A DNA stretch of 64,000 bases from Berberis thunbergii. Lineage: Eukaryota > Streptophyta > Magnoliopsida > Ranunculales > Berberidaceae. The stretch spans positions 124,001 to 188,000 of the forward strand of contig QNQO01001850.1 of NCBI GenBank assembly GCA_003290165.1, given 5' to 3'. The notes beneath the pieces were generated by a model that saw only the letters and a list, made by a program, of their open reading frames with translations, did not search any database and was not told the origin of the DNA. How positions within the stretch are numbered: position 1 is the stretch's first letter; each line of letters begins with the position of its first letter. This document shows, piece after piece, positions 1 to 64,000 of this stretch. The position numbers and the translations under genes are program-made.

Positions 1-2763
1 GAAATGTGGCAGTGGAACTTCTTCATCGGAAAACACTAGGTTATGGCACATGCGACTTGGGCATATGATAGAAAAAAAATTGTCCCTACTGAGCAAGCAA
101 GGGTTACTGAAGGGTATGCAGAAACCGACTATGGAGTTTTGCGAGCATTGTGTATATGGAAAACAATGCAGGGTAAAATTCAGTACAGGCAAGCACAGGA
201 GCAGAGATATTCTAGATTATGTGCATACAGATGTGTGGGGGCCAGCGAAGGTCGCCTCTAAGGGAGGTTCCAGGTACTTTGTCTCCTTCATTAATGATTA
301 TTCCCGTTACACATGGGTATATTTTTTGAAATCTAAAAATGAAGTATTTGAGACATTTAAAAGGTGGCGAGCAATGGTTGAGAATAGAACTGGAAGAAAG
401 GTGAAGACTTTGTGGTTTGATAATGGTACCGAGTATACTGAGGGTACTTTCAAACAGTTTTGCGATCAAGAAGGAATTGTTCGACATTGGACTGTTAGAG
501 ACACGCCACAACAAAATGGAGTTGCTGAGAGATTGAACCGTAATATGCTTGAAAGAGCTAGGTGTATGCGCTCCAATGCTTGTCTTGGCAGAGAATGGTG
601 GGCTGAATCAATAGCCACCGCGTGTTTATTAATAAATAGATCGCCACATTCTACATCAAAACACCTAATGAGGTGTGGTCAGGTGAACATGTTGATTACA
701 GTATACTGAAAGTTTTCGGTTGTATTACCTACTACCATGTGAAAGAAAATAAGCTTGATGCTTGGGCTAAGAAGACCATTTTCTTGGGGTATGCAAAAGG
801 CATGAAGGGTTATCGTCTATGGTGTTTAGAGGATAATAAATTTGTGATCAGTCGAGATGTTACATTTGATGAGAATTCCTTGTTAGCTTGTACTAAAGCT
901 AAGGAGTTGGTTGATAGTGGTGGTGAATCTAGTAACACTCAGAAAATGGAAGTTGAAGCGTCTGTGGATGCAGCAGATGAACAAGTGGTTGAAGCAGTCA
1001 CACATGATCTGAATTATGAGCCTGAAGACCATGAGGAACAACAACCAGTTGAAGATAATCAATCCCAGCAGCAACCTTTGGCCTTAACTAGGTCAAAACG
1101 ATCGGCTAAGCAAGTTCAAAATTTTGGCTTTGAAGAACCGTTGAAGCACTATGGTCAGTTGAATACAGTTGATTTGGTTGCATATGCACTCTCTGTGGAA
1201 GATGATGAGCCAACTACTTACAAGCAGGCCGCTCGTCATTCAGATAGTCAGAGTTGGGTAGTAGCTATGCAGGGTGAGATGGAGTCTCTCCAGAAGAACC
1301 AGACTTGGGATCTAGTGTCGTTGCCTAATGGAAGGAAAACAATTGACTGCTAGTGGGTGTTTAAGAAGAAACAAACTACTCTAGAGTCTGGTACTTAGTT
1401 CAAGGCAAGATTAGTAGCTAAGGGTTTTGCTCAGAGGGAAGGCATTGACTACAATGCGATCTTTTCTCCTGTGGTAAAACACACTTCTATACGTGTGTTG
1501 TTGAGCTTGGTAGCTCATGGTGACCTTGAGCTTGAACAACTTGATGTGAAAACAATTTTCTTGCATGGAGACTTAGAGGAGGAAATTTATATGCATCAGC
1601 CGGAAGGTTTTAAGGTTGTTGGAAAGAAGACCATGTTTGTCGTTTGAGGAGATCACTTAATGGGTTAAAGCAGTCACCTAGGCAGTGGTATAAACGGTTT
1701 GACACTTTTATGTTGAAACATGGGTTCACACGAAGTAAGTATGATTGTTGTGTTTACTTGAAAAGCTTCGTAGTGGCGATTTTATTTATGTTTTGCTCTA
1801 TGTTGACGATATGCTCATTGCCTGTTAGAGTATGGTGGAGATAAATAAATTGAAGTCTCAACTTGCATCTGAGTTTAAGATGAAGGATATGGGTGCTGCA
1901 AGGAAAATACTTGGTATGGAGATAAGAAGAGAAATGGAGAATAAAAAATTATTTCTTTCACAAAAGGGGTACCTTGAGAAGGTCATATCACGGTTTGGCA
2001 TGGAAAACGTAAAACTGGTTATTACTCCTTTTATTTCACATTTTAGACTTTCTCGAAAGTTATCTCCAGTCACAGTGGAAGAAAAGGAATACATGTCGCA
2101 TGTTCCTTGTTCTAGTGCAGTTGGCAGTTTAATGTATGCTATGGTGTGTACACGCCTTGACATTTCACAGGTTGTTAGTGTTGTGAGCAGGTATATGGAA
2201 AACCCTGGGAAGAAACATTGGGAGGCATTGAAATGGATGCTTAGGTACTTAAAAGGTACCTTGGATGTGGGTTTGGACTTCGGTGGAGATTCATGTCAGG
2301 TTCGTGGGTTTGTTGATTCTGATTATGCTGGTGATCTAGATAGACGAATATCTACTACTGGTTACGTATTTCAGATATATGGTGCTCCAGTTAGTTGGAG
2401 ATCTATGTTTGCGAAAACATTGGCTCTCTCACTACAGAGGCAGAGTGTATGGCATTGACAGAAGGTGTAAAAGAAGCATTGTGGCTTCAAGGTCTTGTAA
2501 ATGACTTGGGTTTGGAACAAGATAGTGTTGAGGTTCTCTGTGACAGTCAGAGTGCCATCCACTTGGCTAAAAATCAGGTTCATCACGCAAGGACTAAGCA
2601 TATTGACGTCCGATATCACTTTGTTCGAGATGTAATTGAGGATGGTGATGTGTCTTTGGTGAAAGTACACACAAAAGACAATCCTGCTGATATGTTGACA
2701 AAGGTTGTTCTTGGAGTTAAGTTCCAACATTGTTTGGACTTACTCCACATTGACTCATGTTGA
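1..2763 (+). pseudogene. Copia polyprotein remnant, copy 1 (integrase to RNase H), Tork-like
   Basis: This is the 3' part of a Ty1/copia polyprotein: integrase, reverse transcriptase, then RNase H. It matches the internal region of the element at 19305-24682 almost base for base, with base 1 equivalent to about base 21250, so the 5' part lies outside the window. Visible motifs are the integrase Asp-Asn-Gly near 420, the PQQNGVAER box near 510, the RT YVDD box near 1803 and the RNase H DSDYAGD stretch near 2315. It cannot be translated: one base is missing near 14, eight near 655, one near 1623 and one near 2432 relative to copy 2, and TAG stops lie at 1351 and 1396. Assignment to the Tork/Tnt1 lineage is inferred from the better preserved gag of copy 2. 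Confidence 0.9.
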
Positions 2764-2852
2764 GGTGAGGTGACAAAGCTATGATGGAGTGTTGATCAGT
2801 TTATTCTTATGCCTTGTTTCGACTCATTTTTTCCTTAAAAAAAAAATTCGCC

Positions 2853-3128
2853 GAGGTGGAGAATTGTGAAACAAGAAACAGAGTGAAACAGGAACAGGAA
2901 ACTGTTTTGTGAAACAGGAAACAAATTCTAGGAAACAGGAAACTACTGCGAAACAGGATACTGTTGTTCCTATATATAATAGGAACTGTAGGTGTTTTTC
3001 ATTATTAATTGCACGTAGAAAAATTGTGAAGCACAGTGAATAGAGAAAGATAATTGCTAGAATTGTTTCATCTCTTGTTGAGAGATTGTATGAGAATTGT
3101 CATGTTCTTGTACTTTGTTCTTGAATTT
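2853..3128 (+). repeat. Polypurine tract and truncated 3' LTR of Copia copy 1
   Basis: A GAGGTGGAGAAT polypurine tract ends at 2864. The LTR follows from TGTGAAACAAG at 2865. It is rich in short GAAACAGGAAAC direct repeats, as are the LTRs at 19305 and 24165, and contains the shared TATATATA and GTTGAGAGATTG stretches. Similarity stops near 3128, about 265 bp in, where the other LTRs continue with GTGAAATCACCTCACC. The LTR is therefore truncated, and no target-site duplication can be read. Confidence 0.8.
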
Positions 3129-5299
3129 AATTGAGTACTTGTTTTAGCTTGAGTATTTGTATTGTTATGCGAATTAGTGTGCATATTGTTTTTCATATGA
3201 TGCAAAGAGATGAGATATGTGAATTGGCAAGGTGTATAATATTTCTTGTTTCCCAAAAGAATGGTGGATACGGTGGTTGATTTACTTATGGTTGACAAAG
3301 TGTCACCATAAAAGAGTTTTGAGTTTTAGTTTATTTTTTTTATGTTCTTTTCCACAACTCCGAAAAAAAAATGTGAAAAGAAAAGAAAATTTTGTATACA
3401 GACTTGCTTGTATACGTGTCATATTATTATGGGTATGCAAACTTGCTTGCATATCGGTGCATCGTTCCATGTGCGTTCAGTTGTACGTGTAGATTTAGGA
3501 AGAATACTTGCCAGTGATCGAACTTCGGGTGAGATGACATGTTCCTCAAGGTGACACCCCACTTGAAATATGTACGCTCCGAGTGGTTTTGATGGCAATG
3601 GAGGCATACTTGGGTGAGGTGTGTTCGGTATATGGAGGATAGTGCGATTGTGGAAAAGAAGCGAGATTTTTTTTTGTGTATGTGCATGATTACCTTAAAA
3701 GAAGAAACTAAATGTTCATTCAACCATTGAATGAGAACTACATGTCTTCCTAAAAGTAGAAAAATGTGTTTTGTTAATATTTCAATAATAGTCTAATATG
3801 ATTATGAATTGTATTGTTGTTGCATTTATGAGGATTGATAACTCATAAATTTTATTTATTAGTAATAAATAATGCATATTTATTTACTAGGATGATGACA
3901 CCTTTGCCTCATTGAGGAACTACCTGTTGGTGTGGTTGGTTATTGTTTTTGTTTAGTTTGATGTTAACACGTGTGGATTTATTGATTTTTTTTTATGAAG
4001 ATTTCTCACACCAGCTTTATTGCTGACCCGAGTGAGCTTTTGCTTAGTCTTTCAGGTTTAAAGATTTTGAGCTGCGTTACTGGAGTTCCGTTAGTGAGCT
4101 AGCCACGCCATTCTTCTCGGGTTAGAATTTTATTTGTTTCAGTAATTTAAATCATGTTTAGTTGTTGCTGCTATTTGTTTATGTTGTTATTGAGTTTTCA
4201 CGTTCCAAATTTTGGAGAAAACGAATAATCCTACGTAAATTTTGAGATTTTCATTTCCTTCGAAAATCGGAGCGTGTCAGCATATCTTTCTCAATTTCCA
4301 TGTGCACAACAGCAACCAATAAACCAATATTTTTATAATTGCTTTTTATTGCATGTGCTCCGGACACAAACACAGAGGTGATCTCCCATTTGTTTTTGTT
4401 TATTCAGAAGCACCTGCACCATTGATATTTTAATGGTTTTTTTTACAGAATCTTTAATTAATCTAGGTGTTTTTTGTTATTATTAATGTATTTATTTTAA
4501 CACTTGTTTAACTCATTTTGCAGAAATTATAATGAAGTTTTAAATTCTTCCTTACAGGTATAAAAAGCTATTTCACATAATCAATGTTGCACAAGGAGTT
4601 ATAAGTATTCTTTTCTATATGACCTTGCATGAATGATCTCTTCTACCCCTGTAAACATTTGTAATTTACTAGTTAATCATGCTATTCATACATTTTGAAC
4701 GTATTTAGCTTGAAGCTCACATATGCTGCCTGAACTTTATTCTGGTCATCCTATCAATAGTTAAGTCACTGAACACCATTCAATCTTTCAAAATGTGGCA
4801 CGAGAATCATCGTCAAATGTGACATGAGTTCAACGCCCAGAGGGTATACGTCCTTCCCTTCATGTGTACAATGATACAAAGTGAAGAGGAATCATGTGTT
4901 AACATTACTGCATATATCAATTTCTATCGGTGACAGAAAGTGTAAAGTATTGGAAGCAAATGGAAAGAGTGGGATCAAAGAACCTTGTGGCAAATCTCTA
5001 TTGGCTCAGTGGAGTTAGCTTGAATAGTAGGGACTATTTGTATGGGTGGTGTCAAGAGGGTTGCTAGAGATGCCCCGCTCCTTGGCAATGAGGCCTTTCG
5101 GAGCCCAATATCATATGATGCTTGAGTTGGAAAATATCATTGTTATGTATAATGGACATATGGATGCACATTGTGGACCAAGGACTATTGCTTACAATTA
5201 CACACCCAAGAATGCATGTACCATGGGAAAAGGTTATATAAACCCAACTACAGAATACGGGCAATCCCTTATCCCGGTGCATTGCAACCTCTATGCTTC
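3129..5299. other. Gene-poor stretch, no recognisable gene
   Basis: AT-rich DNA with short ORFs only. None shows a recognisable domain. A segment at about 4771-4900 resembles one at 33717-33870, so it is a dispersed repeat of unknown type. A CT/GT-rich stretch with unmatched short motifs lies at 3900-4140. I see no splice-consistent exon series. Confidence 0.5.
4771..4900. repeat. Dispersed repeat, copy 1 of 2 in window
   Basis: Shares CAATCTTTC, AAATGTGGCA, AATGTGACATGAGTTCAA, GAGGGTA and AATGTGT/CATGTGT blocks in the same order with 33717-33870. It carries no ORF and no obvious terminal repeats, and the family is unidentified. Confidence 0.5.
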
Positions 5300-5391
5300 A
5301 CTCAGCTCATTATAGAATTAAAATATGTTACGCGACTATGTTTGAGTTTGATGTTTCAAGGTTCTATTTTGGATTGGCTAAGTTGGTGGTC

Positions 5392-5580
5392 CTAAGCTAA
5401 TCCTTTCCGACAGGCGGAGTGGTTATGACGTAGGGTTCCTCACGTTTTCATGTGGTGTGTATGGAAAGAGAGAAATATAAGGGTTTTTTAAGGGCTGAAC
5501 ACATCAAAACATTCAATTTTTATCGAGATTAGAGAATATTTGTGGAAGATGGTGTCTTGGCATTTATTGATGTAGGAATG
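5392..5580 (+). pseudogene. Degraded LINE (L1-type) 3' remnant
   Basis: Conceptual translation with stops gives a VPHVFMWCVWKERN block followed by a leucine/isoleucine-rich stretch ending near Trp-Lys-Met-Val. This looks like the tail after the reverse-transcriptase zinc-binding domain of plant L1 LINEs, which typically reads W-x-x-x-P-x-x-x-x-W-x-x-W-K-E-R-N. An upstream segment (5046-5391) is open in pieces but not recognisable. The call rests on one motif only. Confidence 0.35.
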
Positions 5581-7022
5581 ATTCCCTTTGTCTTTTGTTT
5601 TCTTTCCTATCTTTAATAAACATCTTCATGTTTGGCCAAAATATATATATATATATATGATAAAAGAGTTTGGCGATTTTCCACAAATGTAAGGAACTCT
5701 TCCGATAATATGCAGTATGTTCATCTTGCCATTTATAAACAGAAAGGTTGCAAGTGGCGACTCATTTGGAGAGAAACCTGATCAGGTAACAGCTTAAGTC
5801 AATTTTGAGAAATGGGATCAAACATAATACCCACCTAGATCAACAACAAGTCAACAACAATGTAAAAGTTACAGAACAGAGGGATGTTCAGAGTAAAATG
5901 AAGCAACCCATCAACCAGTTTGAATTTACAGGAGATTGGCTATAGAGTTCGGAAGAAGAAGAAAAAAAAAGATTGGAACTTGTTAATAAATAAATAAATT
6001 ATTAATTATTTCCTAATAAAAAATAAAACAGTAGCACCCTTAGCAAATTGGGTGAAATTTGAGATTTTGGTAAATAATAACTTCAATGGCAATGGTGAAC
6101 CATTGGGGTTGGGGTTGTAACTCATGCAGATTAGATCATATGACTTCATTCAACAAACGTGGTAAATGCGTGTTTTTCACACTATGAGAATTAAATAGAA
6201 GAGTTTCTCTGTTAATTAAACATGTTTCTCGTAATTTCAATAATGACTTTTTCCAAACCTCCACCTCCAATGCACCCAATCATTCTCTGCCGGCAAAAAT
6301 GCTTAGGTAGTTGTAGAAAATTAAGGCCCCACAGCACACTCTTTTATTTTTAGGAAGATCATCCAGAACATTCTTCCAATTATGCATAATCTTGTCAAGC
6401 ACCATGTGTCGGTTGACAATTGTTGCATTTTTTTTATTTTTTTATTTGCAACAATCACATGGAAATACCACCCACCTCTTCTTCCTTTGCTCCGTCACTA
6501 GTTGATTTTGGCTCTTTTCGCCACTGCCTATTGATTGGTGCAATGCCAACTGTGACCCAGCTTTTGTTTTCGGGTTCTTTGCTTTCATGTGGGACATAGC
6601 CATGACACATTCTATGGATAAGGATGAAATGTTATCTCAATTTACGATTGTTCTCCTAACCATCTTGCATATTCGCAACAAACTATTTTAAAAACACTAA
6701 AATCTCCACCCAAGCATTCCTATCCTTTTCCAACACACCTGGTCATCTTGGCACAATCACTAGTTCACAACCAAGACTACCCCTCATACCCAGCCTTTCC
6801 TCCATTCTGGGGAATCTTCCACTTCATTCACTACACCATAAATCTCCATTTATAGCATTTTTTACCATTATGATATGAAAAACCAATTTTTAATGGGTTT
6901 GAAAATAAAAAACGATGTAAATGGAAGGCGGGATTTTTGGCACCCCCCAAAAAAAATTTTCGCTCAACCTTTATGTTTTCTCCCCCCCAAATTTCACTGT
7001 TTCTAATCTAAACCTCGCAATT
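5581..7022. other. Gene-poor AT-rich stretch
   Basis: No coding signal was recognised. A short (TA)n microsatellite lies at about 5641-5659, and short A and T runs lie at 5960-6030 and 6430-6450. Confidence 0.5.
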
Positions 7023-7390
7023 TAGGGCTAAACAAAAAACCGATTAAACCGACCGAACCAATTGGTTCAGTTTAAATTCGGTTTGGATCGATTTTGGTTT
7101 TAAAAAATTCAAAACTGAAGTGGTCAGTTCGGTTTTCGGTTTCTATGTGATTTTAACCGACCAAACCGAACCGATAGAATATATAATAAATAATATATAT
7201 TTTATATATAAATAATATAATATGTTTAAAATATTCAGTTCGGTTAGGTTTTGGTTTGATTTTAGTCGGTTCGATTCAGTTACGATTTGCATAAATTAGA
7301 ATCGATTCGGTTTCGATTTGAAAATTTTAAAACCGACCTAAGTCTGTTCGGTTCACGATTTAAGTGATGTTGGTTCGGTTTTCAGCCCTA
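7023..7390. mobile_element. hAT-like MITE rich in CCGAACC repeats
   Basis: The segment starts TAGGGCT and ends AGCCCTA, and both ends continue into AAACCGA/GGTTCGG-type sequence, giving an imperfect terminal inverted repeat of about 30 bp. Inside, CGGTT, GGTTCGGTTT and complementary AACCGA units alternate throughout, so the element can fold on itself. The flanking 8-mers TCGCAATT (7015-7022) and TCTAAATT (7391-7398) agree at six of eight positions, consistent with an aged 8-bp hAT-type target duplication. There is no ORF, and the family is inferred. Confidence 0.55.
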
Positions 7391-7395
7391 TCTAA

Positions 7396-7740
7396 ATTTC
7401 TCAACCTCTCGTCCTCTCCCCCTGCTCTTGCTTGCCTCTCATCCTACCTCGCTGCAAAGGACTGCCTTAGCCTCGCCTCTCCACTCCACTTCTCTCCTCT
7501 CACTGTCACTCTCACTCTCGATTCGCCTCTCGCTCGATCGAGGAGAGAGATATATCGAGAGAGAGAGAGCAAGGGAGACAGAAAGATCAAGACACTGAGA
7601 GATCGAGAGACAGAAGAACAACAGCAATAGAGTGGGAGCTCGCAGATCCTTCCTCCTTCAGCCGCCCTTACATTGAGGATTTGTTTCTTCATGAAGATGA
7701 AGTCGCTCAAGGGGGTTTGTTTTCCGTTGTCGGGTCACTC
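7396..7740 (+). other. CT/GA-rich possible 5' UTR or first exon
   Basis: A strongly CT-rich tract turns into a GAGAGA tract (7545-7572), then leads to an ATG at 7691 followed by codons Lys-Met-Lys-Ser-Leu-Lys. This resembles a plant 5' UTR. The Copia element at 7742-12414 inserted at its end. Reading across the insertion, the pre-insertion sequence would have been CTC followed by GTGAGT, a consensus 5' splice site. Which gene it belonged to is unknown. The PILS pseudogene 11 kb downstream on the same strand is possible but unproven. Confidence 0.35.
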
Positions 7741-7741
7741 G

Positions 7742-7950
7742 TGTTAGGCACATAATCAAAACAACTCAAGCAAATTGGGAGAATACCTCAATTTCATCAT
7801 TATTATCATAACAGGCATATATAGCCTTACAAGAAGTAACTGAAAATAACCAACAACCCACGTAAAGCACTACTCTAGTGCGTGGTACATGATTGCAGGA
7901 AAAAGTCTATCTACATACCCTACAAACTAGGGAACAACCAAACTCAAACA
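7742..7950 (-). repeat. 3' LTR of the minus-strand Copia element
   Basis: 209 bp, paired with 12206-12414. It carries the TG...CA ends and borders the C7 polypurine tract at 7951. Confidence 0.9.
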
Positions 7951-8162
7951 TCCCCCCCTAAACTAACTGCCATAAGCAATCAATTTAAAGTTGGAACCTT
8001 ACACACACCTAGCAGCTCTCTTAGCTCCTCAAACACGTCTAGCTTAAGAGGTTTGGTCATAACATCAGCTACTTGATCTTTTGAATCACAATGAACCAAC
8101 TTTACCTTCCCTTCCTTGGTAAGATCACGTAAGAAATGGAAACGAACATCAATATGCTTACT

Positions 8163-9607
8163 TCAACCATGTAAAACTGGATTTTTTGAAAGCTTGATTG
8201 CTGAACTATTATCACACCAAATAGTAATGCAACTTCCTAGAGAAGAGTGACCAAGTTTAGCTAAAACTCTCTTCATCCACATACCTTGAGTAGCACAAGA
8301 CACAGCAGCTACGTACTCTGTTTCAGTGGTGGACAGAGTGACGATTGCCTGCTTCTTTGATGCCCATGCTACTGTTTCTCCACTCAAATAGAGCACATAT
8401 CCAGATGTACTCTTCCTATCATTCACATCACCGGCATAGTCGCTATCTGTGTAGGCTGTCAACTCTGCATCACTCCTTTTGTAGAAGATACCCAAGTCCA
8501 ATGTTGCTTTCACATAACGAAGAGTCCTCTTCACAACCTGAGAATGCATTTCAGTTGGGTTTGACATGTATCAACAAGCAAGTGACACCACATACATCAA
8601 ATCGGGTCTTGTCACAGTGAGATACAACAAGCTACCCACCATTTGCTTGAATGCAGTGGCATCAACTCTACTCCCCTCCTCATCTTTTGACATTTTAGTT
8701 CCATGAACAATTGGATTGCTCACTCCATTGCACCGTTCCAGACCGAACGTTTCCAATACTTCCTTTGCAAACTTCTTCTGACTGATATATATATACCTTC
8801 TGAGCACTGCAACACTTCTACACCAAGAAAGTATCTCATCTTGCCAAGATCAGTCATATCAAACTCTTGTTTCATGGAGTTCTTAAAATCAGTGATCATG
8901 CTCTCACAATTTCCAGTGAAAATCAAATCATCCACATATAAGCTCACTATTAAAATGTCACCTCTTTCACCAGTCTTGATGAACAAGGTATGCTCAGATT
9001 CACACCTTTCGAAACCTTGTTTGATGAAGTAGGTCTCAATTCTGCTGAACCACGCCCTCAGTGCTTGTTTGAGCCCATACAAGGCCTTTCTAAGCTTGTA
9101 CACCTTTGCTTCTTTTCCCTTCTTAAAAAACCCTTGAGGTTGATCAACATAAACATCTTCACTTAGCTCCCCATGTAGAAAGGCACTTTTTATGTCTAAT
9201 TGATAAACGCTGCAGTCTTTCTGTGCTACCAATGCTATAATCATTCTAATGGTGTCCCACCTAGAAACATGAGCATAAACCTCAGTGTAATCCACACCAA
9301 ATTTCTACGCATACCCCTTTGCAACCAAGCGAGCTTTGTACTTGTCTACCTTCCCATATTCATTATATTTTGTCTTGAATATCCACTTAACTCCAATTGC
9401 CTTCATTCCTTTTGGTAGTTCAGTAAGCTTCCACGTGTCATTCCTCTCTATGGCTTGAATTTCATAACTCATTGCATAACACCATTTTGAATCCACAACC
9501 GCTTCCTCAAAGCTCACTGGATCCTCATTTGCATAAAATACAGCAAAGCTATGAGCTTCTTCACCTTCTGCCTCACTCAAACCTTCTCCTGATGTGTAGT
9601 CTTCCAA
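8163..9607 (-). pseudogene. Copia reverse transcriptase-RNase H remnant
   Basis: Read from 9607 down: a VKWIFKTKYNEYGKVDKYKAR block, the RT palm with QLDIKSAFLHGEL near 9200, the catalytic YVDD box near 8940 (intact), then RNase H with YTDSDYAGDVNDRKSTSGY near 8430 and ETEYVA near 8310. These are the standard copia domains in the expected order. The frame is broken at about 9300 (in-frame stop), near 8800, and at 8568, where a stop follows the Met-Ser-Asn-Pro block. The RT active-site residues survive, but no full protein can be made. Confidence 0.88.
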
Positions 9608-9931
9608 GTATCCAGGCCTCCTTCTATTTCTTTCTTCTCTTGGCTGAACATCAAGGACATTTGAACCACCACTACCACTTGTATCATCACTACCACTGCT
9701 GTTTTCTTCTTCATTGACACCATCATTGTTTACACCATCACTGCCACTTGAACCATCACCATCATCATGATCGAGCTCTTTGTCACCTTCTTTGTCATTC
9801 CCCCAATACAGTACCTCAAGCTTGGACTCTCCAACACATCTCCTCCCCTAATCCCAAGCAGCACGTTCTTCAAAGACTACGTCTCTACTCACAATGATTT
9901 TCTTTGAAGTGGGATTGTACAATCTATAAGC

Positions 9932-11090
9932 CTACGATTCCTTACTCACACCAAGTAAGACACATTTGCAGCTTTTGTCATCCAGTTTATTTCTCTTTGC
10001 ATCAGGAATGTGAACATGAGCTACACAGCCGAACACTCTGAAGTAATTCACACTAGGTTTAACTCTACTCCATGCTTCTTCAGGAGTGACATTTTGCACC
10101 ACTATAGTTGGACTTCTGTTAAGAACATGAGTGATCCAATTAACACCTTCTGACCAGAAATTCTTGGGGATTTTCTTCTCGAACAATATGCTGCGGACAA
10201 GGTTCATAATTGTTTGATTTCGTCGTTCAGCTACTCCGTTCTGTTGAGGAGTGTACGCAGCAATGAGTTGTCTCTTGATGTCGTTTGTCTGACAATACTC
10301 ATTGAACTCATCGGATGTGAATTCTCCACCCCTGCCAGTTCTCAAGCAAGAAATAAAGGAACCAGATTCCTTCTCAACCAAGTTTTTGAAACACTTGAAC
10401 ATTTTGAATGTCTCCGACTTCTCAGATAGAAAATAAACCCACATTTTTCTAGAGTAATCATCGATAAAACTGAGAAGATACCTCTTGCCATTGTTTGAAG
10501 TAGGTGTGATTGGTCCGCAAAGATCTGAGTGTACCAACTGAAGCTTGTGTGATGCCCTCCATGAACTCCTTTTAGGAAAAGAATCCCGTTTTTGCTTTCC
10601 TACCAAGCAATCATGACAAACTTGAAGCTTTGAATTGGGGCAGCCCTTTCACCATCTTCCCATAACTCAGTGTTCGGAGACTTTTATAGCTCAAGTGACC
10701 ATACCGGCGGTGCCAAAGATGTGTGAGATTGTCTGAGTCTGCTTGAAGACAGGTTTGAGAGTCCATGACTACAACAGTAGCAAGAAGGACAAACATTCTG
10801 TTTGTTGTCATTGGTGTCTGCATGATCAGCCCCTTTCTTGAATGATAGACTTTACACACACCATCTTGTATAAGGATGGCCAAATTCTTCTCTTGTAATT
10901 GACCTATACTCAGTAAATTATTTCGTAACTCTGGAACATAATAAACTTCAGTAATCACCTGAGTTAAGCCATCAATCCTCATCTTGATATTTCCCTTCCC
11001 CATCACTGGCATCCTTGTGTCATTGCCAAGCTTGACTGTGTGTCTGTAATCCTCGTCAAGGTGAGTAAACGACTTCTTGTTGCCACACAT
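9932..11090 (-). pseudogene. Copia protease tail, GAG-pre-integrase and integrase remnant
   Basis: Just upstream of 11090 the protease site reads Asp-Ser-Ser instead of Asp-Ser-Gly, so the catalytic glycine is lost, and an in-frame TAA precedes it. The GAG-pre-integrase zinc motif (LWHRRYGHLSYKSL) lies near 10690. The integrase core follows with HSDLCGP and FIDDYSR near 10480. The second catalytic Asp is changed: the usual T-D-R-G-G-E-F reads T-G-R-G-G-E-F near 10335. The PQQNGVAERRN box keeps its Glu. A frameshift lies between 10606 and 10620. Two separate catalytic losses show that this copy cannot move on its own proteins. Confidence 0.85.
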
Positions 11091-11117
11091 ATGGTTGCTG
11101 CAACTTGAATCAAGGAA

Positions 11118-11777
11118 TTAAACATCCTCTCTTTTCGAATCATTAGTGTCAACATACGCCATGAGAAGCATCTCATCTTCTCCGTCTATCTCAACATAGT
11201 TGGCTTTCTTGTCCCAATTGAGACATTCCCACTGAAAGTGTCCCAATTTATGACACTTGAAGCACTCCACGGTAGCTTTGTTTAGAGGTTGCCTTCCTCT
11301 ACCTCTTCCTCGGCCTCGAGCTACATATCCCCTTCCTTTGCTGCTTCCTTCAAACTTGTCCCTATGAGGACCTTTCAAAGCTTGTTCTTCTCTTATATCT
11401 CCATTGTGTCGATTCAACCTCTGCTCATGAACCAAAAAACTGCTTTGTAGCTCATCTATTGTCAACAAATCGAGGTCATTGGACTCCTCAATCGAGCACA
11501 CGACATAATCAAATCTGGGAGTCATTGATCTCAAAATTTTCTCGATGATGTCAACTTGTGACATGTTTTCACCCCCATGAATTTTCATCTTGTTGACAAT
11601 TGTGAGTGTCCGAGCAAAATACTCTTCCACCTTTTCATCTTCTCGCATCTTGAGAACCTCAAACTTCTTCCTTAAAGCCTGCCGATGTGCTCTCTTCACC
11701 CTATTTGTGTCATGATACTTCTGTCTCATCGAGTCCCAGATACTCTTTGAGCTTGACTTGTCAAGGATTGTTTCCAT
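11118..11777 (-). pseudogene. Copia Gag remnant
   Basis: Retrotransposon Gag of the UBN2 type, with an intact zinc knuckle CFKCHKLGHFQWEC (C-x2-C-x4-H-x4-C) near 11240, preceded by an Arg/Gly-rich RGRGRGR stretch near 11310. The N-terminus is weak: the natural start should lie upstream toward 12060, but the frame is interrupted by stops near 11780 and 11850. The Gag frame runs into the protease frame through a stop at 11118. Confidence 0.82.
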
Positions 11778-12189
11778 TATCGTTCAGTTTATGGCCTGGA
11801 ACAGATAATTCTTCAGCCTGAGATCATCTAACTTCATCTCCTCAACTTTCTAACGCTGCTCCTCAGCCTGCTTACGATGTGCTTTTGTAGGTTGTCCTCT
11901 CTTTGTCTCCACCGTAGAGAAAGTGATCGACTGTTGAGCTCATTGCGTCACCGTCGGAATCCCAACCTCTATGAGACTCTAGAGTTTTTTAGATCGAATG
12001 AAATTCTCCATCAACATAGACCAATGATCATAATATCAATTGAAGATGGGAATCGAAACTGGTGCAGAACTCCCTTCTGCTGCCATTTTTACTCACTATG
12101 TTCTCACCGTGTTTTATTCTATCACTCAGATTAGACACTCTTCTTTTTCCCTGTGTTTCACTCTACACACACTCAGGCCCCTTGGAGAA

Positions 12190-12201
12190 GCTCTGATACC
12201 A
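12190..12201 (-). other. Primer-binding site of the minus-strand Copia
   Basis: GCTCTGATACCA on the + strand is the exact complement of TGGTATCAGAGC, the site for the 3' end of initiator tRNA-Met. It is separated by four bases from the 5' LTR at 12206. Confidence 0.92.
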
Positions 12202-12205
12202 TATT

Positions 12206-12414
12206 TGTTAGGCACAGAATCCAAACAACTCAAGCAAATTGGGAGAATACCTCAATATCATCATTATTATCATAACAGGCATATATGGCCTTACAAGAAG
12301 TAACTGAAAATAACCAACAACCCACGTAAAGCACTACTCTAGTGTGTGGTACATGATTGCAGGAAAAAGTCTATCTACATACCCTACAAACTAGGGAACA
12401 ACCAAACTCAAACA
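12206..12414 (-). repeat. 5' LTR of the minus-strand Copia element
   Basis: 209 bp with TG...CA ends, nearly identical to 7742-7950. Confidence 0.9.
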
Positions 12415-12419
12415 ACCCG

Positions 12420-13597
12420 TGAGTGCCACCTATGGGCGAATTTGATTAGAGCATTCTAGTGATTTCTTGCCTCCTGCAGATGGTGATTCAAGCCAAAAGG
12501 CTTGTGTTTTGTATACCCTTTACTGCTTTTCTTCTAGAATTCTTCTTTTGCTCTGTATTTGATGAAATTCTTCCTTTTGCAAGGAGTTTTTGCTTGTTTA
12601 TGATGTTATTTGGGTGTTTGGGCATCTGTAAAACATGTTCAACTGTTGGAGTTTACATGTCTACATTTTGATTTCGAGAGGAGTTTATTCGAAGTTTACT
12701 GTTTTGATATAGTAGAGGGTCTTTCCTCAAAAGGTTTGATCTTTGCAAGAAAGAGATTATACTTGTTTGTGTTTAGTGTTTAAAAGTTATTGTCATTCTT
12801 AAATCTCAATTGTTTGTTCAAGAAATTGTCCATAGATTAGCAAACCAAGTGTCCATAATGAAAATAACTAGGAGAAGTTGAATCGTGCTCTTCTTCATAG
12901 ACCAGCAAACCAAGGTTAATTGTCATTCTTAAATCTCAATTGTTTGTTCAAGAAATTTGATTTCTCAAAAAAAAAAAAAATTTGTTAAAAATTTCTAACT
13001 CTTTTAAGATATTTTCATTATTCAAGGCATTTGCTTGGGGAAGATCTTGGGCCACTTAATGTGAAAGAGTCGCAAAATCTGGAGAAACAACTTGAAGGTG
13101 CTTTACAATCTTATCAACAAGTTACTTGAAATATCAACAAGTTTGCGCTACTTGTTATGATATATAATATGAATTCATTAGATAGCACGAGTGCTCAATT
13201 GTTTATTTCATAATCTTTTTGCAGCACAAAGTGATCTGCCATTGTGTCTAAACCCAGTAATAAACAAAGGCATATGGAAAACACATGCCAATCTTATTAT
13301 ATGCATCAAAATGGAGTCATTTAGTACTTAAGAAATAATTTACTTTATAATCTGACCAACCAAAAAACTGTTTGTTTAAATTCTGACCATGAAAATGAAA
13401 CATTCTTTTGTACATTTCGGGGTGTACTGGATCCAACTTTGGTCCAAAGGGAACCGATGCTTTGGTTCCTCCCATAGAGCGATTTTATTCCAAGTGCTTG
13501 CTACCTTGTTTAGATTCTTGGTCACATGCATTTTATTAGTATTCGACTTCCTCGTAATGTTGTCATTGTTACTCTCTAATCCATAGTTATGTATATT
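12420..13597. other. Non-coding stretch, possible intron
   Basis: No gene was recognised. It begins with TGAGTGCC, the right-hand part of the interrupted splice donor. A ~40-bp direct repeat (ATTGTCATTCTTAAATCTCA...) occurs at about 12786-12825 and 12919-12958. The rest is AT-rich with short unremarkable ORFs. Confidence 0.45.
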
Positions 13598-15432
13598 CAC
13601 TACAAAAAAAAAGACGTTTCAGCAACGGCTAAAAACCGTTGCTAATTGGTAAAAAACCGTCGCTACAATGATTTAGCCATGGCACAAAAACCGTCGCTAG
13701 TTTAATCGTCGCTATTTGAATCAGCAATGGTAAACTATCCCGTCACTAATTAGCCACGGCAAAAAAACCGTGGCTAACTCAAAAAATTCCGTCGCTAAAG
13801 CTGCTGAAAATTTCAACGAAAATTCTCACTAATTGTAAGATAGCGACGGTTTTGCTAAATAGAGACGATTTTTTGCCATCGCTATTTAGTGATCGTTTTT
13901 TTCCCGTAGCTATTTAGTGACGGTTTTTGCTAAATAGCGATGGTTTTTTTGCCGTCGCTATTTAGCGACCTTTTTTGTACCGGGGCTATTTAGTGATGGT
14001 TTTTGCTAAATAGCGACGGTTTTTTTGCCGTCGCTATTTAGCGACCATTTTTTTGCAGTCGCTAAGGCAATATAGCAACAGTTTTTTTCCTTGGCTATTT
14101 AGCGACGGTTTTTTGCCGTCGCTAAATTGCAAATCTAATTGACAACACAGCCACGGTATTTGCCATAGCTATTTAGGGACAACTTTGTTGCAAATCATAT
14201 TGACAAATGAAATTTACAAATTATAATTCATTTTTTATAATGAAATTAGCTATTAATGATTGTCCATTTTGAAAATTAATATCAACTACCAGAACTAAAC
14301 TTAATTGATCAAAATTAGAACAAAATTACATAGTCTCTAGAACATCATACAAAAATTTTAAAAAAATTTACAAAGAATCCATACAAAAATGACAAAAAAA
14401 ACCAACAAATTTTTTTTTTCGATCTATAGAATATCTGAGATCATAGATCTCCGCGATCCAAGATTTCAGATCTCCGAGATCCAAAATCTCAGATCTCCGA
14501 GAGAGAGGCGGCGGAGGAAGGGAGGGGAGAGAGAGGCGGCCGGGATTGATGTCGAGGGAGGCGGCCGGGATCGATGTCGAGGGTGGCAGCCGGGATCGGT
14601 GTCGAGGAAGCGGCGGACTTCTCTTCTGTGGGTTTCTTTTCTGGAGGTTGAGAGAAAATTTTTTGTTGTGAGAAATTTTTTGTTTAAGTTGGTTTGTAGA
14701 AAAAATTAAAATTTATATAGAGAAAGGTAATTGAAGGGGATTGCTTGTGTTAGTTTCACGTGGATCGATGACGTGGTTTGGTTTAGTGCGTTGGATTTAG
14801 CTAAATTTTTGGGTGTTATTGACGGTTGAGATGATGTTTCATGCAGATCGGTGATATTTTTTTTAAACTATTAGCGACGATTTTTTGCCGTCACTAATAT
14901 AAAAAATCAAAAACCAATTAGCCACGGCAAATTGCCGTAGCTAATCTTTTTAGTGTTTAATTTTTTTTAAAACCAATTAGCGACGATTTTTTGTCGTTGC
15001 TAATATAAAAAATAAAAACCAATTAGCCACGGTAAATTGTCGTAGCTAATCTCTTTAGTGTTTTATTTTTATTTTATTTTAAAAACCAATTAGCGTCGGT
15101 TTTTTGCCGTCGCTAATATAAAAAATCAAAAACCAATAAGCCACAGTTTGTTGCCATCACTAATAAAAAAAATCAAAAACCAATTAGCCACGGTAAATTG
15201 TCGTAGCCAATCTCTTTAGTGTTTTATTTTTATTTTTATTTTAAACCAATTAGTCTTTGATCTGATCTTCTTTAATCTTCTTATATCTTCTTTGATCTGA
15301 TCTTCTTTGATATTCCTTCATCTCATCTTCTTTGATCTGATCTGATCTGATCTTCTTTGATCTGATATGATATTCTTTGATCTTTTTTTATCTGATCTGA
15401 TCTTCTTTGATCTGATCTAATCTTCTTTGATC

Positions 15433-15487
<55 letters not shown>

Positions 15488-15829
15488 CAATTAGCCACGG
15501 TAAATTGTCGTAGCTAAACTCTTTAGTGTTTAGTTTAAAAAAAAAAACCAATTAGCCACGGTTTTTTGCCTTCACTAATAAAAAAAATAAAAAACCAATT
15601 ATTTTTATTTGTAAATCTTAGCGACGGCTAAATTACCGTTGCTAATACAAGAATTGGCGACGGTTTTAAGCCGTCGCTAAATATTTTGCGATGGATTTTT
15701 ATCATTATGGGTTGAAATAGTATTGAAAGCAATTAGCGACGGTTTTTTGCCATCGCTAATCGTATAATTAGCGACGGTATGAAAAAAAGTCACTAGTTTC
15801 CGTAGCTATTAAAGCTTTTTTTTGTAGTG
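13598..15829. mobile_element. Complete non-autonomous CACTA (En/Spm) element
   Basis: It starts CACTACAAAAAAA at 13598 and ends in the complement TTTTTTTTGTAGTG at 15829. It is flanked on both sides by ATT (13595-13597 and 15830-15832), the 3-bp target duplication expected of CACTA elements. Subterminal zones of about 600 bp (left) and 950 bp (right) are filled with TTAGCGACGG / CCGTCGCTAA units in both orientations, which in this superfamily act as transposase binding sites. The interior has no transposase. It has one GA-rich 106-codon ORF (14389-14709) of no recognisable family, a GATCTGATCTTCTTT minisatellite (15250-15430) and a (TA)n run (15437-15483). Confidence 0.92.
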
Positions 15830-15920
15830 ATTGTTCAATAAGATTATGACACGCGAAGGCACTTAGTTTCAATTTCGTGTGCCACTTTACACAAAAAATA
15901 AATAAAATAGAATAGTTACT

Positions 15921-16804
15921 GTTGGAAATATGGTTTTTTAAATAAAAGAAAATGGGTGTTTAACAGGTTTCGATCACTGGATCTCTCTCTCTAATATTAG
16001 TCTAATATCTACTATACAACTCTTTGTGGTAGAGTTTATAAGGAGATTGTTGGGACTTGGGCTTGGACCCTTGGGGTACCACACTTTTGTGAGGAGGGGA
16101 GAGATATACTCTCACGCCCGCCGCCGCCGCCGTCCCTCCATCCATCTGGTCGGGTCATTAAGAGAGCAACCCATTCTTTTTGCTACAAATTTATTTTCAT
16201 TAAATAAATTTTGAATCTCTAAAAAAGGAATGAATCTAGACAGAATTTTGTACATGAATCTAGTCGTCTTCCTATTTCCATGTTTCCCACGTTTTTCTTA
16301 AATGCAATTACGTTTAGATTTTCCCCACGTTTTCCATGCATTTGTTATGCCAATGAACCTAGCCGAGTTCCTTGTTTATCAACGCATCAATCCGGATTTT
16401 TGTTTTTGAACGACTCTATATTTTCACTATATATACAACACAAAAATTATAGTTTTAGATATGAAGAAAAACACACAGTTTTCTAGCAAATAAAAGTATT
16501 TCGTTTTGCAAAGAAGTGATTTTTAGTTTTGCAATTTATATTGTATTGGTGATTCCGAGCATACAAGAGTTTAAGGATAGTATTCCGTTCATCAACTGTG
16601 CAATTGTTGAACGAGACAGAGAAGATTCTGGGCGGTTTTATCCTGGGGACAGCGGGGCTAATACACTGCTTGCACGATCTTGGGAAAAGCCGTGAAACAT
16701 CTTAAAGAGAGTGACCTAGTCCGCGACTCAACCCAAGAACAATTGGTACCTTCGTTCCTATCTTTTAGTCTGAAATTTTTTTTACAGCATTGACAACAAT
16801 ATCT
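15921..16804 (+). repeat. Possible solo LTR
   Basis: It begins TGTTGGAAATATGG and ends somewhere in the AACA-containing stretch near 16795-16810. It contains features common in plant copia LTRs: a GCC microsatellite (16118-16132), a TATATATA-like promoter zone near 16430 followed by an AAACACACA leader, and a G-rich TTCTGGGCGGTTTTATCCTGG segment near 16630. No internal domain, primer site or partner LTR was found nearby. The exact ends and a clean target duplication are not resolved (TTAC occurs on both sides if the end is near 16810). Confidence 0.4.
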
Positions 16805-16810
16805 AACAGA

Positions 16811-18817
16811 TCATTACTTGCGGAAAAATTGCTACTGCCAAAGGAAAAGGTAGAAGATTCTGGTGAGTGATAGGTGCTCTGTTACTATAGCAGAGCAGTG
16901 CTCTGTTTGCTTGGTTTGGTGTTGCAGAAATAGGTCTTGCCTTGTTTGTATGATGTGTGGATTTGAATACTAGTTTTTCAACAAACAGGTATGTTAGGGG
17001 TGAATTTATTTAGTAGGTTGATTTGCTTTTGGAGCTTGAATTATCCAGAGATTTCCTTTGTTTTCAAAGAATGTTTGCTTACATTAGTATGTTTATTTGC
17101 ATTTGCATAAAGATTCGGATTTGATTTTTTGCATTTGGTATTGATCGTCTGCTTAATGTTTGGGTGAAACTTATGCATTATGTTTGCATATTGGTTTTGC
17201 TCGAGTAAAACATCTAATACATTATACTAGCAAACATGGTCAGTATATGGGTTTTCAAAATACTTGGGAATGTCTTACTGTGACATTTTAGCTGCTACTC
17301 CATATAATCAGTCACAACAGTTACTAGTTAGTGATGGACCGCAGTGACATCCTTGGTTAGTGTAGATGCCACTTAAAAGTGTGGTCCTACAAAAGATTGT
17401 TGGTGGGTGCTTATAAATGGCATGGGAGCAGCAAGGAGTTCACCAAGTTCGACCTGCCTATTTTTTCTTTGTTGTGTTGTGCTTTAGAGTTTGGACTTTG
17501 GCTTAGTGATCTCTCTTGTTTGTTTCATTTCTCCATTGAAAGACAAAGAAAACAAACAGCGTGAATTGAAAATACATTAAAGAACCCCCAACACTTCATT
17601 ACTTTGGTCTTTTGTCTAATCGGTTTTGGTTGAGAAAGGTAATGAGTCATGACTCATCATCTTGTATGTTCTTCTTTCTTTAGTCGACCTTCATTTGCAT
17701 CTCTTTCTATTCTTGTATAACTTCTTCTTGCTGGGATTCTTCCTTTTCTAGATCTTTTGCATTGAAAATATCATATAGGAGAGGAATTGGAGGATTGGAT
17801 GGTAGAGGTCTCGTTGAAGCATTTTTGAATTAGATAAAGGTAAACTAATCTTTTTCTCTTGTATGGTCTCTTCGACTATGTACATGTATGTTTCAGGAAT
17901 GGATGGAAGCACTATGGAACTAATATGTTTCCACCTGGTTACAACCGTTTTTAGTAATTTTCATATAGACTTCCCCAAGTTGATATTATGATTCAAAATT
18001 TCAAGTATCATATATCCTAGTTTTTAGTAATTATTCTACTTCCCTCAGTAGTGACTAGTTATTGTGCTTCAGACATACAGTCAGATTTTTCATTTTGGAA
18101 TTGGGGTGGTGATGATCAAATTCTATGCAGTTTAACAGGACATGAATCATTGAAGTCCACCAAAATTAATTATTGATGGCTTCTTTTCTTCTTCCTTTTT
18201 TCCTCCTAGAAAAGAGGAATATAGTGATACATTATCAATTGGACAGAATGGCGCGTTCATAAAAAAGTACTTATTTTATGCATGGAGAATGAAATTTAGT
18301 ACAACATCCAAATCCTATTAGTCCATTTTGAATCAAATGAATAGTAGACATGTAGAGATCGTGTAGTACGTGGTATTTTACAGTAATATTTAGGGGATCT
18401 ATTTTTGTTAATAGTGAAGTGGCCAATTAATTTAGTTGTTGATTTCAACTGAAGAGTTTATCGACAATCTTAATTTGCATTAAAATGTCTATCTATAAAG
18501 GCATGTCATACTTTTTCCTAAACAATCACTTGAATCCCTTTAGTGAAGGGGAAAAAAGGAAAGTAAAAAGAGGCAATTGCATCATCCTGGAAAAGTTAAA
18601 TGCCACATATTAGATGATTAGAGGTACTAACAAGATAAAATATATGATGGACTCAGCTTTTCTTTAGCAATTTGGATTTGAGGGTTGAGAGTCCACTTAG
18701 CCGAAAGCATCCCTTATTAGAAAATCTTTCTACTTGTTTAGCTTTTGGTGATAAGATTGTTTACAATAGTTCTTTGCATGGTTGATCTATTGAATATGCA
18801 AATTCTCCTAACACAGG
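16811..18817. other. Non-coding stretch upstream of the PILS pseudogene
   Basis: AT-rich. A GATTCTG/GTGAGTG donor-like junction at about 16862 and an AACACAG/GAAGGG acceptor-like junction at about 18817 could bound a 5' UTR intron of the PILS pseudogene. No coding exon was recognised between them. Confidence 0.35.
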
Positions 18818-19304
18818 AAGGGTAGCAGGAGTAGGAGCACGCCAATATTTGTGAAAAATGAAGGTTTTTCAACTATTTTTGGCTGCATCAATACCAGTTA
18901 TCAAAGTGATTCTTGTGACTCTTGTTGGATCCTTTATCGCCCTTGATTGCATTAACATCTTACCTCCAGAAGCAAGGAAGTACATGAATCATGTAAGTTA
19001 TAATACTTTTAGCTTTACTATGTTGACTGAAAATTGTATATCAAGGAGATTAACATATGTTTGTATGACACTCAAAAAAATGAAGAGCAATCATCCAAAG
19101 GAACCTCTTTTTTTTACCTTTTGATATCTCTATCACTAGTTTGCACTTTGGGTGTTTGTTTCAAAAGTGTTTTTTTTTTCTTTTTCTAAGAAAATTTATT
19201 AAAGATAGGAAAAGAGAATAACGAACATGAATTTGCGGAGGACCCAAAAAAATAGCTTTTCAGTGTGGAAGAATTAATTTGATTCAACACCAAGGGGTGG
19301 TATG

Positions 19305-19847
19305 TGTGAAATAGGAAACATACCTGTTTTGTGAAACAGGAAACTGTTTCACAAACAGGAACAGGAAACTGTTTTCTGGAAACAGGAAACGTGTTTGAAA
19401 CAGGAAACAAATTCTGAAAACAGCAATTGTGAAAACTGAAAACTGTTTGGACTCCTGTTTGAAACAGGAAACTGTTTGGACTTCTATTTGAAACAGGAAA
19501 CAGGAAACAAGACACTATATATACTAGGAACTATAGCTGTTTTTTATATGTAGAAAAACTGTGAAGCACAGGGAATAGAGAAAGACAATTGATGAAATTG
19601 TTTCATCTCTTGTTGAGAGATTGTGTGAGAATTGTCATCTTCTTGTACCTTGTTCTTGAATATAGTGAAATCACCTCACCGTGGACGTAGGCAATTGCTG
19701 AACCACATAAACCTTGTGTCTCTTGTGGTATGTTCCTAATTTTCTCTAATTTCTTTCATTGCTAGTTGCTCTATTTAATTGATTGGATCCTTGTGGTACT
19801 TGTGTGCAATTGTTGGTGTCTACCCGCTTCTGCAATAAGGCGTAACA
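19305..19847 (+). repeat. 5' LTR of Copia copy 2
   Basis: 543 bp. The first 200 bp are an array of GAAACAGGAAAC-type units. Relative to the 3' LTR it has about 25 extra bases in this array. A TATATATA box lies near 19515, followed by the transcribed leader. Confidence 0.92.
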
Positions 19848-19849
19848 AT

Positions 19850-19861
19850 TGGTATCAGAGC
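19850..19861 (+). other. Primer-binding site of Copia copy 2
   Basis: TGGTATCAGAGC, matching the 3' end of initiator tRNA-Met, two bases after the 5' LTR. Confidence 0.93.
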
Positions 19862-19973
19862 ACTAAGGGAAATTGATCTTGAATTGTTCTACTCAAGATT
19901 GTGAAGGTTCAAAAGTGCTAGGATTTGTTTGTGCACAAGTTGTTTGAAAAAAAAAAAACCGTAGTGAAGCTTC

Positions 19974-21329
19974 TTGTCTAGAAAGTCACAGGTTTTGTTT
20001 GCAATGGCATCCAAGGTGAGCAAGGCACATGTGGGGAAGTATGAAATCGAGAAATTTAATGTTAAAAACGATTTCGGATATTGGAGAATACAAATGAGAA
20101 ATTTGCTTATTTCTCAGAAATTACACAAGGCATTACTAGGGAAGGATAAAAAGGCTGAAACCATGTCAGATGATGAATGGGAAGAATTGGATTTGGAGGC
20201 GCGTGCTGCTATTTGCTTGTGTCTAGATAAAGACATAGTTTTTCTAGTTAATGAAGAGACTACGGCAGCTGATGTTTGGTTGAAGCTTGAGTCACAGTTT
20301 ATCACTAAGACATTATCAAACAGGTTATATTTGAAAACCCAATTGTACAGACTAGCAATGGATGAGGGCACTCCAATTGGTGATCATATCGCCAAGTTTA
20401 CACGGATTATCTCAAATTTGAGAGATGTGGATGTGAAGATTGAGGATGAAGACCAAGCAATTATATTGCTTTACTCCTTGCCACAGTCATATGAAAATCT
20501 TGTACAAACAATTTTGTTTGGGAAAGATGAACTTACATTTGATGAAACTACCGGTGCACTCTTGTCCAATGAAATTCGGAAGAAAACTTCATCAAATTGT
20601 AGTGGGAAAGATCAAGCTGAAGGGTTGGTTGTTAGAGGAAGGTCTCAAATGAAATCATCTTCAAAGAGTGGAAAATCTAGATCAAAGTCTAGAGGTCCAC
20701 AATGTCACAAATGTAGAGAGTGGGGGCATATTAGAAAAATTTGTCCAAATCAAGGTAAGAGTAATCATGATAATAGTTGGAAGGGCAAGAAAAAGCAAGA
20801 TAAGGGTGATACTAGTGAAGCAAGTTATGCATCTAGTACGGAAAAGGATGAAAAATGTTATTCAACTGCGGGTGAAAAAACAGAAATCTCTGGGAGATGG
20901 ATCTTTGACTCTGGGTGTTCTTACCATATGTGCCCAAACAGGGAGTGGTTCACTACCTATGAGCACATTGATGGTGGTACTATTTTGATGGGTAATGATT
21001 ACGCTTGCAAGACAGTTGGAATTGGAACAATGAGGATTAAGATGTATGATGGTGTTGTGAGAATCTTAACTGATGTGAGGCATGTCCCAGCCTTGAAAAA
21101 GAACCTTATCTCGCTTGGTGTTTTAGACTCCAATGGTTGTAAGTTTACAGCGGTAGGTGGAGTTTTAAAGGTTGTCCGTGGGTCTTTGGTTGTCATGAAA
21201 GGGATCAAACAAGGTAACTTGTACACCTTGATGGGTAACACGATAACAGGAAATGTGGCAGTGGGAACTTCTTCATCGGAAAGCACTAGGTTATGGCACA
21301 TGCGACTTGGGCATATGACAGAAAAATGA
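19974..21329 (+). pseudogene. Copia Gag-protease (copy 2), truncated by a stop
   Basis: 451 codons. The Met at 20004 (Met-Ala-Ser-Lys-Val) is the more natural start because the Gag_pre/UBN2 region follows directly. The UBN2-type Gag occupies roughly residues 20-220. The zinc knuckle CHKCREWGHIRKIC is near residue 243. The protease active site is in WIFDSGCSYHMC near residue 310, with Asp-Ser-Gly intact. The GAG-pre-integrase motif RLWHMRLGHM lies at the end. Translation stops at TGA 21327-21329, where copy 1 has an extra A and stays open. Gag and protease could therefore still be made, but not the rest. Confidence 0.9.
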
Positions 21330-24024
21330 TTGTCTCTACTGAGCAAGCAAGGGTTACTGAAGGGTATGCAGAAACCGACTATGGGGTTTTGCGAGCATTG
21401 TGTATATGGAAAACAATGCAGGGTAAAATTCAGTACAAGCAAGCACAGGAGCAGAGGTATTCTAGACTATGTGCATACAGATGTGTGGGGGACCAGCGAA
21501 GGTCACCTCTAAGGGAGGTTCCAGGTACTTTGTCTCCTTCATTGATGATTATTCCCGTTACACATGGGTATATTTTTTGAAGTCCAAGAATGAAGTATTT
21601 TAGACATTTAAAAGGTGGAGAGCAATGGTTGAGAATAGAACTGGAAGAAAGGTGAAGACTTTGAGGTCTGATAATGGTACCGAGTATACTGAGGGTACTT
21701 TCAAACAGTTTTGTGATCAGGAAGGAATTGTTCGACATTGGACTGTTAGAGACATGCCACAACAAAATGGAGTTACTGAGAGATTGAACCGTACTATGCT
21801 TGAAAGAGCTAGGTGTATGCTCTCCAATGCTAATCTTGGCAGAGAATGGTGGGCTGAATCAATAGCCTCCGCGTGTTTCTTGATTAATAGATCGCCACAT
21901 TCTACATTAGGCTGCAAAACACCTTATGAGGTGTGGTCAGGTGAACATGATGATTACAGTGTACTGAAAGTTTTCGGTTGTATTGCCTACTACCATGTGA
22001 AAGAAAATAAGCTTGATGCTAGGGCTAAGAAGGCCATTTTCTTGGGGTATGCAAAAGGCGTGAAGGGTTATCATCTATGGTGTTTAGAGGATAATAAATT
22101 TGTGATCAGTCGAGATGTTACATTTGATGAGAATTCCTTGTTAGCTTGTACTAAAGCTAAGGAGTTGGTTGATAGTGGTGGTGAATCTAGTAACACTTAG
22201 AAAGTGGAAGTTGAAGCGTCTGTGGATGCCTCAGATGAACAAGTGGTTGAAGTAGGCACACATGATCTGAATTATGAGCCTGAAGACCATGGGGAACAAC
22301 AACCAGTTGAAGATAATCAATCCCAGCAGCAACCTTTGGCCTTAACTAGGTCAAAACGATCGGTTAAGCAAGTTCAAAAATTTGGCTTTGAAGAACCATT
22401 GAAGCACTATGGTCAATTGAATACAGTTGATTTGGTTGCATATGCACTCTATGTGGAAGATGATGAGCCAACTACTTACAAGCAGGTCGCGCGTCATTCA
22501 GATAGTCAGAGTTGGTTAGTAGATATGCAGGGTGAGATGGAGTCTCTCCAGAAGAACCATACTTGGGATCTAGTGTCGTTGCCTAATGGAAGGAAGGCAA
22601 TTGGCTGCAAGTGGGTGTTTAAGAAGAAACATGCTACTCTAGAGTTTGGTACTCAGTTTAAGGCAAGATTAGTAGCTAAGGGTTTTGCTCAGAGGGAAGG
22701 CGTTGACTACAATGAGATATTTTCGTCTGTGGTAAAACATACTTCTATACGCGTATTGTTGAGCTTGGTAGCTCATGGTGACCTTGAGCTTGAACAACTT
22801 GATGTGAAAACAACTTTCTTGCATGGGGACTTAGAAGAGGAAATTTATATGCATCAGCCTGAAGGTTTTAAGGTTGTTGGAAAAGAAGACCATGTTTGTC
22901 GTTTGAGGAGATCACTTTATGGGTTAAAGCAGTCACCTAGGCAGTAATACAAACGGTTTGACACTTTTATGTTGAAACATGGGTTTACACGAAGTAAGTA
23001 TGATTGTTGTGTTTACTTGAAAAAACTTCGTATTGGCGATTTTATTTATCTTTTACTCTATGTTGACGATATGCTCATTGCTTGTAAGAGTATGGTGGAG
23101 ATAAATAAATTGAAGTCTCAACTTGCTTCTGAGTTTGAGATGAAGGATATGGGTGTTGCAAGGAAAATACTTGGTATGGAAATAAGAAGAGAAAGGGAGA
23201 ATAAAAAATTATTTCTTTCACAGAAGGGGTACCTTGAGAAGGTCATATCACGGTTTGGCATGGAAAACGCAAAGTTGGTTATTACTCCTTTGGCTTCACA
23301 TTTTAGACTTTCTCGAAAGTTATCTCCAGTCACAGTGGAAGAAAAGGAATACATGTCGCATGTTCGTTGCTCTAGTGCAGTTGGCAGTTTAATGTATGCT
23401 ATGGTGTGTACACGCCTTGACATTTCACAGGCTGTTAGTGTTGTGAGCAGGTATATGGAAAACCCTGGGAAGAAACATTGGGAGGCATTGAAATGGATGC
23501 TTAGGTACTTAAAAGGTACCTTGGATGTGGGTTTTGACTTCGGTGGAGATTCATGTCAGGTTCGTGGGTTTGTTGATTCTGATTATGCTGGTGATCTAGA
23601 TAGACGAAGATCTACTACTGGTTACGTATTTCAGATATACGGTGCTCCGATTAGTTGGAGATCTATGCTTCAGGATACAGTGGCTCTCTCTACTACAGAG
23701 GCAGAGTATATGGCATTGACAGAATGTGTAAAAGAAGCATTGTGGCTTCAAGGTCTTGTAAATGACTTGGGTGTGGAACAAGATAGTGTTGAGGTTCTCT
23801 GTGACAGTCAGAGTGCCATCCACTTGGCTAAAAATCAGGTTCATCACGCAAGGACTAAGCATATTGACGTCCGATATCACTTTGTTCGAGATGTAATTAA
23901 GGATGGTGATGTGTCTTTGGTGAAAGTACACACAAAAGACAACTCTGCTGATATATTGACAAAGGTTGTTCCTGGAGTTAAGTTCCAACATTGTTTGGAC
24001 TTACTCCACATTGACTCATGTTGA
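21330..24024 (+). pseudogene. Copia integrase-RT-RNase H (copy 2), interrupted
   Basis: The integrase core has the Asp-Asn-Gly box near 21668, PQQNG near 21757, and the Glu of the next box reading VTERLN. The RT has QLDVKTTFLHGDLEEEIY near 22795 and YVDDM near 23060. RNase H (FVDSDYAGDLDRRRSTTGY near 23575, then TEAEYMA) is followed by the conserved C-terminal KHIDVRYHF block. Breaks are an extra base near 21491, TAG at 21601, TAG at 22198 and TAA at 22945. The segment from 22969 to 24024 is open for 351 codons and holds an intact RT C-terminus and RNase H. A 34-bp GC-rich insertion follows the stop (about 24025-24062) and is absent from copy 1. Confidence 0.9.
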
Positions 24025-24164
24025 TTGAGGGCCCTTTGGGGCGTTGCCCTTCGGGGCGGTTTCGTGAGGTGACAAAGCTATGGTTGAGTGTTGATCAGTT
24101 TATTATTTTGCCTTGTTTTGGCTCATTTTTTTCTTTAAAAAAAAAATTCGTTGAGGTGGAGAAT

Positions 24165-24682
24165 TGTGAAATAGGAAACATACCTGTTTTGTGAAACAGG
24201 AAACTATTTTCTGGAAACAGAAAACGTGTTTGAAACAGGAAACAAATTTCGAAAACAACAATTGTGAAAACTGAAAACTGTTTGGACTCCTGTTTGAAAC
24301 AGGAAACTGTTTGGACTTCTATTTGAAACATGAAACAGGAAACAATACACTATATATACTAGGAACTATAGCTGTTTTTTATATGTAGAAAAACTGTGAA
24401 GCACAGGGAATAGAGAAAGACAATTGCTGAAATTGTTTCATCTCTTGTTGAGAGATTGTGTGAGAATTGTCATCTTCTTGTACCTTGTTATTGAATATAG
24501 TGAAATCACCTCACCGTGGACGTAGGCAATTGCTGAACCACGTAAACCTTGTGTCTCTTGTGGTATGTTTTTAATTTTCTCTAATTTCTTTCATTGCTAG
24601 TTGCTCTATTTAATTGATTGGATCCTTGTGGTACTTGTGTACAATTGTTGGTGTCGACCCGCTTCCGCAATAAGGCGCAACA
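24165..24682 (+). repeat. 3' LTR of Copia copy 2
   Basis: 518 bp, TG...CA, preceded by the polypurine tract. It matches 19305-19847 apart from the missing ~25-bp GAAACAGG block and scattered substitutions. Confidence 0.92.
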
Positions 24683-24687
24683 ATATG

Positions 24688-25018
24688 GTATTATGTGGTG
24701 GCGCTACTGGAGTAAACTCTAACACACAGAGCGAGAGAACCATAGACACCTCCACCACCACCACCATCGATGGCGTAGTCTAACCTCCAATGTCGGATAG
24801 GTTCCGGTGAATTCACCGGAACACGGTTGAATTCCGGCAACTCTTTCAAACCCAACAAGTTTCTATTGCTTCATCAAGTTTCTATTTTTCTACTTTTTTT
24901 TTTTTGAAAATTCTTGAAGTTCTTTGAACACCAAAGTTGACAACTTTATGTTCCATTTTCCTTTGGATTCTTGAACATTGTTAACATTTTGTATGTATGG
25001 GATGATGGGTACATGCAG
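24688..25018 (+). other. Remainder of PILS pseudogene intron 1
   Basis: No gene was recognised. It contains a (CCA)n stretch near 24763 and short TTC/T runs, and ends in the acceptor ACATGCAG at 25018. Confidence 0.5.
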
Positions 25019-26492
25019 ATTGTGTTCTATGTGTTCAATCCAGCACTCAAATTTGCAAACTTGGCCAAGACCTTAACAATGAAAAGCTTGGTTCAATTAT
25101 AAGTTCCTCACCCACATTTTTCTTTTTTTTTAGCTCGACTCATCAATCAATACAGCATCTATTCCTTCCAGTCAAATTTTTTGTTACACTGCAACCATAT
25201 AAATGATGTGGGGATCGAATCCAAATTCAAGTTGACATTTTTATTTTCTTTTGTGTTTTCAATGATTGTAATTGTTTGGAAATTTTGATAGGTGGTATAT
25301 GCCATTGAACATATTCATCACATTTGTCGTTTGATCAATACTAGGATGGATCGTAATCCATTTGACAAAAGCTCCTGCTCATCTCAGGGGCCTCATTTTT
25401 GGTTGCTGTTCTGCAGGTCTACTTCTATCTCTATCCTGTTACTTCACTTCCACTTTTTGATAATATTGCTTCAGTGCATGCAATTTGCCCAAACCATCTG
25501 ATCAGTCTGAATCAAGAAATTCATGGCTTTCCTTTTCGTGCTAACTTGTATGAATCAAGAAATTCATGGCTTTCGTTTTTGAGCTAACTTGTATGACAGT
25601 GTAATCATAGTTGTAATTGAGAATTGCATCATATACTTTCATGAAAATGAAGTCATAATTGTAATTGAGAATTGCATCATATACTTTTATGATAATGTAA
25701 GTTGTAAAGACAATTGGATCATATACTTTTTAAGTGGGGGAAGGAAAAGACTTATCGAGATTTTTGGTTGGTTTCAAACAGGAAATTTGGGGAATATATC
25801 ATTGCAGCATGTATCAGTCACTTCAAGATGGTATGTATTTGAAATCTCTTTCTTCTAATATTGCGATTTTGGCACTATCTTAATATGGACAATTGATCTT
25901 GACTCTATACTCAATTCTACTACCCCATGCTTTACTTTAACAAAAGATGAATTTGTTTTCTCTGTTTTCTAGTATCAATACTTGAAGTTTTGTTCTATCA
26001 TCTATTAACCGTCTACATTATGGTTTCCCCATATATTACTCCATGAGGGATGGTTTTTGGGTTTCTGGCACAAAAATTCTGCTTTTGCAGTACATGCTTT
26101 TACTGAATTGTGGGTTTCTGGGAGGAGGTGACTTGGGGAAAAAAAAAATTTTGGACAACAGGCTTTTGATATATGTGTTGAGGCATTTTGTTCTAGGGAA
26201 ATGTTGCAATATAATAAATCCAAGGATAAAATCAGCTTCTGTTGGCCACCTATATTGTTTTCGTTCATGTTGCTCAATTACATTATAAGAGTAGGAAATC
26301 TCATACAAGCCCACTTCTGAAATCTAAATATAAGATTATATTTGTTATCTTTTGTTTGCTAGTTTTTATGCTTTTATTTAAATTTCTTTCACCACCGCTC
26401 TCTTTTATGGTCACATGGTATGGAGAGAAATATTAACACTAACGCCTTAACTAAACAATATGAATTAATTCATGTGTTTCTTATTGTTGCAG

Positions 26493-26841
26493 AGAATGTA
26501 TACATCCACACATCCCACAGGTAGCATTGATTGGATACTCGAAGAGTCTTGCAAATTTGCATACTTCAAAAATGAGATGTAGATGGCTAGCCCATCTTCT
26601 TGAGAGGACATTCAAATTTCCCAGCATAAAAGAGATGGAAGATGATGCACTCAAGTGGGAGAAGTTCTTGAAGCAATATACTGGCCCATACTATAGAAGA
26701 GCTTGTATTGGTATCCTTCAAATATGGTACAATGATCTTCTCTGGAAGGATATAGGATGCAATGCCAAAAGAAAGAAGGGATTTTTCGCAGAGTTGTTTG
26801 AACCTTATGGACCTATGGATTACAAAGACCTATCCCATTAG
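26493..26841 (+). pseudogene. C-terminal exon of an FMO1-like flavin-dependent monooxygenase
   Basis: An acceptor TTGTTGCAG at 26492 opens a 116-codon exon ending at TAG 26839-26841. The reading starts R-E-C-I-H-P and continues through [52 protein letters not shown] and the terminal [19 protein letters not shown]. This is the plant FMO1 family C-terminus, where the last exon has this shape. FMO1-type enzymes hydroxylate small amines such as pipecolate using FAD and NADPH. The FAD- and NADPH-binding N-terminal exons are absent upstream, where PILS exons lie instead. It is therefore a gene fragment, although this exon itself is undamaged. Confidence 0.8.
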
Positions 26842-27056
26842 CCTCTTTTAGTTGTTTACTGCTTCAACTGAAATAAATGTAGTATGATCGTTATTATTTA
26901 ATAGATTTTGTGACTCAATGTAATACATTACCTTATTACATTATTGTGCCTTGCTGTTCATGGAAATGTTCAAGTGTTTGGCACATTTAGGTTTTTATTT
27001 TCTAGAAATAAAACTTATAAAATGTTATAAAACATCATTTGATAGCATTTGATGAG
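26842..27056. other. Spacer after the FMO-like exon
   Basis: AT-rich. An AATAAATG motif at about 26872 could serve as a polyadenylation signal for the FMO-like exon. Nothing else was seen. Confidence 0.35.
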
Positions 27057-27451
27057 TGTTACAGGAAAAAAAAGCATTGAGAAACGCTATAATACAATAG
27101 CATTTGTTAAATGCTACGTGAGGGAAGACAATAGCGTTTCAGAAACTCTATTGGTAACTATAAAATAGCGTTTTTTAAGTGTTGTCATAAGCTAAACAAT
27201 ATCACTTTTTAAACGCTATTATATATTTAACCAAAGCATTTTTAAAACGTTATTACAAGATAAACAATAGTGTTTGAAAATGCTATAAATGGTCTACTTA
27301 CAATAGCGTTTCTAAAATGTTATAAATAACTCTGTATCTATTATAGCTCCGGCATACACAGCGTTTCAAAAATGTTATTGTAGGATAAAACGCTATGATA
27401 TCCTATAATAGCGTTTTTAAAACGCTATGAATAAGCATTTGTGGTGTAGTG
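27057..27451. mobile_element. Short CACTA-type element fragment with AGCGTTT palindromes
   Basis: The right end reads GTGGTGTAGTG (27441-27451), the complement of a CACTAC terminus. The body is an array of AATAGCGTTT..AAAACGCTAT units in both orientations, like the subterminal repeats of the CACTA at 13598 but with a different core. The left end (TGTTACAGGAAAA at 27057) is a degraded version of CACTACAGGAAAA. No matching 3-bp duplication was found. No ORF. Confidence 0.55.
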
Positions 27452-27693
27452 TATATTCTCTTCGGTTACCCAAATCCTTGAATTTGCATGTATGGAGTAC
27501 GGACAATCAGATCAACCTTCTCCCCATGACATACTATCACCAACACCCTATGGCCCCTAGTCTAAATTAATGACCTCCCGATTAGCCTTGACCCAAGCCC
27601 AAGTCTAGTCAGCACGACACCACAGACTCAACCTGATACCAAATTAGCTTAGGCCTATTCCCTCTGTTCTGGACCCAAACACATGTTCGTCAG

Positions 27694-27818
27694 TTTTGAT
27701 GCATATTTTTTACTATTCTAAACAAGGAGCCTTCAGTGTGGTTGCGATAGACATGCATGTACAAATACTGGCAACAACAGCTTGCCGGATTGCGGGCAAG
27801 ATTCTTGATAGCACCATG
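27694..27818 (+). pseudogene. RNase H-like (RVT_3) domain, left half
   Basis: An open frame reads KQGAFSVVAIDMHVQILATT then ACRIAGKILDSTM, the start of the RNase H fold found in plant LINE-related and RVT_3 (At1g65750-type) proteins. It is cut at 27818 by the Gypsy element. The right half resumes at 33236 in the same frame (Ala-Glu-Ser-Tyr-Ala-Ala-Glu-Ala) after removal of the element and one CATG copy. Whether the source was a LINE or a host gene is not decidable here. Confidence 0.55.
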
Positions 27819-28233
27819 TGTCACAACTATCTTCTTGCCTAGCCAAGTGAGGTTGGCAAGTGTACATAATGTAGAATATTCTACATTGTTCTAAAGAGAG
27901 TTCTCTAGAACCTCCCATAAAGTTCCATAAGATTCTAGTCCTTAGATATTTCTAAGGAAGTGTGTAGAAGCTCAATATAAACCGTTAGATTAAAATGATC
28001 ACCACCGTCCATTGAGGAGGTGGAGTTGTATAAATAGGCTAAGGCCTCATTTGTTGTAATCACCTCAGAGAATTCAAGCAATACAAGTTCTAGTTCTCTT
28101 AAGCTCTCTTGTGTGTTCTTAGCTTGCTTAGTTTTCCAAAGTCTAAGTAAGTCTTTTGTGGGCAAGGCTGACTAGCTTTCTTTGATAACTCGGGGCAAAG
28201 CTTGCTAGTGTCGCACGGGAAGTACCCGTGACA
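27819..28233 (+). repeat. 5' LTR of the Gypsy chromovirus
   Basis: 415 bp with TGTCAC/GTGACA ends. A TATAAATA box lies near 28030, placing the transcript start near 28060. Confidence 0.92.
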
Positions 28234-28235
28234 GT

Positions 28236-28248
28236 TGGTATCAGAGCC
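28236..28248 (+). other. Primer-binding site of the Gypsy chromovirus
   Basis: TGGTATCAGAGCC, complementary to the 3' end of initiator tRNA-Met, two bases after the 5' LTR. Confidence 0.92.
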
Positions 28249-28287
28249 AGGTTTGGCAAGGTTGGTGAAATCATTCTACACAAGAGA

Positions 28288-29811
28288 ATGTCGTCAGAGG
28301 TCAACAACCCAGCAATTGGCAACACTGACAAAGGTGGGAAAGTCCGCAAGGACAAGTCGAAGGACATGATCGCTACGATGGACGAAAGGTTGGCAAAGTT
28401 GTGTGCCACCATGTCTGACTTGAGGGAGAAAGTCGAAGACATGGACCAACGCATCGAGGGGCAAGCGTCCAAAGGGGAGAGCCATGAGCTCCGGGAAGAG
28501 ATGCAAGGAGCCTTGAACACAGTAGTGGACATGGTGTCCAAGAAGATCGAGTCCCTTGAAGCCCAAATTGTTTCCAAAGATGCAGAGATGTGTGCTTACA
28601 AGGAAAGAGTTGAGAAGCTAGAAACTCAACTCAGTGTGTGTATGGTTGTGGTAGCCAATGGTGGGACTACACCAGGGACAATCACCCACAGAGTCGAAGC
28701 TCCCAAACCTAAGGCCTATGGTGGGGCAAGGAGTGCAAGGGAGATCGACAACTTCTTGTGGAACATGGAACGCTACTTTGATGCAGTCGGCATAATAGAT
28801 GAAGCATCAAAGGTACATAGTGTCTCCTTATATTTAAATGATGTTGCTACAGTTTGGTGGAGCAGAAGGTCCGAAGATGTCAAGAAAGGATTGTGCACCA
28901 TCGACACTTGGGAAGAATTCACGAAGGAACTCAAGAGACAATTCTACCCGGAGGATGCCGAAAACGAAGCTAGGGCCAAGCTTCGTCACCTTCAACATAA
29001 GGAAGGCCACATAAGGGAGTATGTGAAGGAGTTCTCGGAGTTGCTCTTGGAGATTCCTGACATGGGAGAAAATGATGTTTTGTTTAGCTTCCTTGATGGC
29101 CTAACGGGTTGGGCCAAGTTGGAATTGAAGAGGCGAGGTGTGCAAGACCTTGCAACGGCTATGACTGCGGCTGAATCCTTGATTGAGTTCAAGAGAAAGG
29201 ACTCATCCAAGGGGCAAGGGAAAAGGCCGAGTAATGATGGCAAAGGTGGGGGAGACAAAGAGAAGTCCTCCAAGGAACACAAATACTCCAAAGACAGGGG
29301 AAAAGAAAAAAGAGATGGATCACCCAAGAAGATATCTTGCTTCTTATGTAATGGACCCCATCGGGCATTTGAGTGTCCAAACCGGGGGAAACTTTTCGCG
29401 CTTGTCATGGAGGAAGAAGCAAAGGACGAAAAGAGGATCGCCTCAATGAATCTCCTAAGTGCCATTCAAGCTAATGTCGAAGAACAACCACGTGGAAGGA
29501 TGTACATGGAAACCGAGATCGGGGACAAGACTTTGAAAGCCATGGTGGATACCAGAGCCGACACAGTCTACATGGCCAAAGACCTTGCTGAAGAAATTGG
29601 CCTATCATATACGAAGGAGAAAGGTTATATTAAGGGAGTCAATGCTAAAAGTCTCCCAATTGAAGGAATAGCTCGTGGTGAAGTCGACATAACTATTGCC
29701 CCAATTGATGATCACAAATTCTATTTGGGTATAGATTTTTTGAACATGGTGAAGGCTTTTTTGGTACCATGTGCATCATGGAGAAGGGACAACCTTGTGT
29801 TGTGCCCGTAG
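28288..29811 (+). pseudogene. Gypsy Gag and protease, frame lost at the C-terminus
   Basis: I take the Met at 28288 (Met-Ser-Ser-Glu-Val), after the leader, as the start; the frame is open from 28228. There is a coiled-coil-like region over residues 30-125, a retrotransposon Gag domain over about 160-290 (YLNDVATVWWSRR, TWEEFTKELKRQFYPE), a lysine-rich linker, then a shortened zinc knuckle CFLCNGPHRAFEC (C-x2-C-x3-H-x4-C) near 350. The aspartic protease follows near 415-430, but its active site reads Asp-Thr-Arg-Ala instead of Asp-Thr-Gly-Ala, so it should be inactive. An indel at the T-run near 29756 throws the frame before the RT. Confidence 0.9.
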
Positions 29812-31175
29812 TAAGGGAGATAAGTAAGAAGAGAATGGTGTCCGCTCTCCAACTTTCTAAAGGAGTAAAAAGGAATGAACCTACTTACTTGGCTACCCTC
29901 AAGGAAGATGAAGGTCCCATGGATGGAGAGGTGAATGCACCTAAGGTCGTCCAAGATGTTCTCAAGGAGTACAAGGACGTTATGCCTGCCGAATTGCCTA
30001 AGAAGCTTCCACCAAGGAGAGAGGTGGATCATGCTATTGAGTTGGAAGTTGGAGCAAAGCCACCCGCATTTGCTCCTTGTCGTATGGCACCTCCTGAGCT
30101 CGAGGAGTTAAGAAGACAATTGAAGGATTTACTAGATGTTGGTTATATCCGACCCTCCAAAGCTCCATATGATGCACCCGTTTTATTTCAAAAGAAACAT
30201 GATGGATCCCTACGGCTATGTATCGACTATCGGGCACTCAACAAGGTCACTATCAAGAACAAGTACCCGATTCCTCTTATTGCGGATCTCTTTGATCAAC
30301 TTTGTAATGCAAGGTACAATACCAAGTTTGATTTGCGCTCGAGATATTATCAAATCTGCATAGCCGAAGGAGATGAACCAAAGACGACATGTGTTACAAG
30401 GTACGGGTCTTACGAGTTCTTAGTCATGCCATTTAGTTTAACTAATGCGCCGACCACATTTTGCACTCTAATGAATAAGGTACTAGCTCCTTACCTTGAT
30501 CGGTTCGTAGTTGTGTACCTTGATGACATTGTGATCTATAGTAAGACATCGGAGGAACATGTGGATCACTTGAGGCAAGTGTTCCAAACCTTGAAGGAGA
30601 ACGAGCCCTATGTCAAAAAGATGAAGTGCTCATTTGCCCAAGAGGAGGTGACATTCTTGGGTCATATCATTGGCAAAGGCAAACTTTGTATGGATAAGTC
30701 CAAGGTACAAGCCATCCAAGAATGGGAACTACCGACCAAAGTCACCGAGTTAAAATATTTCCTTGGCTTGGTGAACTACTACAGGAGGTTTATCAAAGGC
30801 TACTCTTCCATAGCCGCTCCATTGACGGACTTGCTCAAGAATGGACGAAGTTGGGATTGGAGTTCAAAATGCCAACAAGCTTTCGAAGGATTGAAGAAGG
30901 AAATTATGGAAGAACCGGTGTTGGCACTTCCCAACCATTATATGTCTTTTGAGGTACACACGGATGCTTCCGACTTTGCTATTGGTGGGATATTGATGCA
31001 AGAAGGGCATCCTATTGCCTTTGAAAGTAGGAAGCTCAATGATACTGAGAGGCAGTACACAGTACAAGAGAAGGAAATGACGGCGGTTGTGCATTGCCTA
31101 CGAACATGGCGACATTACTTGTTTGGGAGCAAATTTGTGGTCAAGACCGACAATGTTGCCACTAGCTACTTCTAG
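29769..31175 (+). pseudogene. Gypsy reverse transcriptase-RNase H
   Basis: The RT spans about residues 110-300, with LCIDYRALNK, the catalytic YLDDIVIYS (both Asp present) and FLGHIIGKG. FDLRSRYYQI has Arg where the family has Gly. RNase H starts at VHTDASDFAIGGIL, with Glu in QEKEMTAVV and the third acidic residue in VKTDN. The frame ends at TAG 31173-31175, an in-frame nonsense change, because the same frame resumes immediately with the QARWQDFLAEF linker to integrase. Confidence 0.92.
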
Positions 31176-32339
31176 ACACAAAAGAAGCTCACACCAAAAC
31201 AAGCTAGGTGGCAAGATTTCTTGGCAGAGTTCGATTACACTTTAGAGTACAAGCCTGGCAAAGCTAATCTTGTTGCGGATGCTTTGAGTAGAAAAGGAGA
31301 ACTTGCTGACATAAGTCAACCTCAAAGCAACTTGAAGGGACGCATAAAGGAAGGATTGACACATGATTCCATGGCTCAAACCATCATAGCTCTTGTCAAA
31401 GATGGGAAGACAAGACGGTTTTGGGTGGAGAACGACTTGATATACTCTAAGGGGAGGCGAATATATTTTTCACCTCATGACAACCTAAGGAGGGAAGTTT
31501 TAAAAGAATGCCATGATAGCAAGTGGGCAGGACATCCAGGTATACATCGGACTCTTGCTCTTATAGAAGATTCTTATTACTGGCCACATATGAGGGATGA
31601 TATCGAAGCATATGTGAAGACTTGTCTTGTATGCCAACAAGACAAAGTGGAGCAACAATCACCTGCCGACTTACTTGAACCCCTCCCCATCCCAGAGAGA
31701 CCTTGGGAGAGTGTTTCCTTAGATTTCATAGTTGGGTTGCCTGCATCAGATGGTTGCAATTGGATACTTGTGGTCATGGACAGATTTTCGAAGTATGTCA
31801 CCTTCATTCCCACACCCAAGGAGTGCACAGCCGAGCAAGCCGCACATTTATTCCTCAAACATGTGATAAAGTATTGGGGTGTGCCCAAATCTATCATCAG
31901 TGATCGGGATACTCGGTTCACGGGGAAATTTTGGACTGAGTTGTTCAAGTTATTGGGTACCGACCTTAATTTCTCTACTAGCTTTCATCCTCAAACGGAT
32001 GGTCAAACGGAAAGGATGAATGCCTTGCTGGAGTTATATCTTAGGCACTATGTGAGGGCCAACCAACGAGATTGGGCTAAGTTGCTAGATGTTGCCCAAT
32101 TCTCTTTGAACTTGCAGAAGAGTGAAACGACAGGTCGTAGCCCATTTGAGATTGTCATGGGACAACAACCTATGACCCCGAGTTCTATTGCCACTGGCTA
32201 CACTGGAGTGAGTCCATCAGCCTATAAGTTTGCCAAAGGATGGAATGATCAAGCTGATGAGGCTCAAGCTTACCTGGAAAAGGCATTCAAGAGGATGAAG
32301 AAGTGGGCCGACAAGAAGAGACGGTCTCGAGAGTTCTAG
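31176..32339 (+). pseudogene. Gypsy integrase core
   Basis: Same frame as the RT. The zinc-binding HHCC module reads HPGIHRTLALI...CLVCQQDK (about 31530-31640). The DDE core has SLDFIVGLP (31720), ISDRDTRFTGKFW (31895) and the Glu of TDGQTERMN (31998), so all three catalytic residues are present. It is interrupted by TAG at 32337-32339, just before the C-terminal GPY/F-type module. Confidence 0.9.
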
Positions 32340-32738
32340 GTTGGAGACCTTGTGCTTGTCAAGATGCATGCTCATGCCAGACTTTCTGGACTACATCGTG
32401 GCCTTATCAGGAGATATGAGGGTCCTTTCCCCATAGTCAAGAAAGTGGGAAAGCAAGCCTACAAGGTCAAGTTGCTGCCGAGGATCAAGTTTCATTCTGT
32501 CTTCCATGTGAGCCAACTGAAACCGTATAAGGAAGATCGGGATGATCCAAGCAGAGGAGTTTCACAAAGAGCACCAATGGGCATGAGAATCCAACATAAC
32601 AAGGAGCCAGAGATAATCTTGTCAGATCGTGTGGTGCGTCATTCTAACCAACCTCCCACACATGAGCTACTCGTCAAGTGGAAAAGATTGCCAGAAAGTG
32701 AAGCTAGTTGGGAGCCAATCCAACATTTGTGGCAATAA
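32340..32738 (+). pseudogene. Gypsy integrase C-terminus with chromodomain
   Basis: Continues the integrase frame after the stop. The GPFPIVKKVGKQAYKV segment is the integrase C-terminal fold, followed by FHVSQLKPY. The final 45 residues (EIILSDRVVRHS then ELLVKWKRLPESEASWEP) form a chromodomain with the W-K-x-L-P-x-x-x-x-x-W-E pattern. In chromoviruses this domain targets integration to particular chromatin. It ends at TAA 32736-32738, 54 bases before the polypurine tract. Confidence 0.92.
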
Positions 32739-32804
32739 GGAGCAAATCAAAGCGTACGAGGATTTGAAGGCAACGAGGACGTCGCCTGATTAGGCGGGGG
32801 AGAA

Positions 32805-33235
32805 TGTCACAACTATCTTCTTGCCTAGCCAAGTAAGGTTGGCAAGTGTACATAATGTAGAGTATTCCACATTGTTCTAAAGAGAGTTCTCTAGAACCTC
32901 CCATAAAGTTCCATAAGATTCTAGTCCTTAGATATTTCTAAGGAAGTGTGTAGAAGCTCAATATAGACCGTTAGATTAAAATGATCACCACCGTCCATTG
33001 AGGAGGTGAAGTTGTATAAATAGGCTAAGGCCTCATTTGTTGTAATCACCTCAGAGAATTCAAGCAATACAAGTTCTAGTTCTCTTAAGCTCTCTTGTGT
33101 ATTCTTAGCTTGCTTAGTTTTCCAAAGTCTAAGTAAGTCTTTTGTGGGGCAAGACTGACTAGCTTTCTTTGATAACTCGGGGCAAAGCTTGCTAGTGCCG
33201 CACGGGAAGTACTTGTGAAAAGAAAGCCCGTGACA
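32805..33235 (+). repeat. 3' LTR of the Gypsy chromovirus
   Basis: 431 bp, paired with 27819-28233. Confidence 0.92.
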
Positions 33236-33520
33236 CATGGCAGAATCCTACGCGGCAGAGGCAGCTCTTATTCTCATTCAGGCTCAGTGGTGGCACAAAT
33301 GCTTCCTTTTGGTGACTCGGCAGCCCTCATTTCTCTTCTTCAGAATGCAGACACCCCACTTTCTTTTGCTATGAACTGGGTTTGGCATCCAATTATTCAC
33401 AACATTAGACAAACATGCTTCTTTTGCTTCCTCTATGGAACTGTAATTAATTTGTAGAGACCTCAATATGGAGGCTCATAACTTGGCTTCAGTCACAGGG
33501 CGACAAGTTTGTAACCGTAC
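33236..33520 (+). pseudogene. RNase H-like (RVT_3) domain, right half
   Basis: Starts at the second CATG copy. Read with frame changes: MAESYAAEAALILIQAQ, then GDSAALISLLQNADTP, then a W-H-P-I-I-H-N-I-R-Q segment and a terminal NMEAHNLAS block. These are the middle and end of the RVT_3 RNase H fold (the D-x-x-x-L-I/V segment and the E-A-N-x-x-A-H-x-L-A end). Several frameshifts are present. Confidence 0.55.
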
Positions 33521-34329
33521 TTAGTCTTATTTCTATGTATTATGCATATGGCTTTACCAAAAAAAGAGTTAAACTGAAGACTTTTTGGGGATCATTGTAG
33601 CAGAATAACTATATCTATTAAACCCGCAAACCAAAGTATCTTTTTCTTTCTTGAAAAGAGCATAGAGCTTTTATAAATTTTGTTTCTCTGAAATCAGGCC
33701 AAAGCCAATAATTTAATCACCTTACACCATCCAATCTTTCGAAATGTGGCATGAAAGCAACTCTAATTCGTATCATCATTGAATGTGACATGAGTTCAAT
33801 AACTTGAGGGTACAAATCCTTCCTTTAATGTGTCCAGTGATATAAACGGAAGGAAGAGGAGGTGCATTTCCATGGATGCTAAAAATCTAAGGGTGTTTTG
33901 ATTTCATGGAAAATTTGTCATGGAAAAGAATGAAGAAATGGGAGGGAGAAGGGAAATGTTCCCCATTTTGAGGTTAAAGATGACAAGCGACCATGGTTTG
34001 AAGATGTTCAATTATAGATTTATCAATTTTCGTTGGTTGAATCACACCGTCTTTAACTTTGTCCACAATGCTTGGACATGCTTGCATCATGTCATACGGT
34101 CTGCTATAGCCCATTGAGTATAACAAATGTAGCCTAGTATTACCCTCGGTTGCCTCCTCAATGTCGGTTTACACCTTCTGAAAAGATAGTGGTAGCCTTG
34201 ACGAGTATCGAATGAAAAATACTTGAATTTTTAACAAAATATCAAAATTAAAAATTAGAAAATTCATGGTACAAAATTGCCAAATGTAATTTGAGCGAAT
34301 ACCCACTTCATGAAGGGGCTATAGCTAGT
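33521..34329. other. Gene-poor stretch with one dispersed repeat
   Basis: 33717-33870 resembles 4771-4900. The rest (33871-34329) has a 65-codon ORF of no recognised family. No exon structure was seen. Confidence 0.45.
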
Positions 34330-35278
34330 GTTTGCTCAGTAGGCGAAATGTCCAATGAATTTCTAGTGTCAGTAAGACTACATCAAGGGTCAGTCTTGAG
34401 TTTCATACCTCTTTGTTTTGATCATGGATGAGTAGACGAGACATCAGCAAGAAGATGTACATTGATGCATGTTATTCGCAGATGATATTATCTTAATTGA
34501 TGAGACTAGCAAAGGTTTAGGTCGAAAATTAGAAAGGTGACGGGAGGTTTTAGAGAGTAAGGGCTTTAAAATTAGTCGTTTAAAAACAAAATATCTAGTG
34601 TGCAACTTTGGTTGTGAATCACGAGGGATGATTAATGCCATTGAGATTGAAGGCGTGGAGGTCCCAGAATGTGAGGCTTTTTGATATCAAGGATTTATAA
34701 TTTAAAAAAATGAGGCTATTATAGAATATGTAGACCATATGATTAAAGCCGGTTGGACGAAATGGAGAATGATGTCAGGAGTATTATGTGTTAGAAGGAT
34801 GTCTGCACAATTAAAAGAGAAATGCTATAAGACAATTATTCGATTGACCAACTATACGGTTCAGAATGTTGGGCTACTACGAGACAACTTATGCATAGGA
34901 TGACGATAGCAAAAATGCGTATGTTAAGATGGATGTGTGGTAAAACTCATAAGAATAAAATTAAGAATGAAAGAATTAGGAGATACTTAAGTGTAGAGCC
35001 CATAGAGGACAAATTAAAGAAAGGCGTTTAACGTGGTTTGGTCACGTGCGGAGGAGACCAAGTACGACGTCAATTAGAAAATGTCAAGATTGGCAAGTTA
35101 ATAGAGGGTGTAAATGGAGGGGACGACTGTTGAAAATTTTGATGAAAGTGGTGAAGAAAGACATCTTTGAGCTTAGATTAGGCGAAGATATGTGGAAATG
35201 TCACATTGCTTGGAGAACCAAAATCCGTGTAGCTAATCCCGAATGTATCGGAAGTGGGCTTTGATAATGATGATGATG
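34330..35278 (+). mobile_element. RTE-type LINE, 5'-truncated 3' end
   Basis: Conceptual translation with many stops shows the RT thumb of plant RTE elements: a SVRLHQGS block (34372), FADDIILIDET (34477, catalytic ADD), LERW and FKISRLKTKY (34560), then RMSAQLKEKCYKT (34797), AKMRMLRWMCGKT (34910), RLTWFGHV-like (35030) and a final WRTKIRVANPE (35210). It ends in the GATAATGATGATGATGG tail (35262-35278), typical of RTE 3' ends. It is 5'-truncated like most LINE copies and far too degraded to work. It abuts exon 2 of the cis-prenyltransferase pseudogene. Confidence 0.78.
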
Positions 35279-35284
35279 GCTCAC

Positions 35285-35774
35285 TTCATGAAGTTCTCCA
35301 AGTTGCCCCTTGATGTGTATTTCATAGACATTCATTAGGTAATCAACCTCCAACTGCAGAAATAACAATAATAGTTCTATCAGACAAATCAAAATTAAAC
35401 TAGACAAACGAATATTTAAAATGTGGAACACTTATTTGCAGGCGACTCCAGTTTTGTGTACTGAATATGAAAGCCGACAAAACAGGAATTTCATATTCGA
35501 TACATTGACGACATAGGTCTTTAAGGTTAGGGAGTAGCCTTTCATGAACAGCATATGCTAGCACATTGTGTTCCTTTGCCCATCTCATATTCCCACCTAA
35601 AATCACTGACACTGCCACGTCTATTCTAAGACCAGTTTTTGCGACTAAGTTTCATCTAACTTCAATCTTATCCATCACACTCCAGCTAAGGTTTTGGAGT
35701 TGGACAGAAGAGTTAACAACTGAAGAAGAAGAAATGAGACTGAGATTTATGGCAAACAGAAGGGAAGAATCCAT
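35285..35774 (-). pseudogene. cis-Prenyltransferase (dehydrodolichyl diphosphate synthase family) pseudogene
   Basis: The family condenses isopentenyl diphosphate units into Z-polyprenyl diphosphates. Exon 1 runs from an ATG at 35774 to 35436: a Ser-rich, plastid-targeting-like 40-residue start, an in-frame stop near 35654, then ILGGNMRWAKEHNV and IPVLSAFIFSTQNWSR. Exon 2 is 35353-35285 (LEVDYLMNVYEIHIKGQLGE, 23 codons, before GTGAGC). The signature D-G-N-x-R-W is G-G-N-M-R-W, so the catalytic Asp is lost. The exon 1 donor is ATAAGT rather than GTAAGT. The C-terminal two thirds are missing, and the RTE element begins at the next bases. Confidence 0.78.
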
Positions 35775-36596
35775 TTGGATGCCGAGGTATATTGATTTTG
35801 GAGATGGATGAAGATTGCTAGGTGGCTGTAAGTTAAAAATGAAGAGAGGGAGAAGAAATCATCTGCATTAGTCTTGAATATACATTTTTTTATTTATTTG
35901 TAATCTGGTTTGATTTCTTTCTCTTTCAAATGAACCTGCTTTGACTTCATAAACAATACACAAACACCAAATTGACAAATTTATAACAACCCCAGGTGTT
36001 GATTTATTTATCAAATACACAAACCTTGCATGGCCAAATGTATCACAAGAAGAAAATCGCAGAGTAAGAATATTTTTCCAGAATTTGAAGTTGAAGCTGG
36101 CTTTATTTTGGCAAATAAAAAAATTATCTCCCACCAAACAAAATTTCCACAATTTTATAACAAACCAACCAGAGTTTATGTTCTTCATTCTCTCTTCTTC
36201 TTTCCTTCCTCTCTCTAATGTTTAGAAGTGAAGAAAGATTGGCTCTGGAAGACAGCAGGTCAATAGAGACTGCAATCAGCTATACAATGGAATGGCAAAA
36301 ACAATGCAAGAACCTAATAACTTGGAAACTCAAAACAGAAATCTGCAGGTAAATCAAGATAAGAATACTGCATAATACATTCTATTGACAGCAAATCTGA
36401 ATAATTTATAACACCTCGAAATTTTGCCAATACATTCACATGGTGCACAATGACTCCCCGAAACAGGAAGAGAAACTATTATCAGTACAGAATAGATACT
36501 AATAGAAGTACTCACCAGCACAACCCAAATTACCATGATAATACAAAAGTCTTAACACTCTTCTAGCATTCTGACTTCCTGACGTGCACCAACAGA
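35775..36596. other. Spacer and 3' UTR region of the CCHC gene
   Basis: Holds the minus-strand 3' UTR of the zinc-finger gene (from 36596 downward). No second gene was seen. Short ORFs at 35868-36218 have no recognised family. Confidence 0.4.
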
Positions 36597-39500
36597 TTAA
36601 TACCTACGGAGACCACGGTCAAATATCCGGCCTGATGGGCACTCGTAAGCTTGGTGCCCTCGCCCACCACAGTTGTGGCAGATGATAATGGCCACACAGT
36701 CACGACTGATGTGCCCTGGATGACCACAGGTGCGACAAATAATATCACGGAAAGGCCCACCCACAATCTCAGATGCAAGGTGCGGAGTTGACTTTGGACA
36801 CTGGCGAGCAACATGGCCAGAAACATTGCATACATTGCAGACAGGCTCATTTGGGCATTCACGAGCCAGGTGACCCGTCTTACGGCAGTTGTTACAAGCC
36901 TTCTCATTGGTGCAATCAACAGCAATGTGGCCCGGCTTATAGCAGTTGTTGCATAGTCTTGCATCGTGGAGGGGCAAGCCCGAGCCTGAGCAGTCACGAG
37001 CCAAGTGGCCCACTTTGCCGCACACATGGCATATTGGATCGTTGCTGCACTGACTTGCCACATGCCCAGATTCCTTGCAGTTCCAACACATAGTCTTGGC
37101 ATTGCACTCGGAAGCGATGTGCCTAGAATACGATAAATTGTATCAGTAAAGCGAGTGGCAGTCCTTTTTTGGGCTAATACACTAAGATTATACTACTGAT
37201 AGTCAATACAAAACAGCGCTGGAAAGTGAGCTTTTCACATTTTGGCTATACATGATCCGGATTGCCTAATCGTCACTTCAAAGTTAGTGTTCAACTCCGT
37301 AAAATTTTAAAATATATAAACAAATAAAATGTAAGTGGTGGATGGGGGCATTCCTCTCAGACAAATGCCTCAGTTAACATCAAGGTTTTAGAATGGATGT
37401 TTTCAGACTCGTCATCTATTTTCACATCATTAAGGAATACCCCTATTCAACCACAAAAGGAGCTGGGCCATTCAATTCAAAAGAAAGAAAAATCCATGAA
37501 CAAGACAGCAAACATAACATTAGCCCACAGGTGGATTGACATATGTGGCAGGGGGATACCTCTCAGACAAATGCCTCAGTTAACATCAAGGTTTTAGAAT
37601 GGATGTTATCAGACTCGTTATCTATTTTTACATCATTAAGGAATCCCCTTATTGCAAACATTTGACACCCTCAAAACACCAACAAATAAGTTGAAGCAAA
37701 AGGAGGCAGACTTATGCATGCTTGAGTAACATTAAAGTTGGTGGCTACATTGCAAATGCTTACCACTTGAGCGCAAGACTTTCAAGCGATATATTTTAGG
37801 CCAAGTTGTTGAGCAGGTTGCAAAAATTCAATAAAACAAGAGTTACATGTTGCGAATATTAGCCTCGTTTAACAAACATAGGTGGAAAAGAAGTCCATTT
37901 AACACTTCCCAAGTGTAACCCCACTAATGTGCAATGAGTACTACACCTTAAAATAAACCTCTAATCAAAATTAAATTAATCAAATAAAAAAGTGCAAAAA
38001 AAATCCCCAATAGATTCATTACATGCCAGACTAGACTAAGAAAATGGACCATATATGAGAAATGTTAAGAAAAGTTAAATCACATTTTAAAACACAGATT
38101 CTATGTTATATAATTTTCAAACCATAAACAAGAACTTCAAAAAAGAATAAAGACAAAATCAATAAAAAGCCAACTCGAGTCTTCATGGTTCAAAACAAGT
38201 TCATATGAACAAAGTAATGCTTACCCAGGAAGTCCACAGTTGTTGCAAACAGCCTCATTGGGACAATCTCTGGCAAAATGTCCCGGTCTTTTACAGTTCT
38301 TGCACAAATAGTCTTGCCTGGAGGAAATAAGAAAAAAAGATAAAAAAGGATTAGGATCATTCATTATAAAACAATACTTCTGAACATAAAATAAAATTAA
38401 AAAGATATGGCAAAATGGAGGGATCCTTCTCAAGAACAGATTCTGACTTGATCTTGAGAATTGAAGTTCTCGAGACCAGAGCTTAAAAAAATTTCTAGCC
38501 AATCTTGAGAATTCCAACTCTTAACAATTTTATTAGTTAAAGCTCAACAAGCTATCTAGCGTATCTCATATTGTGGATCCGAACAAATAACCCATAGAAA
38601 CTAGCAAAACAAAATTCGTATCATAAACAATAGATGTAGAGTTCAGATGTAGCTCACGTAGTCATGAAGTTAGGATTACTGGGCAACGATGAACGCCAAA
38701 AAGAGAGATACAAAAAATGAATGAGAGACCCATCCATGATCCTTCATTCTCTTTCTTTCTATACCAGACATGTAACGGCCACTGCCATAGGATAAAACCA
38801 GGACAGGAACCTGACTATGTTTGGAGAATTGTTTCTTTCTTCCCTTTTTTTGAGAATAGAGGTCGAGGAAACAAATGAAAGACTCGTCACAAAGAGACAA
38901 TGCAAGACGCGTCACATGGCACTATGGCAGATAAATGATATATAACTAGGAAGTTGGGTTTTGTTGAGGGGCATAATGTCGCTTCAAACAAGTTCATGGA
39001 GAAAGAAAACTATCACAAGCACACCAGATTTAGTATGAAAACCATAAATCGAATCAATCCCCAAGCACTTGTCCATGACATTCATTTTAACGTTGAAATT
39101 AAGAATTGGAGAGCTCTAACTCTTAAAGGTTATCCAACTGCAACTGCTATTATTGAAATAAAAAACATGGAAAATATTAATACATCATTGAAGAGTTCAG
39201 ATGTAGATCACGTAGTCATAAAATAAGTATTACTGGGCAATGATGAACGCCAAAAAGAGGAAGTATAGAAAATGGATGAAAGACTCATCCAAGATCCTTC
39301 CTTCTCTTTCTTTCTATACCAAACATGCAACGGTATCTACCATAGGATAAATCCAGGACAGGAACCTGACTGTCTGGTGAATCATTTTTTTGAATGTTGG
39401 AGAACAGAAATTCTTAATGGCCTGGGTTGACTGCCTGGGGAGCGAAAATGCATTTTTGCCCCCCCTCGTTAAACATTTTTCTCCAAAAAGGTGTTTAAAG

Positions 39501-42500
39501 AGGGGGGGGGGGGGCAAAAATGTATTTTCGCCCCCAGGCAGTCAACCCAGGCCAGCTAGAATTACTCGTTGGAGAAATGGTTAAAATAGCCAATCAAGTA
39601 AATCATTGACTTCCTTAATGGAATCATCAACATCAAAGTCTAAACTAAAATGAGTCAAACAAGCCTCTAAATGGTCATGTGTATCATGAAGATAGTCAAG
39701 GGGAGACTCTAAAGAATGTTCACAATTTGATTCTATGTGTGAGTCATTTTTTAAAGATTTTTTTATTATAATAAATTGAAACATATTTGGATAAAAATAT
39801 TCATCATTATTTTGATAACTTGCATAAGCCAATATGTACAAAAAGTCATATAACTATTTAGAATTGGTTTCTACAGGTACGTCCCAGAGTTTATTCACAA
39901 GCTGGAGCTGGAATCCAATGAACTCCTGAAAACAGATGGTGACAATCATAAAGTAAAGAAAGTAGATGAAGGGAAAATCCAAAAAATGAAAGCAAGAAAA
40001 GAAAGTAGTTGAAAAATGGCAGCAAATGTGCAGGCAACAGGAGAAGAAGGCAGCATGATCTTATTGAATAAAGTCTATTAATGTTTCTTACTATATGAAG
40101 TATGTCTATTCTTACTAAATGAAGTACGTTAAAAGTGTTCTTACTAAGCATCCTTAATGTTTCATGCACAAACACATTATGAACTAACAAGATCTGTGTT
40201 TGGTTACTTTAGTTTGTAACTTTGTATATATACAACATCCAGAAACAAATTATAAAACATAACTAAAAACAGAGTACCAAAAGTATTGACAAATGAATCT
40301 ATGTATTGACGTATATCCCTTCAAAATTCCCTATCAAATGGTAAGTTCAATTGTTGTTTTCCTCAAAAGTCATTTTAACTTGTGTCCTTCAATTGGTGAA
40401 ATTTGTTGCAATGTTCAGGTTTTTCAATGTTGTTGATTTTAGATACGAGTCCATGCTTATTTTTTGTGATGGTCATATTTGTACATGCCCCTACATGGAC
40501 GCTGTTAAACTAGGTCATTTCTTTGTAGTTTGTTATATAATGGTCACGAGCCGCAAGGGTTCTGTGTGTTATACATGTTGAATTAGATATGTGAAGTTCT
40601 TTATAATGACAAAAACATTGAATTATTATAGCCAGCCAAGCCTATCCAAGCACAAAACCATTGTTACATGATGAACATAGACAAGCCTTTCAACATTGTT
40701 ACATGATGAACATAGACAAGCCTAACCAAGCACAAAACCATTGTTACATGATGTAATTGTTGTTCACCCGAATCACCCCTCTTTTTATACCATAGATAAA
40801 ACAACAAAATAGAAAGAAAAAAAAAAAAAAAAGATCTGTGAAAAAAAAACAGTAGCAAAACAGATCATAGAAAAAAAAAACACAACATATATGAAGAGGG
40901 AAGAAGATTAGCTTTCATTCAAGAGGGATTGAGGGAAGACGCATTAGCAAAACAAATCATAGAAGAAAAAAAAAAAGCAGCAGTCGGCCTCTGTGAACAG
41001 TTCTGTGAAAAAAAAAATTGCAACATATTTGAAGAGGGAAGAAGATTAGAAGAAGATGACGAAGAACAAAGGAAGAAACATACATGTTTGCATTTGCTGA
41101 TAGCTGATTTGAAGGAGAAGAAGAAGAAGAGGCGTTGAGAAGAAGGAGAAGAATAGCCATCTGATTCTCCTTCTCGACCCTAATTAACCCTACATACCCC
41201 AAACTTTGGGCTTATTGGGTTTTGGGCTTTTTGGGTTTTAATTCAGTTTTGAGTTTTAATTGTTTAAAAGGCCTGAAGCGGTTGAGGCGGGTAAGACGTG
41301 AGGCGGAAAGAAGCGGGTCGAGGCGAACGCCTCATTTTACCGCTCCGCCTCGCCCCAGTTTGAAGCGCCCCTTTGCCAAACCGCCTCGAGGCGTGCCTAG
41401 GCATCCGCCTTAACAACACTGAGAAAGGCATATGTCTAATGAGTCAACATGGGAAGGAGATGTCTGTAGTGTCTCAGAATCTACAAGTTAATCTATAAAT
41501 GAGGTTTTATCAGCCTTCTTATGAGAGGAGGATGCAACCTGTGTAAAATTGGGTGAGGATATAATAACACTCATGTCAGGCATTCCTACCTGATTATCAA
41601 CCAATTTTCCATTCCTAAGGGTAGTAATGGATTGGACATCTTTACTGTCCGGCTCAGATATGCCACTAATTTCAAATTGACCATTTGAGTCAGAAATAAC
41701 ATAATACAATGTACTTTTAATACAAAGTCCAAGGTAGACACCTAACCAACTAGAAAGATATAACTCATATCATAGATAAATTTTAACTTTATTACAAATT
41801 TCACATAAACATCATAGACTTCATAGTATGAGCATGACTTCATATCAAAATATGGAAATGAGTTTGTAAATGCCAAAATAATTTGAAGTTGTTGAAAGTG
41901 AAAGAAAAGTACCACAAGAACCAAGATTTAGCATTGAAGGCCTAGATAACACTATAGCAATGTGATATTTATGCAATTTTCCAACAGACCTTGAAATTGT
42001 AATTATTATTGAAATAAAACCATGACATGCATCGTTCATCATTAATACATTATGCATCGATGTAGAGTCCAGATGTTGCTCATGAGTCATAATGTCATGA
42101 TTATTGGGTAACAATGAAAGCCAAAAAGAGGTACTAAAGATGAATGAGAAACCCATTCATGATCCTTCACTTTCTCTATACCAATCATGTAATGGCATCT
42201 GCCATTGTATAAATTCCAGGACAGGAACCTGACTTGTGTCTCGAAAAATCAAAATAAAATAAAAACTAAAAATCCCGGTAAGTGTAAAAGATTAATTGAG
42301 AAAAGCTCCTAGTCCACACAAATGCATGACATGAACAACAAAACCAGTCACTTAATTTTAGCTACCATAAACACCAACAAACTGGACACCATGAGAATGT
42401 AGAGCTGGACAAAAACCAATCTGCTTTAGTGTGGAATCCTTGTTGGCTCACATAGTATCAAACTGTGACTACTGAGGCAACTTTGGGATGCCGAGCAGGA

Positions 42501-44934
42501 TGTCTCATAATTTTTCTATACAAGGCGTGTAAGGGCATCTACCATGGAAATTCAAGGTAGTACCAGATTACACTGCCTGGAAAGTGATAATTATCTAATA
42601 CAAATTCAACATTTTACAATGTACTTTTAATACAAATTCAATATTATACAATGTACTTTTAATCTGTACAGTTAAAAAGGAGTTATAACTCCTCTATAAT
42701 GTGTAACAAATATAAAAAAATATAAAGGTATGTGGTAACGGCAACCGATATATCGCTCATATAGCGGTCGTTATGAATAAAATGTTATAACTTGTAATGG
42801 CTTTATAAAACTTGTTAAATATATTAAAAATAAAACCGATTCATTTTTCTTTTCTTTTTTCAAATCTAAGCAAAGAAGAAACTGAAAGAAGAAGAAGAAT
42901 TGAAGAAGACAAGGATTGTGCAATCGAGCTGAAGAAGACGAAGACCGTGCAATCGAACCTCCGGACCGTGCGATCGAAAACCTCCGGACCGTGCGATCGA
43001 ACCACCAGACTGTGTGATCAAACCGACCTTTATGCGGGAACCTCCCTTGAACCTATATTTCTATTTTCTGCTTCCCCACCCATTTCTGGTAATCCTTGGT
43101 GAAATTTTGAATTGTTTTGAAGATTTTGGGTCTATAAAATACACAAGATTTGTTTGATGGGTTTTATAAACTTCCCTGATTTGTTTGATGGGTAATTAGA
43201 TGGGTTTATAAAATCAACTGGTGTGGAGTTGTAGAAATCTCACCAATGTTTTAAAAGGAGATTGAGGCGTACGCCTTGAGGCGCAAGTCGAGGCGGGGCG
43301 CACAGAAATCGCCTCTGCGCGTACAAGTTGAGGTGCCAATTGAAGGCGTTTTGAGGCGTACGCTTTTTTATTTTCTGCCAGCATGAAGACGATAGGTTGG
43401 AACAAAGTGGCAAGAATGATCAGTTAAGCTTAAATTTGTCTATCTTAAGCTCTGCGGGGGTAGTATCCAAGGGTGGGACAGAGATACCATCAAGAAGATA
43501 TGGGTCAGTAACATTGCCCCCAAAGCATGTGTTTTTGTTTGGATTGCCTTAATTGGGAATACCCTCAAAAAGGGCAATCTCCTTAGAAGAGGTAGGCATG
43601 TGAACAACAAATGCGTCATGCATGTCAAGCAATGAATCAATCAACCATTTGCTTGTCAACTGCATTGTTTCTAGGTGCATTTGGGGAGCCATTTACCAAA
43701 TAACGCCAACTGAATATCTCACTAATACATAAAAAATCAATTTGATGGAACTTTTATTTTTATTCTCTCGATTTCCATTTGATTTCCTTATAAATACATT
43801 AAATCATAAATACTTAGTGGGGGTATAAAAATATATTTAAAATATATATTTATTATAGACCTTTATATACCGTTATATTCCTATATAATCCTTTATAACT
43901 TGTAACAATCCTAGGCCGTTATGGGTCCGTCATCCGTTTTAACTGCATAGCTTTTAATACAAAGTCCAAGGTAGACACCTAACTTACTAGAAATATACAA
44001 CTAATATCATTGACAAATTTCAATTTTAATACAAATTTCACATACACATAAGTTGTTGAAAGTAAAGGAAAAGTACCACAACACCCAAGATTTAGCATTG
44101 AAACCCTGGATAACCCTCTATAGCAATGTTATATTTATTCATTTCACCCGCAGATATTGAAATTGTAATTACTGAAAGACTGACATATACTTTGCATCAT
44201 TAAACATTACACATCAATGTACAGTTCAGACATAGAGAGGTACAGAAGATGAATGAGAGACCCATTTATGATCCTTCCTTCTCTTTCTTTATATACCAAA
44301 CATGTAACAGCATTTGCCATTGGATAAATCCAGTACAGGGACCTGACTCTGGAAAATCAACTCTCTTTTTGTAAGTGTAGGAGATTATTTGAGAAAGGCT
44401 CCTATCCCAAATAAAATCTTGTCATGAACAACAAAATTAGTCACTAAATATCAGCTACCATAAACACCAACAAACTGGACCCCATGTGAACATAGAGCAG
44501 GACACCAAAACCAACCTGCTTTACTGTAGAATCCTTGTGAGCTCAGTCATAAAAGTGTGAACACTGAGCCCTAAGTTGGATGCAGTAGGTTGGGTCCTCA
44601 TAATTTCGCTATACAAAGCGTGTAGTGGTATCATCTACCATTGAAATTCAAGGTAGACACCAGATTACACTGCCTGGAAAGTGATAATTAAGTATCTACC
44701 ACAAATTCCACACATTTAATTATCTTAATATGCGAATGAATGCATTCACAGATATTCAAATGCATTTGCAGTGAGTTATAACAAAACACAATCAATAGGG
44801 TAGTAGTTAAACCTGTAAGAACGACGTTGATCCTTGCGATAGGGAGCATCACGGTAGGACGCACGATCTCGCTCGGTGCTTCGCACTCGCCTTGCTCGAG
44901 GTGGGCTTCGACTCCTGCTGCTGTCCGAACTCAT
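36597..44934 (-). CDS. Nine-knuckle CCHC zinc-finger protein (At1g75560-like, CNBP/GIS2-type)
   Basis: The coding exons are 44934-44813, 38317-38225 and 37122-36597, totalling 741 bp, or 246 residues plus TAA. All junctions are GT-AG and the phases match. Residues 1-41 are Ser/Arg-rich (RSRSPPRARR). Nine C-x2-C-x4-H-x4-C knuckles follow, beginning CKNCKRPGHFARDC and ending CHNCGGRGHQAYEC, and the protein ends in Arg-Arg-Tyr. Length and knuckle order match the plant family of single-stranded nucleic-acid-binding proteins related to animal CNBP and yeast Gis2, thought to act in RNA binding and translation. The start is the first ATG after a clean TTTTACAG acceptor. The 6.5-kb second intron (38318-44812) is full of repeats. 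This is the only apparently functional gene in the window. Confidence 0.93.
37123..38224 (-). other. Intron 3 of the CCHC gene
   Basis: About 1.1 kb, with donor GTAAGC and acceptor TTCTAG. It contains a direct repeat: the GGGGG.AT.CCTCTCAGACAA block followed by CATCAAGGTTTTAGAATGGA occurs at about 37345-37440 and 37550-37645. Confidence 0.85.
38641..38816. repeat. Intronic repeat R, copy A
   Basis: Runs from GTTCAGATGTAGCTCACGTA to CCAGGACAGGAACCTGACT and includes CATGTAACGG and CTTTCTTTCTATACCA. Related copies lie at 39195-39371, 42066-42234 and 44223-44348 within the same intron. Confidence 0.8.
39195..39371. repeat. Intronic repeat R, copy B
   Basis: About 85-90% like copy A by eye, with the same ends. 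Confidence 0.8.
39418..39554. mobile_element. 137-bp foldback MITE
   Basis: Starts TGGCCTGGGTTGACTGCCTG and ends in the exact complement of those 20 bases. The arms continue as GAAAATGCATTTTTGCCCCCC and its near-complement, giving arms of about 50-55 bp around a short loop. A 13-base G run lies in the right arm. The target duplication is unclear. Confidence 0.75.
39581..39841 (-). pseudogene. Gypsy-derived polyprotein scrap
   Basis: An 86-codon minus-strand ORF contains SPLDYLHDTHDHLEACLTHF and SIKEVNDLLD, a block I associate with the gag-pol linker of plant Gypsy elements. It has the same orientation as the scrap at 41488-41709, so both may come from one decayed element in the intron. The assignment is from memory of the block only. 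Confidence 0.35.
40640..41140. repeat. Short tandem and A-rich duplicated segments
   Basis: CATTGTTACATGATGAACATAGACAAGCC-type units repeat at 40660-40755. A pair of AGCAAAACA.ATCATAGAA...TTTGAAGAGGGAAGAAGATTA segments repeats at about 40853-40912 and 40946-41052. No coding function was seen. Confidence 0.5.
41270..41421. mobile_element. GC-rich GAGGCG palindromic MITE, copy 1
   Basis: Runs from AAAGGCCTGAAGCGGTTGAGG to GCATCCGCCTTAACAACACT and is full of GAGGCG/CGCCTC units in both orientations. The same kind of sequence occurs at 43243-43380. It lies far above the local GC content. Family unknown. Confidence 0.5.
41488..41709 (-). pseudogene. Gypsy gag C-terminal scrap
   Basis: A 73-codon ORF includes QSITTLRNGKLVDNQVGMPD, resembling the A/S-I-T-T-L-R-S-G-K block that precedes the protease in plant Gypsy polyproteins. 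Nothing else of the element is recognisable here. Confidence 0.4.
41714..42600. repeat. Intronic segmental duplication, unit 1
   Basis: Starts CTTTTAATACAAAGTCCAAG and ends CCTGGAAAGTGATAATTA. It corresponds in order to 43951-44696. Repeat R copy C (42066-42234) and a second shared block (42385-42600, GAATCCTTG..GGCTCA...ACACTGCCTGG-like) lie inside it. Confidence 0.75.
42066..42234. repeat. Intronic repeat R, copy C
   Basis: Has the GAATGAGAAACCCATTCATGAT and CATGTAATGGCATCTGCC blocks and ends CCAGGACAGGAACCTGACT. Confidence 0.75.
43243..43380. mobile_element. GC-rich GAGGCG palindromic MITE, copy 2
   Basis: GAGGCGTACGCC, GAGGCGCAAGTCGAGGCG and GGCGTACGCTT units, the same family as 41270-41421, nested in the TIR transposon. 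Confidence 0.5.
43465..43700 (+). pseudogene. Reverse-transcriptase zinc-binding (zf-RVT) domain fragment
   Basis: The frame reads IWVSNIAPKACVFVWIALIGNTLKKGNLLRRG, then after a small indel a Glu-Ser-Ile-Asn-His-Leu-Leu-Val-Asn-Cys block and C-I-W-G-A. This is the C-terminal zinc-binding domain of plant L1 LINE polyproteins (P-P-K-x-x-x-F-x-W, then C-x2-C and E-x-x-x-H-L-L-x-x-C). It carries stops and a frameshift and sits between the inverted repeats of the TIR transposon. Confidence 0.65.
43951..44696. repeat. Intronic segmental duplication, unit 2
   Basis: Matches 41714-42600 in order, with a ~140-bp shortfall. Its first bases coincide with the target duplication of the TIR transposon, so the transposon landed at the junction of the two units. 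Confidence 0.72.
44223..44348. repeat. Intronic repeat R, copy E (shortened)
   Basis: Lacks the first third of copy A and keeps GAATGAGAGACCCAT, CTTTCTTTATATACCA, CATGTAACAG and AGGGACCTGACT. Confidence 0.7.
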
Positions 44935-45591
44935 TCTGTAAAAGTAATACTACCCACCAACTCCTACAAACCGCCAACAAAAGAAACAAAGCTTCTTCTT
45001 CTTCTGCAACCACCAACAAAAACTCCACCAACTCTTCCACCACCTCCTTCCTGTCCACATCACCACAAAATCAAACCACCTCCATAAGAAGTCTAATTTC
45101 ATCTCCATTCTTGAGTTCCCAAATTCACAATTTTTTTTGCCACCATACTACGTGTAGAAAATCCCACACATTAATTACAATGTAAATTTGGAAATGCAGA
45201 AAAACTAATCTCCAACAAAACCACCATTAGTAACAAAACCAATAACCCTAATCTTCCAATTCTCTTCATATTCACAAACAGTGAAGAGACTGTCAACAAC
45301 TTCCATGACTGGCTCAAACTTACTCTAACGAAAGTTGTTAAGCTTAAAGGATAGACGAAGAAAAAAATGTAATCTTTGATCTAATTATACATAAACCCTA
45401 ACATTAAACCAAACGAAACAGTAAACCCCACGCCCGACGAACAAAAACCCTAACTTTTAATCGAAAATGATTTGGATAAAACAGGCAGAGATCGATCGAT
45501 CGATCGATTGTGATTGTTGTGTATGAAAGAGGGATTGAAACGACAAAAGGAACAGACAAGAGAAACAGAGAGAAAATTAAAAAAAACCAAC

Positions 45592-45675
45592 CTTCAAAGA
45601 AAGTTTTGAGACGAAGCGGCGACGACGAGAGGGGAAGAGAAACCCTAATTTATCGTCTCTAAACGAATTGAATCG
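45592..45675 (-). other. Non-coding 5' UTR exon of the CCHC gene
   Basis: The minus strand shows CGCCGCTTCGTCTCAAAACT then TTTGAAG/GTTGG, a donor at 45591-45590. It pairs with the TTTTACAG acceptor at 44936 just before the ATG. The implied first intron is 44936-45591. The upstream limit is inferred from the TATA box. Confidence 0.6.
45640..45648. promoter_or_regulatory. telo-box (AAACCCTAA)
   Basis: The exact plant telo-box on the + strand lies within the predicted 5' UTR exon. Such boxes are common near the starts of plant translation and RNA-binding genes. Confidence 0.55.
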
Positions 45676-45702
45676 AAGAAAACCCTACTCGCCAGTGTTC
45701 AC

Positions 45703-45708
45703 TTTATA
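45703..45708 (-). promoter_or_regulatory. Likely TATA box of the CCHC gene
   Basis: The minus strand reads CCTATAAAGTGAAC, with TATAAA at 45708-45703, about 30 bp upstream of the assumed start near 45675. Position and sequence fit a plant core promoter. No transcript evidence is available. Confidence 0.45.
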
Positions 45709-45849
45709 GGATTTTTACATCCAGTATTTACCAAAAGGCCGACCGATGTTATGGGCACCTTATCTGGACTATATAATTCACACTCCACTTTTAAGCGTGG
45801 ATTTTGTCCACATTTTTCTTGTTCCGAAAATGTGCTCCATATCTGGACT

Positions 45850-46843
45850 AAGGGTGGGCATTTAGGACCCAACCGACAACTGGATCGATCGGGTCGGTTT
45901 TAATTAATTAAAAAAATTTCGGTTGTAAAAGCCCAGCCCGGCCCGAAGTTTCTGGTTCGGGCCTCGGTTTCCCTTTCTGAAACCCGTTGGGTAACCAGCC
46001 CGGCCCAGGTTAAATAGGTTAGTTAAATAGTTAACTTTAAAAAAAATTGTATTTGTTCATTGAGGATTCTCAATTTGAGCAGAAATTCTAAATGGCGAGG
46101 AAACCAGCGAGGGAGGGAGGGAGACTCTCCTCATAGCAGCGAAGGCGGAGGCGGAAGCCAAGGCCGAGCCGACCCTCCCATCTTCTCACAGCGACTCCTC
46201 TTCAAAATTGAGACTCTCCTCACAGCGACGCCTCTTCTCTTCTCACAGTAGAGGTCGAGCCGACCCTCCCATCTTCTCTCTCAGCGAAGGCGGAAAGCAA
46301 TGATCAGATCAGATCGCTGGGAACCGAAATTGCTTGATCATCTTCTTCTGGAACATTCAGATCAGATCCCCTCCCTTCCGCCTCTTCTGGAACATTCTGA
46401 TCAGATCCCCTCCCATCTGATTGTTTGATCAGATCAGATCTGGAACATTCAAATCATCCTCTTCTCTGAACACAGAAGAAGGAAAGCAAATCCAAACTGA
46501 TTCAGATCCCCTCCCTTCCCCATTTTTGCAATGATCAGATCTTAGATCTTGATATCAGATTTTTTTAGACCGATTTTTTTTTTTTTTTTGTAATTTGTTG
46601 TATGGTTTTTTTTGTAATTTTTTGATATAATTTTTTACTTTGTACGTATGATGAATGAAGTATTTTTTTTTTGCTATTAGGACCGAGACCTGCCCGAAAC
46701 CGGCCGGTAAATCGGTTAACCAGGACCTCGGTTACCCGATAAACTCGGTTCGGTTTCGGGTCTCATAAACACTAGCTCAAATTTTTTGAACCGGTTTTCG
46801 ATTTTTAGCTTTTGGGCCGGTTACCCGTACTTGCGCAGCCCTA
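45850..46843. mobile_element. hAT-like element in the CCHC gene promoter region
   Basis: The flanks are ATCTGGACT (45841-45849) and ATCTGGACT (46844-46852), 9 bp identical, which includes an 8-bp hAT-type duplication. The ends are AAGGGTGGGCA at left and the complement of TAGGGCTGCGCA at right, and GGGTCGGTT / AACCGG-type subterminal repeats follow on both sides. The interior is GC- and purine-rich with GATCAGATC repeats (46285-46560) and has no transposase. Confidence 0.65.
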
Positions 46844-46894
46844 ATCTGGACTATGTAACTCACACTCAAAAGAAAATATTATTGAGTTAACCCA

Positions 46895-47004
46895 GGAAAT
46901 GGTTATGATGGCTTCGGCTCATCGTCGCGAAGGAAATAATGATAGGACAATTGCATCTCTTATCATTGTTGGTTTTTCTGGACTACTTAAAGGATGATGG
47001 GATA
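46895..47004 (+). pseudogene. Pararetrovirus coat-region scrap
   Basis: The plus-strand reading shows a short G-F-S-G-L-L-K-G-x-W-D-N-Y-L block with one in-frame stop. I associate this block with the nucleic-acid-binding coat region of plant pararetrovirus polyproteins. Its orientation is opposite to the other pieces at 47006-49490, so the locus is rearranged. The assignment rests on one block. Confidence 0.4.
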
Positions 47005-47005
47005 A

Positions 47006-48340
47006 CTACCTAAAATCGATTGTTGTGAACAGTGGCTTCACGTGGATGTCTTTGAAAAGAGAGATGTTGTCGGGTTGTCTGGACCGAAAGTATCTTGTTT
47101 TGTAGTGGTGTTGGCAGATACTGCCTTTGGTGATGAGGACGGTGGGTCCATCAATCAAGTGGAGAGAAGACGTCATAACAGTCTTCCTCATTGAGTGGAA
47201 CTGTTGGTTCTTCTTCTTCATCTGATTCTTCTTAACAGATCTTGGACAATGTCTCAAAAAGTTGAGCTTTTGTAGGATTTCCTCTAAGTGTTGTCTTATG
47301 TGTCAACGAAGAAGCTTAGCATTTGAAAGAGGTTCAATGGGATTCACCTGAGGAGCGGGAGAATGACTTTTGCCTGAGAAGAAGCGGAGAACTCCTTCTT
47401 TTGTAACTCTGGAGTGGTCAAATTGTGCCCACCATTTGACTTTAAAACGGTGGCAGAACCACAAGGGAACATTCTTGGATTGATAAGGTTTGTTTAATGT
47501 TGAGCAGGTATAATCCCAACATAAAATTCAGGATAAACCAAACATGACGAAGAACCAAAGCGACAAAACCTGCTCTGTAACAGGAATTGGAGGTTGATAC
47601 TTTTCTTGAAAAATCTTTCATCCTTCTTGAACAGCAGGAGGAAGGATATCTTGGATCGGACCAAAATGGCTCCACCAAATGTGTTGGAACCAAAGAGGAA
47701 CAAACTTTTGTTTGAACTTCTGGCACAATAGAAAGAACCATGAATGGTCACATTTCTGCGATTGTATGTAAAAGGCTCTTGATCAGGTGAGCTTGTAATC
47801 AAGATAATTGTAAGTTTGGGGAACATAGTTCACAGAGAACTTCTTGTGATAGTGAGGGAGCTGATGTCAGTCAGCTTCTGAGAGAACTTTGAGGACATGA
47901 CACTTGGAATGTGTGATCCTTTCTTGGTGGTCTTTGTCATGATGATGGGTGATGATCACAGAATCAAAATCTACGAGGATGAACTCATAGAACTCTTGTG
48001 ATTTTGTACTATCTGCTTCTTCAAACTGTTTTTGTTGAGGAAACAGATTCTTGGCGATGAGTTGTGGATATTTGACTAAAGCATACACGGATGGCTCGAT
48101 CATAGTGATATAATCAAGGTATGCTTTAGGAATGTATGGATTTGGTGCCGAATTTTGCGGCTTTGTAAAATTGGTCATGGTGGAACCAGTTGGTTATTAT
48201 TGGTTCAACGGAGTGAACTTCTGTGAAAGGGAAAGGGCATAAGAAAGAGGGGATTGATGCTGTGAGGCAGAAGGCGCCATAGTATATTGGGATTTTGATT
48301 TGGGTTTGGAAAAATGAGGAGGGCGAGAGGAAGATGAGTT
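47006..48340 (-). pseudogene. Endogenous pararetrovirus, degraded downstream ORF
   Basis: Several minus-strand open pieces (48178-47867, 47826-47494, 47741-47442, 47257-47006) read in one direction with frameshifts between them. They lie directly after the RNase H piece, where florendovirus-type Caulimoviridae carry a second ORF of unknown function. There is a long Pro/Tyr start and a tryptophan-rich middle (W-F-Q-H-I-W-W-S-H-F near 47680). I recognise no enzymatic domain. The assignment is by position more than by sequence. Confidence 0.45.
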
Positions 48341-48348
48341 AGAAGAGC

Positions 48349-49490
48349 TCATCTTTGCAGGAACTCTCTTGTTAGAAAATCTGCAAGAGAATTATCAGCT
48401 TCTTTTATAAACTTAATTTCAAAATCAAAGGCTGAAAGGAGACTTTGCCATCTGGCAAAGATCTGTTTGGAAACGAGATTTAAAACATCTTTAGTTAAAA
48501 TCTCTTTGGCAGATTGACAATCCACTTGTAATAAAAACTTTTGGTTTATTAAATCATCTTGAAATTTCATGATGCACAAGACAATTGACAAAACCTCTTT
48601 CTTCACTGTGGAGTAATTGAATTGGACAGAATTCCAAGTACCAAATTGGTATCGGACCAATTGTATAGAAGTAGAATCCGGAAGACGTTATTTAAGAATA
48701 CCACCGTATCCTAAATTGGATGCATCTGTTTCTACAATCTTGTATGCTTTTGGGTTGGAAATCCCTAGACAAGGAAGGTGTTTGACTCTGGACTTGACTT
48801 GACAGACAATCTGGGAATGGGCTTCAGTCCATGGGCCTGGGTTTTTCTTAAGTCTGGCAAACAGAGGTTTTAATAAAACTCTAAGGCCTTTGTAAAAATC
48901 CGCAACATAGTTAAGAGATCCTAAAAACTGTTGTAAATGGTTTTGATCTTTTAACTCATCTAGAAATTTGTTTGCAAAATCAATTGCTCTTGATATACGA
49001 GTGAGAGTCCCATGAAAAATCTTATGTCCAAGAAATCGGACATTGGTTTGAAAAGGATTGATTTTTGTTGGAAAAAGAACTAAACCATTTTCCTTGATAA
49101 TTCTTTCAAATTGATACAAATGTATCCAGCGTGCTGGAATTGATTATGAGAAAACAAGTATATCATCGATATACACAATTGTAAAGGTTGATAATGGAGA
49201 GAAAATATCATTCATGTATTTTGAAACTCACTAGGAGGATTCTTAAGGCCAAAGGGCATAACATTCCATTCAAAGTGACCAAATGGAACATTAATGTTGT
49301 CTTGTAACGATCAAATGGATGAATTTGAATTTGCCAAAATCCAGATTTGAGATCAAACTTTGAGAATACACAGGCTGAGTGTAATCTCTTAAGAATATCT
49401 TTTTTGTCAGGCATAGGATACCTAATCCATTGTAAAGCCTGGTTTAAAGGCTTATAATTGATAAACAGTGAAAAGTGTGGATTTCGTCAT
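48349..49490 (-). pseudogene. Endogenous Caulimoviridae reverse transcriptase-RNase H remnant
   Basis: From 49490 down: an RT start with the F-S-K-F-D-L-K-S-G-F-W-Q-I motif (49345), an intact Y-I-D-D catalytic box (49165), the RT connection with V-R-F-L-G-H-K-I (49045), and E-T-D-A-S-N-L-G-Y-G-G-I-L (48725) opening RNase H. The last piece is 48660-48349, ending in S-L-A-D-F-L-T-R-E-F. These fit the polymerase of plant pararetroviruses rather than Gypsy elements, because no integrase follows. The frame is broken near 49260, 49140 and 48690. The protease, coat and movement parts are missing on the upstream side. It is an old fragment with no coding potential. Confidence 0.75.
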
Positions 49491-51274
49491 GATTTTCATG
49501 TTCCCAAAACCCTACATACCTTATGATATTTTACAGTTAATACCAATAGAAAGTAAAAACGGTAATAGGATTTTTTGTAATTTCAAATAATAACACATTT
49601 ACATACTTTTTACTCTTTCAATTCAAATTAGTTACAATCAAACTCAACCTCTTTCAAATATTATTAATTATAGCCAAGTTCCTAACATAATTTACTATAA
49701 ACTCTTCAGCCAACTATAAATTACAAAAATGCCCTCACGTCTAATTTTTTGATTTTCTATCAAAACAAATCCTTACAAACATTCATTAATTACACCTAGG
49801 TCCAATATATAATTTATTTGAAGCCCTCAAATTATTAAGAAATTATAAAAAGACTCTTACATATAACTTTTGGATTTTTCATTTTGTCCTTAACATTTTA
49901 TACTTTTACAATCAAAACTAGCATCTCTCAAACATTTAATAATTAGATCTATACCCCTAATATAAATTATTTGAAACTCCTTATTTATGTTAAACTTTAC
50001 ATAGGCCCCTAAAACTATATATAATTATTTTATAACGGCATCCGATTGTAGGCGTAAATCCAAGACGACGTGACAAAGGTGGTAACCTATCCTCTTCGGC
50101 GATATGAACGTCAGTTCTGGAATAACCTTTCATATGCGTTGTTCTTGTCATTTCCTCTTCTAGTGGAACGGCAATGGAAAGTGATGGGATGGGATCCTTA
50201 TTTTTTGTTACCTTGTTCAGTTTTCTAAAGTCTATTTTGATTCACAGATAGCAAACTCTTCTCGTTTTTATTTATTTATTTAGGACTATGGGGCCAATAG
50301 CTCGTGCTAACTATGAATATGATACGGTTTACAATGCCACTTTGAAATAAATAGCACCTAGAAATTCAATAATAATGCTAGAAATTCAATAAAATAAAAA
50401 ATATTGAATATCCGCTCACATAGGCAACGTTGACACCCTAGTCCTTTGGTAAGAGCCATTGTTATTTGTCATCGACTAAAATAGTTGAGACATGTATGAC
50501 CTACATAGGAAAAATAAACATGTATACCTAATGGTTGATAGACACATCATTGCCATTGTTGTCACCCTATCTATTTATCTGAATAGTATAACTAACGCTC
50601 CCCTTATCAGTGGCGGACCTATGATGTTAGTCGAGGGGCGAAATGGCAAATAATTATTAGTTGATAATAGTAGTTATCGAGGGCGGAGCTAAAAAATTAT
50701 CCTACCCGAGCTAATAACTAATAAAAATACAACTATAAAAAATACATTGCATATACAAAATTGAATCCAGTGTACTCCAATTTTAAGCAAAAATAAATCA
50801 CAATATCGACAACCTTAGCAAGGGGTAAACGAAAATTATAACTAGAATATATAACTAAAATCACAAAATAATTAGGATAAGCGTCTAATAAAAGATTAAA
50901 AAAATCTGAAATTTGCAAACATAATAAAATCCTAATACAATTTCATAAAAAAATATATTTATATGAGGCTCAAATTTGTTTGAGTTGGCTAATGGCATAT
51001 ATTTTCATCGAATTCTATAGTTATTATTTTAGATATTAATTTCAAATATATTTTTGGAGGTTTTATACCACTTGTGAACAAACAATTCATTTCTTTAATG
51101 TTTGCAATTACATATAAAATTGCGTTGAAAAAAAAATTAGGGGCATGTCATAATGACAGAAATAGTAATTGTGAATTAGCCATAAATAAATCATACGCTC
51201 CAAGATGATCGAATTTTTTTTTATAAAACTTAACAATTCTTTTAATGTTTGCAATCTATTTTACAATCTTACAA
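49491..51274. other. AT-rich gene-poor stretch
   Basis: No gene was recognised. At about 50040-50240 the minus strand briefly reads I-D-F-R-K-L-N-K-V-T-K-N-K-D-P-I-P, like an RT start, followed by an unrelated-looking segment. This may be another retroelement scrap. The rest is A/T-rich with no repeats over 50 bp seen. Confidence 0.4.
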
Positions 51275-51532
51275 AATAGGATGGTGTTTGGGGTGCGAGA
51301 TAAAAGACGACTGAGATTTACCCAATTATAAGAATTTAAAGGATCACCCATAGAACTCAAAGCACCAAGAGTGCATGAGTTCGATTTCTATTTTATATAT
51401 ATACAAAATAGGATGGTGTTTGGTGAAAGATAAAAGACGACTGAGATTTAACCAAATATATGATTTAACGGATCACATAGAACTTAAAGCACCAAAAGTG
51501 CATGGGTTCGATTCCTATACCCAACATTTTTT
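51275..51532. repeat. Tandem duplication of a ~128-bp unit with a tRNA B-box-like motif
   Basis: Two head-to-tail units (about 51275-51404 and 51405-51532) share AAAATAGGATGGTGTTTGG, GATAAAAGACGACTGAGATT and GTGCATG.GTTCGATT. The second has GGGTTCGATTCC, a good match to the RNA polymerase III B box; the first has a degraded version. A tRNA-derived SINE origin is possible, but no clear A box or tail was recognised. Confidence 0.6.
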
Positions 51533-51639
51533 TATATTTATTTATTTTTCTTCAATTGTTGATGTTGGTGATTAGGTATGTAAGTACAAAGGATGAAAAC
51601 TCAAAGATGATTAGGCATGTAAGTATTAGGCATTCGACA

Positions 51640-52320
51640 CAAGTTTGCAACTTTAACTGAGTTTTGTCCAGATTTACTTCATTATTAGAACAAAGTTGTT
51701 AACTTAAGCATCGGAGTGTCTTCGACCACCAAAAAGGTGGTCATTGGCAATCTAACATTTGTTTTACAAGTCAAACTCACAGGAGGACGATTTTTGGACA
51801 CATCAATGTGGCGCCATCCATGGGGAATGACGAGTTTCCTTTCCAAAAAGAAAATTCAATGACAAAGTTCAACGAGATTCGATTAACAATCAAACAACTA
51901 TCAAGGTCAATGGAGCGCTCCACGAATCTTCAATCTGGCGGTGAACAATATGACATGTCGCCTAATATTAATCCAACGACAATCGAGCCAGAAAGAAGAA
52001 AGCTTCAACAGGTAACAATTCATACGTCTCTGATATCGGGAAATCCCCTCAGACCCCCGAGTAGAGATGCTTATGACTCAGATGAACCACGTAATCAAAA
52101 TGGTGGATAGACTCATTCGAGATTTGAAGGGCAGCAAACCTCGAGAAGAAATCACCCAGCTTAAGAGGCATCGAGTCAATAATAATTCCAAATTTAACCA
52201 AAGAAAGTTTGGAACACTACAATTGAAAAAGCCCAAACGCGAACAAGCAGAGAAATCGTTCACGATCTTGATAGTGAGTCCAAGCAAGGTCCTTAAAGCT
52301 ATAACATGAAGAGAAGATGT
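51640..52320 (+). mobile_element. Tat-type Gypsy remnant: LTR end, primer site, start of gag
   Basis: TAACTTAAGCATCGGAGTGT near 51698 is typical of the LTR 3' end of Tat/Ogre-lineage elements. The primer site TGGCGCCATCCATGGGGAA follows at 51809-51827. Then come two overlapping gag-like open pieces (51808-52110 and 52067-52309) that are highly charged and in different frames. The element is cut off at about 52322 where the CACTA terminus starts. The LTR start was not found. Confidence 0.6.
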
Positions 52321-52325
52321 CAAAT

Positions 52326-53010
52326 CACTACACCAAAAACCCCCATTAGCAACGGTTCTGTACCGTGGGCGTAACCCATTGCCACGGCTAAGAGCCGTTG
52401 GCTATAGAGGCGTCGCGAAATTTGTTGCAACGGCTATCAACCGTTGCTAAACATTGTAGCAACGGTTTTATGTTTGAGTAGGGGGTGGTATTTTCAGCAT
52501 TTAGCCACGGTTATAAACCGTTGCAATAAGTATAGAAACGGTTCTTTGCCGTGGCAACAATAGCCACGGTTATAAGCCGTGATAAAGTGTGGATATTCAC
52601 AACGGTTTTAAACCGTGTCTAACATGGTAGCAACGGGTATAAGCCGTGGCTAACTGTTTCCACGGTTTTAAACCGTGGCTAAATAGTGAGAAATCAACTG
52701 TAGCTAACAAGTTAGCAACGGTTTTAAGCTGTGGCTAAACAGTGAGAAATCAACTGTAGCTAACAAGTTAGCAACGGTTTTAAGCCGTGGCTAAACAGTA
52801 AAAAATAAACTGTAGCTAACAAGGTAGCAACGGTGTTAAGCCGTGGCTAACCATGGCCACGGTTTTAAACCGTGGCTAAACAGTGAGAAATTAACTGTAG
52901 CTAACAAGGTAGCAACGGTTTTTAGCCGTTGGCAGGTAAAACAAAATTCAAAAAAAAAATCTGGTTTTGTTGCAACGGTTTCAAACCGTTGCAAATTAAT
53001 ATAATCGAAA
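52326..53010. repeat. CACTA terminus and subterminal repeat array
   Basis: After CACTACACCAAAAA, the units TAGCAACGGTTTTAAGCCGTGGCTAA and variants repeat about 20 times in both orientations, each forming a short palindrome around AACGG/CCGTT. One ~62-bp unit (GTGAGAAATCAACTGTAGCTAACAAG.TAGCAACGG) is repeated in tandem at least four times (52685-52925). Confidence 0.88.
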
Positions 53011-54010
53011 AAAAAATTAAATTTTTTTTTTGCTGCTGCAGCAAAATCACAGCCGTCGCACCTGTAAAATCAGTCCGTACTATGGTATGTGTCATGCCTC
53101 CGACACGAATAAGATTCCACAAACTATATGCTAAATAAATACAAAATCAACCGTAAAAAGGAACTTGTCAAGTTTTGACGCCAAACAAAAACATGTAAAC
53201 AAATAGCATTAATGTACAATAACAGGATTAACCTGAACAAATGGAACCTTGTTATATCATGTTTCGCTCGCATCTAAAACAAAAGAATTTCTCTATGTTT
53301 TTTCCAACAATACAAATCCACCTAGTTATATAATGTAAGAAAATACATTGATGCCCTTAGGAACAGGCCCCATTTCTTTCGGTAGTTGCTTGTTCAATAT
53401 ACTGAAAATGATGAGAATGCAGCACCTGGTAGTTGCTTGTATATGGCACCGGTGATGGTTGATACAACAATCCTTCTAATGACCCCACCGCAAATCCTAT
53501 TATGCTCCAACAAAGTAACTTGTGTATTGGAGTAGATCCCTAAGGTTTTGAACTCTCGAGAAGAAGACACTTCAGTTTATTTGTATTTTCTCTAATGATA
53601 TCTGATTAACAAAAAGGGTAAGAGAGATACTGATTATGTTCTATTTTAGTTTTAAGTTGGTGAAGAAAGATAAGTAAAAGAACAGAGAGGATATTAAAGC
53701 AGTGAAAGGATACTGCAGTAATGTTAGGAAATACACACACACATCAATTACTGATTTCTTCCTTCATAAAGAATTAAAAAAACCTTTGCTAATTCTAACA
53801 TTCCTAATCACTTACTAAATCTATCCCTTAAAAAGATTAAGATCACCTAAATGACATACATATTTTTTTTTAAATATCAAGATACAAGTAGTCCTTGATT
53901 CAGTACTTTTCCATTTTTATATAAGGACGACTTCTAACTATTGGCAACAAAAATAACGTGACAGCATGAGAAGCATCTACTAGGCTATAATTTGTGAACG
54001 TGAGACATAC
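53011..54010. other. Non-coding part of the Pack-CACTA element
   Basis: A minus-strand open frame of about 60 codons (around 53570-53400) has no recognised family. The next GNAT exon expected below 54011 was not found. The rest is AT-rich. Confidence 0.4.
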
Positions 54011-57000
54011 TGTGACAAAGCAAAAACATTTCAATGAGTTCCCATCACGACCGCTAAACCGACGTACTAAATCTTTGTGTTCCTGCAGAAGATAAACAAG
54101 AAAATATAGTAACATCAGGAACAAAAGGCACATGAAGAAATCAACTATGCAATTGAACAACATTTCAAAAATATAAGGAGTAAAACAAGAGGGCTTCTAG
54201 AAACTTTGGACTAGCACAATTGTATTGACCATATGAGAAATGTGTAGGTGCAAGTTTGTTGTTGCTATGTTCATCTTTTTGTGTGATTTAAAACTATGAG
54301 GGTGAAACAACCAAAGATGCGGGCATATGCCACTTGGTAATTATTAAATCTGACGATCTCTAGTAACCAACTGATGATCTCTAATAACCAACATATCCAC
54401 ATCTACAAGAAAGTGAAGACCTTTTCTCTTTTTGTGTGTGTGAAAGGCACCCATAACTTTCCCTTTTATGTTAAACATAAAAGTGATTTACTTAGATCCA
54501 GTCCTATCTATAATACTAATATTTTCTGTTATCTTTACATTGGTGGTGAAGATGGTAGTTGATCGCAAAAGAATTTGTTTAAGACCATGAAAGTTGGTAG
54601 GATTGTGCCCCCGTACAGTCCTCCAAGGAAACAAAAATGTTAGGGGCTGACATGTTTTGATGAATCTCTGCAGCAATCTTTGGAAATCCCTGCAATCTGG
54701 AATCAATTCAAGCAAGAAGTTTGATCGACATCAATAGAGAAATAGCTGGTAAACTGGAAGATCACACAAGCATCTGCTGAAACATGATTTGTATTGATGT
54801 TCTGATATTGTAATTACAAACTACACTCTGACATACAGAGATACATTGTAATATGAAAGAAAATAGGAAGGTTGTTCGAGAAGCCTGGGTCTCCCTAATG
54901 AGCAATGGCTCAGTTTTACATTAGCTGAATCAATGAATGACCCTTTCTTATTGCCAATCTCTATTTATACTGACTTCACAGACTAACAGAGCATTTATTT
55001 ACATCTTAACAGAACAATCCACTTTCTAACAGACCTTCTAACAGAACATCCTAACTGAATTTACAGGAACTCTTCTAACTCCTTCTCTGACAGACATTCT
55101 GTTACTGCAACTGCATTCTTCACCATATGACAGTTTAGCCTTTGCATCCTTTGCATCCTATATTAAAAACAACATGAACTCAGCATTACAAGAACTCAAT
55201 CAGCATGCATTCTGTTTCTTCCGTCTAGTATACGTGAACCTTATCGGGGGCCTATCAAAAAACTTAACAGACTCACTACCGGCTAAATGTACCAATTTTA
55301 AATGGCAACTTGGCACCTCTATAGCACTGCCACATTCTGACCTCTATACTTGTATGGTGTGTAACCTATACTCTAACCTGTAGTCATCAAAGAGAGGTTC
55401 AATATCATATACAATCTAGTCCGACCCGCCTCTTCGAAACTAGGTATTAAGAAGACCCAATCCAAACACAAGTAAACACATCAAAAAGTCCTTGAAGAAT
55501 CACTCCCTTTCCAGATCATTTCATTCTAAACTTTCCCTGGCCTGCCTCTCTTTTAACAGTACTTGAAACTGATAACCAATTTTTGCTTGATCCTTGATAC
55601 TAGATCTCTTTTCCTCACTTCTCCACTACCAATAGGGCAATAAGTTTTGTCCTTGTTATGTTAAACACGATAGTCATTTACTTGCAGGATATCCTATCTT
55701 CTTATATCTCTATTTGTTTCAGCTACCTTTACATTAGTGGTGAAAAATCACAGCAATTAAAATCTCATTCCATTTATTTGAGAATTGATGCAACATGCAA
55801 GGTTGTGCTCCTACTCTATAGACATGCAACAACTTAATAGAATCAATATCGGCTAAACGCCACAATCTCAAAGGTGATTCAAGACATAAATTACGACCAC
55901 ACTGACCTTTGTACTTCTGTAACATGCAACCTAGTGGGGAAAAAGTTATGAAGAATAAGGCAACGCACAAAGAGAGACAATATGGTCCTTAAAGAGCTTT
56001 TATGGACCAAAATACTTCCAATCTTGGAAATCTATTGTAAAAAATGCACACACTTCCACAACCTGATCATTCCCACAATAGATAGATCTAGGGAGGATCC
56101 AATCCAACACCCTTGCTTCAAATGTGAATTAAGACTTCTATGGAAAAAAAAAATAGTACATACTGATTGATCATGTTGCTAAAACCCTAAAAGAGAATGT
56201 GCAAGCTTAATGAAGATCACTTTCACTAATCCTTTGTTGATAAAGCTTTCATTGCTTTGCCTAAAAAAATCCTTGTGAACAGTGCTTCAAGATGCCAACA
56301 AATGAAAAAGTACTTGAGGATGTTTGTTATAGTACGCTCATTGGCCCACTCCTTTTGATTTTACCAAAACAAAGGTTGTTTCAATACCTCTAGTAAATCA
56401 CAAATCATAGAGTCCTCGTGTTCAATTACAAGACATGCACTTTGAAATAGAGAAGGCATTCAAATAAATACCCATGGAAGAAAATATACTTGTGCTTGAA
56501 ATATTGTATTGTGCAATGGAATGGAAACTTTACCTCATCAGCATAACTCTTTTTGAAAAGTTCAACATGCCTGGACAGTGCAAAATTGTTATATCAAGGA
56601 ACCATATCGTAAAAATGGAAGTAAAAAAAAAGAAGAAAAGAAATATGATGGTTACTGAGCTCAAACATTCAACGAGAAATTTGTGAAAATAGTGAAAACT
56701 AACCTCATATAAGTCAAGGATTCGTAATGAGCTTCTGCCCTCAACCATGCTGCCACCTGCAATAAAAAATGAAAAAAAAACATAAATAGATAGAGAAATA
56801 AGTCAACAAATGCCTTGACCACAAAATATAATGTCTTATTATGGTGTGTTCTGAAGGGGAGTGTGAGAAGAGGTATTGCCTTACATTTCATTGTGCCACC
56901 CTAATAGAGGCATTGGCATTAAAAGGAGCATGCTTATCTTAAAAATCCTGCCAATGAGAAGGCAAGAAAGAGAACTAAACTTACCCAATACTCTGCATTC

Positions 57001-57171
57001 AACTCAGCTTCTCGAGCAACATATTGACCAAAGGCCCGTTTTGGCATTAAGGGATCAGGGTCTAGTTGGTTGCCACTGGTGGGAGCAGGTGATAGCTGAG
57101 CGCTTCTTGAGAAATTGTTGTAATGGTCTTCAATAGCTTTCCAGTTTTTGTATGACACAGGAAAGGACTCC
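54011..57171 (-). pseudogene. Captured GNAT-family N-acetyltransferase fragment (4 exons)
   Basis: Exons with consensus splice sites and matching phases are 57171-56985 (62 codons, SYKNWKAIEDHYNNF to QYVAREAELNAEYW), 56756-56704 (AAWLRAEAHYESLTYM), 56570-56534 (HVELFKKSYADE) and 54082-54011 (EHKDLVRRFSGRDGNSLKCF). Together they read about 116 residues without a stop. They match the segment before the acetyl-CoA-binding core of plant plastid GNAT proteins (pattern A-R-E-A-x(3)-E-Y-W-x-A-A-W-L-R-A-E). The transit peptide exon and the catalytic GNAT core are both missing, so no enzyme can result. Which GNAT paralogue is uncertain. Confidence 0.72.
54083..56533. other. Large GNAT-fragment intron region with internal repeats
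   Basis: Two degraded related segments share ATGTTAAACA.GA.AGT.ATTTACTT and TTTACATT.GTGGTGAA (about 54470-54620 and 55655-55810). A CTAACAGA-rich stretch lies at 54980-55110. No recognised exon. Confidence 0.4.
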
Positions 57172-57436
57172 CTGCACCAATTGCATCATAACAATTAGGA
57201 CTAAGGACTGTGAGACATGATTATTAGAATCAGGAAGTCAAAGGCAGCATGCTAAGACACCCTATGGGCTGAAGACACCCTATGTGCTTTATTGAAATGT
57301 CAACTTAAAATAAAGTGAAAACACATGAAGAGAAAACACCCCCTCTTGAAATGACCGTCAATCAGACATACCTTTTTGTTAAGTAGAAAAGTTCCTTTTA
57401 CTGCCAGACAATGCCTTCGCCAAGGCGTTCACTTCA

Positions 57437-57660
57437 TCAACCTTCTGTGCAGCACATGCAAGCCATGATTTGATAGGATTGCTTTACTGCAGATGCCGGT
57501 TGAATTCTCTGATGCTGCACTTGTTGTCTCAGCTGTTGCTGTTGTTGCTGCTGCTGCAATTGATGTTGCAACTGGGCCCGTTGCATTGGTGGCAAAGATT
57601 GCATGAAATGCTGCGGCTGTTGATGTCGTTGTGTCATTTGCAGATTACACATGGGTTAGA
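57437..57660 (-). pseudogene. Captured SEUSS-like (SLK) co-regulator fragment
   Basis: The minus strand reads a QQRHQQ..MQSLPPMQRAQLQHQL start, eight glutamines, LRQQVQHQRIQPASAVK, and then, after a small indel, V-x-x-R-R-L-M. This is the Gln-rich segment leading into the LIM-binding domain of SEUSS/SLK adaptor proteins (family pattern LRQQL..MQPASAVKRPY..GVCARRLMQ). SLK proteins work with LEUNIG-type co-repressors. The fragment is frame-shifted right at the domain boundary and then lost. Confidence 0.68.
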
Positions 57661-57833
57661 TGGCCACCACATGTAATTGAAGAGAACAAAAGAAAAAAAA
57701 ACATTTCAAATATCACTCTGCAAGTCAATATAGATACATAAAGAATTCACAATATAAACGGATGCCGATAAACAAAATAAACATGAATATATGAGACTTA
57801 CAAGGTGCTTAATACGTCTGGGTGTAGGTTATA

Positions 57834-57919
57834 CTCCCTTGGCACTGCTGTTCTTTGAAGTTCCAGGGAGAACTTTCATACTGCTGCTTCAGTTGGCATT
57901 GCCACGTGTGTCATCGTGA
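57834..57919. repeat. 86-bp direct repeat, copy 1
   Basis: From CTCCCTTGGCACTGCTG to GTGTGTCATCGTGA. It matches 60294-60379 with two changes (57851 and 57894). It brackets the 2.37-kb block that holds the exportin-T, VPS33 and LRR kinase fragments. Confidence 0.92.
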
Positions 57920-58948
57920 CTAAGACTCCTCCTCCATTGTGTCCTTCTTGGATGCACATTATCTGTAGCATGAGAGGGAGAGATAATGAAATTGAATCTC
58001 TGAAACTGAAACACCCACAAACTACATGAGAATATCAAATGATGGCATAGCATGGCATGGCATGGCAGAGAGAATGTCTCTCCCCCTTCCCTGCATTCTG
58101 TAGATAGGTTCATGATTGTGTACTTAAAAGATGACCAAGTGTGAATCCTTTTGTTTGAGTTGGGGTACAACAACCATTGACAGCCATGCAGACAATTTAG
58201 ATGAAGTCATTAAGGTACATTAATGGACATTTTGGATAGAATTGCACTAGACATTTTACGATTGTGTACTATACATGTTTTTGATCATTAATGGACATGT
58301 AGCTTTGAAGTGTAAGACAGGTAGAGAAGCAGAAGGGCCCCGAACACCAATATTTTAATCATTGTGTTTCCGACTAGAAAACCGGAAATTAAATTCAAGA
58401 AAGGAAAATCTGTAACCTAAATTGAAGAAGAGGAAGTGGAAAAACAACACTTGACTTGATGGAAAGGAATCGAAGAAGAAGAAGAGGAGCTGTTGTGCTA
58501 TTGCTTTGCTCATGAAAGAAGAAAATAAGTGGGATTGATTATTCTCATAAATTTGACTACATTTTCTCTATTACTTTCATTTCTTTTTTATACCATACAT
58601 GTCAAAGTCGAGGCATCTCTCTCAGTTCGTCTTCGTTTATTTTTCTCCGTTTGAGAATTCCACAAGGCTTGCTTCCCTATTTTACAAGACTAGTTGATAT
58701 TGATTGGGATTGTGATAGATTGTCTCACTTCTTATTAAGATTTCTGACTCTATTCAAAAACAATATGTACCATATATATGTCAAAGTCAAGTCGTCTCTT
58801 AGTTGTTTTCATTTATTTGTCTATGCTTCAGAATTCCACATGGCATACTTCAAATGCAGCACTTTGTCCAGTGTTAGAATGGTTTAATGTTATATTAACA
58901 ATGCATAATTAAAAAAAAAGTTGATCGCAAGATAGTCAGAAATCATAC
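57920..58948. other. Pack-CACTA interior, no recognised exon
   Basis: GCATG-type short repeats lie at 58046-58066 and GAAGAAGAA at 58470-58485. A pair of related segments (CATGTCAAAGTCGAGGCATCTC...GAATTCCACAAGGC at 58598-58668 and its relative at 58776-58845) was also seen. No gene was recognised. Confidence 0.45.
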
Positions 58949-59047
58949 TGTGTTTGCATCATGGAATTCGAAAGATCTGTCAAGAACGCTGTACAAACAA
59001 CAGTTTATCGCAAATGTCTCAAGTACAAATTTCTGAAAACCAGGTAC
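58949..59047 (-). pseudogene. Captured exportin-T (PAUSED-type) exon
   Basis: A 33-codon exon lies between an acceptor TTCTGTCAG and a donor GTATGA. It reads VPGFQKFVLETFAINCCLYS then VLDRSFEFHDANT. It resembles a C-terminal exon of plant exportin-T (PSD), which exports tRNA from the nucleus (family pattern IPGF..F..E.FA.NCCL.SVLDKSFEF.DANT). It is open and undamaged, but neighbouring exons are absent. Confidence 0.62.
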
Positions 59048-59462
59048 CTGACAGAATTCCATCAAATTGATAAGTGGGATAATTACTTAAAGCAACACAA
59101 TCACAGTACAAAAATTAACAAAACAGACTTACCTTTTCTTCACCATGAAGTGTGCCACACCAGTCTTTGATGAGAAATTGAATATACAGAATAGCCAAAC
59201 TTGAGAAATAGAAGAGTAAAATACTCTAGAGACCTCATCTCAATGAAATCATGTCATACAAAACTGCACCAATGCTGCATCCACAAGTATGCTGAATATA
59301 ACATATACCGACAGCATAATAGGAGATTAAAAAAAAAAAAAAAAAAACCAAAACTCACTCTACCTAGGAGCCCAGGTTGCAAATTCATGAACCCAGGTTG
59401 CAACTCCATCTTACATAATACTATGTTACCAAAAGTGCAGCTAGAAGTATGATTCAACTCAC

Positions 59463-59718
59463 ATGTCATAACTCTCCCCCTCTACAACCAGGTGCTCCAT
59501 GTCAAGTTGTCCAAGGAATGAAGGCTTTGATGTAAATGTAGATAAGTGCTGAGCAAGATTTATGTGCCTCTGTGACAAATTAAGCAGAAGGTGCAGCATA
59601 AGATTCATGAGGCTACTTGAACCAAATTAACGGATACATCAGAGGACAGACTTACACTGATTTTTGGTAATGAATTGAGCTTCCTTACAAAGTCTTTCAA
59701 TTCAGAGACAGTTTGATT
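59463..59718 (-). pseudogene. Captured VPS33 fragment (2 exons)
   Basis: The exons are 59718-59656 (NQTVSELKDFVRKLNSLPKI-S, 21 codons, donor GTAAGT) and 59569-59463 (RHINLAQHLSTFTSKPSFLG and QLDMEHLVVEGESYD, donor GTGAGT), separated by an 86-bp intron with acceptor TTGTCACAG. The joined reading matches the middle of VPS33, the Sec1/Munc18 subunit of the HOPS/CORVET tethering complexes at the vacuole. Both exons are open and correctly phased. All other exons are absent. Confidence 0.78.
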
Positions 59719-59932
59719 CTGTATACATGACATGCACATCAGTTACATGTTCATCCAAAAACCATTCTATCACAACCCAAAAGCACTTCAAATACCAGAC
59801 AAATTGTTGAAACTCAAGTCTCTGGCAAAATGAAAATGAGATTCATCAAAGCAAAGACTAGCAAGGATTTGTTTACATAAGGACCATTGTAGATCAAATA
59901 TCATAAAACAATTACAGACCAAATTAACTTAC

Positions 59933-60293
59933 AGTCTATTTATAGTTTTGATGCTTTCTCCAATAAATTGAGGGATGGGACCATTAATTGAGCAGTTTTT
60001 CAGAAGCCTGTCCAAATAAATGTAACTTAGTCATATAAACCTATAAAGTCATAAGTTTATACAGGCGTACAGTAAAATATTCAACAAATCAACTCACAAG
60101 TCTGTCACTTTTTTCAAAGTTTGTAAGTTGGGGAAACTCATACTTGGTCCTTGCAGGTCAGTTATCCTCCTGAAAGGATCACATAACACAGATGAACAAA
60201 ACCGAAGTAACTTTATGAATTATAAAAGCTTTGAAGGTAGTCTTACAGCTGAGTTATGTTTGTCAAGCGGGAGAATGTAAAAGGAATGGGGCC
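59933..60293 (-). pseudogene. Captured LRR receptor-like kinase fragment (3 LRR exons)
   Basis: The exons are 60293-60247 (GPIPFTFSRLTNITQ), 60169-60098 (RITDLQGPSMSFPNLQTLKK, then VTD) and 60007-59933 (LLKNCSINGPIPQFIGESIK, then TINR). They are linked by phase-2 introns with GTAAGA, GTGAGT and GTAAGT donors. Phase-2 introns between leucine-rich repeats are typical. The sequence fits the malectin-LRR kinase subfamily (pattern L-R-I-S-D-L-x-G-x-S-M-S-F-P, then L-R-N-C-x-I-x-G-x-I-P). The fragment starts exactly at the 86-bp repeat. Signal peptide, malectin and kinase parts are absent. Confidence 0.75.
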
Positions 60294-60379
60294 CTCCCTT
60301 GGCACTGCTGCTCTTTGAAGTTCCAGGGAGAACTTTCATACTGCTGCTTCAGTCGGCATTGCCACGTGTGTCATCGTGA
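60294..60379. repeat. 86-bp direct repeat, copy 2
   Basis: Matches 57834-57919 at 84 of 86 positions. It joins the LRR fragment directly on its left side. Confidence 0.92.
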
Positions 60380-60518
60380 ACCCGCTGCGGCCAGAAACAG
60401 CACGTACAACAATAAACATTAAAAGAAAGACATCATAATAAAAAAGTAAACATAAATAAACATTAAAAAGTAAATATAGTCAGAAAATTCACCATTAGAC
60501 TCTTGGTTTTTGTAACTA

Positions 60519-62180
60519 TCAATCATCAAGTTCCACATGAGTTCTACACCATATGAAGAAATCACCAACGTCCAAATCCCCCATCTTGTCTCCTTTTGGA
60601 TCACTTTTGTAAAGTTTCACCCCAGTCTTGTATTTGAAGCATAAGGAAAGTCTGATCTCTGTTGCAAGGTTCAATGATCCATGACAAGCGCAAGAGAATT
60701 GATGGATAGGATCTACAACCTCTAATGCTATCGCAATGACATCCCTTTCCCAATCACAAACTTTGTATCTCCTTGACACTGAAGGAACAGGATTGCTTGG
60801 AGAAGGAAACCTCGCAACACCTTGAGAAGATGATGGTAATGGAGATGGTGGTAATGGAGATGGAGGTAATGAAGATGGTGGTAATGGAGATGGAGGTAAT
60901 GGATTATCTGGTTGCCTTGTCGATTGTGCACCGAATGACGGTGTATCTTCAGTTCTTTGAACAACTCCTTGTATTCCCTCACTTGTTGATGGTCTTACAT
61001 AAGTTCCACTTTCAAGTCTCTCTCGTATCCATCTAACATTTTCTTCCAATCTTTCATATTTTTCTTCCCTTTTTTTGGCTTCCAATGTTTTTTTCCAATA
61101 GCAATGAACGAGCGGGATGTGCAGCATCATACTTCCTTTTAGAGACAGTGGTTCCAACACAACGAGTACGTCCCCTCGCTTCTTGGCCAAACACTTGGCT
61201 TAGAGGATCATCATCAATAGAGAGGTCAATGTTACCTTGAGTTGAAGATTCTTGCAATGCAGCTTTTTTGCTTTAACTTGTTCCTTCAAAAGAATGAAAA
61301 AATAAAATAAATCAGGACACAAATAATATTCAAACAACTACAAAGTAAATTAAGAATTGGGTATAAAAGACATCATTGGGCACATACCATATATTGTTCA
61401 GAACCATGAGTAGGTTTTCCATCCTTTCCCGTGTGACAAGCAATCCATATGTCAGTACGTGTGACTGGTTCTCCATCAGGGTTCTTCTCAACCTATATAC
61501 TTGAAAGATTAGTCTCAGCCTATAAAGTTAAATGGTACATAATATTGTACTAGTAGCTAGAAACTTAATTACCATTTTGTACTCTACTTCTGCAGCACTT
61601 TTTTGGCCACCCCCCCATACATACTTTGAAGCCTTTTTGTTTTTTGCATTTTGGTCTCTAATTGCCTTCGCTTCAGGGGTGCTCTCATGGCGAACAAACT
61701 CCTTCCAATCCTCCTCTCTTACACCATTTGGAACATGCTTCTCTTGTTCCTCAATGGTAGGATATTTATCCAAATAATTCTTCCTAAGATGTGCCTTGAA
61801 CCTTCTATAATATTCAGGCATTTTCAAATGCACACTCTTTTTCACATAATTTGGAATGTCATATTCACGCTGCAAATAAGCCATTGAGATATAAGTTGAA
61901 AATAAAATAAGACATTATGAAAATCAATGATGTAAAATCTCACCTTGAGGCCATTCCACACATCCTCTTTGTAGTTGTCAGTAACATGGTGCCACCCATT
62001 GAATTTGATGGGCACAAGGGTTTCAACAAGCTTTCCAATGTTTTTATTGAAATTTCTAGCACCAAGTCCAACTGCTAAACCGTGGAGGTTGAACTGTATG
62101 GTCTGTTTAACTTCAATGTCATCATTTGTAGATCTGGTGACATCAATGGTGGAGAGATCATTGCCGCGAGTACTATCCAT
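60519..62180 (-). pseudogene. CACTA TNPA-like protein (Transposase_24 / Ptta family)
   Basis: Exons by splice signals are 62180-61944 (MDSTRGND start to DNYKEDVWNGLK), 61869-61573 (REYDIPNYVKK to SAAEVEYKM), 61492-61388 (VEKNPDGEPVTRTDIWIACH to EQYM) and about 61283-60519. The second exon has VREEDWKEFVRHESTPEAK, the third TDIWIACHTGKDG and the fourth DPLSQVFGQEARGRTR, all standard blocks of this plant CACTA protein, which binds the subterminal repeats. A coiled-coil-like ERLEENVRWIRERL follows. One frameshift lies near 61090 at a T-run and another near 61270. A Pro-rich PSPLPPS minisatellite sits at 60835-60905. The first three exons are open and well phased. Confidence 0.78.
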
Positions 62181-62508
62181 CTCTATCAATGAAGACAGTT
62201 ATAGATATTAATCATTATCAAACAAAAAGAAATAAAAATCAACTATATACACCACAATTATAGATAATTTCATTCCACAACATATCACCACAAATAGTTT
62301 TTTTATAAAACATTGGAAAGCCAATCTGAATACATAGCTACAAAGCTTCCCTTTCCCAACTCAAAAGTCTAAATAAGAAACAAAGACAAAATATTTGGTC
62401 TCAACCAAAGAGGATGACTAAAATAGCATTAGAAATGCATCAAAAAATATTGTAGCATAGTCAATTAAAATTCCAGTAAGCTCTTCAGGTTGGGTTGTCT
62501 TTCAAGAT

Positions 62509-62862
62509 GCTTTGATACACAGTGGGAATTTCATTTTATCGACATTAGTGTTCAAGCCTCTTTGAGTATGTAGAACTACATGCCACCCGTCATTTGATTG
62601 ATCTTTCGAATAAAATACTCCACTTGCTTCTTGAGCTAAATGAATGGATCCTCTTCCACTTTCTTTTGTCTTTTAGCTTCGACAAGTTACATTCTCATGG
62701 TTCAAATTGGTCCACCTTATATGCATTTTCTTATCTTCCACTTTGACCCAATCACAATAGAAGACAGTTTCTTTGAAATCGATGTAGTCTAGCACCAGTA
62801 TGTCTCTAACAACTCCATACCATTTGACTAGTGGTCCTTTGGGCCTCTTATTTTCTTACTAG
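62509..62862 (-). pseudogene. CACTA TNP2-associated DUF4216 domain
   Basis: One frame reads GPLVKWYGVVRDILVLDYID, FKETVFYCDWV and later GVFYSKDQSNDGWHVVLHTQ with a single TAA between. This is the DUF4216 module that follows the transposase in plant CACTA TNP2 proteins (Y-Y-G-x-L/V-x-D-I-x-x-L-D-Y, C-D-W-V, V-F-Y-x-x-D). It is closely preceded (63060-62863) by weaker matching sequence. Confidence 0.75.
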
Positions 62863-63061
62863 CAACAAAATGAGCAATGGCATCCATGGGAGACACCACT
62901 ATCTTGTGTCACACCAACATTCAGTCCAAAAGAACTTGTCCAATGTGAAACCATTTACACATATTTTGGAATATCGAGTTCCAAAAATTTTGGACCATGG
63001 CTACCTCCAAAGTGTGGTATTTGGTTTCCCCAGGCCTTCTCCAACTACATTGTAAAACAAA

Positions 63062-63564
63062 TCATCTTAGAACTGAAATCTGAAAATAAAAAAAATTATA
63101 TATGTATATATATATGAATAAATACACATTATAATATACCTCATCACACAACCAAGGAATAAAATCTGTAGCTTTCTCAACATTTTTCCTTGACCCTTTT
63201 TTTTTACTTTGTGTAGCCAACTCCATGCAATATTCATTGTATTTTCTGCACAAGTTACCATATTATCATAATTCTATATTTCTAGTTATAAAAAAAGACT
63301 AAAATATTATATATCTTACTCTTCCCAATCACTCGAATCAGCAAGTGCATTGAAAACCCATCTTCGAGCTTGTTTAAATTGTACATTATTTAGCATATAG
63401 TTTTTTCCTTTATCCAATGGCTTTTCATCGGCATACTCATCATCTACATCAAGCCACTCCTCTTGACTGTGTTTGTGAGTTCCGAACCGTGGCTTTCTCA
63501 TATACTCCATGCAGTATGTAACAGATTCATCTACAAGGTATGATTCTGCTATTGATCCTTCCAT
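63062..63564 (-). pseudogene. CACTA TNP2 C-terminal (DUF4218 end) fragment
   Basis: 63564-63316 begins M-E-G-S-I-A-E-S-Y-L-V-D-E, the end of DUF4218 in TNP2 proteins (P-E-G-S-I-A-E-G-Y-x-x-E-E). 63253-63062 reads CRKYNEYCMELATQSKKKG and later FIPWLCDEV, the segment before DUF4216. The catalytic transposase region that should precede this is not present. Confidence 0.68.
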
Positions 63565-63632
63565 GTATCTGAAATTTTTATATAGTCTTTGTATCGTTTC
63601 ATTAACCTATCAATCATAAATAAAAGGATAAA

Positions 63633-63995
63633 TTAGTATATAATATAATAAGATAACGTAATGACGTGCACTAAAATAAGATAACGTGATAACGTGATGA
63701 CGTGCAATTCAATAATGGTGGACAACATGGTCTTATCCTTAGGACACCCTTTGTACAAAGGCACAGTCGCTTTTTCCTTATACTTTTGATACTTCTTGTT
63801 CATAACTGTCTCAGGTTCACGAGAAAGTTCCGGACCACCTTCTGGATTACCGCCAAAACATTCTTCGACGGTGTCATTCAAGTCATTTATCCCATCATCA
63901 GCATCCACAGTTTGCATGTTGAGGAATACATCATCAACTAGCTCGCTCATCCTAGGATATTCACATACATCATCAAGTACAGCCACTTCTGTCAT
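63633..63995 (-). pseudogene. CACTA TNP2 N-terminal fragment
   Basis: A 120-codon piece contains an acidic N-terminal stretch (VDADDGINDLND) and then KEKATVPLYKGCPKDKTMLS, matching the TNP2 start (A-x-x-P-L-Y-x-G-C-x-K-x-x-x-L-S). It breaks off just after this block. The next recognisable downstream domain is the DUF4218 end at 63564, so several hundred residues including the transposase catalytic core are deleted. Confidence 0.65.
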
Positions 63996-64000
63996 GGTAC

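Follow-up and report, generated by a model that had tools for sequence, protein, structure and literature searches.

The window analysed here is a stretch of 64,000 nucleotides of the Berberis thunbergii genome, and the right side was read 9.6 kb beyond it, as far as the contig end (positions past 64,000 are continued window coordinates). A left (3') CACTA terminus, CACTACACCAAAAACCC, lies on the plus strand at 52326..52342 behind the flanking trinucleotide AAT (52323-52325). The terminus and subterminal palindromes proposed in the initial annotation are borne out, as CACTACACCAAAAA is exact at 52326, a 3' subterminal palindromic repeat array without strand follows at 52346..52991, and 14 of the window's 19 ACGG-N5-7-CCGT palindromes fall in 52326-53000. 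Within 52326-64000 there is no GTAGTG and, with up to two mismatches allowed, no further CACTACACCAAAAA; at that stringency no second CACTA terminus stands between the gene fragments and the transposase. The strandless block 52326..53468 is a 3' core common to other family members, as alignments with elements E1, E7 and E10 all stop at 53468, and its candidacy as a gene fragment was rejected on account of this shared core.

The captured DNA occupies a minus-strand cargo bay at 53469..60515, between the 3' core and a TNPA-type block, with its left edge given by E1, E7 and E10 and its right edge by E9 and E10. At 54-60 kb, between the TNPA block and the 3' end, minus-strand exon pieces are bounded by splice sites and keep their introns. 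The leftmost is a GNAT-like fragment (54011..57170; exons 57170-56985, 56756-56704, 56573-56534 and 54085-54011, read from splice sites), within which lies a strandless insertion resembling a solo LTR (54638..55257, TG..CA ends, AAAAA flanks) that is absent from the sister element E4. It is followed by an exon piece of methionine synthase (MetE; 57382..57482), matching residues 344-374 of PDB 1u1h at 6.4e-4 over 31 residues, a SEUSS-like Q-rich fragment (57479..57655) and an exportin-T-like exon with an altered splice donor (58946..59052), the last two from splice-site readings. Further right are two exons of a Sec1-family fragment (59462..59718; 59718-59656 and 59569-59462; PF00995, 3.5e-5, under Pfam's cut-off), which we take to be VPS33 and which had no match in PDB, and exon pieces of an LRR receptor kinase (59794..60293; PDB match, best 1.6e-6). 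An 86-bp unit, also on the minus strand, is present twice at 97.7% identity, as copy a at 57834..57919 and as copy b at 60294..60379, which abuts the LRR exon directly.

Spliced minus-strand exons of five host genes had been predicted for this region. The splice-bounded pieces stand where they had been placed, and the Sec1 and LRR kinase assignments find database matches, while the GNAT-like, SEUSS-like and exportin-T-like pieces had no credible match in database searches and carry tentative names. The number of captured host genes is eight instead of five, since methionine synthase had been missed and a nucleoside transporter and PnsB1 lie beyond the window; five of the eight have database support and three are named tentatively.

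The predicted minus-strand CACTA transposase remnants are present as En/Spm remnants at 60.5-64 kb. They comprise the TNPA-type block with a Transposase_24 remnant (60516..62314, 97% identical to element E9), remnants of DUF4216 and DUF4218 interrupted by stop codons (62502..63606), and the start of the transposase gene (63633..64000), with a Transposase-associated domain at 63973-64197 (L009; Pfam 2.2e-11). PF13963 is above its Pfam cut-off and PF03004, PF13960 and PF13952 are under theirs (Transposase_24 1.1e-4, DUF4218 2.6e-5, DUF4216 0.015). Transposase_21 had no match between the Transposase-associated domain and DUF4218, its expected place, and the transposase remnants include no detected catalytic domain.

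To the right of the window, a second captured segment sits between a truncated inner 5' end, a right-type cluster at 65551-65798, and a complete outer 5' end. It holds a nucleoside transporter on the transposase strand (PF01733, 5.3e-10 with exon pieces joined; a single transporter frame searched by itself had no Pfam match) and PnsB1 on the opposite strand (PDB E 1.5e-78). The earlier description of the pieces as co-oriented therefore holds for most of them but not for PnsB1. The right terminus lies at 70876-70884, so that CACTA terminal inverted repeats stand at 52326 and 70884, with subterminal repeat arrays at both ends. Taken together, 52326-70884 (18,559 bp) is very probably a single gene-capturing CACTA transposon, non-autonomous and belonging to a very abundant family. 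The element had been called giant, but 18.6 kb falls inside the size range given for CACTAs of grapevine (10-25 kb, PMC2528002), and it is therefore not. Its match to Pack-CACTA is likewise partial: fragments of host coding genes lie between the terminal inverted repeats, but transposase similarity is kept and the element is therefore not a strict Pack-CACTA.

The left terminus matches 5120 forward and 4962 reverse sites genome-wide at no more than one mismatch (9 and 14 for the reversed control), that is about 10,000 occurrences in the 2.24-Gb assembly. The cargo junctions recur at 19 further places with 97-99% identity, and a plasmid search gave no match. Judged by these copies, the unit is mobile and amplified. 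The sister E4 (contig C1, 13,255 bp, TSD ATT/ATT) shares both cargo and right end with the studied copy and aligns to 52326-54637 (94%), 55258-57257 (99%), 57255-57532 (97%), 59228-62404 (97%) and 66375-70884 (96%), which supports the single gene-capturing CACTA element of the initial annotation.

A right terminus to the right had also been foreseen, followed by an AAT duplication. While the terminus was found at 70884, the trinucleotide after it is CTA, and the studied copy thus has unequal flanks, which therefore come from different sites; in other sampled elements 10 of 11 TSD pairs match. L051 holds the 1-kb left flank uninterrupted at 97% identity and then runs on into GGCCAC, which differs from the right flank; this continuation and the AAT/CTA mismatch together indicate that the studied copy has undergone rearrangement or recombination, or was mis-joined. 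The mismatch was also considered as the mark of a hybrid that never transposed, an explanation rejected as sufficient because E4 with its ATT/ATT duplication overruled it. Alternatively, the end at 70884 could be that of a different element, the window element being a 13.5-kb CACTA that ends in the truncated cluster at 65.55-65.8 kb. The TSD mismatch and unrelated flanks, the inner right-type cluster itself and the lengths of the ten sampled elements whose TSDs match (9.8-15.1 kb) would all agree with this, but it is improbable, as E4, whose own TSD matches, has this cargo linked to the 66375-70884 segment as well, a place on contig C3 has an end resembling 70884 (two separate matches 7.6 kb apart, one to the cargo at 99% and one of a 5' end to 68888-70884 at 96%), and copy L045 repeats the inner junction; such an arrangement fits at most the ancestor.

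Perhaps two near-identical copies were joined in the studied contig, a local assembly chimera that we consider unlikely though worth keeping in mind, given the many copies at 97-99% identity, the flanks from different sites and a contig that stops 2.7 kb past the right terminus. The internal architecture, however, recurs in other contigs, and a chimera would account for only the TSD mismatch of the studied copy, not for the element. L045, on contig C2770, carries the inner 5' scar plus some 590 bp past it at 99% identity, and the scar is therefore not an assembly fault of the studied locus.

This scar is 89% like the 5' region of E1 and ends 184 bp inside the E1 terminus. A truncated inner right end, host DNA and a complete right end are the scar expected when neighbouring elements fuse, although a nested insertion could also have left the 5' scar. 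With fusion, DNA would have been gained in rounds: two family members may have landed near each other, the internal end that faced the partner would have lost its terminal inverted repeat, and the outer ends would then have transposed as a single element, taking along the intervening DNA. The fused unit would then have been amplified by transposase supplied in trans, and internal deletions would have come afterwards. As a multi-copy case with its fusion scar still visible, the element makes the tandem-fusion model of gene capture readable from sequence.

The cargo could be spliced into chimeric RNAs. Its capture to serve a function, through chimeric proteins or regulatory RNA, would agree with splice sites that we read as canonical almost throughout (the exportin-T-like donor being the exception) and with one 125-bp window around the MetE piece that is without a variable site in 20 copies. 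Such a function is nevertheless very unlikely, as the frames carry stops and exon diversity among the 20 copies is not significantly below that of the rest (0.033 vs 0.047; circular-shift P 0.305). By codon position, the largest GNAT-like exon has 5, 8 and 11 variable sites. The cargo has the look of a passenger, with no selection detectable across copies.

Host domains in ten other elements share the strand of the transposase, with 13 Pfam families against 0 on the opposite strand. The ten elements on which this contrast was noticed also served to test it, and its P value can therefore not be read as one from an independent test. The antisense PnsB1 of the studied element counts against such a bias, as does an antisense frame of E8 (L024:2938-3225) that to us looks like a myosin coiled coil and had no myosin match in Pfam. 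In E2 (no match) and E9 (NAD_binding_10, 0.06) the tested frames left a host fragment unconfirmed. The strand bias may be new. We tentatively suggest, with the balance still somewhat against it, that this CACTA family shuffles genes in a strand-selective way: nearly all host fragments that it keeps would be in sense to the transposase, most of them in the bay from TNPA to the 3' end, and the reason would be their position within the transcription unit of the element. There a sense fragment might be spliced or read through, while an antisense one would either be selected against or never be captured. If so, thousands of elements with different sense cargoes would form a genome-wide library of spliceable exon combinations, and if the 13-to-0 bias holds family-wide, one could test whether the retention of particular host fragments is determined by transcription of the transposon.

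The element is of a kind already known from Tgm-Express1, Tpn1 and Pack-CACTA. Kawasaki and Nitasaka (2004) reportedly studied the Tpn1 family, and Catoni (2019) reportedly Pack-TYPE elements. Tgm-Express1, a 5.7-kb soybean CACTA in wp described in one gene intron, likewise has CACTA ends enclosing exon/intron fragments of unrelated host genes, five in its case, whereas the studied element has 18.6 kb, eight genes (three of them named tentatively), transposase remnants and many copies (excerpts of PMC1947982). In the Tpn1 family of Ipomoea, for which chimeric transcripts are reported, internal sequence of CACTA elements is also replaced by captured host genic DNA; the catalogue there holds 339 non-autonomous copies, in contrast to the roughly 10,000 terminus matches and the cargo beside a recognisable TNPA block seen here (passages of PMC5105172). 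Pack-CACTA and other Pack-TYPE elements share captured coding DNA, often from several loci, and the tandem-fusion model proposed for them, with deletion at internal terminal inverted repeats, fits the inner scar, although Pack-TYPE elements are defined as without the transposase similarity found here (sections of PMC8903248). Grapevine Cactavine (10-25 kb) similarly carries a captured fragment downstream of the transposase, but its PPR fragment is in opposite orientation (parts of PMC2528002). Jozin of Chenopodium combines TAD, Transposase_24, DUF4216 and DUF4218 domains with captured gene fragments as well; these are described as upstream (5') of the transposase, whereas most of those in the studied element lie downstream (3') (extracts of PMC8978399). 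As a minor observation elsewhere, positions 6829 and 27451 were tried as two ends of one element and rejected, their flanks being ATT and TAT.

In the stretch analysed (G000:C1850:124001-188000, from an assembly of 2.24 Gb in 11,732 contigs), whose genes are plant-like, a CACTA terminus starts at 52326 with an exact match to CACTACACCAAAAA, and directly after it come 14 ACGG-N5-7-CCGT palindromes out of 19 in the whole window; the initial annotation had described such a terminus with subterminal palindromes. Its prediction of a right terminus outside the window held for the terminus itself (TTTTTGGTGTAGTG, last base 70884, in the further 9.6 kb of the contig, L009, which reaches the contig end and continues the numbering from 64000) but not for the expected AAT duplication, as CTA stands there instead. 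Computed from both termini, the element is 18,559 bp long. Because the adjoining trinucleotides are unequal (AAT left, CTA right) and the 1 kb of the left flank also occurs elsewhere without interruption (97% identity), running on there into sequence unlike the right flank, the two flanks of this copy do not come from one site. Among 11 other terminus pairs (E1-E11), sampled as those standing close together among the terminus matches listed, the 3-bp duplications agree in 10. One of these pairs, E4 on contig C1, is a sister copy flanked by matching ATT/ATT that carries the focal left end, the cargo, the TNPA block and the right segment 66375-70884 at 94-99% identity; it is without 57533-59227 and 62405-66374 and has an extra 892-bp insert at 57257. 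On contig C3 the cargo (99%) and a right end that aligns with 68888-70884 at 96% stand 7.6 kb apart, and at L045 on contig C2770 the inner truncated right end and transporter segment described below recur at 99%. From these three copies we infer that the unit is, as had been proposed, a single, real and mobile transposon and that the duplication mismatch concerns the focal copy.

Between the 3' terminus and the transposase remnants lie minus-strand exon pieces that, as first read, keep their splice sites and introns. Of the five host genes originally named for them, two found database support, the putative VPS33 piece through the Sec1 family (Pfam 3.5e-5; no match in a PDB search) and the LRR receptor kinase piece (1.6e-6), but the pieces that we, like the initial annotation, presume to be GNAT, SEUSS-like and exportin-T gave no credible match in the searches made for them. 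A methionine synthase (MetE) piece, also on the minus strand, is supported by a database match as well (6.4e-4). An 86-bp unit occurs twice (57834-57919 and 60294-60379, 97.7% identity), the second copy joined directly to the LRR exon. At 54638-55257 a 620-bp insertion with TG..CA ends and an AAAAA repeat on either side, absent from E4, is probably a solo LTR that landed after the copies diverged. The claimed En/Spm transposase remnants were recovered at 60.5-64 kb on the same strand as the exon pieces, with Transposase_24 (1.1e-4), DUF4218 (2.6e-5) and DUF4216 (0.015) all under their Pfam cut-offs. A transposase-associated domain follows at 63973-64197 (E 2.2e-11), and the catalytic part appears to have been deleted, since the interval from this domain to DUF4218 gave no match to Transposase_21.

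Past the window, a truncated inner array, a nucleoside-transporter fragment, PnsB1 exons and the complete right end follow in that order. The inner array (65551-65798) repeats the subterminal array of the right end in truncated form (75% to 70430-70701); it is 89% identical to the 5' region of E1 and stops 184 bp inside the E1 terminus. Adjoining it, the transporter fragment (about 65815-66196, minus strand) matches PF01733 at 5.3e-10 when its pieces are combined over a frameshift, and one frame tested by itself had no Pfam match; the PnsB1 exons occupy 66295-67350 on the plus strand (PDB 1.5e-78). An inner right end without TIR, followed by host DNA and then a complete right end, is the signature expected when neighbouring insertions fuse, a process modelled for Pack-CACTA (PMC8903248; review PMC13317346). 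Judged by sequence, stepwise capture through such fusion is the best supported reading: once the facing internal TIR was lost, the outer ends would move the DNA lying between them. That reading is less secure for the 3' bay (53469-60515), where no internal end was seen. Amplification would require transposase in trans, since Transposase_21 is unmatched both in the focal element and among the sense frames scanned in ten other elements. Immediately within the truncated inner 5' end is a perfect 78-bp tandem duplication (L009:1491-1643).

The family is abundant, with the 17-base terminus (at most one mismatch) found 5120 times forward and 4962 times in reverse, against 9 and 14 for a reversed control. 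A search with a 1601-bp cargo probe, which spans the junctions of the GNAT-like, MetE, SEUSS-like and 86-bp pieces, found at least 61 matches (40 of 1532 first-look candidates scored). Besides the focal locus, at least 19 further places (L031-L049) match the greater part of the probe with 97-99% identity, and additional partial or interrupted copies occur among the matches listed; independent loci could be fewer than 19, because two of the places are on the same contig and alternative haplotypes may be represented among the contigs. In 20 cargo copies, diversity was 0.033 in exons versus 0.047 elsewhere (P 0.305, not significant), a test blurred by very high variation in the parts below 55.95 kb and above 57.93 kb, where some copies are probably broken. 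The 125 bp at 57357-57481, over and around the MetE piece, had zero variable sites in these copies; other 100-bp windows at 56.0-57.9 kb had about 2-15 each.

The ten other elements (E1-E3 and E5-E11, sister E4 omitted) carry cargo different from that of the focal element, and its fragments appeared biased in strand. When 158 open frames on both strands were initially scanned with Pfam, they gave many host families that seemed one-stranded by eye, before the strand test, in which all open frames of at least 72 codons, filtered for low complexity, were split relative to the transposase direction as set by end type and cross-alignment. The 122 sense frames yielded two transposase families and 13 host families at E 1e-4 or better (GDSL lipase, GH79, HSP70, DOG1, FKBP, RdRP, carboxypeptidase S10, Methyltransf_29, pyrophosphatase, myosin head, LSD1 zinc finger, IP5P propeller and xanthine/uracil permease), whereas the 100 antisense frames matched three families at all, the best at 0.004, with no credible host gene. 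The resulting 13:0 has a two-sided P of 2.4e-4 under equal odds and independence, for a contrast first noticed on the same ten elements, and becomes 12:0 without FKBP, which was found in E11, where the flanking trinucleotides are unequal. That FKBP-type isomerase fragment lies at L029:3599-4054 in a 4.8-kb terminus pair flanked ACC/GAA. Checked element by element, with E10 left out, a host fragment was confirmed in 7 of the 10 (E1, E3, E5, E6, E7, E8 and E11) and not in E2 and E9. Where TNPA block and confirmed cargo could both be placed (E5, E6 and E7), the cargo sits between TNPA and the 3' end, as does most cargo of the focal element. Against a sense bias stand the antisense PnsB1 of the focal element and one antisense frame of E8 that we take to resemble a myosin coiled coil, for which Pfam gave no myosin confirmation. 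Searches of open-access papers, and passages from a study of maize Helitrons (PMC3288121), gave no published description of captured fragments favouring the sense strand, whether in CACTA elements or in Helitrons.

Gene-capturing CACTAs are already established, among them Tgm-Express1 (PMC1947982), Tpn1 (PMC5105172), grapevine elements of 10-25 kb (PMC2528002), Chenopodium Jozin (PMC8978399) and Pack-CACTA (PMC8903248), and the focal element adds to a kind that is not itself new.

Elsewhere in the window, 27819-33218 is a probable LTR retrotransposon, its repeats (27819-28231 and 32805-33218, 97.3% identical) enclosing long gag-pol-like frames. Two probable copia-like elements lie at 7742-12418 and 19305-24691 (end repeats 97.2% and 92.4% identical, respectively), and 1-3129 shares 90.7% identity with 21250-24499. 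At 27438-27451 stands a further CACTA-like end whose palindromic subterminal repeat differs; just inside it, a coding stretch at 26500-26840 reads like the presumed end of a flavin monooxygenase, and the two perhaps mark a second gene-capturing family.
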